Source of the DNA: Phycisphaerae bacterium
GTDB lineage: Bacteria > Planctomycetota > Phycisphaerae > UBA1845 > PWPN01
DNA: 59,141 nt
NCBI GenBank assembly: GCA_018003015.1
Contig: JAGNEZ010000040.1
Location: 1 to 59,141, forward strand
Reading direction: 5' to 3'
The translations under genes and the position numbers were made by a program. The notes below the pieces were generated by a model. It searched no databases and had not been told where the DNA came from. It saw nothing but the letters and a program-made list of their open reading frames with translations. Shown one piece after another: positions 1-59,141 of this stretch. Positions within the stretch are counted from its first letter, which is position 1. Each line of letters opens with the position of its first letter.

Positions 1-2389
1 GGGCCGACCGCAAGCAACTCCGCCGGGCCACCCGCCGGCGTTTCCAGGCCTCGTTCCCCCGCTGAGTCCAGCTCCGCACCCTCCCGCGTTCCGGCCCAGC
101 CCCCCATGGTTCTGGTGGGCGCTTACCACCGCCGTCGTGTCCGGCGAGAATGCGACACACCTCATAACCGCCCAGGCTCCAGATCCTGCGCTTGCCGTCC
201 AGGCTCCAAATCCTGATGCTTCCATCCATCGAGCATGAGAGAGCCATCTCCCCTCGGCCGACGAAGACAGCACCCCGTACTCCCGCGGTGTGACCCCGGA
301 ATGCGCGGATCTCCTTGCCGGTCTGGACGTTCCAGAGCCTGAGGGTCTGGTCGAAGCTGGCCGACAACACCCGATCCCCATCGGGGGAGAACGCGGCGCT
401 GATGACGTATCCGGTGTGCCCGCTGAGGGTTTGCAGAACTTGGCCGGTCGCCGAATTCCAGATCCAGATATCTCTCTCGTAGGTCGTCGCCAGGACGCGG
501 CGGCCGTCGGGGGAGAAGGCAACGCCGTAATACGAACGTGGATCCTTGTCCGACGCCTTGAAGGAGCGGATGATCTCTCTGCGGTGGACGTCGCCCAACA
601 GAACGGCTCCACCCGCGGTGGCCGGCACAAACAGGACGGACCGGCCGTCAGGGGAGAATGCCACGCCTCTGACCGGCCCGGTTTGTGTGAAGGCCGGTCG
701 ATCCTCCTCACCAGTCTCGACGTGCCAGAGCCTGGCGCTTCTGTCTTCACCGCCGGAGAGGATGTACTTGCCATCAGGCGAGACCGCCAGGCAATGCACC
801 GCCCCGGCGTGTCCGATGAACGTCCGGATCTCCCGGCCGGTGCGAACATCCCAGAGCTTGACCGTCCCGTCCTCCGAAGCGGAACAAGCGTGGACACCGT
901 CCGGCATCCAGGCGACGGCCATGAGGCCATCCAGATGACCGCTGAGCGTCTGGATAGGTGCGTCGTAGTCCCGAAAGGAACGGTACAGCCCCACCTCGGA
1001 AGGAAGGGGCGAAAGGCCGAGTCCGGTCAGGGCATCGCGAGCCCGTCGAAAGGCGGCGCGGGACGCCTGGCCTTGACCGGCGAGATGCAGGGCGGTGCCT
1101 TCTTCCAGTGCGCCGTCGGCATAGGCCGATTGGGCGGTGCGTTCGCGGTCCTGAGCGAGGGCCCGCTCCTTGGCCACCTGGCCCAACAGGATCAGCGCGA
1201 TGAGCAGGCCGGTGGCCAACATCAGGACGAATCCCGCCGCCACGGCCACTGGCAACCTGTATCGCCGCAGGTACTTCCGCAGGATGTAGAGCGGGCGGTC
1301 GCGCTTGGCTTCGATGATCTCCCCGCCCAGATAATGCCCGATGTCGCGGGCGAGTTCCCCGGCCGTCTGATAGCGCCGCTCGCGCTCTTTGGACAGGCAC
1401 TTGAGTACGATCGTATCGACCTCGTCATCGATCTCGTGGCGAATGCTGCTCGGCTTGGCCGGCTCAACGTTGACGATATCGTGCAGGAGTTCCAGGATGC
1501 TGCCGACAGGGCGATACGGAGACTGGCCGGTGAGCATCTGGAACAGAATCACGCCCAGGGAGTAGACGTCGGTTCGGAGATCGATCTTCGCAGGCACCGC
1601 CTCGGCCTGTTCGGGCGCAGCCCAGGGCAGGCTGCCCATGAACTGGCCGGTTTCTGTCATGACCGAGGCCTCCATCCCGATGGCGACCTTGGCCAGACCG
1701 AAGTCGAGGATGTGTGGCCCGCCTTCGTGGTCGATGAGGATATTGCCGGGTTTCAGATCCCGATGGATGATCCCGCGGAGGTGGGCGGCGTTCACCGCTT
1801 CGCAGATTCGGGCGAAGAGATGGAGGATCTCGCGGATGGTCCGCAGCCTGGCCCTGGTCCACTCAGCCAGCGATTGCCCGGAAATGTAGTCCATGACAAA
1901 GTAGTGACTACCGGAGGCGACGCCGCTGTCATGGATATTCACGATGTGCGGGTGGTTGAGCTGCCCCAGAACCTCGACTTCCCTCTCGAACCGGGCCGTC
2001 TCCCGTTTGCTAGCGAAGGGACCTTCACGCATGACCTTGAGGGCCACCTTGCGTTTGGTGGCTCTCTGGACGGCCTGATAGATCACTCCCTGGCCACCGC
2101 GGTGGATCTCGCGGACGATCTGGTAACCCGGAATAATGTCCTGCGCGGGAGACTCGGCGAAAACCTCGCGAAGAAGAGAGGCATCACCTTCAGTATCATG
2201 CTGCAGGCCGCTTGAGGCCGCATCAGTCGGAGCCGGTGCGGGCACACGACCCGCTGAACCAGCCAGTTCCCTGGTCTCAGCGGACACCTGGTTAGCCGGT
2301 CCGATCGATTCCTGCCGGATTCCGATCGGGTTCGTACCGTCTCCGGAACCGGGCCGGATATCATGGTCATGGGCTTGGTCATCCGGCAT
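1..2389 (-). CDS. Serine/threonine protein kinase with C-terminal WD40 repeats (runs off left edge)
   Basis: A membrane-anchored Hanks-type kinase, which would phosphorylate Ser/Thr of unknown targets. From ATG 2389 the frame is open to base 1, so the 3' end is missing. Visible features are the glycine-rich loop GGQGVIY (about residue 98), the VALKV lysine (118), HRDLKPGN (209-216), DFG (229-231) and APE (258-260). One membrane segment follows at about 379-403, then about six WD40 blades (about 465-735) with repeated AFSPDG and LW motifs. AAGGG lies 8 bases before the ATG. The first 85 residues are low-complexity and acidic/polar. The last 60 visible residues are Arg-rich and lose the WD pattern after an imperfect 27-base tandem duplication (172-188 and 199-215), so a frameshift or eroded end is possible. 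Kinase-WD40 fusions are abundant in Planctomycetes. The fold is certain; the substrate is unknown. Confidence 0.9.
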   Translation of the reverse strand, partial: MPDDQAHDHDIRPGSGDGTNPIGIRQESIGPANQVSAETRELAGSAGRVPAPAPTDAASSGLQHDTEGDASLLREVFAESPAQDIIPGYQIVREIHRGGQGVIYQAVQRATKRKVALKVMREGPFASKRETARFEREVEVLGQLNHPHIVNIHDSGVASGSHYFVMDYISGQSLAEWTRARLRTIREILHLFARICEAVNAAHLRGIIHRDLKPGNILIDHEGGPHILDFGLAKVAIGMEASVMTETGQFMGSLPWAAPEQAEAVPAKIDLRTDVYSLGVILFQMLTGQSPYRPVGSILELLHDIVNVEPAKPSSIRHEIDDEVDTIVLKCLSKERERRYQTAGELARDIGHYLGGEIIEAKRDRPLYILRKYLRRYRLPVAVAAGFVLMLATGLLIALILLGQVAKERALAQDRERTAQSAYADGALEEGTALHLAGQGQASRAAFRRARDALTGLGLSPLPSEVGLYRSFRDYDAPIQTLSGHLDGLMAVAWMPDGVHACSASEDGTVKLWDVRTGREIRTFIGHAGAVHCLAVSPDGKYILSGGEDRSARLWHVETGEEDRPAFTQTGPVRGVAFSPDGRSVLFVPATAGGAVLLGDVHRREIIRSFKASDKDPRSYYGVAFSPDGRRVLATTYERDIWIWNSATGQVLQTLSGHTGYVISAAFSPDGDRVLSASFDQTLRLWNVQTGKEIRAFRGHTAGVRGAVFVGRGEMALSCSMDGSIRIWSLDGKRRIWSLGGYEVCRILAGHDGGGKRPPEPWGAGPERGRVRSWTQRGNEAWKRRRVARRSCLRSA

Positions 2390-2761
2390 GTTGGCACCCT
2401 TGAGACGTTTCGTGAGAAACGTGCTCGCTCCACCCGAAAACCCCGGAGTTCGGTCGTCCGCGATTTGACCGTGGTGCGGACGCTCTCACCAGACTGGGCC
2501 ATCGATCGTGGCTCCGGCTCCGAGGACCAGATTCGCAGCCAGTTCTCGTCAAACACGGGCGGGGCAATGCGCAGATATCCCTTCGTCGGATCGCCTTGCG
2601 CGTGCCGCCGGATCCATTCTCTGCCCGTCCTGAATTGTAGTCGCCAGCCCAGGCGTGGTCCTCCGACACGGGGCAACCGATCCTCCGACCACACGCGTGG
2701 CCGATGGATCGTCCACCGAGCGAAGGGTTCTGGCATACTATCGGGCGTTGACGTCCTGGCG
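2390..2761. other. Intergenic stretch upstream of the kinase
   Basis: Region between the kinase start and the beta-helix remnant. Minus-strand frames are open across part of it (for example from 2736), but their products are Arg/Ser-rich and match no family I recognise. I see no RNA gene and no clear promoter. Confidence 0.4.
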
Positions 2762-3556
2762 AAACGCTCGACGCTTCTCCGTCAGATGAGTTTCCTGGAG
2801 TAAGCCAGCCAATCGGCGTAGCGAGCCGTGTCGCGGCCGCCCCTGCCGCGCCGGAATCGGACGGACGGAAGCGGTTCGCCGCGTAAGCGGGTTGCCGCGG
2901 ATCTGCAGGTTACTGTCCGCCAGGGTCGGCGAAGGGATCTGGCTGCCAGCCGGCGGAGTGGTCGGCGCGTGAACGTCCAGCGTGGCATAGGCCGTCTGTG
3001 TTCCGGCCGGATTGTAGAAGATGTTGTTGTACACATACACGTTGCGGTTGGGAATGATGTCGTCGACCATGGCGTCGCCGGCCGGGTTGGTCGGGGCAGG
3101 GCACCAGCCGCCCGCGGCCAGGAAACCGTTGCAGATCGTATCCGCGTTGTTCGCCCCGTTGTCGGTGGTGTCTTGGCAACCGTGCGTGCCGCGGCCCAAG
3201 AGGATCATGCCGAACCCTGCAGCGTCACCGGCGACGCGATAAGCGGTGTTGTAGGCGATCAGGATGTTGTAGCCGCCCTGTACGCCGACCGCGTTGCCCT
3301 CGATGTCGTGGATGACGTTGTTGACGAACTTGATGTCGTACACCTCGTAGTGCAGCCAGGGCGACTGCATGATCTCGAAATTCGTGGCCTGCCCGGCGGA
3401 GAATCCGAGGTGGCAGTTGTAGAACTCGTTTCCAGCGACGGCAATGTACGCGGTTCCGCCCTTGAGGTAGGTAGCCCAGTCGCCTGCGAAATCGTGGATC
3501 GAGCTGTTGAGGATGTGCCCGCCCTGCACGGTGACCCAGTCGATGCCGGTCAGGTA
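2762..3556 (-). pseudogene. Right-handed parallel beta-helix repeat protein, decayed remnant
   Basis: The minus strand encodes about 230 residues typical of the right-handed beta-helix (pectate-lyase-like) fold. Asn-rich rungs recur, such as FVNNVIHDIEGNAVGVQGG, NILIAYNTAYRV and VYVYNNIFYNPAG. In the family such proteins are secreted and often bind or cleave polysaccharide. The beginning is missing: helix-like sequence starts abruptly at 3556 with no start codon or signal peptide, and the upstream part of the same open frame is only the antisense of larE. Near 2890 the beta-helix frame turns into Arg-rich sequence, while a neighbouring frame ends plausibly with ADWLAYSRKLI. That suggests one or more frameshifts. 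I read it as a truncated, frameshifted gene; an unannotated fragment of an active gene is less likely. Confidence 0.7.
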
Positions 3557-3664
3557 TCTTCTCTGCCTCAACCGACGCTTGGATTCCGCTTGGGCTTCGG
3601 CGTTCTCTCGAGAGGCTACCATCCCGAGGCGCGTCTCGGACTTCCCGGTCGGGCAGTCAGGACC

Positions 3665-3670
3665 TATACT
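3665..3670 (+). promoter_or_regulatory. Possible -10 element for larE
   Basis: TATACT lies 55 bases before the larE start, with a poor -35 candidate (TTCCCG, 3642-3647) at 17-base spacing. The only support is the -10 match. Confidence 0.3.
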
Positions 3671-3724
3671 TGGGCAGCGGGGACGAGGCTGGCGGGCAAG
3701 GCTGCCCTGCAGACAGAGGTTCCG

Positions 3725-4561
3725 ATGGCATCGCTCGATGAGAAGTTGGCGAAGATGCAGGAAATCCTCCGCTCGCTGAAGCGGGTGGCGGTAGCGTTCT
3801 CGGCCGGTGTGGACTCGACGTTTGCCCTGAAGGTGGCCGTGGACACCCTGGGGCCGGTCAACGTGGTGGCCGTCACGGCCAAGAGTGACAGTCTGGCTGA
3901 GGCCGAGTTTCTGGAGGCCGTGAAGCTGGCCGACCAGTTGGGCGCCGAGCACGTCATCATTGAGACCCGTGAGTTCGACAACCCCGACTATCGGGCGAAC
4001 CCGGCCAACCGGTGCTACTACTGCAGGAGCGAGCTTTACGAGAGGCTGGACACCTTCCTGGTTGAACGCGGACTGCGCGCGGCCGTCAGTGGCATCAACG
4101 CCGACGACTACGCCGACTGGCGACCCGGGATTCTGGCTGCCAGGGAGCATGGTGTCCGGGCGCCGTGTGCCGAAGCCGGCATGACCAAAGAGGACATCCG
4201 AGGGCTCAGTCGGCGATTGGGTTTGCCGACATTTGACAAGCCGGCCATGCCCTGTCTTTCGAGTCGGATCCAGTATGGCGAGGAGATCACGACCGAGAAG
4301 CTGAAACGCATTGAGCGGTCGGAAGCGTTTCTGCGGTCGCTCGGCTTCCGCGAATGCCGAGTTCGACATCATCACAACCTTGCCCGGATCGAATTGCCCG
4401 TATCCGACCTTGATCGGGCGATGGTCCCGGCGACTCGCGCCCGCATCGACGCCGCGCTCCGCGAGTATGGCTATCAGTACGTGGCGATCGATCTTCGCGG
4501 CTTCCGGAGCGGGAGCATGAACGAGGTCATTGCGTTCGGAGAGCGACAGAAAGGGGAATAG
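3725..4561 (+). CDS. larE: LarE-family ATP-dependent sacrificial sulfur transferase
   Basis: A 278-residue protein of the PP-loop ATP pyrophosphatase superfamily. LarE adenylates a carboxylate and donates sulfur during synthesis of the nickel-pincer (NPN) cofactor of lactate racemase and related LarA enzymes. It shows the PP-loop FSAGVDS (25-31), the NRCYYCRSELYERL segment (96-109) and the family signature PCLSSRIQYG (176-185). Cys177 in that signature matches the position of the sulfur-donating cysteine of characterised LarE. Length equals the family norm. ATG 3725 is chosen because AGAGG lies just before it; the open frame extends far upstream but only as antisense of the beta-helix remnant. 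No larA, larB or larC is visible, so the partner genes must lie elsewhere or the protein serves another thiolation. Confidence 0.88.
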   Translation: MASLDEKLAKMQEILRSLKRVAVAFSAGVDSTFALKVAVDTLGPVNVVAVTAKSDSLAEAEFLEAVKLADQLGAEHVIIETREFDNPDYRANPANRCYYCRSELYERLDTFLVERGLRAAVSGINADDYADWRPGILAAREHGVRAPCAEAGMTKEDIRGLSRRLGLPTFDKPAMPCLSSRIQYGEEITTEKLKRIERSEAFLRSLGFRECRVRHHHNLARIELPVSDLDRAMVPATRARIDAALREYGYQYVAIDLRGFRSGSMNEVIAFGERQKGE

Positions 4562-4562
4562 G

Positions 4563-4580
4563 GAGCACGCCGCAGTGCTC
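4563..4580. terminator. Hairpin between convergent larE and sirtuin genes
   Basis: GAGCAC, a six-base loop, then GTGCTC directly after the larE stop: a perfect 6-bp stem. There is no T-tract, so intrinsic terminator function is uncertain. Confidence 0.35.
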
Positions 4581-4683
4581 GGCGGGCAAGGTGCGAGCCG
4601 GGTGTGTGAGCTGCACCGCTGGCGTAACCCAGGTTGCGGAGACGGATTCACTTCCAGCATGGTACTTCAAGGCCCTGGCAGCA

Positions 4684-5472
4684 TCAGCTGAACGCTCGGT
4701 GCACGAGTTCGGGCAGGACCGTTCCTGCAGTGCCGCGAAGCCCGATGTCGCCCCTGGCGGGTCCGGAGCCGATGACGATGACGGTGGCGCCGTTGGCGCT
4801 GGCCTCGAGCGGCAGGGAGGCGGCCGGGAAGACCGAGCCGGAGGTTCCCACGGCGATCATGCAGTCGCAATCGTGGCTCGCGGCGACGGCGTCGGGCCAA
4901 TCGGGTTCGGCCATGGCCTCGCCAAAGAGGACGATAGAAGGCCGATAGAGTCCGCATCGCCCGATGCCGAAGAAGGGGCGGATGGCGGCGAGCATGGCGG
5001 TTCTCGGAAACGAGCCGATCATCGCCTTTTTAAGGGCCGCGACGATGTCGAGCATCTGCGGTCGGGTGAGGATGCTGACCGTGCCTCCCCGGCGGTATAC
5101 GATCTCGAAGAGTGATCCGTGGACCTCATGGACGCGGGTGCTTCCAGCCTCCTGGTGCAGTCGGTCCACGTTCTGGGTAACGACGGTGACGTGGGTGTGA
5201 GACTCGAGAGCGGCGATGGCCTTGTGGCCGGCGTTGGGCGCGGCCTTGGCGACCGGTTCGAGCAGTGCGACGGTGAATTCTCCCACTCGCCGAGGGCTGC
5301 CCGCCGCGGTGGCGAGAAGGCCGCCCATAGTGGCAAACTGATCTGGCGGGAAGTGGCTCCAGAGACCGTCGGAGTCTCGGAAGGTCGGGATGCCGCTTTC
5401 CGCCGAGATACCCGCCCCGGTGAACACGACGACCTTGCCGGCGTGGCGCAACAACTCGGCCGCGCGATCCAT
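4684..5472 (-). CDS. Sir2-family NAD-dependent protein deacylase
   Basis: A 262-residue sirtuin. It would remove acyl groups from lysines using NAD+. Conserved elements are GAGISAESGIPTFR (19-32), TQNVDRLHQEAG (99-110), catalytic His118 in VHGS, RPSIVLFGEAM (177-187) and GTSG (209-212). The zinc-ribbon module normally present between HGS and the RPSIV strand, with four Cys in two CxxC pairs, is not there. That stretch contains one Cys only and carries a helical-looking insert instead. ATG 5472 (MDRAAELL) is preferred; GTG 5478, with AGGG five bases upstream, is an alternative. The open frame extends to 5754, but that part is Arg/Pro-rich and looks non-coding. Transcribed toward larE and divergently from the isomerase gene. 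Confidence 0.85.
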   Translation of the reverse strand: MDRAAELLRHAGKVVVFTGAGISAESGIPTFRDSDGLWSHFPPDQFATMGGLLATAAGSPRRVGEFTVALLEPVAKAAPNAGHKAIAALESHTHVTVVTQNVDRLHQEAGSTRVHEVHGSLFEIVYRRGGTVSILTRPQMLDIVAALKKAMIGSFPRTAMLAAIRPFFGIGRCGLYRPSIVLFGEAMAEPDWPDAVAASHDCDCMIAVGTSGSVFPAASLPLEASANGATVIVIGSGPARGDIGLRGTAGTVLPELVHRAFS

Positions 5473-6071
5473 CAACACATCGTCCCTGCCCACGACCTGT
5501 TTCCTCGAATCCGCGACCCGACACGCGGCCGTGGAGACACCACCATCGTACGCCGCGGACTGTCCGATGTCATCCACCGATTGAGGGCGGGCAGTGTACG
5601 ATTCGACGGGCTGGATTGCCGGGTAGGGGTGAGGGTGCCTGCGACCGTATCGGGCATGGGAGAGGCGTCGAGGACGGGGTCTGTAAGTTGAGCATGGGCA
5701 ATCTGCATGTGCGAATCGTCCGGTCCCCCAGCACAGGGTCACGGTCACGACCAAACGAACCCAAGCTCGCCGCCCTGACAGGACCGCCGGAACAGGACCG
5801 GTAGCCCGCGGACCCGACTGCCTGACACGCTGAAGCCGAGCGGGGACGGTGCTGGATTGGTTTGGGCGTGACGTTCAAGCCTGGGAGGCAGCCAAGCCGC
5901 TTTCTGGCAGCAATATCACCACAGGTGACCCGCGGCGAGCGGCTTGTCCGGGACTCCTTTTGACCGTCGGGGGCCCGTGCGGTAATCTCATTAGTCTGAT
6001 TGGCATGGGGACGAGGTCTGAAAAGGAAATCGATGGAAGGAGCTTGGGCTCCAAGGTACGGAGGACAGTCC
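5473..6071. other. Divergent intergenic region, sirtuin and isomerase
   Basis: About 600 bases with no convincing gene. It holds a promoter-like TTGACC near the isomerase end and GGAGGA at 6059-6070 serving the isomerase. Several short frames exist but none resembles a protein family. Confidence 0.5.
5960..5986 (+). promoter_or_regulatory. Candidate sigma-70-type promoter for the isomerase gene
   Basis: TTGACC (5960-5965), 15 bases, then GGTAAT (5981-5986), ending 85 bases before the start codon. Spacing is short. It is listed because the same TTGACC/xATAAT style recurs upstream of other genes here. Confidence 0.35.
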
Positions 6072-7040
6072 ATGATCCACCAGAGCAATCGACGCGAGTT
6101 TCTGCAGCGTACCGCCCTGGCCGCTACGGCCGCCGGTGCGGTTGGCAGCACTGCCATGCCTACTCGGGCCGAGGATGCCCTGCCCGCTGGCGGAGAGGGC
6201 AAGAAGCCAGCGGTGCTGAAGATATCCGCCCAGGAAGGCGTCGTTCCGGGCAGGAGCCTCTCTGAGAAGCTGGACAACATGGAGAAGTGGGGATATGTCG
6301 GGTTAGAAGTGGGCGGCGGCAATCTACCGAAGCGGGTAAAGGAATTGCAGGACGCGCTCAAGGGCCGCCCGATCAAGATGAGCGCGATCTGTGCCGGGTT
6401 TCAGGGCTGGCTGATCAGCGACGACAAGGATACCCGGGAGAAGGCCCTGTCGTCGATGAAGGAGATCCTGACCGCCGCAGGCGAAGTCGGCTCCACCGGG
6501 CTGATCATCGTGCCGGCGTTCAACGGGCAGAAGTCGGTGCCTCACAAGCAGGCCCGAGAGATGCTGACCGGCTTCACCCGCTGGGACCGGTCCAACGACA
6601 AGGCCAGAACGTCGCTGCTCGGGGAGCTCGGCGAGCACGCCGCGAAGGCTGGAACCCGAATACTCCTTGAGCCTCTCAATCGCGATGAGTGCTATTTCTT
6701 GCGGACGCTGGCCGACGGGGCATCGATCTGCCGTGACGTGAACAGCCCGGGCATCGCCCTGATGGGTGACTTCTGGCACATGACCTGGGAAGAGACCTGC
6801 GACATGGGAGCGTTCCTGAGCGCCGGCAAGTACCTGCGTCACGTTCACATCGCGAGTCGCAAGGACCGTAAGACGCCGGGTGAGGACGGCGAGGCCGACA
6901 ACTACATCAACGGCTTCAAGGGCCTCAAGATGATCGGCTACCAGGACTACATCAGCCTGGAGTGCGGTTGCCGGGGCGATCGTAACGAGGCGATTCCGGC
7001 GGCGGCCAAGCTGATTCGCGAGCAGTGGGCCAAGGCATAG
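6072..7040 (+). CDS. Tat-exported sugar phosphate isomerase/epimerase-like TIM barrel
   Basis: A 322-residue protein with a twin-arginine signal (NRREFLQRTALAATAAG) followed by an AP-endonuclease-2/xylose-isomerase-like barrel. The family holds sugar isomerases and epimerases with a divalent metal. Likely metal-site strands are LLEPLNRDECYF, GDFWHM, VHIASR and SLECGCRGD. GGAGGA eight bases before ATG 6072 fixes the start over an in-frame ATG at 6000. The Tat signal implies folding in the cytoplasm and action outside the inner membrane. Such exported barrels are very numerous in Planctomycetes, with substrates mostly unknown. A second, distantly similar gene lies at 29231-30124. Confidence 0.85.
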   Translation: MIHQSNRREFLQRTALAATAAGAVGSTAMPTRAEDALPAGGEGKKPAVLKISAQEGVVPGRSLSEKLDNMEKWGYVGLEVGGGNLPKRVKELQDALKGRPIKMSAICAGFQGWLISDDKDTREKALSSMKEILTAAGEVGSTGLIIVPAFNGQKSVPHKQAREMLTGFTRWDRSNDKARTSLLGELGEHAAKAGTRILLEPLNRDECYFLRTLADGASICRDVNSPGIALMGDFWHMTWEETCDMGAFLSAGKYLRHVHIASRKDRKTPGEDGEADNYINGFKGLKMIGYQDYISLECGCRGDRNEAIPAAAKLIREQWAKA

Positions 7041-7269
7041 CCCCTGGGGTGTGGCGAGGTCCCGGGGATGTGGAGGGAATGACCTGGAGCGACTAACTGC
7101 CATGATCCGCCCTGGACAGCAATGTTCTACCGCAAGCCCTTGGGCCAACGTAGTCGGTATCGAATGCGGGGGTTTTGTCGGGTGTTTGGCCGGGAGGCGG
7201 TAGTGCCGTATCTTCTGCGACCGGTGAATGCTTGCAAAGCATTGGAAATAAGGTGGTTAAAGTAGCCTG

Positions 7270-7343
7270 GCGCCCGTAGCTCAGCAGGATAGAGCACCGG
7301 TTTCCTAAACCGGGGGTCACAGGTTCGAATCCTGTCGGGCGCG
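7270..7343 (+). tRNA. tRNA-Arg (anticodon CCT)
   Basis: A 74-base cloverleaf. The acceptor GCGCCCG pairs with CGGGCGC. The D-stem is GCTC/GAGC, the anticodon stem CCGGT/ACCGG encloses TTCCTAA, and the T-stem is ACAGG/CCTGT around TTCGAAT. The anticodon CCT reads AGG. Discriminator is G and CCA is not encoded. Confidence 0.97.
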
Positions 7344-7930
7344 ATTTCTGGCCGAGGAGCCCCCCATTCGGTTGTCACTGCAGCCTTGCCGTTGCAGGGC
7401 AGACGTGCCTCTGTCGATCGGGGGCATCCACAACGAGCGACTGCGTGGAGTCCATCCACATCTGGCAAACCGGGCGGGATAGCCGCTTCCCAGTACTGAG
7501 ACTGGCGTCAACCGTCCGCTGGCCAACGCGATGGCGGCCGCGGGCATGGGTAACCGGACCACGCAGATGCAAGGATTAGGGCGACAGCCGGGCTTTTGCG
7601 ATCGCGATTGTCCTCCAGTCTAGGCGGAATCTCGGATGGATCTTGGCGTAATTCCCACCCCGTAAGGTCACAGATTCCCAGGCCTGCAAACCGATATCAA
7701 GTGGGGAAAGAGGGAAGAAGTGTTCTCGGCGGAAGCGGGTTCAAGTCGCGCTTTATGATTGGCGACATTCGCTTGCATCCTGATCTCGCAAGTGATTCAA
7801 TGGAGGCATCCTCGCGGTGATTCAGTGGAGGGATCACTGTCTTCCGCAATGCCGCACGGGCAAACGGAACGGGAAGCAGAAGCGAACTACGGGAGCCGAT
7901 TTCAATTCCTCTTGTGCCAGAGGCGCAGAC
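7344..7930. other. Long leader/intergenic region before the giant gene
   Basis: 587 bases between tRNA-Arg and the giant RHS gene. No credible gene. It contains an imperfect direct repeat (7792-7810 and 7817-7835) about 100 bases upstream of the giant gene start. Confidence 0.5.
7792..7835 (+). repeat. Imperfect 19-base direct repeat, period 25
   Basis: GTGATTCAATGGAGGCATC (7792-7810) and GTGATTCAGTGGAGGGATC (7817-7835) agree at 17 of 19 bases. They lie in the presumed leader of the giant gene, and each copy contains GGAG. Confidence 0.7.
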
Positions 7931-10900
7931 ATGACTCTTCCATTTGTCTCTGAAAACGTCCTGCTCCGATCGCGCGTTGCCGGTTGCGTATTCGCCCTCG
8001 CAGCCGTACTCGCTTTCCAAGCCATCGGGCTTTCGTCTGTCGCAGCGGCCGATCCGGCGCCGACGGCACCTGGCCCGACGGCGTCCTCTGGCTTTCAGTA
8101 CCCTTCGCCAGATTACGGGGCGAGCCCGAAAGCACCCCAGACGTTTGTCGGGCAAGGGTTGGTGCCAGCTCCGGCCGAGAGCGCACCAGCGAACGCGGCC
8201 GATGACACTTCGAACGTCGCGCCCTCCAAGCCGACGGTGCCTCCGACGTCTCCCACTGCGGCGTCAGGCGGGAGCATGGGCAAAGCTCTGCCTACCGCCG
8301 CGGGGCTCTCGCCAGCCGATTTCGACAATGATGGGGACGTGGACCTGGACGACCTGCTGCATTTCACGACCTGCCTTTCCGGTGCGGGGCTGCCCCCGTC
8401 GGATCCGGCCTGCAGCGATGCTGATCTGGATCACGACAGTGACGTGGACCTGGACGACTTCGGACTTTTCCAGATCATGCTGAGTGGTCCCGGGCCCACG
8501 GCGGAAGCGGGCGGGCCCTACAGGGTGGTCGAGTCTGCGGTCCAAGACGTTTTGGGCGGGCTGTGGCCAGTGACGCTGGACGGCCGGGGCTCACACGCTG
8601 GCGATCCGGGCGACCCGATCGTCTCCTACTTGTGGGAAGGACACCTGTTCCGCAAGGAGACGTTTGACGGAGCGACGCTGGATACCGCCCGCTGGAACGC
8701 GGCCAACGCGGTGCAGAACGACAATGTCACCGTCACCGGTCAAAATGGCTGGGGACCTTCGTACGTCTTCACTCAGGAACCGCTCGATCGTGCCGAGGGG
8801 ATCAAGATCCAAGCCCGAGTTACGTGTCCCTCGCTGTGCCATGCGATGTGGGGTATCAAGCATAACGTCGCATCGACGAGCTATACGGCGATGCCGTATG
8901 CGATTTACTTCAGGGACAACGGGTATCTCCACATCTACGAGGACGGAAGCGACCGCGGCCACGTGGGCTATTACTCGGCCGGCACGACTTACGAAGTCAG
9001 AATCGATGTCAAGCCGGTAACCGGCGCCAGTTACTACATTCGTCCGCCCGGCTGCGCGGAATGGCTCCCGCTCTATGACTCAACCTATGGCGGAGCCAGC
9101 GGTTTTGTGGCGGGTCTCACGGTTCATTCCGCCTCGGTGTCGATGGACGACCTGTTCCATCCCACGAAGAGTATGGCGGGCGATGTAGCGGAGTGCTGGA
9201 TCGCGGCGGCGGGGGAAGCCAAGCTCACGGTGACCAACGTCACGGGCCAGACGGGCACGGACACGGCGTCAATCGGGATTGACGGCCAAGTTCCGACGGC
9301 GGTTTGCGGGGGGCCCTACCACGGGCCGCTGGGTGCCATTGTAGCCTTCGATGCCCTAAACTCGGTTGACGACGTCGCGATCACCCATTACGCGTGGGAC
9401 TTTGGCGATGGGGGAACGGCGACCGGGCGTTATGTCAAGCACGCCTTCGCGGCCGCGGGCACCTACAACGTGACGCTGACGGTTCGGGATCATGCCGGGC
9501 AGACGGGTACGGCCGCAACCACGGCGACGATTGAAGCGATGGCCGTCTGTGTTCCCTGGGAATACGATCGGCGGAGCGGCCGGGAAGTACCGCACTCGGT
9601 CTGGGACGGGCTGCAGACGCGGGTGAAGGCCGTGCTCTTCACGGATACGGCGGCGAATCAACTCACCTACAGCTGGGATTTTGGGGACGGTGATGCCCCG
9701 GCGACGGGCACCGTGAGCGACAAGCGGGCGCTCGAAACGAGCCACACGTACCGTGGACCGGCGGGTGCCTTGTACACAGCCACGCTCACGGTTCATGACC
9801 CGCAGCATGGCGATCTGGTGGACACCTACCCGGTTGAGATTCACGCCCGTGATCTGACCATCGAGGTCAATGCCGCGATCGATGAAGGGCTTTGGTGGCT
9901 GCACAAGAATCAGACTATCGGCGGTACGGGCAGCGTCGACTACTACTGGCGTTCGTATGGCGGCTACTGGATGGGTTCGACGGCCTCGACCCTTCACGCG
10001 ATGGAGATCAACGGGCACGTGCCCACCCGGTCGGCGGGACAGGATCCGTACGCCGAGGATGTGTCCAGGGCCCTGGACACGATGTTCACCGGTCTAACCC
10101 GCTACTGGATCGGCCCGCAGACTTACGGCGATCCGGATTCGAACGCGAACACCGTCGGTCTTTCGGTCAACTCGGACCGTCCGATCTATGAAGGTGGGAT
10201 GGTGATGGATGCGATCGCGGCCAGCGGCGCACCGGACCTGATGGCCTGCCGGGGCGATGCATTCGCGTTAGGACGGACTTATCGCGAGATTGCCCGGGAG
10301 ATGGCCGATCAGTACGCCTGGGGTCAGACAGACCGAGGCGGCTGGCGATACTCCTGGAACTCGGATGACGACAACTCCGCCTGTCAATGGGCGGCGATCG
10401 GCTTCATGGGAACCAAGACTGCCTTTGGCTTGGACGCTCCCAGCTGGGTCAAGGACCGTAATGATCTCTGGCTCACCCAGAGCTACAACGGCACCGGGTT
10501 TGGCTACACCGGGGCTGGCAACGGTGAAGCGACGACACCTTCGGGCATGGTGCAACTCGCCTTCTGCGGCAAGACCATTGAGGACAACCGATGGAAGACC
10601 GCAGAGGCATGGATCGCCAACAACTGGGAGTGGTGGAAGAAGACCAACAACGTCTACGCGTGGTATGCGTTTGCCAAGGCCATGCGACTGGCTCAGCCCC
10701 AGCCGGTGACCCAACTGACCGCGACGGGGATGGACTGGTATGACCACCTGACCGCGGGGCTGACCAAGTACATCCTCAACCGGCAGCAGACCGACGGCGG
10801 ATGGCCGGACTATTACGGTCGCGTTTTCGCCTCGGCCTGGCAGGTGACGATCCTGACCCCGACGCTGTTCACCCGTCCACCGGTGGCGATGGCCGGTGAC

Positions 10901-13900
10901 GACGTGGTTTGGGCCTTCGATCGGCCGTTGACCCTTGACGGTTCGTTGTCGTACCACACGGACCCGGTTCGATTGCTGGTCCAGTACGAATGGGACTTCG
11001 ACGGGGACGGTGCCTATGAGTACGTGGGTGTTGAGCCGACCGTTCAACACATCTACGCATTCGATCCGGCGATTGTGTACCCGACGGTCTACTCGGCCCG
11101 GTTGCGGGTGACCGACGACATCGGGCAGACGGATACCGACGTTCGGCAGGTCACCATCGCCGAGCCGCCGCATCCACCGATGGCAGTTATAGGAGGTCCG
11201 TACCAGGCTACGGCGGGCGTTCCCTTCCAGCCGGACGCGAGCGATTCGTACGACATCGATCCCGGCGATTTCATCACCCGCCAGGAATGGGACTTCAACG
11301 GCAGCGACGGGTACGACTTCGAGGATCCGGACGCAGCCGTCGACTGTCCCGCGGCCCGGGCCTGCCCGCAAGTCTCATGGACCTTCGACACACCCGGCGT
11401 CTACAACATCGGTCTGCGGGTATGGGATAATGCTGTCCTTCACGCCGAATTGGCGAAACTGGCTTCGGTTCCTGTTTACACCACGGTGACGGTCAGCGGC
11501 AACATTGCGCCGATCGCCCATGCGGGCGGGCCGTACGACACGGTTGAATGCCAGCCCCTCCAGCTTGATGGAACAGCGTCGTCGGACGCCAACGGCGATG
11601 CGATAACCTATGCCTGGGATCTTGACGGTGACGGGGAGTACGACGACGCCACCGGACCAGCGCCGTCGCACACATGGGACACGGCCGGGGTCTACAGCGT
11701 CGGTCTGATTGTCTCGGATGGATCGTTGTCGAGCCAAGCGGTGCAGGTGCAAGTGACGGTAGGTGATTCCACTCCGCAAGTGACCGTGATCGGCCCGGAC
11801 AAGCTAGCGGCCGGCCAGCTTGGCCTGTTCGACGCCCTGGTCACTTCCGCCTGCGAGGTTCAAGCCGTCGAGTGGGACTGGGATTTCGATTCTACAGAGT
11901 TCAATTCCTCGGGCGACGCCGGCGCCGCCCAGGAGCACGTCTATGCGTCCCAGGGCACTTACATGGTGGCCGTTCGGGTCACCGACAAGAACGGAGCGGC
12001 CTCGATCGGCACGACGGCCGTACAGATCAGCGCTGCCGACAGCCCGAGGGTGTACGCCAACACGCGCATGAAGGTCATTGTCGGCCGGCGTGACTACGAC
12101 GTAGCTCGACACGTGCACATGGCCCAGTTCACGCTCCTGAACCAGAGCACCGTGCCGATGACCGGCCCGATCGGTCTGGCATTCTCGGACATCAATCCAT
12201 CCAGTGTCGTCCTGTTGAACGCGAGTGGCACGGTGCCACACCCCAGCGAGCCCGAAAGGCAGATTGCCTACGTGGACTTCAGCAGCCTGTTGACGAACAA
12301 CACCCTGGCCGCGGGAGCCAGTATCGGACCGAAGTGGGTCGAGTTCCAGGGCCCCCAGGACGTGGCCTTCACATTCGACGCGTTCGCCTATCTGTTCAAC
12401 TCGCCTCCGCGGATCACATCCGCGCCGGTGGTGACCGCGACCGAGGGGCAGCGGTACCGCTATGAGGTCGTCGCGGTAGACGACGACGGCGACCCGGTTC
12501 GTTTCGGACTGACGGCGACCGGCGGCATCGCCCCACCGGCCGGCATGTCCGTTCATCCGCTATGCGGCCTCGTCGACTGGATGCCCGGCCAGCAGGCGGC
12601 GGGTGCCCAACCGGTCACCATTGTGGTTGACGACGGCTTGCCAGGCAGTTCCGCTCAGCAGGCCTTCGAGATCACCGTGAGCGCGGTGAACGTTGCCCCG
12701 ACGATCACTTCCACGCCGATCACGACCGCGATCGTCAATGCCGCATACACCTACCAGGTGCAGGCGAGCGATCCGGACGGCGACCCGATCAGCTACGCCC
12801 TGACGGAAGCTCCGACGGACATGACCCTCAGCTCAAGCGGGCTTGTCCAGTGGGCACCGATGGCACCCGGCGGGCGGCAGATTCGATTGACAGTCACGGA
12901 CGATCACGGTCGTGTGACCGGGCAGGACTACGTGTTGACCGCGGTGGGCTGCGAAGCCCCTCCACGGATCACGTCCGAGCCTCTGCTCGCCGCCGCGGAA
13001 GGTCAGCCCTACACCTATCAAGTGGTCGTAGACGGTGCGGTCACGGCGTTTTCTCTGGCAGCGGCACCGGCGGGCATGACCATCAGTCCATCGGGACTCA
13101 TTTCCTGGACGCCGGCCTACAACGCGGCGGGTGCACGAACCGTCAAGGTGATCGTCGCCACGGCCACACCCGACTGCCAGGCGGAGCAGATCTTCCAGAT
13201 AGAGGTCGATAGCCGGAATGGGGCACCTTCGTTCATCACGGTGCCAGTGACCGCAGCCACGGAAGGGGTCTACTACCGGTACGGAGCCCAGGCGACCGAT
13301 CCGGATGGTGAAACGGTCGGCTATACGCTCATCCAGGGGCCGGAGGGCATGAAGATCAACCCCGTTGCAGGGGTCATCGAGTGGATTCCGTCTCAGACCG
13401 CGGCGGCAGGCAGCCCGCACACCGTCATCATTACCGCAACCGATCCGTTGCGGGCCCGGACGGTGCAGACGTTCCAGATCCAGGTCGCCGCCCAGGAGAT
13501 GCCGCCGCGGATCGTCTCCGAGCCGATCTATGGCGCGGTCGAGGGGACGCTCTATGAATACCAGGTGGTCGCGGAGGATCCCGACGACGACCAACTGGCC
13601 TACGCCCTGCCGCGAGCACCGACGGGCATGACCATCAGTGCGACGGGGCTGATCCAGTGGACGCCCCCACAGGATGCGGCCGCCCACAATCCCCAGATTG
13701 TGGAAATCAGCGTGACCGACCCGGCCGGGCATCTCGCCAGCCAGGTGTACCAGATCTTCGTCCGGGTGGTGAACGTACCTCCCGAGATCACCTCCGAACC
13801 GGCGACCGCCGGCGTCGAGGGCCAGGTCTATCGCTACTCGGTCGTTGCGACCGACGCCGACCTCGACGTGCTGACCTACTCGCTGGTCACTACGCCGGGC

Positions 13901-16900
13901 GGCATGAGCATTCACCCGGGGACCGGCTTGATCGACTGGCTGGTGCCCCAGACCGCAGCGGCGGCCAATCCGCACTCCGTCACGGTTGCGGTCAGCGATG
14001 GGATAGAGACGGTGCAGCAATCGTTCGAGATCACGGTCGCCGAGGTGAACGTCGGGCCGATCATCACCTCCACGCCCGAAGACCGCGCGACGGTCGACGA
14101 GCCGTACACGTACGGCGTTGTGGGGAGCGACCCGGACGGCGACCCGGTGGTCTTCAGCCTGCTCGAAGGACCGGAGGACATGACCATTGACCCGGTGAGC
14201 GGAACCGTTCAATGGACTCCCGTCGAAGGCGATTTCGGGAATCACGCGGTCACCATTCGGGTCGATGACGATCACGGACACTTTGTCACCCAGGTATACA
14301 CGCTCTTCGTGTCCGAACTAGGCCACGATACGCTGCCCCAGATCACATCGACGCCGATCTTCTCGGCCCAGGTGGATCAGCAGTACCGCTACCAGGTTAT
14401 CGCCGAGGATCTTGACGGCGACCCCCTGTTCTACGCGTTGCTCCTAGCTCCTCCCGGGATGGCCGTCGACACCAACGCCGGCCTGATCACCTGGACGCCG
14501 ACGGCCGCTCAGATCGGCAGCCACGAAGTGCACGTCAAAGTGGACGACCGGCGCATCGGGTATGCCGTCCAGACCTACTTCGTGACGGTCTCGCTGCACG
14601 GCGACAATAGTCCACCGCGGATCACTTCCACGCCGCCGTTCACAGCCCGGGTGGACGAGAGGTACGTCTACCCTGTAGCCGCCACCGACCCGGACAACGA
14701 CAGCCTGCGTTTCACGCTGGTGAAAGCCCCGGTTGGCGCCGGCATTGACTCGGCCAGCGGGCAGCTCACCTGGACGCCGAATGCTGAGCAAGTCGGCCGA
14801 TACGATGTGACCATTCGCGTGGATGACGGCCGTGGCGGCTGGGGTGAGCAGCAGTACTCACTGACCGTATCCCTGACCGGCGAGAATCGCTCGCCGGACA
14901 TTACCTCGACGCCGGCACTGGCGGCCGGAGTCGATCAGGCCTACGCCTATCAGGTCGTGGCTATCGATCCGGACCTGGACCCGCTGGTCTACGTCCTCGA
15001 AACGAAGCCGAGCGGCATGACCATCGGCGCAACCACCGGGTTGATTGGATGGACACCCGGCGTGGCCGATCTCGGCGTTCATGAGGTCTCCGTCAAGGCC
15101 GCTGACGGCAAGGGCGGATGGGCGATCCAGACCTACGCCCTGACCGTTTCCCAGGCGGGCGGCAACACGTCGCCACGGTTCATCTCTGTCCCCGTCACGG
15201 TAGCCCAGGCGGAAGCGACGTACAGCTACTCGGCGAAGGCGGTGGACGATGACGGGGATGCGATCACGTACGGTCTGGCGACGGCCCCTGACGGCATGGT
15301 CGTCGTTGCGGCGAGCGGCCTGATCGAGTGGACACCCCAGGCCACCCAGCTCGGCACCCACCCGGTGGTGTTGCGGGCGGATGACGGCAGAGGCGGGTAC
15401 ACCCAACAGTCGTTCCAGGTGACCGTTTCCGCGGACGGCACCAACCGGGCTCCGCGGATCGTGTCGACCGCCATCACGACGGTCATGGCCGGCCAGAACT
15501 ACCAGTACGTGGTCGTGGCCAGTGACGAGGATGGCGATGCCCTTTCCTTTGCCCTGGAGGCTGCGCCGGCGGCCATGACCATCGATGCCGCCACGGGTGC
15601 CATCGGCTGGGCAACGACGGCGGAGGACGTCGGCCGCCACCCCGTGACCATCACGGTGACCGACAGCGACGGTGCCTGGACGACTCAGCCCTATGAGCTC
15701 GAGGTCCGGGTCAACCAGCCGCCGCGGATCGTCTCCTCGCCGTCGACGCGTGCGGTGGTGGACATGCCCTACCGATACGAAGTGAAGGCCACGGATCCGG
15801 AGATGTCCCGGCTCGGCTTCGCTCTGGACCAACCGGTTGAGGGCATGGCCATCGACGCTCAGACGGGCGTGATCACCTGGACGCCGACGGCCGCCCAGGT
15901 CGGTCCGCACGCGGTTGTGGTGGTGGTTCGGGACAGCCTGGATGCCGAGGCTCGGCAGAACTATACGCTGACGGTCTATACCGGCGCCGACGCCGATCTG
16001 TATGCGCCGGAGGTGACGGTCACGGCCGCTCCGCGAACGGTGAACCCGGGCGAGCCGGTCACGCTCACGGTGAAGGCCACCGATGATCTCATGGTCACGG
16101 CGTTGGCGCTGACCGTGAATGACGCTCCAATTGCCCTGACCGCGGACGGGCAGGCGGTGTTCACGCCGACGGTCCCGGGCGGGTTTGTGGCCCGGGCGAC
16201 GGCCACCGACCTGGCCGGCCACGTTGGCAAGGGCACGACGGACTTCTACGCCCGCACGCCGGGCGACAGCACTGCCCCGACGGTGGCGATCACCGCGCCG
16301 GCAGCGGACGCGGCACTGAAGGCGTCGACGGCCATCGTGGGCACGGCCAGCGACGACAACCTCTACAAGTACACCCTGGCCTATCGGTCGGTGGGCACCG
16401 AGGCGTACATCGAGTTCGCGACCAGCTACACCTCGGTGGTCGGTGGCACGCTCGGCACGCTAGACACCACCCTGATGATGAACGGCATGTACGAGGTGCG
16501 GTTGCGGGCCGAGGACACGAATGGGAACGTCAATGAAGTGACGACGGGTTACTCCGTCGCCGGCAATCTGAAACTGGGCAACTTCTCCATCAGCTTTGTG
16601 GACTTGGCCATTCCCGTGTCAGGCATTCCGATCAGGCTGACCCGGACTTACGACAGTCGCAACAAGGCAAAAGGGGATTTTGGCGTCGGCTGGACCTTGG
16701 ATATCGCGAGTTTGCAGATCAAGAAGAACAAGCCTGCTGGAAAGGACTGGGAGCAGCGGGTCATCCGAGGACTCGGGGGATTGAATCGTTTCATTCTCAT
16801 CCCCAAACGGACGCACATTGTTTCAATCACCTGGCCTGGCGGCCGAACCGAGCAATTCGCCATGAGGACCGTGCCTGCGGAGCAGGCGTTTATCCCAATC

Positions 16901-19900
16901 GAGTACTTCTCTTCGGTCGTGTTTGACCCCATTCCACCGGCGACCTCCAAGCTGCAAGTGCTCGGCGACACGTCGGGCTACTACACGGGGGGCCCCCCGG
17001 CTGACGCGAGCACGCCATCGGAGGGCGACCTCTTCTTCTACTCCAACGACCTTTTTGATCCTTCCTCGTATCGACTGACAACGCGCGAGGGCAGGTCGTA
17101 TACCCTGGTAGGACTCCCCGGCAGTCCGACAGCCAATCTCCAGGCCATCAAGGATGGAAATGACAACAGTCTGGAGATCACCCACAACGGCATCCTCCAT
17201 TCATCTGGCAAAGGCGTTATCTTCGAGCGCGACGGTGAAGACCGCCTGGTTTCGATGACCGATCCCAAGGGTGGCAAGCTGCGTTTCGAGTACGACGACC
17301 GCGGCGATCTAATCAGCTTTGTCAACCAGGCAGGGAACACCACACGGTTCGTCTACAACGACGATCACTACCTCGTCGAGATCATCGATCCTCGTGGCGT
17401 CACCGCCAGCCGTCTCATCTATGACGATGCCGGACATCTCGTCGCATCGATTGACGCCAACGGCAAGCGTGTGGATTTGCAGCACAACCTCGACACTCGA
17501 CAGGAGGTGGTCCGAGATGAGAATGGCACAACCTGGGTTTACGACTACGACGCCGCAGGCAACGTCGTTGCCGAAACCGATGGTCTTGGACGTCGCAGCG
17601 AGTACACCTACGACGGCCAGGGTCACCTGCTCACCGAGAAGGATGCGCTGAACAACGTGACCACCTACACTTACAGCACGAGCGGTGACCTGCTGACGTC
17701 AACAAGCCCCGTCGGTGCCGTAGTGAGGATGGCCTACAACGATCACGGCCGCGTCACCTCGGTGACGGACCCGAACGGCAACACCCAGACGTCTGCCTAT
17801 GACGACAGAGGAAACCTGGTTTCCGTTACCGATGTGACGGGAAACACCACTACCTTCAGTTATGACGCACGAGGGCATCTGCTCACGAAGTCCGACCCCC
17901 TCGGGAACGTGACCAGCTACCAATACGACTCATTCGGCAACCAGACTGAGGTTCAGAAGCCTGATGGGACCCAGGTCTCGACTACCTATGACGAGAACGG
18001 AAATGCCCTGAGCCAGACGTACCGAACGGCCAGCGGCGGGAGCACAATTGAGCTGGTCACCATGAATCAATACGACGCGATGAACCGTGTCGTGAGAACC
18101 GTCGATCCATACGGAGAGGCGACAGAGGTCACTTACGACGAAGCAGGCCTGCAAACGTTGAACAAAGACGCGCGCGGCCGTGAGACTCGGTTCGAGTACA
18201 ATCTTTCCGGCCGGATGGTTCGGCGAGTCAACCCCGACGGTACGGCATACTCGGCCAGCTACGATGCCACGGGCAGGCCGCTCAGCAGCAGCGACTGGGA
18301 GGGAAACACGGTGAGCTACGAGTACAACGCCGTCGGTTTACAGACCAGAATGCGAAAGTCGAACGGCTGCACCATCGAGCGGACCTATGATGCCCTGGGC
18401 AGGATCCTCACTGAGACCGATTGTTCAGGTACCGTCGTCGCCCAGTACGAATACGATGCCGCGGGCCGACTGATCGGAAGCACGGACGCATTCGGCAAGA
18501 AAGCGACGCTCACCTATGATGCCGGCGGGAATCCACTCCAGATGAAGGACCCGCTGGGCCGAGTGATTGGTATTGAATACACTTCTCGGAACGAAGTGGC
18601 CGCCGTTCACTATCCTGACGGCACATCCACGACAATGAAGTACGACACCCTTGGGCGACGCACTCAGGAGACCGATGCGCTTGGCCGGGTCACCCGCTAT
18701 GAGTACGATAACGTCGGGCGACTGACCAAAGTCGGAGATGCTCTTGGGAACGAGACGACCTTCGGCTACAACGGCATGGGCAGGCGGACCTGGCTGCGCG
18801 ATGCCCTGGGCCATGAGACGACCTGGGAGTACGACAATCGCGGCCGACTGCTCCGCACTACGCGCCCCGACGGCTCGACCGAGACGTTCGCGTACAGCCC
18901 TGACAATCGGCTCACCAGCTCCACCAACGGCGATGGTGAGACAGTCGAGTACGTCTATGACACAGAGGATCGACTGGCCGCCAAACTCCTGCCTGACGGA
19001 AACCGGATTGAGTATCAGTACGATCTCAACGGACGACGTACGCAGGTGAGCTACATGGGGCGGGTCTTCCGATACGCCTACGACGCTTCTGGGCGCCTTT
19101 CTCAGGTGACCGATGCTCATGGCCGAACGGTTACCTACACCTACAACGTCAACGGCCGACGTCAGAGCATGACGACGCCCGCCGGCACGGTCCAGTACGC
19201 CTACGACGCCGCGGGGCAGCTCACAACCATCACCGACCCGGACGGTGCGACCACCCTTCTTGCCTACGATGATCTTGGTCGGCGCACATCATGCACACTC
19301 CCCAACGGGGTGAGAACAACTTATACCTACGATCAAGGGGACTACCTGCTCTCAAGCGAGTCCAGAAAGGCAGATGATTCTCTGCTGGCGTCCTTCCGTT
19401 ACGAGGTCAACGCCGCAGGACACCGGACGAAAGCGGTCGAGACAACGCCTCAGGGCAACCGGGAGTTGACCTTCCGGTACGATGAGCTGTACCGCCTCAC
19501 CGATGTCGACACGGCGGATTCCGTTCGCGGTCCCAGCACCGAGGCGTATGGTTACGACGCGGTCGGCAACCGGCTGACCAAGCTGACCTTGGGGGCGCCG
19601 GCGATAGCGTACGCGTATGACGCCGACGACCACCTGACCCAGGCAGGCTCAACTAGGTTTGCCTGGGATCGAAAAGGCAATCGGGTAGCCCGGTTTGCTC
19701 CTTCAGATACCGCGACATTCGAGTACGACCGCGCCGGCAGAATGGTAGCCGTTCAGCGAACCTCTCCGCAAATCGAGAGGTTGACCTACAGCTACGACGA
19801 CGACGGGATCATGACGGCCTTCGGCGTAAACGGTGCCATGAGTCAGTACGTCATCGACAAAGCGGCTCCGCTGCCTTCGCCGATCGAGGAATACGATGCC

Positions 19901-21118
19901 AGCAGCAATCTAGCGGCTTACTACGTCTACGACGACACGGGCATTTTGTACTTCAAGAGGGGCGGCCAGTCCTTCTACTGTGTCAAGGACGGATTTGGTT
20001 CCGTGCGACTCCTGACCGACGCCACGGGCCAGGTCACCGACTTGTACACTTACGACACGTTCGGAAACGTTGCCGACCGCCAGGGTTCGACGTTGAACCG
20101 GCATTTCTTCCGGGGCCAGGTCTTGGACGCCAAGACTGACCTCTACTATCTCCGCGCCAGGCACTACGATCCAGTGACGGGCCTCTTCACGACCCGAGAT
20201 CGCGTTCCTGGCGACTCGCCCGTGCCGCGCAGCCTGCATCGATACTCCTACTGCATGGGCAACCCAGTAACCTACGCAGACCCGCTCGGCAACAAGAGCC
20301 TCATCGAGCAGATGGGCGTCTGTGCGATCATCGCCAACTTGGTGGGCATGTTCGTGGGAACCACATCCGCGATGGGCATTCTCGGCATGACGACGGTATA
20401 CGTTGAGGACGCCATGGCCAGCGGCTCACCCTTGCCGACCCATATTCTGGTAGGGCTGGCAGGCAACTACAACTTCGGAACAACGCTGGCCAAGAAGTGG
20501 CCTCGCTACTTCGCGGGCTGGTACTGGCTCACCGGTGTGGGTTCGGTCGAGGGCCTGATCGGCACGACCCTGGGCGGCGGCCCGAAGACCAGTTGCTTCT
20601 GGTTGTACGGATCGCTCGGACTAGCGGTGAACGCTCTCTACGATCCCGGTGCGGGTTTCACTCCTTTCGCAGGCCTGGTCTGGAATGCCACTCAGACCGG
20701 TTCCTACGAAGGGCCGTTCTTCACCACTTCAGGGGCTGTGGCCGAGTGCTTGTTTGACCGCAAATACGACAACATGAAGATTCGCAAGATGGTCAAGAAA
20801 CTCGGCGGCAAGTACGCTCAGAGAGGTTTTGCCATCTTCGCGGGTCCAAAGGCGATGGACGACTGGAGCCACGGCGGCTGTTGGGGGGTGAGCACCAGCA
20901 AGTGGGGATCCAAGTCGAGCCGGATGGGGCAGTTCACCCTGGCCACGACTTTCTACGCCTATCTCCCTGATTTGGCTCGCAAGGTGGGTAAAGGGCTGAG
21001 CGGCGTCTTTGACTCGCTCGAGACTGCCCTCGATTCAACTGACGCGATGTTGGAGGACCTCGAGGAGGCGCTCGAGCAAGCGGTGAACGGAAGCGATGAA
21101 GACTCGACCGGCGCGTGA
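7931..21118 (+). CDS. Giant secreted dockerin/PKD/putative-Ig/RHS repeat protein
   Basis: A 4395-residue multidomain exoprotein. In order: signal peptide (hydrophobic stretch ending SSVAAA); an acidic dockerin-like pair (about 127-187, DFDNDGDVDLDDL and DLDHDSDVDLDDF); about seven PKD-type domains, the first split by a concanavalin-like insert (about 237-410); an alpha/alpha-toroid-like region (about 641-983, GLWWLHKNQ, DRGGWRY, QQTDGGWPDYYG); 13 putative-Ig (He_PIG type) repeats (about 1491-2686); two Ig-like domains; then RHS. The RHS part starts near residue 2876 (RLTRTYDSRNKAKGDFGVGW), has about 40 YD repeats such as YEYDNVGRLTKV, and reaches the core near 4056-4120 (LRARHYDPVTGLFTTRD). 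The last 275 residues match no family I know. ATG 7931 has AGAGGCG upstream and begins the signal peptide; an in-frame GTG at 7817 is less likely. A role in surface adhesion or contact-dependent interaction is inferred from RHS relatives. Confidence 0.9.
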   Translation: MTLPFVSENVLLRSRVAGCVFALAAVLAFQAIGLSSVAAADPAPTAPGPTASSGFQYPSPDYGASPKAPQTFVGQGLVPAPAESAPANAADDTSNVAPSKPTVPPTSPTAASGGSMGKALPTAAGLSPADFDNDGDVDLDDLLHFTTCLSGAGLPPSDPACSDADLDHDSDVDLDDFGLFQIMLSGPGPTAEAGGPYRVVESAVQDVLGGLWPVTLDGRGSHAGDPGDPIVSYLWEGHLFRKETFDGATLDTARWNAANAVQNDNVTVTGQNGWGPSYVFTQEPLDRAEGIKIQARVTCPSLCHAMWGIKHNVASTSYTAMPYAIYFRDNGYLHIYEDGSDRGHVGYYSAGTTYEVRIDVKPVTGASYYIRPPGCAEWLPLYDSTYGGASGFVAGLTVHSASVSMDDLFHPTKSMAGDVAECWIAAAGEAKLTVTNVTGQTGTDTASIGIDGQVPTAVCGGPYHGPLGAIVAFDALNSVDDVAITHYAWDFGDGGTATGRYVKHAFAAAGTYNVTLTVRDHAGQTGTAATTATIEAMAVCVPWEYDRRSGREVPHSVWDGLQTRVKAVLFTDTAANQLTYSWDFGDGDAPATGTVSDKRALETSHTYRGPAGALYTATLTVHDPQHGDLVDTYPVEIHARDLTIEVNAAIDEGLWWLHKNQTIGGTGSVDYYWRSYGGYWMGSTASTLHAMEINGHVPTRSAGQDPYAEDVSRALDTMFTGLTRYWIGPQTYGDPDSNANTVGLSVNSDRPIYEGGMVMDAIAASGAPDLMACRGDAFALGRTYREIAREMADQYAWGQTDRGGWRYSWNSDDDNSACQWAAIGFMGTKTAFGLDAPSWVKDRNDLWLTQSYNGTGFGYTGAGNGEATTPSGMVQLAFCGKTIEDNRWKTAEAWIANNWEWWKKTNNVYAWYAFAKAMRLAQPQPVTQLTATGMDWYDHLTAGLTKYILNRQQTDGGWPDYYGRVFASAWQVTILTPTLFTRPPVAMAGDDVVWAFDRPLTLDGSLSYHTDPVRLLVQYEWDFDGDGAYEYVGVEPTVQHIYAFDPAIVYPTVYSARLRVTDDIGQTDTDVRQVTIAEPPHPPMAVIGGPYQATAGVPFQPDASDSYDIDPGDFITRQEWDFNGSDGYDFEDPDAAVDCPAARACPQVSWTFDTPGVYNIGLRVWDNAVLHAELAKLASVPVYTTVTVSGNIAPIAHAGGPYDTVECQPLQLDGTASSDANGDAITYAWDLDGDGEYDDATGPAPSHTWDTAGVYSVGLIVSDGSLSSQAVQVQVTVGDSTPQVTVIGPDKLAAGQLGLFDALVTSACEVQAVEWDWDFDSTEFNSSGDAGAAQEHVYASQGTYMVAVRVTDKNGAASIGTTAVQISAADSPRVYANTRMKVIVGRRDYDVARHVHMAQFTLLNQSTVPMTGPIGLAFSDINPSSVVLLNASGTVPHPSEPERQIAYVDFSSLLTNNTLAAGASIGPKWVEFQGPQDVAFTFDAFAYLFNSPPRITSAPVVTATEGQRYRYEVVAVDDDGDPVRFGLTATGGIAPPAGMSVHPLCGLVDWMPGQQAAGAQPVTIVVDDGLPGSSAQQAFEITVSAVNVAPTITSTPITTAIVNAAYTYQVQASDPDGDPISYALTEAPTDMTLSSSGLVQWAPMAPGGRQIRLTVTDDHGRVTGQDYVLTAVGCEAPPRITSEPLLAAAEGQPYTYQVVVDGAVTAFSLAAAPAGMTISPSGLISWTPAYNAAGARTVKVIVATATPDCQAEQIFQIEVDSRNGAPSFITVPVTAATEGVYYRYGAQATDPDGETVGYTLIQGPEGMKINPVAGVIEWIPSQTAAAGSPHTVIITATDPLRARTVQTFQIQVAAQEMPPRIVSEPIYGAVEGTLYEYQVVAEDPDDDQLAYALPRAPTGMTISATGLIQWTPPQDAAAHNPQIVEISVTDPAGHLASQVYQIFVRVVNVPPEITSEPATAGVEGQVYRYSVVATDADLDVLTYSLVTTPGGMSIHPGTGLIDWLVPQTAAAANPHSVTVAVSDGIETVQQSFEITVAEVNVGPIITSTPEDRATVDEPYTYGVVGSDPDGDPVVFSLLEGPEDMTIDPVSGTVQWTPVEGDFGNHAVTIRVDDDHGHFVTQVYTLFVSELGHDTLPQITSTPIFSAQVDQQYRYQVIAEDLDGDPLFYALLLAPPGMAVDTNAGLITWTPTAAQIGSHEVHVKVDDRRIGYAVQTYFVTVSLHGDNSPPRITSTPPFTARVDERYVYPVAATDPDNDSLRFTLVKAPVGAGIDSASGQLTWTPNAEQVGRYDVTIRVDDGRGGWGEQQYSLTVSLTGENRSPDITSTPALAAGVDQAYAYQVVAIDPDLDPLVYVLETKPSGMTIGATTGLIGWTPGVADLGVHEVSVKAADGKGGWAIQTYALTVSQAGGNTSPRFISVPVTVAQAEATYSYSAKAVDDDGDAITYGLATAPDGMVVVAASGLIEWTPQATQLGTHPVVLRADDGRGGYTQQSFQVTVSADGTNRAPRIVSTAITTVMAGQNYQYVVVASDEDGDALSFALEAAPAAMTIDAATGAIGWATTAEDVGRHPVTITVTDSDGAWTTQPYELEVRVNQPPRIVSSPSTRAVVDMPYRYEVKATDPEMSRLGFALDQPVEGMAIDAQTGVITWTPTAAQVGPHAVVVVVRDSLDAEARQNYTLTVYTGADADLYAPEVTVTAAPRTVNPGEPVTLTVKATDDLMVTALALTVNDAPIALTADGQAVFTPTVPGGFVARATATDLAGHVGKGTTDFYARTPGDSTAPTVAITAPAADAALKASTAIVGTASDDNLYKYTLAYRSVGTEAYIEFATSYTSVVGGTLGTLDTTLMMNGMYEVRLRAEDTNGNVNEVTTGYSVAGNLKLGNFSISFVDLAIPVSGIPIRLTRTYDSRNKAKGDFGVGWTLDIASLQIKKNKPAGKDWEQRVIRGLGGLNRFILIPKRTHIVSITWPGGRTEQFAMRTVPAEQAFIPIEYFSSVVFDPIPPATSKLQVLGDTSGYYTGGPPADASTPSEGDLFFYSNDLFDPSSYRLTTREGRSYTLVGLPGSPTANLQAIKDGNDNSLEITHNGILHSSGKGVIFERDGEDRLVSMTDPKGGKLRFEYDDRGDLISFVNQAGNTTRFVYNDDHYLVEIIDPRGVTASRLIYDDAGHLVASIDANGKRVDLQHNLDTRQEVVRDENGTTWVYDYDAAGNVVAETDGLGRRSEYTYDGQGHLLTEKDALNNVTTYTYSTSGDLLTSTSPVGAVVRMAYNDHGRVTSVTDPNGNTQTSAYDDRGNLVSVTDVTGNTTTFSYDARGHLLTKSDPLGNVTSYQYDSFGNQTEVQKPDGTQVSTTYDENGNALSQTYRTASGGSTIELVTMNQYDAMNRVVRTVDPYGEATEVTYDEAGLQTLNKDARGRETRFEYNLSGRMVRRVNPDGTAYSASYDATGRPLSSSDWEGNTVSYEYNAVGLQTRMRKSNGCTIERTYDALGRILTETDCSGTVVAQYEYDAAGRLIGSTDAFGKKATLTYDAGGNPLQMKDPLGRVIGIEYTSRNEVAAVHYPDGTSTTMKYDTLGRRTQETDALGRVTRYEYDNVGRLTKVGDALGNETTFGYNGMGRRTWLRDALGHETTWEYDNRGRLLRTTRPDGSTETFAYSPDNRLTSSTNGDGETVEYVYDTEDRLAAKLLPDGNRIEYQYDLNGRRTQVSYMGRVFRYAYDASGRLSQVTDAHGRTVTYTYNVNGRRQSMTTPAGTVQYAYDAAGQLTTITDPDGATTLLAYDDLGRRTSCTLPNGVRTTYTYDQGDYLLSSESRKADDSLLASFRYEVNAAGHRTKAVETTPQGNRELTFRYDELYRLTDVDTADSVRGPSTEAYGYDAVGNRLTKLTLGAPAIAYAYDADDHLTQAGSTRFAWDRKGNRVARFAPSDTATFEYDRAGRMVAVQRTSPQIERLTYSYDDDGIMTAFGVNGAMSQYVIDKAAPLPSPIEEYDASSNLAAYYVYDDTGILYFKRGGQSFYCVKDGFGSVRLLTDATGQVTDLYTYDTFGNVADRQGSTLNRHFFRGQVLDAKTDLYYLRARHYDPVTGLFTTRDRVPGDSPVPRSLHRYSYCMGNPVTYADPLGNKSLIEQMGVCAIIANLVGMFVGTTSAMGILGMTTVYVEDAMASGSPLPTHILVGLAGNYNFGTTLAKKWPRYFAGWYWLTGVGSVEGLIGTTLGGGPKTSCFWLYGSLGLAVNALYDPGAGFTPFAGLVWNATQTGSYEGPFFTTSGAVAECLFDRKYDNMKIRKMVKKLGGKYAQRGFAIFAGPKAMDDWSHGGCWGVSTSKWGSKSSRMGQFTLATTFYAYLPDLARKVGKGLSGVFDSLETALDSTDAMLEDLEEALEQAVNGSDEDSTGA
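12404..15990 (+). repeat. 13 tandem putative-Ig (He_PIG) repeats inside the giant gene
   Basis: Coding repeats of about 90 codons, each opening with PPRITS(T/E)P-like sequence, with DPDGDPL in the middle and GLIxWTP near the end. Copies are diverged in sequence, so this is an old protein-level array and not a recent DNA duplication. Confidence 0.85.
20290..21115 (+). other. Unrecognised C-terminal domain downstream of the RHS core
   Basis: About 275 residues after the RHS core motif, the position where RHS proteins carry variable toxin or effector tips. It begins with a hydrophobic segment (MGVCAIIANLVGMFVG). Gly/aromatic-rich, strand-like sequence follows (GWYWLTGVGSVEGLIG, GLVWNATQTGSYEG, GGCWGVSTSKWG), then an acidic helical tail. 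I recognise no nuclease, deaminase or peptidase motif, and no immunity-like gene follows on the same strand. Confidence 0.6.
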
Positions 21119-21514
21119 TGCCTGCGACGGGAGCTTCCCTTGCGGTGTGGCCCGAAGTTGCCGCGGTGTTTGAACACACGCACCGCTGCCCCGCAGAGCC
21201 GGACACAAGTCGGTCTGCACTCGCCAACCAAGACAAGACCGCTTCCTGGGCGGCGACCTTTGGCGATCACGGTGTCTGAGCAGGTTCGCGCAAAGCGCTG
21301 GCCGGCCTTCCCCGTAGCACGAGCGCCCGACGGTAATCGTGCCAGTCAAGCCGCCCAGGCCACCCGGCGAACAGGTTCGCCAGGAACGTTCCCGCGAAGG
21401 TGGCTCCTCGCGGATTCGATGCACTTGCCGGTGCTGCGGCCGCTGCCCGTCACATCCAGTGCAACCACCGCCCGAAGCCCGGGCAGGCTGCCGTCCTCCG
21501 CGTCCGTGGCGGGA
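21119..21514. other. Intergenic region between convergent exoprotein genes
   Basis: About 396 bases between the giant gene and the TSP3-repeat gene. No credible gene on either strand, and no clear terminator with a T-tract. Confidence 0.5.
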
Positions 21515-22984
21515 TCACGTCTTGTTCGATGATCCTGCCGTGCATTTGAGTGCCAGCAGGGCCAGCAGCATGCATGGCAAGGGAGCGGCGCCCATTGCCC
21601 CGCAGGCGTTGAAGTGGGAGACCACGGTCACGATCCGGCGTTCCTCGTGGGTAATGGATGGATCGGGCCGGGCCGTGTCATCGTCGCAGGCATCGCCCAT
21701 GCCGTCGCCGTCGGTATCCTCCTGGCCGGGGTTGGCGCTAGCCGGGCAGTTGTCGAGGCAGTCCAGGACGCCGTCCGCGTCTGGGTCGGCATCGGCGACC
21801 CCGCAGCCGCACGTGCCGGGGGCGGTCTTGAGTGGATCGTTGGGACAGCCGTCCAGGCAGTCGACGGTGCCATCCGCGTCGGAGTCCGTATCCGCAACCC
21901 CGCACCCGCAGATGCCCGCCGCAGTCTTGTTGGGGTCGCCCGGGCACGTATCGGCACAATCCGCAACCCCGTCAGCATCAGTATCTGTGTCCGCCACGCC
22001 GCAGCCGCAGGTGCCCGGTGCAGTCTTGGCGAGGTCATCCGGGCAATTGTCGACGCAATCCGACACGCCGTCGCCGTCGCCATCGGTTTCGGCCACGCCG
22101 CAACCGCAGGTCCCCGGCAACGTCTTCGTGGGATCGCGCGGGCAGGGGTCGCTACAGTCGGGGCTGCCGTCCCTGTCAGAATCGGTATCGGGCACGCCGC
22201 ACCCGCACAGCCCGGGTGCGGCCTTGGCCACATCGTCCGGGCAGCCGTCGAGGCAATCCAGCACGCCGTCGCCGTCGCGATCCGTGTCGGGGATTCCGCA
22301 GCCGCATACGCCGGGTGCAGTCTTGGCGGGATCGCCCGGGCACTGGTCGACGCCCCCTCCGGGCGTGACCTGGATGCCGTCGACGCCGACCACGGTGACC
22401 TGGCCGTCGTCCGTACCGGTTCCGAGCAGGTCGAACTGTAGCCGGACGCGGGTGCCGGGAGCCAGCGTGGTGATTGTGGCCGTGACGGTGAACCAACCGT
22501 CTCGAATGGTTGAAGGAGTCCGAGTGACGATCAGCGGGTCGAAGTCGATGTTGCCCGGCGAGTCGTTGTAGAAGTAGTCGTTCACGCCGGCGGTATAGAT
22601 GAGCGGGGCGAGCGTATCCGGATCGAGCAACCGGGCGGTGAAAGCGTCGGGCAGGGCGCTGCCTCCGACGAAATCGCCGGCGACGACCAGCACGTACTCG
22701 AACACCAGCGCGCCGGCGTCCTCGATCACGAAATCCTGATAGAGCGAGCTTGAGGCAACGGCCCCCGTCGTCCCGGCCTCATCGAGGACGGCCAACCCGC
22801 CCTGGCCGTCAGCGAGTGGGGTAACGATACTCCCCACCTTGACGATCCATCCGTTGAGTGCATCTTCAAAGCTGGGGTTGGTCACCTCCGCGTATGTTCC
22901 TGGGGCAAGCCCCAGACAGGATACCGCAGCCGCCCACACCACCGCGCCGCGTACCCGGCGGAGTCCTCTTTTCACAGTCCTCAT
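21515..22984 (-). CDS. Secreted thrombospondin type 3 repeat protein
   Basis: A 489-residue exported protein. It has a signal peptide (Arg-rich start, then AAAVSCLGLAPGTYA) and a beta-rich domain of about 210 residues opening VTNPSFEDALNGW, like carbohydrate-binding or discoidin-type modules. Six Cys-containing calcium-binding repeats of the form CPxDxxKTAPGxCGCGxxDTDxDxDG follow, with a final DTDGDGMGDACDDD. The tail has ACGAMGAAPLPC, a hydrophobic run (MLLALLALK) and a short polar end, resembling a C-terminal sorting tag. ATG 22984 is chosen because GGAGG lies nine bases upstream and it begins the signal peptide; the open frame reaches 23158. A run of seven C (22997-23003) abuts this ribosome binding site. 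TSP3 repeats bind Ca2+ and are common in planctomycete surface proteins. It is convergent with the giant RHS gene. Confidence 0.85.
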   Translation of the reverse strand: MRTVKRGLRRVRGAVVWAAAVSCLGLAPGTYAEVTNPSFEDALNGWIVKVGSIVTPLADGQGGLAVLDEAGTTGAVASSSLYQDFVIEDAGALVFEYVLVVAGDFVGGSALPDAFTARLLDPDTLAPLIYTAGVNDYFYNDSPGNIDFDPLIVTRTPSTIRDGWFTVTATITTLAPGTRVRLQFDLLGTGTDDGQVTVVGVDGIQVTPGGGVDQCPGDPAKTAPGVCGCGIPDTDRDGDGVLDCLDGCPDDVAKAAPGLCGCGVPDTDSDRDGSPDCSDPCPRDPTKTLPGTCGCGVAETDGDGDGVSDCVDNCPDDLAKTAPGTCGCGVADTDTDADGVADCADTCPGDPNKTAAGICGCGVADTDSDADGTVDCLDGCPNDPLKTAPGTCGCGVADADPDADGVLDCLDNCPASANPGQEDTDGDGMGDACDDDTARPDPSITHEERRIVTVVSHFNACGAMGAAPLPCMLLALLALKCTAGSSNKT

Positions 22985-23789
22985 GGCCACAAGCCTCCCC
23001 CCCATAGCAAGCCACTCCAGCGTCTTCTTCGATCTCACCGCATGGAGCCGGCCAAGGGTTGTCTCCGCGGCGACCCAGCATGAGCCGAGCGCCACCCCTT
23101 GGCCGCCCCCTCTCTGACGTGTCTTCAGACTTTCACCTCCTAATGATACCCCGAACAAGCGAAGATTTCAAGCAGAGCAGAACGGGAATCGGCCAGGCGT
23201 AGGGTTCTGGGCCGGGCCGAGGTCCGAGGGTGGTCGACGAAGGCGTGGACCTTGATCAGGGCGGTCATGCCTGGCGGGATTATCGGCCGTGACTTGGTCG
23301 TCGTGGTCCCGGGCGGCGCCGTTGATTCTCTGGCCGACGCCGCTCGGTCTGCCTGGCGTGTCGGTCCACCGGCTGAGCCTTGCCTGAACGCCTAGCCCAG
23401 ATGGGGATGTAGCCGGGCACTCGCCGTTGGAGCGTTTTGACGCGTTCTGCGTTACCTGGATGGTCGTATGCTGGCCTTCGGCAGTTGGGCGGCTCTTGGC
23501 TCTGCCGAGTCCGGCCCTTCATTCGGCGGCAGCCGACGGGCGTTTGAAGAGAGGCCTGGCATCCGATTACGCGGCTCGCGGGACTGGCGCGCTGATCGAT
23601 TTGGCGTTCGAGGGCCGTCAGTTGAGGAGGAGTCCGGTCGCCGCTGGCTGCTTGGGGGTGGGCGGCTGGACTTGGCAGCCCACATCGGTCCGCGATAATG
23701 AAGCCGCCGGATATGCAGCTTCGGGGCGGATCATTGCTGATGGCGGCATCATCGGTTCTCGAGTGCGGGCTCGAAGGAGGTCTGACCAC
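22985..23789. other. Divergent intergenic region, about 800 bases
   Basis: Lies between the TSP3 gene and the PEP-binding-domain gene. Open frames continue into it from both sides, but their products are Arg/Gly/Pro-rich and lack family features. I see no RNA gene. AAGGAGG at 23774-23780 belongs to the downstream gene. Confidence 0.45.
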
Positions 23790-26402
23790 ATGATGGGCGC
23801 GCAACTGACAACCGGGCTCAAGGGTCTGGACGGCGTTCTCAAAGCGCTGCTGCCCGGAGACAACATCGTTTGGCAAGTGGACTCGGTTGCCGACTATGCG
23901 CCGTTCGTCCGCCCGTGTGGCGAGGCGGCCCGCAAGAACGGCTCGAAGGTCATTTACTTTCGCTTTGCCGAGCACCCCCCGCTGCTCCCTGAGGATTCCG
24001 GTGCGGAAATCGTCCCCCTCGATCCTGGCGAAGGGTTCGAGCGGGTCATTCGCCAGATTCACAGCGTGATCAACCACACCCGCGACCAGGGCGTTTACAT
24101 CTTCGATTGTCTTTCGGATCTGGCTGCCGACTGGTACAGCGATCGGATGCTGGGCAACTTCTTTCTGCTCATCTGTCCCTACGTCTACGACGTCGGGGGG
24201 CTGGCCTGTTTCGCGATGTTGCGCAACCATCATTCGTTTCATGCCTGCTCGACGATCATGTCGACGACGCAGATCATGATCGACACTTTCCGGTACAAGG
24301 GTTTTCTCTACCTCCATCCGCTGAAGGTGCAGCACCGGCACTCCCCCACCATGTACATGCTTCACGCCTGGAAGGGTGACGAGATGTCCCCAGTGATCGA
24401 CAGCCCCACGATTGCCGAGATACTCACGTCTGTTCCCCAGGTCGGGTGGCTTGCGGCCCGGACGAGGCCGGACGTGTGGGACCGCACCTTCCTGCGTGCG
24501 GAGCATCTCCTGGAGCACATCAAGCAAGGCGACAGCGATCGCGATGAGCTCCAGGACCTGCTCAATCGTCTTCTTCCCATGTTGATTTCCCGCGATGAAC
24601 GTGTGCTCGAACTGGCTCGGAAGCACTTCCGGATCGAGGATCTCATTCGTATCTGGAAGCGGACCATCGGCACCGGGCTGATCGGCGGCAAGTCGGTGGG
24701 CATGCTGCTGGCCCGGGCGATCCTCCGGCACAGTGATCCCCGCTGGGAGACTCTGTTGGAGAAGCACGACTCGTTTTTCATCGGCTCGGACGTGTTCTAC
24801 ACCTACCTGGTCCAGAACGGGTGCTGGTGGCTGCGTGAGAAGCAGCGTGACCCGAAGACACTCCTGGAGGGGGCGGAGGAGGTCCGCCGCCGGATTCTGA
24901 CCGGCAGTTTCTCGGCGGTGATTCGTCGAGACTTCGCCGACATGCTCGACTATTTCGGCCAGAGCCCGATCATTGTCCGTTCGAGCAGCCTGCTCGAGGA
25001 CGCCTTCGGCAACTCGTTCGCCGGCCAATATGAGAGCCTGTTCTGCGTCAACCAGGGTTCGCGCGAAGAGCGGCTCGAGGACTTCATCGCGGCGGTCAAG
25101 ACCATCTACGCGAGCGCCATGGGCGAACGTGCCCTGCAGTACCGATTGCGGCGCGGCATGCTCGACGATGACGAGCAGATGTCGCTGCTCGTCCAGCGTG
25201 TGTCGGGGACGTTCTACCAGAACCTGTACTATCCCCAGGCCGCCGGGGTGGGGTTGTCATTCAACCCCTACGCGTGGGACGAGCAGATTGACCCGAAGGC
25301 CGGCGTCCTGCGTCTCGTCTTCGGGCTGGGCACCCGGGCCGTGGATCGAACGGACGACGACTACACGCGCGTGGTTGCCCTGAACGTGCCCAGCAAACGA
25401 CCCGAAGCGGATATCGAGCAGATCCGCCGCTACACCCAGCACAAAGTGGATGTGCTCGACCGGCAGGGCAGCCAGCTGGTTTCGCGGGAGTTCCTGGACG
25501 TCATCAAGGACTGCCCGGGTTTGCCCTTGGACGTGTTCGCCTCGCGCGATCCGGAGGCCGAACGACTCGCCGTCGAGACCGGCAGGCGCGACCTTGTCCC
25601 CTACATGCTGACCTTCGAGAGGCTGCTCGAGACCAGCTCCTTCCCGGCGGATATGCGTCAGATGCTCGAGGTCCTCGAGGCGGCCTATGCCTGCCCGGTG
25701 GACACGGAGTTCACGGTCAACTTCCTCGACGAAGAGGACTACCGGATCAACCTGGTTCAGTGCCGCCCCCTGCACGTGGCAAATCCGGGCCGGGTCACGG
25801 CTCTTCCCCAGGTCATAGCCGAGAAGGACATCGTTTTCACCGCCCGCGGGGCCGTGGTCGGACAGAGCCGCGCCGAAGTGATCGATCGACTGATCTACGT
25901 CGTTCCCTCGGCTTACGGCGGTCTGCCAGTGAGTGAGCGGTATGCGGTCGCCCGGCTGATCGGTCGCCTGATGCGTCACCCGACGACCCAATCCAAGCCG
26001 AAGGTGATGCTACTGGGGCCGGGACGATGGGGAACCAAGATGCCCTCCCTGGGCATCCCGGTTTCCTACGCCGAGATCAGCGGCGTCTCGGTGCTGTGCG
26101 AAATCGTGGCCATGCACGAGGGTCTCGTTCCAGACGTCTCCCTGGGAACGCACTTCTTCAACGAGCTCATCGAAGCCGAGATTCTGTATCTGGCCCTGTT
26201 TCCCGGTCGGGAGGGCAACTCCATCAATGAGGCATTCCTGAAGGGCCTGCCCAACCGTCTCGAGGAGCTGACGCCCAACGCCGCTCAGCGCGTCGATCTG
26301 GTTCGGGTCATCGATGCCGCCGATCTGACCGACCACCAGGCGATCCACCTCAATGCGAACAACGTCAAGCAGGAAGTTGTGTGCTATCTCGCCCGGCCAT
26401 GA
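23790..26402 (+). CDS. Degenerate KaiC-like domain fused to PEP/pyruvate-binding domain
   Basis: An 870-residue cytosolic protein. Residues 1 to about 195 look like a RecA/KaiC fold (TTGLKGLDGVLKALLPGDN, then VIYFRFAE and a Walker-B-like YIFDCLSDL). No Walker A GxxGxGKT follows the PGDN strand, so this half is probably not a classical ATPase. Residues about 285-660 match the ATP-grasp PEP/pyruvate-binding domain of PPDK and PEP synthase: GGKSVGMLLARAIL, IVRSSSLLEDAFGNSFAGQY, FGLGTRAVDRTDDDYTR and RINLVQCRPL. The swivelling phosphohistidine domain and PEP-utilising barrel of true PEP synthases are absent. A 200-residue tail (LLGPGRWGTKMPSLGIPV) is conserved-looking but unknown to me. AAGGAGG nine bases before ATG 23790 fixes the start. 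A true PEP synthase role is doubtful; a phosphotransfer or regulatory function is inferred. Confidence 0.8.
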   Translation: MMGAQLTTGLKGLDGVLKALLPGDNIVWQVDSVADYAPFVRPCGEAARKNGSKVIYFRFAEHPPLLPEDSGAEIVPLDPGEGFERVIRQIHSVINHTRDQGVYIFDCLSDLAADWYSDRMLGNFFLLICPYVYDVGGLACFAMLRNHHSFHACSTIMSTTQIMIDTFRYKGFLYLHPLKVQHRHSPTMYMLHAWKGDEMSPVIDSPTIAEILTSVPQVGWLAARTRPDVWDRTFLRAEHLLEHIKQGDSDRDELQDLLNRLLPMLISRDERVLELARKHFRIEDLIRIWKRTIGTGLIGGKSVGMLLARAILRHSDPRWETLLEKHDSFFIGSDVFYTYLVQNGCWWLREKQRDPKTLLEGAEEVRRRILTGSFSAVIRRDFADMLDYFGQSPIIVRSSSLLEDAFGNSFAGQYESLFCVNQGSREERLEDFIAAVKTIYASAMGERALQYRLRRGMLDDDEQMSLLVQRVSGTFYQNLYYPQAAGVGLSFNPYAWDEQIDPKAGVLRLVFGLGTRAVDRTDDDYTRVVALNVPSKRPEADIEQIRRYTQHKVDVLDRQGSQLVSREFLDVIKDCPGLPLDVFASRDPEAERLAVETGRRDLVPYMLTFERLLETSSFPADMRQMLEVLEAAYACPVDTEFTVNFLDEEDYRINLVQCRPLHVANPGRVTALPQVIAEKDIVFTARGAVVGQSRAEVIDRLIYVVPSAYGGLPVSERYAVARLIGRLMRHPTTQSKPKVMLLGPGRWGTKMPSLGIPVSYAEISGVSVLCEIVAMHEGLVPDVSLGTHFFNELIEAEILYLALFPGREGNSINEAFLKGLPNRLEELTPNAAQRVDLVRVIDAADLTDHQAIHLNANNVKQEVVCYLARP

Positions 26403-26469
26403 TCAACCGTCGCCGATTCCGGGCGGCGGACCAGCGGGCCGTGCGGGACCTCCGCCCGAGAGCGGAAGC

Positions 26470-26504
26470 GGCCCCGAGGCTGCCTGTTGGCCGTCCTCGG
26501 GGCC
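26470..26504. terminator. Bidirectional hairpin terminator candidate
   Basis: GGCCCCGAGG (26470-26479) pairs perfectly with CCTCGGGGCC (26495-26504) around a 15-base loop. It lies in the 168-base gap between the convergent PEP-binding-domain gene and gdhA. There is no strong T-tract on either side. Confidence 0.55.
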
Positions 26505-26570
26505 ACCTTTGTCAGGCGGGTATTCGCCGGCTGCCGGCCGGTCTGGATGGCATGCGGTCAAGCCGCCTGG

Positions 26571-27932
<1,362 letters not shown>

Positions 27933-28015
27933 TTGATTCCCCCGGCCGACTGCACGCACATGATTCCGGCCGGTCCGGTCCCTGCCCGATCCGCCGAGCT
28001 TTGTGGACACGGGTA

Positions 28016-28044
28016 TTCTCATAAGGTAAAGGTAATGATATAAT
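28016..28044 (+). promoter_or_regulatory. Candidate promoter for the LysR gene
   Basis: TTCTCA (28016-28021), 17 bases, then a consensus TATAAT (28039-28044). It ends 100 bases before the LysR start. The -35 region overlaps TATTCTCATAAG, which resembles half of the downstream palindrome. Confidence 0.5.
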
Positions 28045-28113
28045 TGGAAGCCCTGGGGACACAAGGTGCCCAGGAAGGCCAGAAACGCAGCTTTTGGGTC
28101 GAAAACGTGCGGT

Positions 28114-28130
28114 CTTATTCTCAGAATAAG
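28114..28130. promoter_or_regulatory. Perfect 17-base palindrome, likely LysR operator
   Basis: CTTATTCT-C-AGAATAAG, perfect 8-base arms, 14 bases before the LysR start codon. LysR-type regulators typically bind T-N11-A dyads in the divergent promoter and repress their own gene. A partial copy (TATTCTCATAAG) lies at 28014-28025. Confidence 0.6.
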
Positions 28131-28144
28131 GAATCACTTATTGT

Positions 28145-29080
28145 ATGAACATACCGGCCTTCAAGTTGTTCTGCGATGTGGTTCGCTGCCGGAGTTTCTC
28201 GCGGGCCGCGGCCATGAACGGGATCAGTCAATCCGCAGCCAGCCAAAGTGTCAGCTGCCTTGAACGTGAGCTGGGGGTCCAGTTGATTGACCGCCAACGG
28301 AGGCCCATCATTCTCACCCACGAGGGCGAGATCTGCTACCAGGGGCTTTGCGAGATCCTGCGTCAGTTCGAGTTCATGAAAGCCGGGATGGAAGCTTCGC
28401 GTCATCTGGTGCAGGGAACCGTCCGGGTCGCGGCCATCTACTCGGTTGGGCTCTACGACATGAACTGGGCGATGCAGAAGTTCATGGCCGACTATCCCAT
28501 GGCCAACATCCGCCTGGAATACCACCTTCCTGACAAGGTCTACGAAGCAGTCCAGAGTAACGAAGCTGATCTCGGCATTTTGTCCTATCCGGTGGAAAGC
28601 CGCGATCTGAACGTGATTCCGCTAAGGCAGGAGGAGATGGTGCTGGTCTGCCACCCGGACCATCACCTAGCGACGCGGCAAGTGGTCCAGCCCAGCCAGC
28701 TGAACGGGGAGGATTTCGTGAGCTTCGACCGGGAGCTGACCATTTCCCGCGAACTCGACCGCTACTTTCGCCAGAACCACATTTCCGTTCGCAAGGTCAT
28801 GGTGTTCGACAACGTCGAGACCATCAAGCAGGCCGTGGAACTCGGCGTCGGCTTGAGCATTCTGCCCGAGCCAACGATCCGGCACGAGGTGAAGGTCGGA
28901 TCGCTGGTCGCACTGCGGTTGGCGGGATGCGACCTCAAGCGTCCCATCGGCATCATTCATCTGCATCAAAAAGTCTTCACCCCGGCCCTGGTCAAGTTCG
29001 TCGAGATTCTGGGCGGCAAGCGCGACGCGGAGGAGGCGGCGTCTGCTGAGACCGGTTCATCTCCGCGCTCGAGGAAGTAG
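28145..29080 (+). CDS. LysR-type transcriptional regulator
   Basis: A 311-residue regulator. The N-terminal winged helix-turn-helix (1-60) includes FSRAAAMNGISQSAASQSVSCLERELGV-like sequence, and the effector-binding domain is of the periplasmic-binding-protein type (from about 90, GTVRVAAIYSVGLYDM). The C-terminus adds a short polar tail (AEEAASAETGSSPRSRK). It lies head to head with gdhA, with a palindromic site just before its own start, which suggests autoregulation and control of glutamate dehydrogenase in response to nitrogen or carbon status (inference). Similarity is broad to CysB/CbbR-like members; the effector cannot be named from sequence. Confidence 0.9.
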   Translation: MNIPAFKLFCDVVRCRSFSRAAAMNGISQSAASQSVSCLERELGVQLIDRQRRPIILTHEGEICYQGLCEILRQFEFMKAGMEASRHLVQGTVRVAAIYSVGLYDMNWAMQKFMADYPMANIRLEYHLPDKVYEAVQSNEADLGILSYPVESRDLNVIPLRQEEMVLVCHPDHHLATRQVVQPSQLNGEDFVSFDRELTISRELDRYFRQNHISVRKVMVFDNVETIKQAVELGVGLSILPEPTIRHEVKVGSLVALRLAGCDLKRPIGIIHLHQKVFTPALVKFVEILGGKRDAEEAASAETGSSPRSRK

Positions 29081-29230
29081 GCCGCCCTCCACGCCGGCAA
29101 CGCCTTGATGGCGGACGGCGACGGCACGGACGAGGTGACGCCCGTGGACGGACGCCGGGTGGTCGTGGACAGAAGGCGAGCCCTGACGTCCAGGCCGACG
29201 CCGACGGGAGCGATGCCCGGAATGGCGGCT

Positions 29231-30124
29231 CTACCCAACAGCCGCCGCGTGCATTTTCTCGAGGAACTTGGGCACGCCAGTCTTGGGGTCTTCCTTGTCC
29301 TCGTACTCGAGGGCCACGTAGCCGTGGTATCCGGCTTCCCGAAGGACGGAGAAGATGCGAGGCACATCCGCCGGTCTGCGCTGACCGCCCTCAGACACCA
29401 GCGTCTTGACCTGCACGTTGATCGCCTTGGGTACGAGGGCGGCGATCTGGGCGTAGCCGTCGTCCTTGAAGTTGCCGGTGTCGAGATTGACCCCGAACCA
29501 CGGGGACGGCACGTCCTTGACAATCCGGAGCACGTCGGCGGCTGTCTCGGTCAGATAGCCATGATTCTCGATGCCGAGGAAAACGCCCCTTGAACCCGCG
29601 TACTCGACCGCCTGCTTCATGGCCGCGATCATGCGCTTGTAGTCTTCTTCGCGCTGACCGCCGGCTTTTCCCGCGAACACCCGGATGTGGGGAGCACCCA
29701 TCTCGACCGCGTTGTCCACCCACTGGCGAAGGTCGGCCAGCTGCTTGTCCAGGGCCGTCCCTAAAGGCAAGCAGAAGTTGTTGCCGACGGAGGTTCCGGA
29801 GACGGCCACCCCCTTGCGGAACGCCCGAGCCTTCAGCTCATGCATATAGGCGGGCCCAGCCTTGTAGATGTAGTAGGAGGTGAGCTCGGTCGCGTCGAGC
29901 CGCAAGTCGGCGCACAGGTCGATGAACTGCTCGATGGTCATCGTGGCCTTGTCCGCTCCGCCGCCGAGGACATTACGATAGGAGTAGGCCGCCATCGACA
30001 ACCGGAGGCGATATCCGCTCCTGGTTGACTCGGCTCGAGCTCCGGCCGAAGGAGCCAGAAACGTACCCGCGGCCAGGGCGGCGCCGCCACCTAGGAATCC
30101 CCTTCTTGTGGAAGAAGCTGTCAT
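29231..30124 (-). CDS. Tat-exported sugar phosphate isomerase/epimerase-like TIM barrel
   Basis: A 297-residue protein with a twin-arginine signal (STRRGFLGGGAALAAGTFLAP) and a xylose-isomerase-like barrel. Probable metal-site strands are GIENHGYLTE, GVNLDTGNF, INVQVKTLV and VALEYEDKED. ATG 30124 is chosen over ATG 30139 because GGAG is nine bases upstream and the product starts directly with the Tat motif. Substrate unknown. A perfect TATAAT lies on this strand 79 bases upstream. The neighbour upstream is a divergent sigma-like factor. Confidence 0.85.
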   Translation of the reverse strand: MTASSTRRGFLGGGAALAAGTFLAPSAGARAESTRSGYRLRLSMAAYSYRNVLGGGADKATMTIEQFIDLCADLRLDATELTSYYIYKAGPAYMHELKARAFRKGVAVSGTSVGNNFCLPLGTALDKQLADLRQWVDNAVEMGAPHIRVFAGKAGGQREEDYKRMIAAMKQAVEYAGSRGVFLGIENHGYLTETAADVLRIVKDVPSPWFGVNLDTGNFKDDGYAQIAALVPKAINVQVKTLVSEGGQRRPADVPRIFSVLREAGYHGYVALEYEDKEDPKTGVPKFLEKMHAAAVG

Positions 30125-30202
30125 CGCGATCGTCTCCATAGAGGAAGTTGGTTTTCGTCTCTACCGTGGCGGCGAACCCCCGCGACCACGGCCTGAGGCC
30201 TG

Positions 30203-30208
30203 ATTATA
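30203..30208 (-). promoter_or_regulatory. TATAAT -10 element for the Tat isomerase gene
   Basis: Perfect TATAAT on the minus strand 79 bases upstream of the start codon. No good -35 at 17 or 18 bases, so support is partial. Confidence 0.4.
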
Positions 30209-30397
30209 CGAGAGCGCCCTGGGCGAGGACAGGATGCCCCGGGATCCTGCCCATGCCCCCCCGATGTTGGGACGCACCCAGGTGTCGGGCGTGCCTCCTC
30301 GCATTACCATGGCTTGTACAACACAATTGTCACTGTAAACAGCGTTGCATCCGTACGGCCTAGGGCACCTTTCTCGGTCGGACCTGACGGGAGGGTG

Positions 30398-30426
30398 TTG
30401 ACCTTTGGCGGCGATCGCACGATAAT
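30398..30426 (+). promoter_or_regulatory. Strong sigma-70-type promoter for the sigma factor gene
   Basis: TTGACC (30398-30403), exactly 17 bases, GATAAT (30421-30426): 5/6 matches in both hexamers. It lies 115 bases upstream of the start. Confidence 0.6.
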
Positions 30427-30541
30427 AATACTGGACGACCGGTATTGAGTCGCTGCCGGTTTCCGAGGCGCCAATCGGGCTCATTGGCCAACCCGTGACG
30501 GCAGCGCGAGGCGAGCGGTGTGTCCGCCTCAGGAGCGCGCC

Positions 30542-32206
30542 ATGGCCAAGTACCATCATGCCGCCCTGGCCGAACTGGCCCACCAGTTGAGGCTATCGCC
30601 GTTGCGTTTGCGGCTTCGGCAGCTAGACGCGGCCCAGTTCCTGGCCGATCTCGTAGAGCCCGACAAGTCATACCCTTACGAGTTCGTCTGCCACCAGATC
30701 ACCGGGTATCGTCCCAAGAGCGACATCCAACCCAAGCCCTTGTCCGGCCGGACGCTGGTCGAGGATCTGATCCAGTTGGTGGAGGATCTGAGCGCGGCCA
30801 GCCCGATGCCGGTTGGGCTGATGGGCACATGGTGGACCACCGAGGAGCTGGCGACTCGGCTCAAAGTGTCCACCAAGACCATCTGTCGTTGGCGCCGTCG
30901 GGGGCTGCCCGGATGCAAGTTGCGTTACCCGGACAACACGATCCGCCTGGCGTTCAGTGAGCCGTGCATCCGCCGATTCGTGGCCAAGCACATCGACACG
31001 GTCAAACGGGGAGCGGCATTCAGCCAGCTCAGCGCCACAGAGAAGCAGCAGATTGTCGCCGCAGCCCGCGAGGTTCTCGCCGAGCGGCGTGTACGGCTGC
31101 ACGAATTGTCGCAGATCATTTCCGCCAAGGTCGGCCGCGCGGTCGAGACCGTGCGCTACACGCTGCGGCGTCACGATGAAGCTCACCCCGAGGACCCGAT
31201 TTTTGGCAAGGACCATCAGCCGGTCATTCAGCCGGAGTTGCAGGCCATCTACGACCAGGTGCTTTCCGGGAAGCAGCCCGGCGAGGTGGGAAAGAGGTTC
31301 GGCAAGCCGGTCAAGGTGATCCAGGCGATTGTCCGCGAGGTTCGTGCCCGGCAGCTGAAGGCTCGGGAGATCCAGTACATCTACCATCAGGAGTTCGAGG
31401 CTCCCGGAGCAGAAGAGGTTATTCTGGCGAGTGCCCAGGCTCCCGTTCTCGATCAATCCGTTCCCCGCCCGCCGAGCGATCTGCCCCCGTACTTGCAGGA
31501 GCTGTATCGTTCGCCCCTGCTCAGCGCCGAGCAGGAACGCGCTCTGTTCCGGAAGTACAACTACCTGAAGTTCAAGGCCGACCGGATGCGGGTGGCAATC
31601 GATCCGCTCGACGCCAGTGACGCCCAACTTGAAGCCGTTGAGGCGGTCCTGGCAGATGCCGATCGCCTGCGGAACGAGATTCTGCAAGCGAACCTGAGAC
31701 TGGTTGTGAGCATCGCCCGCCGGCACGTTGGCCGGTCGCCCTACTTCTTCGAGATCGTCAGTGACGGCAACCTGGCCTTGATGCGAGCGGTGGAGAAGTT
31801 CGACTATGCCCGGGGCTTCAAGTTCAGCACCTATGCCTCGTGGGCGATCATGCGCAACTACGCCCGGTCCATTCCCGAGCAGATGTACGAGGCGGCTCGA
31901 CTGGTGACCGGCAACGACGAGTTGCTGGCGATCAAGCCCTCGCGCGAACCCGAAGCGGCCAGCGATTCGGTTCTGGACGGCGTCCGGCATCTGATCCAGA
32001 AGGGGCTCAGCCTGCTCAGCTCGCGAGAGCGGGAAGTAGTCGTCCGGCACTATGGGCTCGACAACGATGGGCAGGGCATGACGCTCGACCAGATCGGGCA
32101 GGCCATCGGCGTCACCAAGGAGCGCGTGCGTCAGATCGAGCGTAAGGCGATCAAGAAGCTCCAGCTCGGGCTCGCCGAGCACGAGGCCGAACTCGTGCCG
32201 GACTAG
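30542..32206 (+). CDS. Sigma-70 family factor with N-terminal helix-turn-helix extension
   Basis: A 554-residue RNA polymerase sigma-like protein. The C-terminal half holds a region 1.2-like segment (about 314-350), region 2 (ANLRLVVSIARRHVG, then DYARGFKFSTYASWAIMRNY, about 383-440) and region 4 with its promoter -35 helix-turn-helix (TLDQIGQAIGVTKERVRQIE, 514-533). Only about 30 residues separate regions 2 and 4, so region 3 is essentially absent. The N-terminal 300 residues are unusual. They include a MerR/excisionase-like HTH (TTEELATRLKVSTKTICRWR, 99-118) and two further helical segments (about 185-215 and 235-275) that look like small DNA-binding or HTH modules. AGGAG six bases before ATG 30542 fixes the start. 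It probably directs RNA polymerase to a dedicated regulon. The N-terminus may add sequence-specific binding (inference). Confidence 0.85.
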   Translation: MAKYHHAALAELAHQLRLSPLRLRLRQLDAAQFLADLVEPDKSYPYEFVCHQITGYRPKSDIQPKPLSGRTLVEDLIQLVEDLSAASPMPVGLMGTWWTTEELATRLKVSTKTICRWRRRGLPGCKLRYPDNTIRLAFSEPCIRRFVAKHIDTVKRGAAFSQLSATEKQQIVAAAREVLAERRVRLHELSQIISAKVGRAVETVRYTLRRHDEAHPEDPIFGKDHQPVIQPELQAIYDQVLSGKQPGEVGKRFGKPVKVIQAIVREVRARQLKAREIQYIYHQEFEAPGAEEVILASAQAPVLDQSVPRPPSDLPPYLQELYRSPLLSAEQERALFRKYNYLKFKADRMRVAIDPLDASDAQLEAVEAVLADADRLRNEILQANLRLVVSIARRHVGRSPYFFEIVSDGNLALMRAVEKFDYARGFKFSTYASWAIMRNYARSIPEQMYEAARLVTGNDELLAIKPSREPEAASDSVLDGVRHLIQKGLSLLSSREREVVVRHYGLDNDGQGMTLDQIGQAIGVTKERVRQIERKAIKKLQLGLAEHEAELVPD

Positions 32207-32220
32207 GATCGGCGCGCCCC

Positions 32221-32246
32221 GGGGAGACCCGTCATACCGGTCCCCC
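32221..32246 (+). terminator. Hairpin after the sigma factor gene
   Basis: GGGGAGACC and GGTCCCC pair with one bulged A around a nine-base loop, 15 bases past the stop. No T-tract. Confidence 0.35.
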
Positions 32247-32308
32247 ACCGCAAACCAAGCCTCGGATGACCGCAACATACTGCCGCTAGGCACCGGCCGG
32301 ACGTTCTC

Positions 32309-32336
32309 TTGACCTCAGCGCCACGCGTGCGATAAT
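32309..32336 (+). promoter_or_regulatory. Candidate promoter for the zinc-ribbon membrane gene
   Basis: TTGACC (32309-32314), 16 bases, GATAAT (32331-32336), ending 69 bases before the start codon. The hexamers equal those at 30398-30426. Confidence 0.55.
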
Positions 32337-32405
32337 CCTGCACCGGTCGAGACTTGGCAAGACGGCATTGCACCTGATGTCAACTGCTCAGCGGACAGGA
32401 TTTCG

Positions 32406-33707
32406 ATGAAAGTCACGTGCCCCAAATGTCAGAAGGTTCTCCAGGCTCCCGACGGATGGGCCGGGAAGACGGTCAAATGCCCGGGATGCAAGGATCCCAT
32501 CAAGCTGCCGCAGCCCGACAGTGGAGGCGACGCCGGAGGTATCGATCTGGGCTCACTCAAGACATTCGAAGCGGTCGGCCAAGTCATCGTTCCCGATCAG
32601 AAGGCCAAGCCGATGACCCTGAAGCAGGCCCAGCAGGCCGCCGTTGCTGCGGCGGCTGAAGCCGAGGCTGCCAAGGTTGATCCGGCCAAGCACGACCCCA
32701 ATGTCCGCACGTGCCCGAAGTGCAAGCAGAAGGTGAAGTGCGCGGACCTGTACAGCGAAGTCATGTGCCGTCACTGCGGAACCGGGATTCCGGGCCTCAT
32801 GCTGACACCCGGTCAGCAGGCCAAGTACTCTGGTTCGATGGCCGACCGCATTGGCTCCTCGGTCACCTTCTACTCCGGCTTCAGCAGTGCGGCCACCTAC
32901 CCCCTTCCGGCGTTAGGCTCGATCGGCGCCGGCATGGCGATCGCCCTGGCGACCATTGTGGTGCCGGTCGGCGTCGTTCTTGCGTTCATCGCCAGTTCAA
33001 GCCTCAACCCGGCAAGCCGCAAACCCGGCGAGGAGATCGACTACGGCTGGGTGGGCATCGCCATTTCGACGGCGCTGGTAGTTCAGGGCATCTACTTCGG
33101 TTCGGTCTGCTATTACATGCTCATCGACGCCATCCGGACCACGAAGTCCGGGGCTGAAGCCCCGCCGAACCTGACCTGGAACATCATCAACCTGGGAGCC
33201 GCGCTTGGAGGCTATGGTGCCCTTCTGGGCATGTATCTCCTCACCGCGGTTCTTCTGGTCACAGCGGTGAAGGGCTTCCCGGGCAGGATCAGCGACTTTG
33301 CGGCCCTGGGTCAACCCGTCCCGCTCATCATCCTGGCCCTGATGACCTTCGGTGTTCCGATGAACCTGATCGGGTTGTCCAGCAGCCAGGCGATGGATGG
33401 CCTGAATCCCGTCAAGGTTGGCAAGTCCATCCTCAACACCCACGGCAATTATGCGTTCCTGTTTCTGGTCACCCTGTTGTACCTGGGGATCTTCATTGGC
33501 ATCATGGCCGCGGTGCTCAATTGGGCCTGGCCGATGATCATGAGCGTCTGCACCACGGGCATCGCCTCCGGCGTGGTCAACGCCCTCCTGGGGGTGGTCG
33601 CCTGGACGGTGGTGATCGGTTTTGGCTTTTACTTCGCCTGCTCGATCGGTCGAGTGCTCGGCCTGTTCTGCCGAACGTACAAAGAGAAGCTCCAATTCGA
33701 ACTCTGA
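32406..33707 (+). CDS. Zinc-ribbon polytopic membrane protein of unknown function
   Basis: A 433-residue protein. Two zinc ribbons sit at the cytoplasmic N-terminus: CPKCQKVLQAPDGWAG...CPGC (about 5-28) and CPKCKQKVKC...CRHCG (about 100-125). They are joined by an Ala/Glu-rich linker. About six membrane segments follow, for example AGMAIALATIVVPVGVVLAF, IAISTALVVQGIYFGSV and LLGVVAWTVVIGFGFYFA. AGGA lies eight bases upstream of ATG 32406. Planctomycetes carry many proteins with an N-terminal zinc ribbon followed by membrane helices; their role is unknown. It appears to be a single-gene unit with its own promoter. Confidence 0.8.
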   Translation: MKVTCPKCQKVLQAPDGWAGKTVKCPGCKDPIKLPQPDSGGDAGGIDLGSLKTFEAVGQVIVPDQKAKPMTLKQAQQAAVAAAAEAEAAKVDPAKHDPNVRTCPKCKQKVKCADLYSEVMCRHCGTGIPGLMLTPGQQAKYSGSMADRIGSSVTFYSGFSSAATYPLPALGSIGAGMAIALATIVVPVGVVLAFIASSSLNPASRKPGEEIDYGWVGIAISTALVVQGIYFGSVCYYMLIDAIRTTKSGAEAPPNLTWNIINLGAALGGYGALLGMYLLTAVLLVTAVKGFPGRISDFAALGQPVPLIILALMTFGVPMNLIGLSSSQAMDGLNPVKVGKSILNTHGNYAFLFLVTLLYLGIFIGIMAAVLNWAWPMIMSVCTTGIASGVVNALLGVVAWTVVIGFGFYFACSIGRVLGLFCRTYKEKLQFEL

Positions 33708-33778
33708 CCAATTCCTTCATCCGCTTCCGGCCAGACGGCCGATACACCAATGGCGTGTCGGGCATCTGCCCCAACAGG

Positions 33779-33807
33779 TTGGTCCGCGCCGGCAGTTCGG
33801 CTAGAAT
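33779..33807 (+). promoter_or_regulatory. Candidate promoter for the lipoprotein esterase gene
   Basis: TTGGTC (33779-33784), 17 bases, TAGAAT (33802-33807), ending 73 bases before the start codon. Confidence 0.5.
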
Positions 33808-33880
33808 GGGCAAACCAAGGCGCGGGGAGCGGAGGCGGAGATGCTCCCAACGAAACCAAGCTCCTTGAAGTGGAGATCGC

Positions 33881-35392
33881 ATGAGAAGCCTTTGTAGGAT
33901 AGTCCCGCTGCTTTCCGCGGGGGCGATGCTCGCCCAGAGCGGGTGTGCCATTCCGCAACCCCCCGGCCGCGGCAGGCAGATGCAGCTTGTGGAGTCCGAG
34001 ACCAAGACGACCTACTGGCTGTATCTGCCCGAGGACTACGTCAAGAACAACGGCCAGCACCCGAAGGGCGAGCGATGGCCCATGGTCCTCACGCTGCACG
34101 GTCTGCGCCCGTACGACAGCGGCGCCATGCAGAACAAGGAATGGCAGGAAGAAGCGGATCGCTACGGCTTCGTCATCCTGGCGCCGGACCTCCGGACGTG
34201 CGACAGCCTGACGATGCAGTTTCCCCTGCGCGACCCCACCCTGCCCTACGTCAAACAGGACGAGCAAGCTATTCTGGCGATCATGGATGACGTCTGCCGT
34301 CGCACCAACGCCGATCCGACTCGCGTCCTGGTCACGAGTTTCTCATCGGGCGGTTATCTTGCCCATTTCGTGACCAACCAGCACCCGGAGCGATTCACGG
34401 TTCTAGCGGTCAGAGGATCCAACTTCAACAGGAGCCTGCTGTCGCCTGCTCAGCTCTCCAAGTATCGGAACATGCCCATCGGCATTTTCTTCGGCCAGAA
34501 CGACCTGGGGGTCTGCCGGACTGAGAGCCTGGAGGCGATCGACTGGTATCGCCAGCATCACTTTCATGTCGAAGGCAAGATGGTCAAAGACCTGGGCCAT
34601 GAACGAAGGCCGCAAGTCGCTGCCGCCTTCTTTGCCCGGGCGATCGGAGCCTCACCCAAGAGCCCGCCCGATCTGGGCAGTATGGTTGTCATGGACATCC
34701 CCGGGCACGAGGCTGCGGCGGCACCTGCCCGGCCGGTGCCCAAACCGATTCTGCCGACGACGCCGCCCCCCGAACCAGCCGCCTCGACAACACTGTCCTC
34801 GGAGGCATCAAGCCGGAAAGCCAAACCGCCCATTCGCGAGAAGTCGACCTCCGGGAGTGAGCTTCTCTTCAGCGGCTCCAGCTCGGCAACCGGCGGCACG
34901 ATCTCGAAGCCGCCCGCGCAGGTCGAGCCTGCCAGACCGACCGCCCGGGCGTTGCCGTCGGCCAACACGAACTCAGGGAATGCGGCCACGCCGAAACGCC
35001 CCATCCGGCAACCGTACGACAACAGCGCTGGCGGAGGGGTGCCCGCACGACCCGAGAAGCCGGTCCTGCCAACCTCAGCCCCAGGTCGCGAGCAGGAGCC
35101 GGATCGTTACTCACCGGCGGCGATCCAAGTGCGCGGCGACGCGGTCGGACATGCCCCCTTCCGGGTTAGCCTCAGTGCGATCGTGCCCGCTGCCATGCGA
35201 GAGGGAGCCAGCATCCTCTGGACTGACAACGGGGTGCCGGTGGGCGACAACACCTTCGAGGCTCACGTCGTGCTCCGGCAGCCGGGGACCCACCACATCG
35301 CTGCCCACATCGCCACCGCCGACGACCGCCGAATCACCGCCCAGCGAACCATTCAGGTCTTGCCTCCCGCTACCCAGCCTGCGCGCTTGTAA
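33881..35392 (+). CDS. Lipoprotein alpha/beta hydrolase (PHB-depolymerase/LpqC-like)
   Basis: A 503-residue predicted lipoprotein. The signal peptide ends in the lipobox LAQSGC (lipidated Cys22). Residues about 40-255 form an esterase of the polyhydroxybutyrate depolymerase/LpqC type: oxyanion strand VLTLHGLRPYD, nucleophile Ser155 in SFSSGG, probable acid Asp208 in FFGQND and His240 in DLGHE. A 150-residue Pro/Ala/Ser-rich linker (about 270-415) leads to an Ig-like or PKD-like C-terminal domain (FRVSLSAIVPAAM, ILWTDNGVPVGDN). It therefore probably acts at the cell envelope on ester-linked polymers or feruloyl-type esters (family-level inference). Its own promoter precedes it and no operon partner is evident. 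Confidence 0.85.
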   Translation: MRSLCRIVPLLSAGAMLAQSGCAIPQPPGRGRQMQLVESETKTTYWLYLPEDYVKNNGQHPKGERWPMVLTLHGLRPYDSGAMQNKEWQEEADRYGFVILAPDLRTCDSLTMQFPLRDPTLPYVKQDEQAILAIMDDVCRRTNADPTRVLVTSFSSGGYLAHFVTNQHPERFTVLAVRGSNFNRSLLSPAQLSKYRNMPIGIFFGQNDLGVCRTESLEAIDWYRQHHFHVEGKMVKDLGHERRPQVAAAFFARAIGASPKSPPDLGSMVVMDIPGHEAAAAPARPVPKPILPTTPPPEPAASTTLSSEASSRKAKPPIREKSTSGSELLFSGSSSATGGTISKPPAQVEPARPTARALPSANTNSGNAATPKRPIRQPYDNSAGGGVPARPEKPVLPTSAPGREQEPDRYSPAAIQVRGDAVGHAPFRVSLSAIVPAAMREGASILWTDNGVPVGDNTFEAHVVLRQPGTHHIAAHIATADDRRITAQRTIQVLPPATQPARL

Positions 35393-35789
35393 CCCTCCCG
35401 GCAGACCCGGAACGTCCGCTCGGGTTGACATGATCGAGGCGCTTGCCTGCATACGTGCCTTGGGTAAAGTCTGCCCGGGTGGGCCTTCATCCCGGTCGAG
35501 GCTGCATCGAAGGCATCACCTGGGGACCGGGCGAGGGGCAGAACCCCAAGGGCCCGTCTCTGCACGATCCTGACCCTGGCGGCCGCGGCAAAACCGGCTT
35601 CAGCCTGCGGCAAAGGGCCGTCTCTGCACCGCACCTCTGCAACCCCTGGCGATGGGGAGCGTAGTAGGGACAGGAGAGGAGCGGCCCAGAAGGGTTGCCC
35701 TGACCTGAAGCCATTGCGGATAATGAAGTTGTGACATCTCCCATCCGACTGACAGGAGGACGGATTGGCCGTCGTCTATAAGGGTAGAC
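35393..35789. other. Intergenic region upstream of the ECF sigma operon
   Basis: 397 bases without a credible gene. It contains a near-identical 17-18 base direct repeat, AAGGGCCCGTCTCTGCAC (35549-35566) and AAGGGCCGTCTCTGCAC (35613-35629), and a promoter-like pair near its right end. Confidence 0.5.
35695..35724 (+). promoter_or_regulatory. Candidate promoter for the ECF sigma operon
   Basis: TTGCCC (35695-35700), 18 bases, GATAAT (35719-35724), 65 bases before the start codon. It looks like a housekeeping promoter. Confidence 0.5.
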
Positions 35790-36377
35790 ATGCAACGGCC
35801 GATCGCGATCAGAACCATGCAGGCCAGCGAGGCGGGCTGTGACCCGGAGATTCCGGTGATCGAGGCCATCCGGCAGGGTGACCCGCACGCCATGAGCGAG
35901 TTCGTGCAGCGGCACGAGCGCTGGGTACGCGGCGTGGTCTTCGGGATCACGGGGCGTATGGATGAAGTGGACGACGTCGCCCAGCGGGTCTGGATGCAGG
36001 TCTGGCGTGAAGCCCGAAATCTGACTGACGGCACGCGTTGGCGGAGTTGGCTGTATCGGATTGCCCGGAACGCCGCCATGGACACCGGTCGGTCGCGGCG
36101 GCGAAGCCAACGACTTGCAGAGACCCTGGAGCTGGGCCGGCCGGAGCGAACCGAGGCTCCTCCGGATGCGGCGCTGTCAAGCCGGGAGCAGGAAGCTCGG
36201 ATGCTGGGAGCGATTGCGGCTCTGCCGCCCCTGTATCGCGAGCCGTTTGTGCTCAAGCATCTGGAGGAATGGAGCTACCAGGAGATCGCCGAGTTGCTCG
36301 GCATGCCGGTCGACACGGTCGAGACCCGGCTGGTGCGTGCCAGGCGATTGCTACGGGAGCAGCTGAGGATGAAGTGA
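35790..36377 (+). CDS. ECF (group 4) RNA polymerase sigma factor
   Basis: A 195-residue sigma factor with region 2 (HAMSEFVQRHERWVRGVVF, then DEVDDVAQRVWMQVWRE, WRSWLYRIARNAAMD) and region 4 (LPPLYREPFVLKHLEEWS, YQEIAELLGMPVDTVETRL). Length is normal for the group. AAGGG lies six bases before ATG 35790; an alternative ATG is at 35817. It is followed by a small membrane protein with anti-sigma features and a PDZ exoprotein, which suggests an envelope-stress regulatory operon. Transcription of its own operon is likely but not provable here. Confidence 0.92.
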   Translation: MQRPIAIRTMQASEAGCDPEIPVIEAIRQGDPHAMSEFVQRHERWVRGVVFGITGRMDEVDDVAQRVWMQVWREARNLTDGTRWRSWLYRIARNAAMDTGRSRRRSQRLAETLELGRPERTEAPPDAALSSREQEARMLGAIAALPPLYREPFVLKHLEEWSYQEIAELLGMPVDTVETRLVRARRLLREQLRMK

Positions 36378-36516
36378 CGAGTCATGGGTTATGGTCGGGG
36401 CAGTGAATTCAGAGTGCCGGGAGGCTGAGCGGGGAGAGTTCCCGGCCCCCGAGCGAGCGGGATGAAAGGAATGGCTGGACGGCGACTGCCGGCTGCGTAG
36501 CGCTGAGTGCTCACAG

Positions 36517-37092
36517 ATGATCGACGAACGACTGGAACGACTGATCAATCGTAAGCTTGACGGCGAACTGAGCGAGGCTGAGTCGCTGGAACTGGACAAG
36601 CTGCTGATCCGCTCCCCGGAAGGACGAGCGATGCTGGAGGAGCAGGGAAGGCTCGACCGTCTTGCCGGCGTTTCTTTGCGGGCCGCCCTCGGTGGTGATC
36701 TGGCCGGACGGAGCGTATGTCGCCGAAGCCCGCTGGAGTGGCCGTCGCGATCAACTCGCCGCGAGCATCTGTGGTACGGGGGCATCGGCCTGGCCGCCGG
36801 GTTCCTGCTGGCTCTCCTGGTGAGTTCGCTGGTCATGCCCTTGCGGAGCGGAAACCACGAGGAGGCCCTGCCGCCGATCGCCGACAGCGGGCTAAACCGT
36901 GATACCGGCCCGGTCTTCGCAGACAAGGGGCAGAACAGGGAGTTGCCCCCGAGTCTACGGGACATCACAGGCCCGTGGGATGATGTCCCGGGCCAGGTCT
37001 TCGGTGTCTATGACGATAACAGTCGTAGCCTCTATCTGCTGGAAATGAGCGGGGCGCCGGCCAGAGTAACGCCCGCCCACATCGACTATTGA
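36517..37092 (+). CDS. Predicted membrane anti-sigma factor
   Basis: A 191-residue single-pass protein. The cytoplasmic N-terminus (MIDERLERLINRKLDGELS, EAESLELDKLL) has the short helical form typical of planctomycete anti-sigma proteins, without the HxxxCxxC zinc motif. One membrane segment (about 90-110, GGIGLAAGFLLALLVSSLVM) precedes a periplasmic tail of 80 residues. It starts 139 bases after the ECF sigma stop, with no clear ribosome binding site. Its TGA overlaps the GAGGAG that serves the next gene, so the two are co-translated. It is expected to hold the ECF sigma factor at the membrane (inference from position and topology). Confidence 0.7.
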   Translation: MIDERLERLINRKLDGELSEAESLELDKLLIRSPEGRAMLEEQGRLDRLAGVSLRAALGGDLAGRSVCRRSPLEWPSRSTRREHLWYGGIGLAAGFLLALLVSSLVMPLRSGNHEEALPPIADSGLNRDTGPVFADKGQNRELPPSLRDITGPWDDVPGQVFGVYDDNSRSLYLLEMSGAPARVTPAHIDY

Positions 37093-37103
37093 GGAGAACA
37101 CCC

Positions 37104-38408
37104 ATGCGATTCCTGACTGCATTCGCGTTCCTGATCGCCGTGAGGGGGATCCTGCCAGCCGCCGCGCTGGGGCAGTTCGTGCAACCGCTTCCGCCAGGGC
37201 CGCTGCTGTCGCCCCCGAGCGTGACGCCGGTGCCCGTCGTCCCGCTGTTTCCCGGACAGATGCGGCCGGACACCCAACTGCCGTACCTGAGGATCGAAGA
37301 CCGAGTTGAGGAAAGCCCCGTCTGGCTGGGTCTACAGCTCAGTCCGGTTCCGCTGCCGCTGGCGGCACATCTCCAACTCGACGCGAACGGGCTGATGGTG
37401 AGGAATGTATTCCGCGACAGCCCGGCGGATCAAGCCGGCATCGAGCAATTCGACGTCATCACCGAAGTCAATGGCCACCGAGTATCAGGCGATGTCTGGG
37501 CATTCATCGAGCGGTTGGCCGATCGGAAACCGGGCGATCCCGTCGAGCTGAGCGTGGTGCACAAGGGTCAAGCCAGAACCATGCAGGTCAAGCTGGCGGA
37601 TCGGCCCAAGGACCCGGCCAGACTCAAACCGAAGTATGACGAGTTCTTCGAAGGGCCGCCTATCGGTCCGCCGGACATGCGCGGTCGCATCCTCCGGCCC
37701 GGCCCTGATGGCTGGATTCTCGAGGATCTCGGTCCGCTGCCGAAGATGAAGGAGCTGCCCAATCAGCTTCGCATGTACATCGAGGCGCTGACCAAGGATG
37801 GCGACAGCCAGACGACCGAAGGCCGACGGGTAGACAAGCAGGGCCAGGTGCTTCACGTGCTGCGCAAGGAAGACGGCTCGGTCGAAGTCAAGCGGTACCG
37901 ACAGGCCGACGGCGAGGGCCATGCCGAACCCAAGCGCTATGCCAACATGGAGGAACTCCGCAAAGGCGACCGCGAGGCCTTTGATCTGCTCAACTCCGCC
38001 CAGCGCGAGCACCGGGTTCTTAAGGGGCCGGGGGCATTCGAATCTCGCGAGGCCTGGGACGATTGGCTCCGCAAGCACGGTGACAAGCTCAAGGAATTCG
38101 AGCACCGCATGAGGGAGTCCGTTCCGGACAAGGAATGGGGCAAACGCTGGGATGAATGGAACGAGCGCTTCTTCCAGGGACCCCTCAAGCGATTCAAGCA
38201 CCTGCCGGCGGAGTCTCCGGAGGACGGGGCCAAGGGCGTTCCGGCACCGCGCGTCCGGTTCGAGCTCCAGGGCGACGGGAAAGTCGTTGTTCACGTCCGC
38301 GAGGGCGATGCCGAATTGACCCGGACGTTCGACTCCGAACAAGCTCTGAAGGAGAAGGCTCCCCAGCTCTATGAACGCTACCAGGAGATGACCAAGCAGC
38401 TTCAGTAA
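37104..38408 (+). CDS. Exported PDZ-domain protein
   Basis: A 434-residue protein with a signal peptide (FLTAFAFLIAVRGILPAAALG) and one HtrA-like PDZ domain (about 70-170; WLGLQLSPVP, GLMVRNVFRDSPADQAGIEQ, DVITEVNGHRVSG). A charged, helix-rich C-terminal region of about 260 residues follows that I do not recognise. There is no protease domain. GAGGAG (37091-37096) seven bases before ATG 37104 fixes the start and overlaps the stop of the anti-sigma gene. PDZ domains bind C-terminal peptides of misfolded exported proteins, so it might feed a signal to the anti-sigma protein (hypothesis). A strong hairpin follows the gene. Confidence 0.8.
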   Translation: MRFLTAFAFLIAVRGILPAAALGQFVQPLPPGPLLSPPSVTPVPVVPLFPGQMRPDTQLPYLRIEDRVEESPVWLGLQLSPVPLPLAAHLQLDANGLMVRNVFRDSPADQAGIEQFDVITEVNGHRVSGDVWAFIERLADRKPGDPVELSVVHKGQARTMQVKLADRPKDPARLKPKYDEFFEGPPIGPPDMRGRILRPGPDGWILEDLGPLPKMKELPNQLRMYIEALTKDGDSQTTEGRRVDKQGQVLHVLRKEDGSVEVKRYRQADGEGHAEPKRYANMEELRKGDREAFDLLNSAQREHRVLKGPGAFESREAWDDWLRKHGDKLKEFEHRMRESVPDKEWGKRWDEWNERFFQGPLKRFKHLPAESPEDGAKGVPAPRVRFELQGDGKVVVHVREGDAELTRTFDSEQALKEKAPQLYERYQEMTKQLQ

Positions 38409-38430
38409 TCAGTCGAGTTTGCGGCAACGT

Positions 38431-38471
38431 GGGCCGGGCCGGGTGGAGCCGATGCTCCTGCCCGGCCCGGG
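38431..38471 (+). terminator. Strong hairpin ending the ECF sigma operon
   Basis: A 10-bp GC stem (38434-38443 with 38461-38470) continues into an inner GGAGC/GCTCC stem with a CGAT loop, 25 bases after the PDZ gene stop. A weak GTCTTAT follows. Confidence 0.6.
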
Positions 38472-38517
38472 TCTTATGCCGCCGGAGCCGCGGGTCTCGT
38501 CTCGGCCGTGCCCCGAT

Positions 38518-38545
38518 TTGACGACTTCGGCCTGCCGACTACACT
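38518..38545 (+). promoter_or_regulatory. Candidate promoter for the beta-propeller gene
   Basis: TTGACG (38518-38523), 16 bases, TACACT (38540-38545), 85 bases before the start codon. Confidence 0.42.
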
Positions 38546-38630
38546 TCTCCTGCCCGGATAGAGACGAGTGATCCCTGCTCTTCCCGACTGCGGCGGTACG
38601 CGGGAGAGCGGCTGGCCGGAGTATCGTTCC

Positions 38631-41276
38631 ATGCTTCGCACTGTCATGATCGTTGCCGTCGTTGCGTTTATCGCGGCCGTTGCTCCGACAGAAGCAGCCA
38701 CTCCATCGACCAGTCCGTCGCTGGGCCCGGATCCGGCCTCCACCGGCGGCGATTGGCCGATGTGGGGAGGAAGACCCGACCGCAACATGGTATCGGAACA
38801 GCGCGGCCTCCCCACCGAGTGGGACGTCGCCAGCGGCAAGAACATCAAGTGGAAAGCCGCCTTGGGCAACCGGAGCTTCGGCAATCCGGTCGTCAGCGGC
38901 GGCAGGATCTTCATCGGCACGAACAACGGCGTGCCCCGAGATCCGAAGGTGACCGGTGACAAGGGTGTCCTGATGTGCTTCGCCGAGGCAGATGGGCGGT
39001 TTCTCTGGCAAGCCGTCTACGACAAGCTGGCCCCCACCCAAAAGCACGATTGGCCCGAGATCGGGCTGTGCTCGACACCCTGCGTGGTCGGCAACCGCGT
39101 GTACTTCGTCAGCAACAACTGCCAGCTGGTATGCGCCGACGTCGAGGGTTTTGCCAACGGGGCCAATGACGGACCCTTCAAGGAGGAGGAACTCACCGGG
39201 CCGCAGGATGCCGACATCCTCTGGCGGCTGGACATGGGCAAGGAATTGGGTGTCGTGCCGTTATACGCTTCCGCGTCCGGCCCGCTGGTCATCGGCGACC
39301 TGGTCTACGTCGTGACCGGCAACGGCAACAGTGACGATTCGACGAAAGTGCCGGCCCCCGAAGCCCCCAGCTTCCTGGCCGTGGACCGTCATGCCGGTAA
39401 AGTGGTCTGGAAGGACAACTCGCCGGGCGAGAAGATCATCGGCGGCCAATGGTCGTGTGCGACCTCGGGTACGGCTGGCGGCCGGAACCAGGTCGTGTTT
39501 CCCGGCGGTGATGCCTGGGTCTACGCCCTCGAGCCCGCCACCGGCAAGCTGATCTGGAAGTTCAATTGCAGACCGGCAACGGGCAAGGACGGCGGCGACG
39601 AGGAGAATGATCCCAATACGCTGATCTCCACCCCGGTGTGGCATGACGGCAAGGTGTTCATCGGCATTGGCCAGTCACCCGAACTCGGTGGCGGCCCGGG
39701 CGCGATGTGGGCCATCGATGCCGGCAAAACGGGTGACGTGAGCCAGTCTGCCATTGTCTGGCAGTTGAACGGCGATGACATCGGTCGGACCGGCTCGACA
39801 GCGGCCATTCGTGATGGCCTGCTCTACCTGGCCGAGTGCGACGGCTACCTCAACTGCCTCGACGTCACCACCGGCAAGCGGATCTGGCGGCACGACCTCA
39901 AGGCCACGATGTGGGCCTCCCCGCTGGTAGCGGACGGCAAGGTCTACATCACGAATGAAGACGGCGACACGTTCGTTTTCAGGCATGGCCGCGAGGATCA
40001 ACTCCTGGCGACCAACAAGATGAAAGACACCGTCTATGCGACGGCCGTCGCGGCCAACGGCACGCTCTACCTGGCAACCCGCAGCAGCCTCTACGCAATC
40101 GCCAACCGGGCCACGGCAACATCACCCGACAGTGCCCCTGCATCCCCGAGTTCCCGCCCTGCAACTACTCGTCCGGGAGAACCAGCCCAGGCGGCAACCC
40201 AGCCACAGGCGGCCACCCACCCGACTGGGAGCGTCAACGACTGGCCCATGTTCCGAGGCAATCCGGCGTTGACCGGCGTGGCCACAACCAACCTTCCCGA
40301 GAAACTCGCAGTCCGATGGAAATTCACCGCGCCCGAGGCGGTTGAATCCACCGCCGCCATCGCCGGCCAGACGGCCTGCTTCGGCTGCGGCGACGGATTT
40401 CTTTACGCCCTGCATCTGGCCGACGGTTCGATCCGCTGGAAGTACGAGGCCAAGGCGCCGATCCGTTCATCACCTTTGGTGCTCGGCAACGCGGTGTACT
40501 TCGGCGACGACGACGGTGTCTTTCATGCGGTCGACTTCCGCAGCGGTGCCAGATTGTGGACCTTCAAGACCGATGGCGAGATCATCTCCTCGGCTAACTT
40601 CGCCGAGGATAGGCTGCTTTTCGGATCCTACGACGCCTTTCTCTACTGTCTCTCGATCGCTGACGGCAAGTTACTGTGGAAAGCGGAAACCCAGGACCGC
40701 GTCCACGGCACTCCAGGCATCTCCGGCGATCGGGTGCTGGCGGCCTGCTGCGACGAGAAGCTCCATGTCTTCAGCCTCGGGGACGGCAAGGAGGTTGCCA
40801 GGGTCGGAATGGGCTCCTACTCCGGAGCAGCGGCAGCCTTACGAGGGAGATGCGTGTACGTGGGCACTTTCAGCAACCAAGTGGCCGCCATCGACTGGAC
40901 CGCCGACAAGGTGGTTTGGCGGTACGAGCCCAAGGAGAGTCAGTTTCCCTTCTTCGGATCGGCCGCCGTGACCGAGGACTTGGTCATTATTGGCGGGCGG
41001 GACAAAGCCCTGCATGCCATCGACCGGTCGACCGGTGAACGTCGGTGGATCTTCGCCACCAAGGATGCAATCGACGGCTCGCCGGTGGTGGCGGGAAAGC
41101 GTGTTTTCATCGGCTCCGGCGATGGATGCCTGTACGCCCTGGCCTTGGCCGACGGCAAGGAACTTTGGCGATACGAGGCCGGCTCGCCCTTCGTTGCATC
41201 GCCTGCGGTGGGCAACGAATGCCTGGTCATCGCTGCCCAGGACGGCTTGGTTCTGTGCTTCTCCGCGAAGTCGTAA
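38631..41276 (+). CDS. Exported double PQQ-type beta-propeller protein (BamB-like repeats)
   Basis: An 881-residue secreted protein with a signal peptide (MLRTVMIVAVVAFIAAVAPTEA) and two PQQ/BamB-like propellers. Each opens with a DWPM(W/F)xG motif: DWPMWGGRPDRNM near residue 40 and DWPMFRGNPALTGV near 540. They are joined by a Thr/Pro/Ala-rich linker (about 500-535). Blades carry repeated GxxYALxxxDGKxLWxxxxx patterns. CGGAG ten bases before ATG 38631 supports this start over an upstream in-frame ATG. Family members are either PQQ dehydrogenases or scaffold/binding proteins. I see no dehydrogenase active-site signature or heme motif, so binding or scaffolding is favoured. Confidence 0.85.
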   Translation: MLRTVMIVAVVAFIAAVAPTEAATPSTSPSLGPDPASTGGDWPMWGGRPDRNMVSEQRGLPTEWDVASGKNIKWKAALGNRSFGNPVVSGGRIFIGTNNGVPRDPKVTGDKGVLMCFAEADGRFLWQAVYDKLAPTQKHDWPEIGLCSTPCVVGNRVYFVSNNCQLVCADVEGFANGANDGPFKEEELTGPQDADILWRLDMGKELGVVPLYASASGPLVIGDLVYVVTGNGNSDDSTKVPAPEAPSFLAVDRHAGKVVWKDNSPGEKIIGGQWSCATSGTAGGRNQVVFPGGDAWVYALEPATGKLIWKFNCRPATGKDGGDEENDPNTLISTPVWHDGKVFIGIGQSPELGGGPGAMWAIDAGKTGDVSQSAIVWQLNGDDIGRTGSTAAIRDGLLYLAECDGYLNCLDVTTGKRIWRHDLKATMWASPLVADGKVYITNEDGDTFVFRHGREDQLLATNKMKDTVYATAVAANGTLYLATRSSLYAIANRATATSPDSAPASPSSRPATTRPGEPAQAATQPQAATHPTGSVNDWPMFRGNPALTGVATTNLPEKLAVRWKFTAPEAVESTAAIAGQTACFGCGDGFLYALHLADGSIRWKYEAKAPIRSSPLVLGNAVYFGDDDGVFHAVDFRSGARLWTFKTDGEIISSANFAEDRLLFGSYDAFLYCLSIADGKLLWKAETQDRVHGTPGISGDRVLAACCDEKLHVFSLGDGKEVARVGMGSYSGAAAALRGRCVYVGTFSNQVAAIDWTADKVVWRYEPKESQFPFFGSAAVTEDLVIIGGRDKALHAIDRSTGERRWIFATKDAIDGSPVVAGKRVFIGSGDGCLYALALADGKELWRYEAGSPFVASPAVGNECLVIAAQDGLVLCFSAKS

Positions 41277-41376
41277 ACCCAGCTCTGGCCTGCAACTGAA
41301 ACGCCTGGAAGAAATGGTCGATAACTTCCTGGCGTTCTCGTCGTTTTCTGCAGCCGGGATAAGCAAGGAGCCATCG

Positions 41377-43224
41377 ATGTGTGGGATCGTGGGTTACATT
41401 GGACACCAACGGGCCCTGCCGATCCTGATTGAGGGTCTAAAACGCTTAGAATACAGAGGTTACGATTCATCCGGCGTAGCCATGCTCCAGGACGGGAAGA
41501 TCGGCATCACCCGTGCTGTTGGGCGAATCAGCAACCTCGAAGCCCGGCTTGGCCTGGGTGGCACTGAGACGGATTACCGTCAGCACGTTTCTACGACAGG
41601 AATTGCGCACACCCGCTGGGCCACGCACGGCGGCCCCACTGAGAAGAACGCCCACCCGCACCTGTCCTGGGACGGCAGGATCGCCGTCGTCCACAACGGC
41701 ATAATCGAGAACTACCGGGCTCTGTCGACCTTCCTCGAACGCCATGGCGTCCGCTGCGTCAGCGAAACAGACACGGAGGTTCTGGCTCATCTCATTGGGC
41801 ACTGTTATCGGGACAATCTCGAGCAGGCGGTGCGTGACGCCCTTCACGAGGTCCAGGGCACCTACGGCATCGCGGTGGTCTGTGCGAATGAACCGGGCAC
41901 GATCGTCGCGGCCCGCAAGGGCAGTCCGCTGATCATTGGCGTTGGGAACGGCGAGTATCTTGTCGCCTCCGATGCCTCGGCCATCGTCAAGCACACCACC
42001 CAGGTCGTGTACCTCTCCGACGGGGAGATGGCCACCGTCACCAGCAGTGGCTTCCACACCACGACGCTGGATGCCGTGCCGGTCACCAAGGATCTTCACG
42101 AGGTCGAGTTCTCGCTCGAGGAGATCGAACTGGCCGGTCATGAGCACTTCATGGCCAAGGAAATCTTCGAGCAGTCGCACTCGCTGGCGACGACGCTGCG
42201 CGGCCGTTTGGACACCCGCGAGGGGCAGATCATCCTGGGAGGCATCGCCAACCACGCCCGTGACCTGGCCCGGGCCAAGCGGATCATCTTCACCGCCCAG
42301 GGCACCGCCTGGCACGCGGGCATCGTCGGCGAGTATATGTTCGAGGACATTGCCAAGATCCCCGCAGAAGTCGAGTATGCCAGCGAGTTCCGCTATCGCA
42401 ACCCGCTGGTCGACTTCGGGACGGTGGTCATCGCGATCAGCCAGTCCGGCGAAACAGCCGACACCCTGGCTGCCGTCCGGGAGGCGAAGGTCAAGGGTGC
42501 CCTGTGTCTGGGCGTGGTCAACGCGGTTGGCAGCACCATCGCCCGTGAATCCGATGCTGGCGTGTACCTCCACTGCGGGCCCGAAATCGGCGTCGCCAGC
42601 ACCAAGGCTTTCACCTCACAGATCGCCGTCCTCGCCATGATGGCGATCCAGCTCGGCCGACGGCGTTTCCTCTCCCAGGAGGACGCCCACAAGCTGGTCA
42701 ACGCCCTGGACCGGATTCCGGACCAGGTTGCCCAGGTCGTCGAGCAGTCCGACGCCATCCGCGCCGCAGTCGAATCCGTGGTCGACCGCGAGAACTGGCT
42801 GTTCCTCGGCCGGGGCTACAACTATCCAATCGCCCTGGAAGGTGCCCTCAAACTGAAGGAAATCAGCTACATTCACGCCGAAGGCATGCCCGCCGCGGAG
42901 ATGAAGCACGGCCCGATCGCTCTGATCAACGAAGGCATGCCTGTGGTGTTCATCGCCACGCGGGGCCATCAGTACGACAAGGTGCTCAGCAACATCGAGG
43001 AAGTCCGGAGCCGTGGCGGACGGATTATCGCCGTAGCCACGCAAGGGGATGCCGAGATCACGGCCAAGGCCGAACATGTATTCTACGTTCCCAACGTTCC
43101 CGAGCCGCTCCAGCCGCTGCTCACCGTTGTGCCACTGCAGCTTCTGGCATACCATGCGGCCGTGCTTCGCGGCTGCAACGTTGACAAGCCACGGAACCTG
43201 GCCAAGAGCGTCACCGTGGAATGA
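41377..43224 (+). CDS. glmS: Glutamine-fructose-6-phosphate aminotransferase (isomerizing)
   Basis: A 615-residue enzyme that makes glucosamine-6-phosphate from fructose-6-phosphate and glutamine. This is the first committed step to UDP-GlcNAc for peptidoglycan, LPS and exopolysaccharide. The N-terminal glutaminase domain begins MCGIVGYIG with catalytic Cys2 and has HTRWATHG. Two SIS domains follow (ISQSGETADTLAAVREAK, then GRGYNYPIALEGALKLKEI) and the end is PRNLAKSVTVE. AAGGAG six bases before ATG 41377 fixes the start; the longer open frame is antisense-like extension across the previous gene. No glmS ribozyme is apparent in the 100-base leader. It is complete. Confidence 0.96.
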   Translation: MCGIVGYIGHQRALPILIEGLKRLEYRGYDSSGVAMLQDGKIGITRAVGRISNLEARLGLGGTETDYRQHVSTTGIAHTRWATHGGPTEKNAHPHLSWDGRIAVVHNGIIENYRALSTFLERHGVRCVSETDTEVLAHLIGHCYRDNLEQAVRDALHEVQGTYGIAVVCANEPGTIVAARKGSPLIIGVGNGEYLVASDASAIVKHTTQVVYLSDGEMATVTSSGFHTTTLDAVPVTKDLHEVEFSLEEIELAGHEHFMAKEIFEQSHSLATTLRGRLDTREGQIILGGIANHARDLARAKRIIFTAQGTAWHAGIVGEYMFEDIAKIPAEVEYASEFRYRNPLVDFGTVVIAISQSGETADTLAAVREAKVKGALCLGVVNAVGSTIARESDAGVYLHCGPEIGVASTKAFTSQIAVLAMMAIQLGRRRFLSQEDAHKLVNALDRIPDQVAQVVEQSDAIRAAVESVVDRENWLFLGRGYNYPIALEGALKLKEISYIHAEGMPAAEMKHGPIALINEGMPVVFIATRGHQYDKVLSNIEEVRSRGGRIIAVATQGDAEITAKAEHVFYVPNVPEPLQPLLTVVPLQLLAYHAAVLRGCNVDKPRNLAKSVTVE

Positions 43225-43307
43225 GCAACGCAAGCGGACGGCGCTCGCCGGGCGGTGCCGGCGTTCGTCGCGATGCTGAATGACCGCTGAAAGCTGAGTG
43301 TTGTCCC

Positions 43308-43922
43308 ATGCCCGAGATCCTGGTCAACGACCGGCCGTATCCTTCACCCGCAAGCGGTGTCAAGACTGTGGCCGAGCTGGCCACCGAAGTCTGCCAGGCC
43401 GAAACCGCCAGCCCTCGAATGGTCGTCTCGCTCCGATGCGACGGGCAGGATGTCGAGAATGAACGGATCGAGAAGGTCCTCGCCTCCGCCGTCGAGCAGT
43501 ACCAGAAGATCGAGATGCTGACCCAGCCGATCAAGGCGGTGGTCAAAGCCACGCTGGATCAGGCGGTGAATCTCCTGGAGGAAGCGACGACAACCCGGCG
43601 GCGGGCCGCGGACCTGCTCGACGCGGGGCAGCAGGAAGAGGCTCTTCAAAGCCTGCAGCGGTTCTTCGAGCACTGGCGCCAGATTCAGGAGACCATGCTG
43701 CTCTGTGCCCGGTCACTGGAGATCGACCTGGCCACCGTCCGGGTGAACAACCGCAGCTTTCTCGAGGTCTTCGAGCCGATCCGCGACAGCCTGACCGCGC
43801 TGCGCGACGGCATGTTGAACCGTGACTTCGTGGTCGTCTGCGACACACTTCGATACGAGCTCGAGGAGCCACTCAGCAATTGGGCGGCGATGCTCTCCTA
43901 TCTTCGCGACCAGACGAAGTGA
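43308..43922 (+). CDS. Hypothetical helical protein
   Basis: A 204-residue protein I do not recognise. The first 40 residues (MPEILVNDRPYPSPASGV) resemble a small ubiquitin-like or glove-type strand segment. The rest is predicted helical and rich in Glu, Leu and Arg (VLASAVEQYQKIEMLTQPIK, AVNLLEEATTTRRRAADLL), consistent with a four-helix bundle or coiled coil. No signal peptide or membrane segment. It starts 83 bases after glmS on the same strand and 152 bases before the ABC transporter pair. Codon use is like its neighbours, and the frame is clean and compact, so I take it as a real cytosolic gene, perhaps lineage-specific. Confidence 0.7.
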   Translation: MPEILVNDRPYPSPASGVKTVAELATEVCQAETASPRMVVSLRCDGQDVENERIEKVLASAVEQYQKIEMLTQPIKAVVKATLDQAVNLLEEATTTRRRAADLLDAGQQEEALQSLQRFFEHWRQIQETMLLCARSLEIDLATVRVNNRSFLEVFEPIRDSLTALRDGMLNRDFVVVCDTLRYELEEPLSNWAAMLSYLRDQTK

Positions 43923-44074
43923 TGCTCGGTGTGGCCGCTTTCTCCCCGGGCCACCTCCCGGCACAGATACCCGGATGCCCGGCGACGGAGTCGAAGCCGA
44001 ACGCCGAGGGCGGAGCTGCTGCGGGGAATCGCTCGCTCATGGCAAACGGAGGCCCCTGAAGATAAGATCCCGCC

Positions 44075-44854
44075 ATGGTCATCGAGGCGGAGAGGCTGAA
44101 CGTGCGGCGTCTTGGAAGGCACGTGCTGCGCGACGTCTCTCTGCGGATCGATGATGGCGAATGCGTCTCGATCATCGGTCCCAACGGAGCGGGCAAGTCC
44201 ACGCTGATGAGCGCCCTCCTCGGACTTGTTCCCGCGGACAGTGGAGTCGTTCGGGTAGACGGGTCGGAGATGCACCGTCTGCCTCGGCGCCAACTGGCTC
44301 GCTTGATCGCCTATGTTCCCCAGGTTCACGATGGTTACCTGGGGTTCCGTGTCCGCGATGTTGTGGAGTCCGGGCGTTATGCCCATCTCGATCCTCTGGA
44401 ACCGCTGAAGGACCAAGACCGCGCGGCGGTGGCCGCGGCCGTTGATGCTTGCCGGATCGGCGAGCTGCTCGAGCGTGAGGTGGAGACGTTGTCGGGTGGC
44501 GAGCGGCAGAAGACCTGGATCGCGGCCGCCCTGGCCCAGCAGTCCCCGGCCCTGTTTCTGGACGAGCCCACCAACGCCCTGGACCCTGCTCATCAGGTTG
44601 AACTGATCCGCATCATGCGTGACCACCACCGTGCCGGCGGTACGCTCCTGGTCATCTGCCACGACCTCAACCTGCCCCTGGTGCTCGGCGGCCGGGTCAT
44701 CGCCCTGCGCCGGGGCGCGGTCTTCTTTGACCAGCCGGTGAAGGCCTTGCAGGACACCGGGCTGCTGGAGCAGTTGTACGGCGCCCAGTTTGTCCTGCAC
44801 CGGGGTGCCAACGGACACTCAGTATCGATTCACCTGGAGATGGAACCGCATTGA
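44075..44854 (+). CDS. ABC transporter ATP-binding protein, FecE/BtuD type
   Basis: A 259-residue ATPase for a metal-chelate importer (iron-siderophore, heme or cobalamin class). Walker A is GPNGAGKST (about 35-43), the signature is LSGGERQKTWIAAALAQ, Walker B is ALFLDEPTNALD and the switch His is in ICHDLNLPL. Its TGA overlaps the ATG of the permease gene by one base, so the two are coupled. No clear ribosome binding site precedes ATG 44075. Substrate cannot be told from the ATPase. Confidence 0.92.
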   Translation: MVIEAERLNVRRLGRHVLRDVSLRIDDGECVSIIGPNGAGKSTLMSALLGLVPADSGVVRVDGSEMHRLPRRQLARLIAYVPQVHDGYLGFRVRDVVESGRYAHLDPLEPLKDQDRAAVAAAVDACRIGELLEREVETLSGGERQKTWIAAALAQQSPALFLDEPTNALDPAHQVELIRIMRDHHRAGGTLLVICHDLNLPLVLGGRVIALRRGAVFFDQPVKALQDTGLLEQLYGAQFVLHRGANGHSVSIHLEMEPH

Positions 44855-45885
44855 TGCCACCTCGTCCGCGACGGCTTTACCTGACTTTCGGATGTGTCTG
44901 GCTGGCGGTGGCCGCGGCCTCGCTGCTGATTGGCACGACCGGCACGTCGTTGGCAGTCTACTGGCATCAGGCATCGGGTGCGGCCGATCCGCTCATGGAG
45001 ACCCTCCGGCAGTTGAGTGCGCTGGCCCTACCCAGGCTGTTGATGGGCATGCTGGCCGGCGGTTCGCTGGCGGTGGCCGGGGCGATGTTCCAGTCTCTGT
45101 TCCGCAACCCGCTGGCCTCACCGTACACGCTGGGGGTGTCGAGCGGCGCGTCGCTGGGCGCGGCCCTGGCGATCATGGCGGTGGGCGGGGGGCTGTGGCA
45201 CGGGGTACCGATGGTGAGCGTGATGGCGTTTCTCGGCGCCTTGATCTGCGTCGGCATTGTGTATGGGATTGCACGGGTGCGGCCGGGGCAGGCGACAGGC
45301 ACGCTGTTGCTCGCCGGACTGACCCTGGGCTTCATCAGCTCGGCCCTGATCGTGCTGGTCATGTTCCTGGCGGAGATCCGGGATTCGGATCAGATCCTGC
45401 GGTGGATGATGGGCTCGCTGGAGATGGTGGGGATGTCGCCGGTGTACGAGTCGCTGGCCCTGGCGGCCCTGGCGGGCGGCGTGGCCACGTATCTGCACCG
45501 GGATCTGGACTTGCTGATGATGGGCGAGGTGATGGCCGCCAGCCGGGGCGTGGCCGTGCGGCATTCCCGACGACTGATCTACTTCTCGGCGTCGCTGCTC
45601 ACCGCCGGCGTCGTGGCTCACGTCGGGCCGATCGGCTTCGTTTGCCTTCTGGTCCCGCACATTTGCCGGGCCCTGGTCGGTCCGACCCACCGGCGGCTGA
45701 TTCCCGCCTGTGCCCTGGGCGGGGCGGCGTTCCTGCCGCTGTGCGACCTGCTGGCCCGCAACGCGATGTGGTGGCTTGCGGGGGAAACGCGGCAGATCCC
45801 CGTGGGGGTGCTGACCAGCCTGATCGGCGGCAGCTTCTTCCTCTATTTGCTGCTGGTTCGGCGGGAGCGAAGTGGGGTGCGGTGA
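44854..45885 (+). CDS. FecCD-family ABC transporter permease
   Basis: A 343-residue membrane protein with about nine or ten helices of the BtuC/FecCD family. It shows SLFRNPLASPYTLGVSSGAS near residue 87, a coupling-helix-like segment, and VAHVGPIGFVCLLVPHICR near 250. ATG 44854 overlaps the stop of the ATPase gene. It forms the channel of the importer. No periplasmic binding protein gene and no TonB-dependent receptor are found beside it, so the importer must use parts encoded elsewhere. Confidence 0.92.
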   Translation: MPPRPRRLYLTFGCVWLAVAAASLLIGTTGTSLAVYWHQASGAADPLMETLRQLSALALPRLLMGMLAGGSLAVAGAMFQSLFRNPLASPYTLGVSSGASLGAALAIMAVGGGLWHGVPMVSVMAFLGALICVGIVYGIARVRPGQATGTLLLAGLTLGFISSALIVLVMFLAEIRDSDQILRWMMGSLEMVGMSPVYESLALAALAGGVATYLHRDLDLLMMGEVMAASRGVAVRHSRRLIYFSASLLTAGVVAHVGPIGFVCLLVPHICRALVGPTHRRLIPACALGGAAFLPLCDLLARNAMWWLAGETRQIPVGVLTSLIGGSFFLYLLLVRRERSGVR

Positions 45886-46033
45886 GGCTGCCCGGCCGGG
45901 CAGCGATGGACATGAGCGGGTCTGACCCGTAGAAGCCGCCCGGCCTAGCGGATATCATGCGGCCATGGCGGACAAACGGCGGGGGCCGGTCGATTCCGCC
46001 GCTGCTTCAGGATTCAAGACGAAGGGTGAAGTG

Positions 46034-47614
46034 ATGTATCGTGTCCTGATTACCGGTGCTATTCATCCAATCGGCGTGGAAATGCTTCGGCGCGAGCCGG
46101 ACATCGAGGTCGATTTTCAGCCCGATATTCCCTACGCGCGGGTCCTGGAGATCATCCCGCCCTACCACGGCCTGGTCTCACGCTCCGAAACGGACATTCC
46201 CCGCGAGTTGATCGACCGGGGCACGTCTCTGAAGGTCATCGCCCGGGCGGCCGTCGGAATCGCCAACATCGACGTCGAGTACGCCACCCAGAAGGGTATC
46301 CTGGTCACTAATACGCCGGGGAAGAACACCAATTCGGCGGCCGAACTGACCATGGGGCTGCTTCTGGCCGTCATGCGCAAGATCAGCCCAGCCAACGAGG
46401 CCATGAAGCGGTTGGAGTGGGCCCGCCACCGCTTCAACGGCACGGAACTGATGGGCAAGACCATTGGCATCATCGGTCTGGGCAACGTGGGCCATCGGAT
46501 GGCCAAGTTCTGCCTCGGATTCGACATGCGTGTTCTGGCCTACGACCCCTACATTCCGGATGAGGCCTTCCAGCGCAACCGGGTGGAGAAGGCCGACCTC
46601 GAGACGCTGATTCGTGAATCAGACATCATCTCGGTCCACACGCCCAAGAACAAGGAGACGACCGGGATGATTGGCGGGGACATGATTGCCCAGATGAAGC
46701 CTGGGGTGATTCTCCTGAATGCGGCCCGGGGCGGCATCATTGACGAGGCCGCCATGCTGGCGGGGCTCAGGAGCGGGCACGTGGGGGGTGCGGGGATCGA
46801 CACGTGGCCGGTCGAACCGCCCAAGGAGAATGCGTTTCGCGATCTGCCGAACGTGGTGATGACCCCGCATATTGGGGCCTCGACCGAGGAGGCCCAGATC
46901 CGCGTGGCCGAGACGATCGCGATGCAGGTTCCGCGCGCGTTGCGCGGCGGCGTGGTCGATTACCCGGTCAACATGCCGCAGATTCGCATGCTGGAAGGCG
47001 ACGTGATGACCAGCTACACGGTGCTGGTAGAAAAGCTCGGCCAGTTCGCCGCCCAGTTCGTGGACTTCACGCCGACCGATCTGGAGGTCATTCTGCGCGG
47101 CTCGATCTCGGGCAAGGACTGCACCCTGCTCCGCCTGGCGTTCCTCAAGGGCTACCTGAAGATGAAGCTGGACTATGTCAGCTACGTCAACGCGGAGCTG
47201 CGGGCGAAGAGCGTCGGGCTCAGTGTTAGGGTCACCGATGATCCCGGCTTCACCAACTACGAGAGCGCGGTGGGCTTCCATTTCACCGGCGGCGGCCGCG
47301 ACTTCACCATCGCCGGGGTGGTCTTTACCGGACCGCACCCGCGGATCACGCTGATCGACGACTTCCCGTTCGAGGTCGAGCCGGAAGGCACCTTCCTGGC
47401 CATCCACAGCCGCGACCGGCTGGGCGTGGTGTCCGGCATTTCGTCCATCCTTGATCAGCACAAGGTGGTGATCAACAGCTTCGAGTTCTCCCACAGTCAC
47501 ACCCGCAAGCGGTCGATGTTCCTCATCCGGGTCGGCAAGGATTTGCCCGAAACGGTTCTCGAGCAGCTCCGATCTCGCGAGCACATCACCCGGGTGGCGA
47601 AGATCGTGATTTAG
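46034..47614 (+). CDS. serA: D-3-phosphoglycerate dehydrogenase
   Basis: A 526-residue enzyme of the long (type 1) form that oxidises 3-phosphoglycerate to 3-phosphohydroxypyruvate, the first step of serine synthesis. It has RAAVGIANIDVEYATQ with the active-site Arg, the NAD fold GKTIGIIGLGNVGHRMAKF, LLNAARGGIIDE and the His in MTPHIGASTEEAQIR. The ASB/intervening domain and a C-terminal ACT domain (LAIHSRDRLGVVSGISSIL), a serine-feedback site in the family, follow. ATG 46034 gives the usual N-terminus (MYRVLITGAIHPIG); an in-frame ATG at 45965 adds 23 unlikely residues. Convergent with gmd. Confidence 0.95.
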   Translation: MYRVLITGAIHPIGVEMLRREPDIEVDFQPDIPYARVLEIIPPYHGLVSRSETDIPRELIDRGTSLKVIARAAVGIANIDVEYATQKGILVTNTPGKNTNSAAELTMGLLLAVMRKISPANEAMKRLEWARHRFNGTELMGKTIGIIGLGNVGHRMAKFCLGFDMRVLAYDPYIPDEAFQRNRVEKADLETLIRESDIISVHTPKNKETTGMIGGDMIAQMKPGVILLNAARGGIIDEAAMLAGLRSGHVGGAGIDTWPVEPPKENAFRDLPNVVMTPHIGASTEEAQIRVAETIAMQVPRALRGGVVDYPVNMPQIRMLEGDVMTSYTVLVEKLGQFAAQFVDFTPTDLEVILRGSISGKDCTLLRLAFLKGYLKMKLDYVSYVNAELRAKSVGLSVRVTDDPGFTNYESAVGFHFTGGGRDFTIAGVVFTGPHPRITLIDDFPFEVEPEGTFLAIHSRDRLGVVSGISSILDQHKVVINSFEFSHSHTRKRSMFLIRVGKDLPETVLEQLRSREHITRVAKIVI

Positions 47615-47719
47615 GGTGCGTCAGGGGCGCCGGCGATCGTCCTCGCCCCGTCGACCGCAGTGAGTGACCTCTTGGCCTTGGCGCAGCGCGGCGAGACAGA
47701 GTCTTGCAGCCTCCCGGAC

Positions 47720-48733
47720 TCACAGATGCGCCTTTGTCGGCGATCCCAGGCCATTCGTGATACCTTCACGTTTGAGGTCGGCGTCGACCATGATTCGAAC
47801 CAGGTCTGTGAACGTCGTCTTGGGCTTCCAGCCGAGTTTGCGGCGAGCCTTGCTGGCGTCGCCGAGCAGGGCATCAACCTCTGTAGGGCGAAAGTAGCGC
47901 GGGTCGATTCGCACGTAGTCCTCCGGATTGAGGTTGACCAGTCGGAACGCCGATTCCAGGAACTCCCGAACGGTGTGCGACTCGCCGGTAGCGATGACAT
48001 AGTCGTCCGGCTCATTCTGCTGAAGCATGAGCCACATGGCCTCGACATAGTCGGGCGCGTAACCCCAATCACGCCGGGCGTCCAGATTGCCCAGGAAAAG
48101 GTCTTTTTGCCTCCCAGCCGCGATCGCTGCGACCGCCCGTGTGATCTTGCGCGTGACAAAAGTCTCACCGCGTCGTGGAGATTCGTGATTGAACAGGATC
48201 CCGTTGGCGGCGTACATGCCATATGCCTGACGGTAGTTCACCGTAATCCAGTAGCCGTACACTTTGGCGACCGCATACGGACTCCGTGGAACAAAGGCGG
48301 TGTCTTCGTTCTGCGGAGGTGGCGCCGCTCCAAACATCTCGCTGCTGGAGGCCTGGTACAATCTGCAGGGAACTCTTGTGTCCCTAATCGCCTCCAGCAG
48401 GCGGACACACGAAAGGCCAGTCACGTCGGCCGTGTATTCGGGCATGTCGAAACTCACCCGAACATGACTCTGGGCACCCAGATGGTATATCTCCTGCGGT
48501 TCGATTCTCCGGATCAGCGAGGCCAGCATGCTCGAATCGCTCAGATCGCCGTAATGCAGATGGAGGCGAGCGGAAGCGACATGCGGGTCTTCGTAGATGC
48601 TATCGAGTCGTTCGGTGTTAAAAGTACTGCTCCGACGAATAATCCCGTGGACTTGGTAAGCCTTGCCCAGTAGCAACTCCGCAAGATACGATCCATCCTG
48701 GCCGGTAATACCTGTGATCAACGCTGTCTTCAT
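47720..48733 (-). CDS. gmd: GDP-mannose 4,6-dehydratase
   Basis: A 337-residue extended SDR enzyme converting GDP-D-mannose to GDP-4-keto-6-deoxymannose. It carries the NADP motif [38 protein letters not shown] and the catalytic [16 protein letters not shown], with the family's [18 protein letters not shown] 48733 overlaps the stop of fcl in an ATGA, so the two are translationally coupled. The product is the substrate of Fcl, and the pair makes GDP-L-fucose. It is the last gene of the minus-strand polysaccharide cluster. Confidence 0.96.
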
Positions 48734-49671
48734 GTGGTCAACGCCTCGTACCATTCGATGGTTCTCTTGAGTCCCGTGGCGAGATCAATTTGCGCAGCAA
48801 AGCCGAAGCGATCCCGCGCTCTCGACGTGTCCAGGCAACGACGTGGCTGCCCGTTAGGTTTACTTGTATCCCACTTGATCGTCCCCCTAAAGCCCACCAT
48901 TTCCGCGATCATGCTGGTCAGCGTGCGAATGGACACCTCGCTGCCGCTTCCGAGATTGACTGGCTCACTCTCGTCATATCGTTCGGTTGCCAGGACAATT
49001 CCCTCTGCGGCATCCTCAACATACAGGAACTCCCGGGTTGGCGTGCCGTCACCCCAGCATACGATCTGATCGTGACCCGAGGAGCGGGCCTCGATGCACT
49101 TCCGGATGATTGCCGGGATGACATGTGAAGTCTCCGGGTCGAAGTTGTCTCGCGGCCCATAGAGGTTGACCGGCAGCAGGTATATCGCGTTGAGCCCATA
49201 CTGTTCGCGGTATGCCTGGCACATCACCAAAAGGGCTTTCTTGGCAATGCCGTACGGTGCGTTTGTCTCCTCCGGGTAGCCCGACCACAGTTCCTCCTCG
49301 CGGAACGGCACGGGCGTGAACTTGGGATAAGCACAAATCGTCCCAACCTGCACGAACTTCCGGATGTTGTTGCGCCGGGCGTGCTCGATCAAGTGGAGGC
49401 CCATCGCCATGTTGGCGTAGAAGAACCTCCCGGGATTCGCCCGATTGGCGCCGATGCCGCCCACTTGCGCCGCCAGGTGGATCACCACATCCGGCCGGGT
49501 ATCTGCGTATAACCGGTCAACGGCGTCCTCCTGCGTCAGATCATAATCCTGATGTCGGGGCACGATCAGCTCATGCTCAGCGACCCCACGCCTTCTGAGC
49601 AGCTCACACAGATGACTACCCAGAAAGCCGGCTCCGCCGGTCACCAGGACTCGCACATGCCTCAAATCCAC
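48730..49671 (-). CDS. fcl: GDP-L-fucose synthase
   Basis: A 313-residue SDR 3,5-epimerase/4-reductase completing GDP-L-fucose synthesis with NADPH. Visible are [34 protein letters not shown], the Fcl-typical [15 protein letters not shown], the catalytic [15 protein letters not shown] and [19 protein letters not shown]. The start is GTG 49671 ([10 protein letters not shown]). It lies 28 bases after the Alg13-like gene and overlaps gmd by four bases. GDP-mannose supply genes (manB, manC) are not in the window. Confidence 0.95.
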
Positions 49672-49699
49672 AGCAGTGTCCCCGAAGCAACTTGGCCGA

Positions 49700-50188
49700 T
49701 CACGGCGTACGCTCGCCGCAAATGAAGCCCCGAATGGCCGCGATCAGCTCCGGCGAGGCCTCGGAGCTGATCCGTCCCCTGGCCTTCAGGCTAGCGATGT
49801 CGTCCAACTTCGCCAGGAGTTCCATCTCGTCGAACGCGACTGCGATCCGGCCCTGAGCCAGGAGTCGTTCGGCCGTCGCCATCTGGTGGTCGTTGCGGTG
49901 TTCGCCCAGATCCGCCCGCCGCGGCATAACCAGGATCGGCTTGCCCCGTTCCAAGGCCGTGATGATTGAACCCATCCCGGCGTGGGCCACGAGGAGTTCA
50001 GCCTCCTCAACCCGGCGCATGAAGTCCTCTGCCTCTACAAACCGCGACCACTGCAGATGTCTGGGTGTGAGCTCTGTTGGCCCTATCTGGGCAAAGACAT
50101 CTTGTCGACCCCGTAGTCCGGCCCAGTCATCTACCGTCTTCACCATGCGGTCGAAAGGGAGCTGGGTTCCGACGGTCAAGAAAATCAC
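49700..50188 (-). CDS. Alg13/PssE-like glycosyltransferase catalytic subunit
   Basis: A 162-residue protein equal to the C-terminal half of GT28 enzymes: [15 protein letters not shown] at the start and the nucleotide-sugar site [23 protein letters not shown]. In the family it pairs with a membrane Alg14/PssD partner to add a sugar to a lipid-linked acceptor. Start is GTG 50188, which overlaps the TGA of the partner gene as GTGA, with AGGAG about seven bases upstream. The longer frame to 50239 would duplicate partner sequence out of frame and is rejected. Confidence 0.9.
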
Positions 50189-50658
50189 AGCACCGCTCCT
50201 GCGTAACTTGGCCCTTCCGGGCGAGCCAAGTGCGGCCACTGCGTCAGCCAGAGATCAACGAACCCACCGGCCCGCCGGCCCGAAAGAGAAAGCTCATCAA
50301 CGTTAGCGACGCTGTCAAGCCAGATTGTTCTGCACCCGAACAGTCTGCCGACGCGGACCGCGAAATACCCGGGGGATGCCCCGGTGGTGATGATGACGTC
50401 CGGGCGAAGGCGAACCACCAGCCAGGCGATCCTGGCCGCCTGCAGGATCAGCCCGGGTTTGTTCCAGCGATTGGCATCCCGCACCACGTAGAAGCGCGCC
50501 GGGGCCACTTGGTTTCGATACCCGGCCAGCGTCGTGAGATAGGTCACCTCCATGCCCTCGAACGCCGGCCGAAGCCGCATCAATTGAATCCAATGGCCGC
50601 CACCCGAGGCGACGGCGAGAACACGGTAGTTCGTGGGAGGCCGTTGTGTCTTCGTCAT
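50185..50658 (-). CDS. Alg14/PssD-like glycosyltransferase membrane subunit
   Basis: A 157-residue protein resembling the N-terminal half of GT28 enzymes. VLAVASGGGHWIQLMRL forms the acceptor-side glycine loop, and DVIITTGASPGYFAVRVGRLFGCRTIWLDS is typical of Alg14/PssD/EpsE. It anchors and activates the Alg13-like subunit encoded immediately downstream with a GTGA overlap. GAGGAG lies three bases before ATG 50658. It belongs to the exopolysaccharide cluster. Confidence 0.9.
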   Translation of the reverse strand: MTKTQRPPTNYRVLAVASGGGHWIQLMRLRPAFEGMEVTYLTTLAGYRNQVAPARFYVVRDANRWNKPGLILQAARIAWLVVRLRPDVIITTGASPGYFAVRVGRLFGCRTIWLDSVANVDELSLSGRRAGGFVDLWLTQWPHLARPEGPSYAGAVL

Positions 50659-50846
50659 GCACTCCTCTATGGCAGGGTCGCGGCAGCCAATCGGGGGAAC
50701 TGAGCAGCCCTGGGCTACCGAGCATCATCGCCGTCGCGCGGCCTGTTTTCAGCTGGCAGTGGCACCCCGCTGCTACTGCGTCCTGCACGACACAGCCCCG
50801 CAGCCATGAAGACCGCATCACAGTGGCCGGGCTGCTCGCTCTTCTT

Positions 50847-51842
50847 TCAGCATATCCGAACCTGCTTTTCGCGAGTCAAAGCCTCCTGACACACCGGTTC
50901 AGTTGTGTTACGCTTGACGTGCCAGGTGCACCGTTGGCACCAGACCTCACGCCAGGTTTTGAACGCCTGGCGATACTCGGGCTTCAGCCGAGACACCAGG
51001 CCAAATGCCGCCGTGCGCGTCAATGCCCACAGATCGAGCATAGCTACCCCGAAGGGAATTAGGCTTGGTGACCAATGCCGCCGTATAAGTTGGGCCTTCG
51101 CTCTGAACAGGCGCGCCATCTTGTCCGCCCGGACTTTCTCCGATGCTCCACCATAGTGAACGATCGCCGCATCGGGGCAAATCAGGCATGTGCTCCCAAG
51201 CCTCCCAGCCCGCAGGCACAAGTCGGTATCCTCGCCATACATGAAGAAGCTGGGATCAAAACCATCGAGATGGTCCCAGACCTCCCGCCGGATCAGAAGA
51301 AAGCACCCCGTCACAGCATCGACCGCTCGAACGGAGTCCCGATTCCAGTTCCCCAGCGATTCCGGGTTGAAAACAGCCGATGATCTCCACACGGCAGATA
51401 GACCGAGTCCCATGCACAGAAGGCTCCACGGCGTAGGGCGGCCGTGACAGGAATTGCGATTCAACCGGCCGTCTTCAAAGACCGTGCGTCCGCCGTACAG
51501 TCCGGCATCCGGGTGCTGATCCGCGAACGCAACGAGCCTTTGAATCGCCTTATTGAGGATTACCGTATCTGGATTGAGCAAGAGCAGGTAACGCCCTGTT
51601 GCCACTTTGGCAGCTAAGTTGTTCGCAAGCGCAAAGCCGAGATTGCGGTCCGATTGAATCAGACGCACGGCGGGGAATTGTTCGGCGATAGCAGTGGCGG
51701 ATTCGTCCTGTGAGCAGTTGTCGACCACAATTACTTCATGAGCGATCTCGCGTGTTTCCCGGTAGACTGACGACAAGCACGCAAGAGTCATATCTCGCGT
51801 ATTAAATGACACGATCAAGATGGACACATCTGACACGGGCAT
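50847..51842 (-). CDS. GT2 glycosyltransferase, rhamnosyltransferase-like
   Basis: A 331-residue GT-A enzyme: SILIVSFNTRDMTLACLSSV at the start, EVIVVDNCSQDES, NLGFALANNLAAKVATGRYLL-type sequence with LLLNPDT (DxD-like) and GFDPSFFMYGEDTDLCLR near the acceptor site. This profile is the dTDP-rhamnosyl/WcaA-like subgroup. The C-terminus is basic, with little hydrophobic sequence. GGAGG ten bases before ATG 51842 comes from the end of the upstream gene, four bases away. The transferred sugar is not predictable. Confidence 0.9.
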   Translation of the reverse strand: MPVSDVSILIVSFNTRDMTLACLSSVYRETREIAHEVIVVDNCSQDESATAIAEQFPAVRLIQSDRNLGFALANNLAAKVATGRYLLLLNPDTVILNKAIQRLVAFADQHPDAGLYGGRTVFEDGRLNRNSCHGRPTPWSLLCMGLGLSAVWRSSAVFNPESLGNWNRDSVRAVDAVTGCFLLIRREVWDHLDGFDPSFFMYGEDTDLCLRAGRLGSTCLICPDAAIVHYGGASEKVRADKMARLFRAKAQLIRRHWSPSLIPFGVAMLDLWALTRTAAFGLVSRLKPEYRQAFKTWREVWCQRCTWHVKRNTTEPVCQEALTREKQVRIC

Positions 51843-51845
51843 GCC

Positions 51846-52715
51846 CTAGGTGCCTCCGATTTCGCGAGCGGATTCGTCCCGTTCCCACTTGTTAAGCTCG
51901 CCATTACGGAAGCGTTTCCAGACACGATAGCGCGTCGCGAGTTTCACATACCCATAGACGAGTAGCGCCGGCCACATTGTTGGGCTCAATGCCATCCTGA
52001 GCAATGCGCCCCCGTGGCTGGCATTTTCATTTCTCCACAACGCCGGACACTGTAATCGGAGCTCCACGTTTCCAAAGTGAGCGCGAGTCTTGATGTCAAC
52101 AATGCCCGACAACGTCTTCGGAGGTCTAACCGTGAAGATACAGCCAGGCACCGCTCGCCGCTCGTCTCTGGTGAAATGGAGTCGGACGAAAGCATCGTCT
52201 GCCGTGACGATCGGAAAGCGATCGAATCTGCGCCTACCCACCTCTGACAGAGCGTACACACCTGAGCCAATCAGAGCCTCCCGACAATACGGAAGTCGCA
52301 GCCACACACGGTAGAAGGCACGAACGGACCACGAACGAGCGCCTGTATCGACCTCCATGAGCGGCGCGGCAGCCAGAACACCCGGTTCCTCTAGTACGGC
52401 CGTCGTTTGCCGAATGGCATCGATACCGATCACCACATCAGCATCAACGTAGAACCGGGGGAAGGCCACAGCCGCCTCATCGCCGAGGTTCAGCGCGTTG
52501 GCCTTTGAAGGAGTGTTGGTCTCGATCACGCGAATCCCTGGCCCGCACGAATGGGCGAGTTCCGCGGTGCGGTCTCTACATCCATTGCAGACCACGATGA
52601 TGTCCAGCTCATCTGGCCTCGCGCCCCAAATCATGCCCTCAAGGCATCGCCTGATGACGTTGGCCTCATTGTGAGCCGGTATGATGATGGAGACCATCGG
52701 AGCGCCCCGCGACAC
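51846..52715 (-). CDS. GT2 glycosyltransferase with C-terminal membrane segment
   Basis: A 289-residue GT-A enzyme: VSIIIPAHNEANVIRRCLEG, IIVVCNGCRDRTAEL, PSKANALNLGDEAA and FYVDADVVIG with the DxD motif. The C-terminal part has one hydrophobic stretch (ALSPTMWPALLVYGYV). GTG 52715 with AGG nearby, three bases after the fucosyltransferase stop, is taken as start; ATG 52697 is an equally possible start. It would extend the lipid-linked oligosaccharide. Confidence 0.88.
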   Translation of the reverse strand: MSRGAPMVSIIIPAHNEANVIRRCLEGMIWGARPDELDIIVVCNGCRDRTAELAHSCGPGIRVIETNTPSKANALNLGDEAAVAFPRFYVDADVVIGIDAIRQTTAVLEEPGVLAAAPLMEVDTGARSWSVRAFYRVWLRLPYCREALIGSGVYALSEVGRRRFDRFPIVTADDAFVRLHFTRDERRAVPGCIFTVRPPKTLSGIVDIKTRAHFGNVELRLQCPALWRNENASHGGALLRMALSPTMWPALLVYGYVKLATRYRVWKRFRNGELNKWERDESAREIGGT

Positions 52716-52718
52716 ATC

Positions 52719-53690
52719 TTACCTGGTTACGAGGCCGCGGACGAAACGCTTTAGCCGGATCCGCAGATCATAGCGTTCGATATCGTAGATGTTACCGCGC
52801 GGCATGTCCGACACCAGAGCGGAGATTTGCGAGAATGTTGAGCTGCCCGGATACACCAGGTAATCGCAAGCCGCCAGCAGGTACATGTCTACCAGAGCCT
52901 CAATTGCGTTGTTCAGTCGGTCAGGACACTCCGGATTCTGGTGCATCGACACGCCGCTGCTCGGGAACCACTTCTCCGTGACGAAGACGTCGCCATATCG
53001 CTCGCGGATTCGCCGCTCTGCCTCCTTGTTGTCTGTGGCAAGGAAAATCATGCCGTCCCGTGCCCGCTGCTTCGCCCGATCAATGGCCCCGAAGAAATGC
53101 TCGATTCGGCTTCTGCGATCCATGAAACGAACATGCACCCCAATCACCGGCCGATGGAACCGACTCTCCACGAAACGCTCTACGACGTCGCGGATTCGGG
53201 GATGCAGCAGCATCTCCGTGTGCAACAACTCACTCAGGATTGCCTCGTCAGTCATGGTGGCGTAGTGGCCGAATGATCCTGTAAAATAACGCCGCAAGGT
53301 GCCGATCTGGTGGCTGAAACACCACATCACCACAACCTCTTGCGAGTAGTCCCGCCTCGAAATATCAGCCGAATACTTGCGGTAGACGGTCGCGCTAGTA
53401 TGCTTTCCTGGGTCAAACTGGTCCAACAGGTCGTTGGCCGACCTCTCAAGTCTACCTCGCCAAATAGCAGGATACACCGAGTCGCTCTCCGGCAGGTGCT
53501 CGCGCGGGACAAGACTCGGTCCCACAAATAACTGCGGAAAAACGTTCGCACCGTCGCTCGAGTAGGTATAGTCCGACCAGTCGACGACAAGGCATCGTCC
53601 GCTGAGGCGCGCGTAGAGACAACCCGTAAGAGCGCAGAGAATGCGATTGCCTAGCCCAGCCTTCCCCTTTACTATCACGTATCCCACCAC
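52719..53690 (-). CDS. NodZ/GT23-like fucosyltransferase
   Basis: A 323-residue protein. The N-terminal glycine loop (IVKGKAGLGNRILCALTGCLY) is followed by VVDWSDYTYSSDG. The core GVHVRFMDRRS matches the GDP-fucose binding HxRxTD-like motif of alpha-1,6-fucosyltransferases (NodZ/FUT8) and peptide O-fucosyltransferases. IFLATDNKEAERRIRERYGD and YLVYPGSSTFSQISALVSD follow in the order seen in NodZ. The start is GTG 53690 with GGAG nine bases upstream. Gmd and Fcl in the same cluster supply its expected donor. GT23 assignment is by motif order; related GT11 or GT65 families are alternatives. Confidence 0.75.
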   Translation of the reverse strand: MVGYVIVKGKAGLGNRILCALTGCLYARLSGRCLVVDWSDYTYSSDGANVFPQLFVGPSLVPREHLPESDSVYPAIWRGRLERSANDLLDQFDPGKHTSATVYRKYSADISRRDYSQEVVVMWCFSHQIGTLRRYFTGSFGHYATMTDEAILSELLHTEMLLHPRIRDVVERFVESRFHRPVIGVHVRFMDRRSRIEHFFGAIDRAKQRARDGMIFLATDNKEAERRIRERYGDVFVTEKWFPSSGVSMHQNPECPDRLNNAIEALVDMYLLAACDYLVYPGSSTFSQISALVSDMPRGNIYDIERYDLRIRLKRFVRGLVTR

Positions 53691-53988
53691 GTCGAGCTAC
53701 TCCAGCCAAGTGCGAGATGTGAAGCCGTCGAGATTCTCCACCTGACCAACCACTTCGGGCGGCCTAATCCTCCACTTTCTCTGACATCTCTGTAACGGCT
53801 ACGACACACAATTCCACCGCCGCCCGAAGCCGACCATCTTCCTTCAATCCTCAACTAGTGGCGTCCTGCCACCTCAGCGCTCTGCCGCAGCTCGCAGATC
53901 AGTGCCCCATCTGTTCGCCACGACCAGCCGCTCGCAGTATTATCACCTGCCTTCATTCTGAATAGCTTCACGTACCTACGTAATACTG
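53691..53988. other. Gap inside the polysaccharide cluster
   Basis: 298 bases without a credible gene between the GT-B glycosyltransferase and the fucosyltransferase. Stop codons interrupt all frames. It may carry an internal promoter or be the scar of a lost gene. Confidence 0.4.
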
Positions 53989-55068
53989 CTACAGAGGTCT
54001 ATCCATGGGACACCGTTGCTGCCCCCTGCCAACAGGTGCATCCCCACCTACCAGCTCACTCACCACACGGTCCATCTCCCGCTGAATCTCACTCGGATCA
54101 GCGTACTTCGCACTCCACTCCTGCGCACCTCGCTGTAACCTCGCGTACAACTGTGGGTCACCTAACAGGCGCTGCATGGCGCCACGCAGCTTGCTCGCAT
54201 CTCCCATCGGAACACGCAGCCCGTTAACCTCATGCTCGACATATCCCTCAAGGCCCGGTACGTCCGTACAAATCACCGGCTTACCCATCATAAGGGAACT
54301 CACGACGGAAATCTGCCCGCATGATGGCTCGCTACCATCAAATGTGTAAACACAGTAAGCACACTCCGCCATGAGCGCATCACACTCCACAAGCGGTATG
54401 TTAAAATAAACCTGCACACCATTCGGCACGTCAAGCCCAACCAGATTCCACTCACGCGCCACGACTACCAGAGGAACCTCGCTGCCTTCTGCTGCCTCGA
54501 ACAACGTGGCGTAATCCCTCGCGTTAGAGCCTATACTCAGTGCGTAAGGGATCCGACTTAGGTACCCGTACTTCGCGTCCAGCCCTGCACTTCTCGGTGC
54601 TACCCGCGCATACCGCATGAACCGTAATCGCTTTCGCGGCATGCCGTACAGCCTCTCAGCAAGAGGAATATCATAGGCCGAGTGGACAATTACACAGTCC
54701 AGTCTCCGGTAAAGAACCCTACACAGCCAGTTAAAAAGGCGTCCATTTCGCCTTTTCCACACATTAAAACTCGACACAGCTAGGCGTGGCCTCCTGAAAG
54801 GCGCAAGCACGAGGCAGACAAAAAGTGCGGTCGCCTGTGTATCGATAATAAGCACATCGTAGGAAAGACCCCTAAGGGCGATATCCAGGGACATAACAAC
54901 TTGCTTCAACTTGTCCCAGGTTCCCATATGCTTAGATCTTCGGAAAGGATTTGGGTGTAACCAGCGGGGGCCCACTGCACGATACGCATGTACAGAAGCT
55001 CTCCCCCCCCCTATCACACTCGGCGCCCCTTCCCTGGAGAAGTGATGAAACACAAGAACACTTGCCAC
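53989..55068 (-). CDS. GT4-like (GT-B fold) glycosyltransferase
   Basis: A 359-residue enzyme. The N-terminus VLVFHHFSREGAPSVIGGGR is typical of GT4 proteins that open on a glycine-rich acceptor loop. The C-terminal donor domain has SIGSNARDYATLFEAAE, the E-x7-E-like ECAYCVYTFDGSEPSCGQISVVSSLMMGKPVI, and LEGYVEHEVNGLRVPMGD. GTG 55068 is the start, with AAGGGAG seven bases upstream. A run of nine C on the plus strand (55003-55011) lies within the first 22 codons. GC is lower than in the rest of the window. Confidence 0.85.
   Translation of the reverse strand: MASVLVFHHFSREGAPSVIGGGRASVHAYRAVGPRWLHPNPFRRSKHMGTWDKLKQVVMSLDIALRGLSYDVLIIDTQATALFVCLVLAPFRRPRLAVSSFNVWKRRNGRLFNWLCRVLYRRLDCVIVHSAYDIPLAERLYGMPRKRLRFMRYARVAPRSAGLDAKYGYLSRIPYALSIGSNARDYATLFEAAEGSEVPLVVVAREWNLVGLDVPNGVQVYFNIPLVECDALMAECAYCVYTFDGSEPSCGQISVVSSLMMGKPVICTDVPGLEGYVEHEVNGLRVPMGDASKLRGAMQRLLGDPQLYARLQRGAQEWSAKYADPSEIQREMDRVVSELVGGDAPVGRGQQRCPMDRPL
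55003..55011. repeat. Nine-base C/G homopolymer inside the glycosyltransferase gene
   Basis: A run of nine C on the plus strand encodes part of the GGG loop near codons 20-22 of the GT4-like gene. A one-base slip would truncate the protein early. Confidence 0.8.
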
Positions 55069-55239
55069 GTCTATACTCCCTTGGAGCCTATCCTGTGACG
55101 TCCTGGGGTTCTCTCATACCCTGTTCAACGGTTTTACTGCAATCCTTGTGACGCAGGCCCCAGTCAATCCGCCGCCGGCCAGCACAGCAGGTCAGACTTC
55201 GTAGCGCCTGACACATCAGACGTCAGCCTGCATCCGCCA

Positions 55240-56700
55240 TCAGCGCGCCGTCACAACTCTGTCCGCTCGCCTAATTAACCCCCGGGACAACCGACCCCGT
55301 CCCGCGGGTAGACTCTGACCGGCTGCTCTTTCTACGCCGTTGTGCCCATCCCATTTCCCATTCCCTGGTTTATCCTGCAGCATCCATACGCCGCATCCCA
55401 ACATGAAGTTCAGATGCGTAGCGAGAACGCCCCACAAGTGGACCGTTACGGCAGCTATGCAAAACCCAACCATCACAAACATCCACGCCTTCCTCACTTC
55501 CAGCGTGCTGCCAGCAGGAGGATTCGCACCTACGCGCACCAGCACATAGATAATGGCAGTCAGGTACAGCGCGACGGCCGGTATCCCATGACGCGTCATC
55601 AGGACCAGCCACATGCTGTCAATACTTGTCGACGCCATCCACTCCGGCCTCGCCCAATCCTGTAGACCTACCCCAACTACGGGATGCCTCCATACGTTCT
55701 CGAGACACACGTCAAACACCGCAAGCCTATAGTAGCTAGTCTGTTGGTTAAACGCTGCGTAGTGAGCCGCAACGCGAAGCGGCGATCTTCCGGATCCAAT
55801 TGCCACCACCATCACACCGGCACCAAGCAATGTAGTAAGTAGCAGCCAACGCGATCGTATGGTCCGAGTTACCACATCCCACATAATCAGCACGCCCTGG
55901 ACAGCCGCCATCGCCAGCGCTCCCGATGAAACCGATGTTGCCGTTGCAGTCACCTCAATGACCGCCAGTATCCACCGTCTGGCCCTGTGTGCTCTCCTTG
56001 GAACGGCGGACGCAAACCACGTTACTGCAATCACACTTGCACAAAAGACGCCTGCCAGAATCGCATGCTCGAAGGGACCCTGCGCGCGACACACACCAAA
56101 ACGACGCTCGCCATGTACCGGCTCAATGTGCCAGAACACACTACCGAACACATTTCGCCCGCTCAGACACTCAAGCAACAAAAGTGGTGCCAGGATTACT
56201 ACTACGCCCGCAAGCAGCTTCGCCGTGGAGCCGAAGCTGGTACGATTCAACACATACGCACGCGCCATGAGATACGCGCCACCAACCTCAACTAAGTAAC
56301 TCCCCCCTGACTTCAGTCCGGATTCGAAACCGTGGTGAAGGCATAGTGTCATGAAGACCCACCCGACGTGCGCCATAACCAGACCGTCCGGAAAACGAGC
56401 GCCAACACCATGTCTCACCACGCGCACCAAGCTCGGAACGAAGAACGCGAGGAGCACACAACGAGTTACGGAGAGCGAGATCCCGGCAGCTGTGAAGGAC
56501 AATGGTACCAGATAGGATCCCATAAGCAGCATTACAGCAACCGGTGCGGAAAGCCAGTCCCCCGTGATCGGCAAGCTTGAACACGCGACAGGCCCTTTAG
56601 GCAATACAGAGCCCCTGCTGCCGGGATCGCCCTTTGCCCCCACCCGGCTCAGCTTGCGCTTCGTGCCCGCAGCACGACCATCTATCTCGATCCCGACCAT
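55240..56700 (-). CDS. O-antigen/exopolysaccharide polymerase (Wzy-like)
   Basis: A 486-residue polytopic membrane protein with about ten to twelve hydrophobic segments. A large loop holds the O-antigen ligase/polymerase-type features GPFEHAILAGVFCASVIAV and HPVVGVGLQDWARPEWM, followed by DSMWLVLMTRHGIPAVAL. This pattern fits the Wzy_C/O-antigen ligase family, which joins repeat units at the periplasmic face. ATG 56700 has AGAGGA about ten bases upstream. The protein ends in a basic tail. Sequence is divergent, as expected for polymerases. Confidence 0.82.
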   Translation of the reverse strand: MVGIEIDGRAAGTKRKLSRVGAKGDPGSRGSVLPKGPVACSSLPITGDWLSAPVAVMLLMGSYLVPLSFTAAGISLSVTRCVLLAFFVPSLVRVVRHGVGARFPDGLVMAHVGWVFMTLCLHHGFESGLKSGGSYLVEVGGAYLMARAYVLNRTSFGSTAKLLAGVVVILAPLLLLECLSGRNVFGSVFWHIEPVHGERRFGVCRAQGPFEHAILAGVFCASVIAVTWFASAVPRRAHRARRWILAVIEVTATATSVSSGALAMAAVQGVLIMWDVVTRTIRSRWLLLTTLLGAGVMVVAIGSGRSPLRVAAHYAAFNQQTSYYRLAVFDVCLENVWRHPVVGVGLQDWARPEWMASTSIDSMWLVLMTRHGIPAVALYLTAIIYVLVRVGANPPAGSTLEVRKAWMFVMVGFCIAAVTVHLWGVLATHLNFMLGCGVWMLQDKPGNGKWDGHNGVERAAGQSLPAGRGRLSRGLIRRADRVVTAR

Positions 56701-56793
56701 TGTGCGAACGTCCTCTCAAAGCCAACGCATAGATTAACAGGCCCCTCAGGACCAATTCTAGAACATGCAACCTTACATTGTTTCAAAGGTATA

Positions 56794-58278
56794 CTATTGT
56801 GGTCTCCGTATGCATGCTTGAACACCACACGCAGCTACGGCCAATGCCACTGCGAAGGCGACACCAATTCCCGCAAGAGGGTTACTCAGCCCACACAAAC
56901 AGCGTAAAACGAGAACACATGCGACGACTCCCGACGCTGCTAGCACAGGGTACACAGCTGCGCGATAAAAATCTGATTGGCGAATAGGTGAACCACAACT
57001 AGCATATCTGAATAAGAGGGGGCTAACGATCAATGAGCTTGTTATCGCATATGCGCCCGCCACGCCCTTTGGGCCAAAGGGCAGCCCAAATAGAAACGAC
57101 GCCACCAATGGACCCGCAGCAATAAGTGACATGCGCAGACACCGCTCACCCTGGCCTGATGAAACAAGGACCCAATACGCAGTATTGTACATAACCTGAG
57201 CAGGAGCGCAAAGGCCCAAAATGAGGAAGATCGGCGTTGCGGCTGTCCATTGTGGGCCCAGAAAGAGCCTCACAACCCAATCTGATGTCACCAGAAGGCC
57301 GCCAATGAGAGGTATCGTCGCCCAGGCCAGTATCGAAACGACGCGACGAAAGGCAGCTCGATATCGATTGGGCTCGGCGCGCAATCGGCTGAGCATAGGA
57401 ATGGTCACGGACTCGATGGGCAAATTGAACTGGGCAATTGGGAGAGTCAGGAGGGAATATGCCTTTGAGTATAGCCCCAGAGGTGCCGCTCCCCACCACC
57501 AGCCGATGAGAAACTGATCTGCCTGTCGCGCGAGGTAGTTGATGGCGTTGTACCCGGCGAGATGCCCTCCAAAAAGAACTAGTTTACCAATGCCGGTCGA
57601 CCGACGAGGCACACCGGGAATCCAGCCGGAGGTCAGCCACGCCAGCGCAATAGCCGTGATGAGGTTGGCTGCTGTCATTGCCACGAGTGACCAATAAGAA
57701 TAGCCTGCCCAAGCCATGGCACTGGCAATGCTGGCGCCCACAGTCATCGCACTTAGCTCGATTGCGGCGACCGCACCGAAGCGCATCTGCCGTCGAAGCA
57801 GCGCCATATGCTGGATACCGAAGCCGCCCAGCAAGCTCATCGCTGCCAGCGCAAGAACTAGGGGAACGAGACGCGGCTCCCCATAGAACCACGCTAAGAT
57901 TGGCGCAAGACCAGCGATGATCGACATAACCACCGCGCCGAAAACGACGTTCAGCCAGAACAGCGTGCTCACATGCGCGTGCGTCAGACGTTCATGCTGT
58001 ACCGTGGCTGTGGATAGGCCGCCATCCCTGAATACATCGACGAAGCCGGTCACAACCGTGCCCATGGCAACTAGGCCGAAGTCGGCCGGAGTCAGGAGTC
58101 GCGCCAACACGGCCGTTGAAGCCATGCGGATCACGAATTTGACTCCTTGCGATGCAACCGTTACCGCGCCGCCCCGCAGCGACCGTGATCTGAGATGTGC
58201 CTGAAGGTGATCAGTGTTGAAGTGATCCCTACAGTGGCCACCTGCATCAGCAACGTTCCGATCATCCGCGACCATCAT
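56794..58278 (-). CDS. Oligosaccharide flippase (Wzx-like, MOP superfamily)
   Basis: A 494-residue membrane protein with about 12-14 helices of the polysaccharide-transport family. It shows GGAVTVASQGVKFVIRMAST, AVLARLLTPADFGLVAMGTV, YNAINYLARQADQFLIGWWW and LGLYSKAYSLLTLPIAQFN. It would flip lipid-linked repeat units across the inner membrane for the polymerase. ATG 58278 (or 58275) is taken as start. The open frame continues to 58452, but that part is antisense of IS sequence. The IS end lies only about 20 bases upstream, so the native promoter is probably lost or replaced. Confidence 0.85.
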   Translation of the reverse strand: MMVADDRNVADAGGHCRDHFNTDHLQAHLRSRSLRGGAVTVASQGVKFVIRMASTAVLARLLTPADFGLVAMGTVVTGFVDVFRDGGLSTATVQHERLTHAHVSTLFWLNVVFGAVVMSIIAGLAPILAWFYGEPRLVPLVLALAAMSLLGGFGIQHMALLRRQMRFGAVAAIELSAMTVGASIASAMAWAGYSYWSLVAMTAANLITAIALAWLTSGWIPGVPRRSTGIGKLVLFGGHLAGYNAINYLARQADQFLIGWWWGAAPLGLYSKAYSLLTLPIAQFNLPIESVTIPMLSRLRAEPNRYRAAFRRVVSILAWATIPLIGGLLVTSDWVVRLFLGPQWTAATPIFLILGLCAPAQVMYNTAYWVLVSSGQGERCLRMSLIAAGPLVASFLFGLPFGPKGVAGAYAITSSLIVSPLLFRYASCGSPIRQSDFYRAAVYPVLAASGVVACVLVLRCLCGLSNPLAGIGVAFAVALAVAACGVQACIRRPQ

Positions 58279-58340
58279 AGTCCCGGTGACTCTCAGCCTA
58301 GAGCCCATCCCAATAGCAGTCCGGACCAACCGAACGCGAT

Positions 58341-58948
58341 CTACACGAGGTACAGATGGAGCACGGCGATGTAGTTCTCGGGTTTCTTCTCCCAGCGTAC
58401 GAGAATGCGACGGAACCGGTTTATCCAGCTGTGGGTGCGTTCGACGACCCATCGGCGGGCCTTAAAACGGGCGTAACGCTGGATCAATGCGGCCTCCTCG
58501 CCGCGAGAACGAATCCTGAGAAGCGATGTGGAACTCTTGAGCCAATTCCCGGGCTTTATCGTAATCATACCCCTTATCCAAATACGAATGCTGTGGTCGA
58601 TGACGACTCGGGCGAGGTCGCTTGATCGGAATGCTCTTGACCGTCTCATTTGCCAGCTTGAAGTCGTTGACGTTGGCGCCCGCCGCGGCCAGTCCCACCG
58701 GCACACCCCGGCCTTCGACCAGTAGACTTCGCTTGGTGCCGCGTTTGGCTCGGTCCGTGGGATTGGGGCCGGTGTTTTCCCCACCCCCAGGGGGCCTTGG
58801 TCAGCGCTCCGTCCATGCTCAGCCAAGACCAGTCGAGTCCCTGCAGCTCGTCATACACCTCCAGCCAGCCTTGCCACAGCTTCACAAACACATCGGTGGC
58901 ACACCATTCCTGAAAACGCCTAGGCGCCGTCGAACTGGAACAGATACC
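58341..58948 (-). pseudogene. IS5-family DDE transposase, frameshifted and truncated
   Basis: Three minus-strand frames together give a typical IS5-type transposase. Frame one reads RRFQEWCATDVFVKLWQGW and LDWSWLSMDGALTKAP (58948 to about 58795). Frame two reads GPNPTDRAKRGTKRSLLVEG, GLAAAGANVNDFKLANETV and LDKGYDYDKARELAQEF (to about 58530). Frame three reads RSRGEEAALIQRYARFK, ARRWVVERTHSWINRFRRIL and ends LHLYLV. The first shift is at a G-rich run and could mimic the programmed frameshift known in some IS5-family members. The second has no such excuse, and the N-terminus is absent, so the gene is dead. Confidence 0.85.
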
Positions 58949-58974
58949 CGTGGCATCTGTTCGAGTTCGACGGC
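58926..58974. repeat. Inverted repeat at the junction of two transposase fragments
   Basis: Two 20-base arms (58926-58945 and 58955-58974) with one mismatch around a nine-base loop. Weaker symmetry continues outward to roughly 45 bases per side. Both arms encode the GICSSSTAxRRFQEW part of a transposase, in opposite directions. Confidence 0.85.
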
Positions 58975-59035
58975 ACACCGGCGTTTCCAGGAGTGGCGGG
59001 CGGCGGGGGTGTTTGACAGGGCCAGCGCACATTAA
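58952..59035 (+). pseudogene. Second IS5-type transposase fragment, plus strand
   Basis: Reads GICSSSTAHRRFQEWRAAG then VFDRASAH and a stop. The first 20 residues match the minus-strand fragment (GICSSSTAPRRFQEWCATDV) with changes, so this is a related but separate copy in inverted orientation, cut after about 24 residues. Confidence 0.7.
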
Positions 59036-59141
59036 ACTCCTGTTCCGGTAATCACTTGCATGAGGAACTGGTTGTTCCAGCCCGCGATGCGGCTCTTGCA
59101 CTTGATGCTATCCTTCGACGCGTGACGCTTCAGGAGGCTGA
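59032..59141 (-). CDS. Partial unknown protein C-terminus at the right edge
   Basis: An open minus-strand frame enters from the right edge and ends at 59032 after 35 residues (LLKRHASKDSIKCKSRIAGW, then NNQFLMQVITGTGV). The mixed basic/hydrophobic pattern resembles a transposase or similar tail, but I cannot assign it. The stop overlaps the plus-strand transposase fragment. Confidence 0.35.
   Translation of the reverse strand, partial: SLLKRHASKDSIKCKSRIAGWNNQFLMQVITGTGV

What the first reader, a model, noticed from the sequence alone, without database searches (positions are those of the whole stretch)
7931..21118. 4395-residue composite exoprotein joining dockerin, PKD, toroid, putative-Ig and RHS modules
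Seen: one uninterrupted 13.2 kb frame holds a dockerin-like pair, about seven PKD domains, an alpha/alpha-toroid-like region, 13 He_PIG-type repeats, about 40 YD repeats and an RHS core. Known: RHS cores form a cocoon that encloses and releases a C-terminal tip; dockerin modules bind cohesins. Inference: a cell-surface or secreted delivery device tethered through calcium-dependent modules, with a very long stalk. I do not know of a described system with this order of domains.
Basis: partly seen in the sequence, partly recalled or inferred. Interest (0 to 1): 0.65.

Follow-up and report, generated by a model that had tools for sequence, protein, structure and literature searches.

The report
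Giant stalked RHS cartridge surface protein
A planctomycete bacterium makes a giant secreted protein, a long chain of Ig-like modules ending in an RHS toxin-type shell and a variable tip, and the whole shell-plus-tip end has been swapped out relative to its closest relative while the stalk and neighbouring genes stayed the same.

Summary
The 4,395-residue frame is real, and an intact ortholog lies on a 940-kb contig of a same-genus genome, so it is not an assembly join. Confirmed: 13 He_PIG domains, about 6-7 PKD domains, about 40 YD repeats and an RHS core with the Arg-Asp-Asp self-cleavage residues. The "toroid" is a squalene-cyclase/prenyltransferase-type alpha/alpha toroid by profile comparison. 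The "dockerin" is a planctomycete EF-hand pair present at about 150 places in this genome, usually C-terminal; here it is N-terminal. The protein belongs to a class of giant stalked RHS exoproteins found across Planctomycetota, in frames up to 12,618 aa.

New points: (1) Against the same-genus ortholog, the stalk and both flanks are 90-92% identical in DNA, but everything from residue ~2880 to ~370 bp past the stop (RHS shell and tip) has been replaced. (2) Tips are unrelated; some relatives carry known toxin domains and paired immunity-type genes, but this locus has no ordinary-sized immunity gene. (3) A rare secreted partner gene lies beside this and most related giants.

Most likely it is a Sec-exported, surface-displayed polymorphic toxin of RHS type: a new variant of a known kind. 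The toxin activity of this tip is unproven.

The parts
7931..8050 (+). N-terminus with signal-peptide-like hydrophobic stretch (residues 9-27) before AADPAP
   Evidence: hydropathy scan finds only two TM-like stretches in the protein, residues 9-27 and 4124-4142; no signal-peptide predictor available
8312..8491 (+). dockerin-like EF-hand pair (residues ~128-187), N-terminal here
8498..9280 (+). PKD-like unit with unassigned insert (residues 190-450); the matching region appears about 4-5 times in tandem in two relatives
9293..9847 (+). PKD domains (residues ~455-639)
9848..10966 (+). alpha/alpha toroid, squalene-cyclase/prenyltransferase type (residues 640-1012)
10967..12370 (+). further PKD domains and an unassigned linker domain (residues ~1013-1480)
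12392..16000 (+). stalk of 13 He_PIG domains (residues ~1488-2690)
   Evidence: colinear in relatives
16007..16540 (+). two Big/Ig-like domains (residues ~2693-2870)
   Evidence: Big_7 32.4 bits
16556..17170 (+). RHS N-terminal plug module (DUF6531 at 2879-2924)
17171..20290 (+). RHS/YD shell and Rhs_assc_core with R4077, D4090, D4117
20291..21115 (+). polymorphic C-terminal tip, 275 aa, starting with a TM-like segment; no known family
16568..21487 (+). segment replaced relative to the same-genus ortholog (RHS module, tip and ~370 bp downstream)
21518..23158 (-). partner gene: secreted protein with NxxFExxLxGW domain, TSP3 repeats and a C-terminal hydrophobic anchor-like tail; convergent

Best explanation
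A Sec-exported, surface-displayed polymorphic toxin of the RHS type on an unusually long stalk. Shown by sequence: a hydrophobic N-terminus, an EF-hand pair, PKD, toroid and Ig-like modules, then an RHS plug, about 40 YD repeats and the core motif with the Arg-Asp-Asp residues that cut off the C-terminal tip in solved RHS proteins. Shown by comparison: the stalk is stable while the whole RHS module with its tip is exchanged as one cartridge, tips are mostly unrelated between relatives, and some relatives carry known toxin domains or a matching small gene next to the tip. Inferred: the N-terminal modules and the neighbouring partner protein hold the chain at the producer's surface, the stalk reaches a neighbouring cell, the core cuts the tip free inside the shell, and contact releases it, with the TM-like start of the tip helping it cross the target membrane. 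Not shown: that this tip is toxic, which cells it acts on, and how the producer protects itself, because no ordinary-sized immunity gene lies beside it.
For: Domain content. Conserved giant frames: G001 4,541 aa, G092 5,198, G089 5,515, G039 5,137, G059 4,239, and across the phylum up to 12,618 aa. R at -13, D, then D 27 residues on, conserved in the window and its 27-spacing relatives; the corresponding residues are catalytic in a bacterial teneurin-like protein, R2103/D2116/D2140 (PMC13018210). The shell model has pLDDT ~80-85 over residues ~3110-3860, with its best Foldseek hits all RHS proteins, E 8e-46. Cartridge swap: four-fold-site identity 0.82-0.88 in the stalk, 0.27-0.46 from residue ~2880 on (random expectation 0.32-0.35), with 90-92.5% identical DNA on both sides. 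Tips in relatives: Pput2613-deaminase 39.6 bits, Lipase_3/Mbeg1-like over cut-off, EndoU just under cut-off. Tips of G039 and G036 are 41% identical, and each is followed 6 nt later by homologous small genes, 23.3 bits against a best of 4.4 in 100 shuffles.
Against: This tip matches no toxin family and nothing convincing in 150 related genomes. No immunity gene of ordinary size follows it; the only candidate is a 53-aa ORF overlapping the stop, and the closest relatives G001, G092 and G089 also lack one. Closure of the shell was not reproduced (pTM 0.34, TM 0.26). No secretion predictor or expression data were available.
Confidence: 0.66

Rival explanations
1. A giant surface adhesin or biofilm scaffold, teneurin-like in use: the RHS shell is a structural or binding end, and the variable tip serves recognition rather than killing. 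Tip turnover reflects recognition diversity or antigenic change.
For: No immunity gene at this locus or in its closest relatives; the tip has no toxin family match; most of the mass is adhesive Ig/PKD modules. Metazoan teneurins use the same shell for adhesion (PMC13018210).
Against: The self-cleavage residues are kept; homologous giants carry deaminase, lipase and EndoU-like tips, and a toxin/immunity-type pair recurs in two genera.
Confidence: 0.2
2. A dockerin-tethered member of a cohesin-dockerin assembly, such as the proposed planctosome, in which RHS is one cargo among many and the toroid and LamG-like parts act on polymers.
For: EF-hand pair homologous to about 150 places in this genome; one genome protein has a subtilase, two cohesin matches and dockerins, with a counterpart in G001; PMC6461901 proposes cohesin-dockerin complexes in planctomycetes.
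Against: Only two cohesin places in the genome; the pair fails PF00404 itself; relatives with the same toroid, stalk and RHS lack the pair at their N-terminus (G092), so it is not essential to the design.
Confidence: 0.08
3. A decayed or non-functional RHS element kept open by chance.
For: Tip without known relatives or immunity gene.
Against: 13 kb open in two species at about 90% DNA identity, with amino-acid identity (0.90-0.95) above four-fold-site identity (0.82-0.88), so the stalk is under purifying selection; the cleavage residues are conserved.
Confidence: 0.04

Closest known systems
Sec-exported RHS polymorphic toxins with stalks (Zhang et al. 2012, PMC3482391)
   Same: N-terminal export and adhesion region, RHS repeats, releasing core, variable C-terminal end; planctomycetes are among the listed hosts
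   Different: Dockerin, PKD and cadherin are not mentioned in that text; the whole RHS module, not only the tip, is exchanged here; no ordinary immunity gene at this locus
Bacterial teneurin-like proteins (PMC13018210)
   Same: Surface-displayed stalk, plug, YD shell, Arg-Asp-Asp cleavage site, polymorphic C-terminus
   Different: No NHL domain between plug and shell; Asp-Asp spacing 27 rather than 24; the paper lists six phyla without Planctomycetota; an immunity gene follows almost all of theirs
T6SS Rhs effectors (RhsA 7q97, Tse5 8cp6, RhsP 8h8a)
   Same: RHS shell by sequence and local fold
   Different: No PAAR or VgrG part; hydrophobic leader and 2,800-residue stalk instead
Planctosome cohesin-dockerin model (PMC6461901)
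   Same: Planctomycete secreted proteins with dockerin modules, with hyaline-repeat and TSP parts in the complex
   Different: Proposed for peptide degradation; no RHS part mentioned in the passages read

Membership tests
RHS/YD-repeat protein | many YD repeats and Rhs_assc_core (TIGR03696) | tested here: met
RHS/YD-repeat protein | Arg-Asp-Asp autoproteolysis residues before the tip | tested here: met
   R4077, D4090, D4117 by sequence only; cleavage itself not tested
RHS/YD-repeat protein | closed beta shell enclosing the tip | tested here: inconclusive
   local sheet matches RHS shells, closure not modelled
Polymorphic toxin system | variable C-terminal module on a conserved N-terminal part | tested here: met
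Polymorphic toxin system | C-terminal module is a toxin | tested here: inconclusive
   no family match for this tip; toxin domains in some relatives
Polymorphic toxin system | adjacent immunity gene | tested here: not met
   no ordinary-sized gene at this locus; a tip/small-gene pair is present in G039 and G036. So described as working like one, not filed as a full member
Bacterial teneurin-like protein | FN-plug, NHL and YD shell adjacent and in order | tested here: not met
   no NHL hit in Pfam; shell follows the ~200-residue plug directly; sequence match to solved TLP covers shell only
T6SS Rhs effector | PAAR or VgrG N-terminal part | tested here: not met
   no such hit
Dockerin type I | passes PF00404 | tested here: not met
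   homologous pairs in the same genome do pass
Dockerin type I | binds a cohesin | not testable with these tools
   two cohesin matches in one genome protein
Alpha/alpha toroid (squalene cyclase/prenyltransferase type) | homology to the family | tested here: met
   profile-profile 99.7%, E 5.5e-27, to a family whose member passes PF13243, PF13249, PF00432; single-sequence fold failed, pLDDT 31

The most novel reading that the evidence does not exclude
A planctomycete surface-toxin display system with three separable parts: a conserved stalk (PKD, toroid, He_PIG), an RHS shell-plus-tip cartridge exchanged as one unit at the stalk/plug boundary, and a dedicated secreted partner protein (NxxFExxLxGW domain with TSP3, HYR or VWA) that travels with the stalk rather than with the tip and serves as its surface anchor or receptor.
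Probability: 0.3. Interest if true: 0.65.

Novelty: new variant of a known kind. Interest (0 to 1): 0.48.

Why it matters
Planctomycetes are known for giant genes of unknown use. This ties one class of them, found across the phylum, to RHS toxin-type delivery, gives a natural before-and-after pair in which a 5-kb cartridge was exchanged on a conserved stalk, and names a neighbouring partner gene that makes surface anchoring testable.

Tried and rejected
Assembly join: rejected by the G001 ortholog on a 940-kb contig. Classical tip-only exchange within a conserved core: rejected for this pair, because four-fold sites are saturated across the whole RHS part. Partner as immunity protein: rejected, because it is 86% identical in protein between the two species while the tips are unrelated. 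Toroid by PDB profile search: only one weak short terpene-synthase hit, chance-level and PKD hits. AlphaFold on the toroid alone: pLDDT 31, useless. Tip relatives in 150 genomes: none beyond a chance-level match. Literature: no paper held joins RHS repeat, dockerin and planctomycetes, and none on planctomycete YD-repeat giants was found. VIA-align gave no high-Z match outside RHS, teneurin and Tc shells.

Full report
Observation. The window (contig C40 of a 6.86-Mb, 144-contig genome; a same-genus genome is titled Planctomycetota) holds one uninterrupted frame, 7931-21118, 4,395 aa. Pfam and NCBIfam confirm 13 He_PIG, 6 PKD_4, 20 RHS_repeat stretches, DUF6531 and the RHS core; a pattern count gives 40 YD units.

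Not an assembly join. A search with the toroid segment finds an ortholog in the same genus on a 940-kb contig (4,541-aa frame) and giants in other families: G092 (5,198 aa), G089 (5,515 aa) and a second G092 copy cut by a contig end. The window and G001 align from the first residue.

Segments that needed work. The EF-hand pair fails PF00404, but about 155 places in the genome match it, and several of those pass the Pfam dockerin model. In nearly all of the copies fetched the pair is the last thing before the stop; in this protein, in G001 and in G089 it follows the leader instead, which leaves the C-terminus free for the tip (inference). The genome has two Pfam cohesin matches, both in one subtilase protein with its own dockerins. 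The toroid has no direct family hit, but its profile aligns over 291 columns, 99.7% probability, E 5.5e-27, to a planctomycete family of which one member passes three Pfam toroid models. The same PKD-toroid block occurs in separate 1,050-1,225-aa proteins without RHS, so it is a module that was combined with the RHS protein.

Family. Colinear similarity over the He_PIG stalk and RHS module extends to G039, G059 and G062, whose N-terminal modules differ. Over the phylum the RHS plug is found in 14 of 392 genomes, in frames of 1,492 to 12,618 aa; G467 and G447 show the same He_PIG-then-RHS order. RHS cores as such are common: 131 of 150 related genomes.

Core and tip. R4077, D4090 and D4117 match the Arg-Asp-Asp set shown to be catalytic in a bacterial teneurin-like protein (PMC13018210). 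In this group the two Asp are 27 residues apart (23-24 in the other RHS cores examined here), with a conserved (D/E)PxSLH(K/R)Y motif between them. Tips after the motif are mostly unrelated, and many start with a TM-like stretch. Relatives' tips match Pput2613-deaminase, Lipase_3/Mbeg1-like and, marginally, EndoU and TNT. G039 and G036 share a tip (41% identity), and both have a homologous 82-92-aa gene 6 nt downstream, which is the arrangement of a toxin and its immunity gene. The window tip has no relatives and no such gene; the nearest candidate is a 53-aa ORF overlapping the stop codon.

Cartridge exchange. Against G001, protein identity is 90-95% for residues 1-2855 and 38-44% over most of the RHS shell. 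Four-fold-site identity is 0.82-0.88 in the stalk, 0.92 at 2860-2879, 0.44 at 2880-2899 and 0.27-0.46 over the larger bins after that, against 0.32-0.35 expected for unrelated sites. DNA similarity of 92.5% resumes at 21488, 370 bp past the stop, and runs on for 19 kb. So the segment from the plug to just past the stop has been replaced as a unit. Four-fold GC is 0.72 in the window's RHS part, 0.81 in its stalk and 0.83 in G001's RHS part, which hints that the window's cartridge is the newcomer (inference). This shows replacement, not its mechanism.

Partner. The convergent gene 21518-23158 encodes a leader, a ~175-aa NxxFExxLxGW domain, TSP3 repeats and a hydrophobic tail. Homologs of the domain are few: 14 of 150 genomes. 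Of the 12 strongest places, 10 lie beside a giant or large RHS gene, usually just downstream on the same strand; the two exceptions are one ortholog pair. Seven of those 12 are the rows the profile was made from, chosen because of adjacency, so the fair test is the 13 other places: 5 adjacent (G001; G065; three in G036), 8 not, one of these on a 7-kb contig where it could not be seen. With RHS genes covering only a percent or so of these genomes (estimate), five is far above chance, though three come from one genome and one is the window's own ortholog. Partner C-termini vary (TSP3, HYR, VWA). The partner is 86% identical between window and G001, so it goes with the stalk, not with the tip.

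Structure. A two-sequence AlphaFold run gave pLDDT ~80-85 for ~750 residues of continuous beta hairpins; the best PDB matches are RHS and teneurin shells (E 8e-46), but global closure was not modelled (TM 0.26, rmsd 29).

Verdict. The protein works most likely like a Sec-exported stalked RHS polymorphic toxin. It is not filed as a teneurin-like protein (no NHL), not as a T6SS effector, and not as a complete polymorphic toxin system, because the immunity gene was looked for and not found.

Noticed in passing
G001 ortholog, L028 frame 2370-15992, late part of the YD shell; L027 equivalent: The G001 RHS shell carries an insert of roughly 110 residues with two hydrophobic stretches that the window protein lacks.
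   Followed up: no
L126 9654-11275 (-) and L068 2666-2860 (-): Orphan RHS fragments lie between the RHS gene and the partner gene, as expected of displaced older ends; in L126 also an FGE-sulfatase-like ORF.
   Followed up: no
window 7343-7349 versus G001:C1 16924-22112: About 5.2 kb just upstream of the giant gene is present in G001 and absent here; it holds a fasciclin-like and other secreted ORFs.
   Followed up: partly
L149/L150 (G525:C1): Two RHS-plug frames of 12,618 and 12,114 aa in one single-contig genome.
   Followed up: partly
G000 C101, C113, C128, C45, C13: Five further RHS cores in the own genome; C13 holds a 3,148-aa frame.
   Followed up: no
G015:C1 2095691-2117488 and G043:C1 1283695-1309426: Long tandem series of RHS cores in short frames, resembling arrays of orphan ends.
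   Followed up: no
L075 8147-14443 (-), G000:C63: Subtilase with TIG, two cohesins and dockerins, with a counterpart in G001; possible docking hub.
   Followed up: partly
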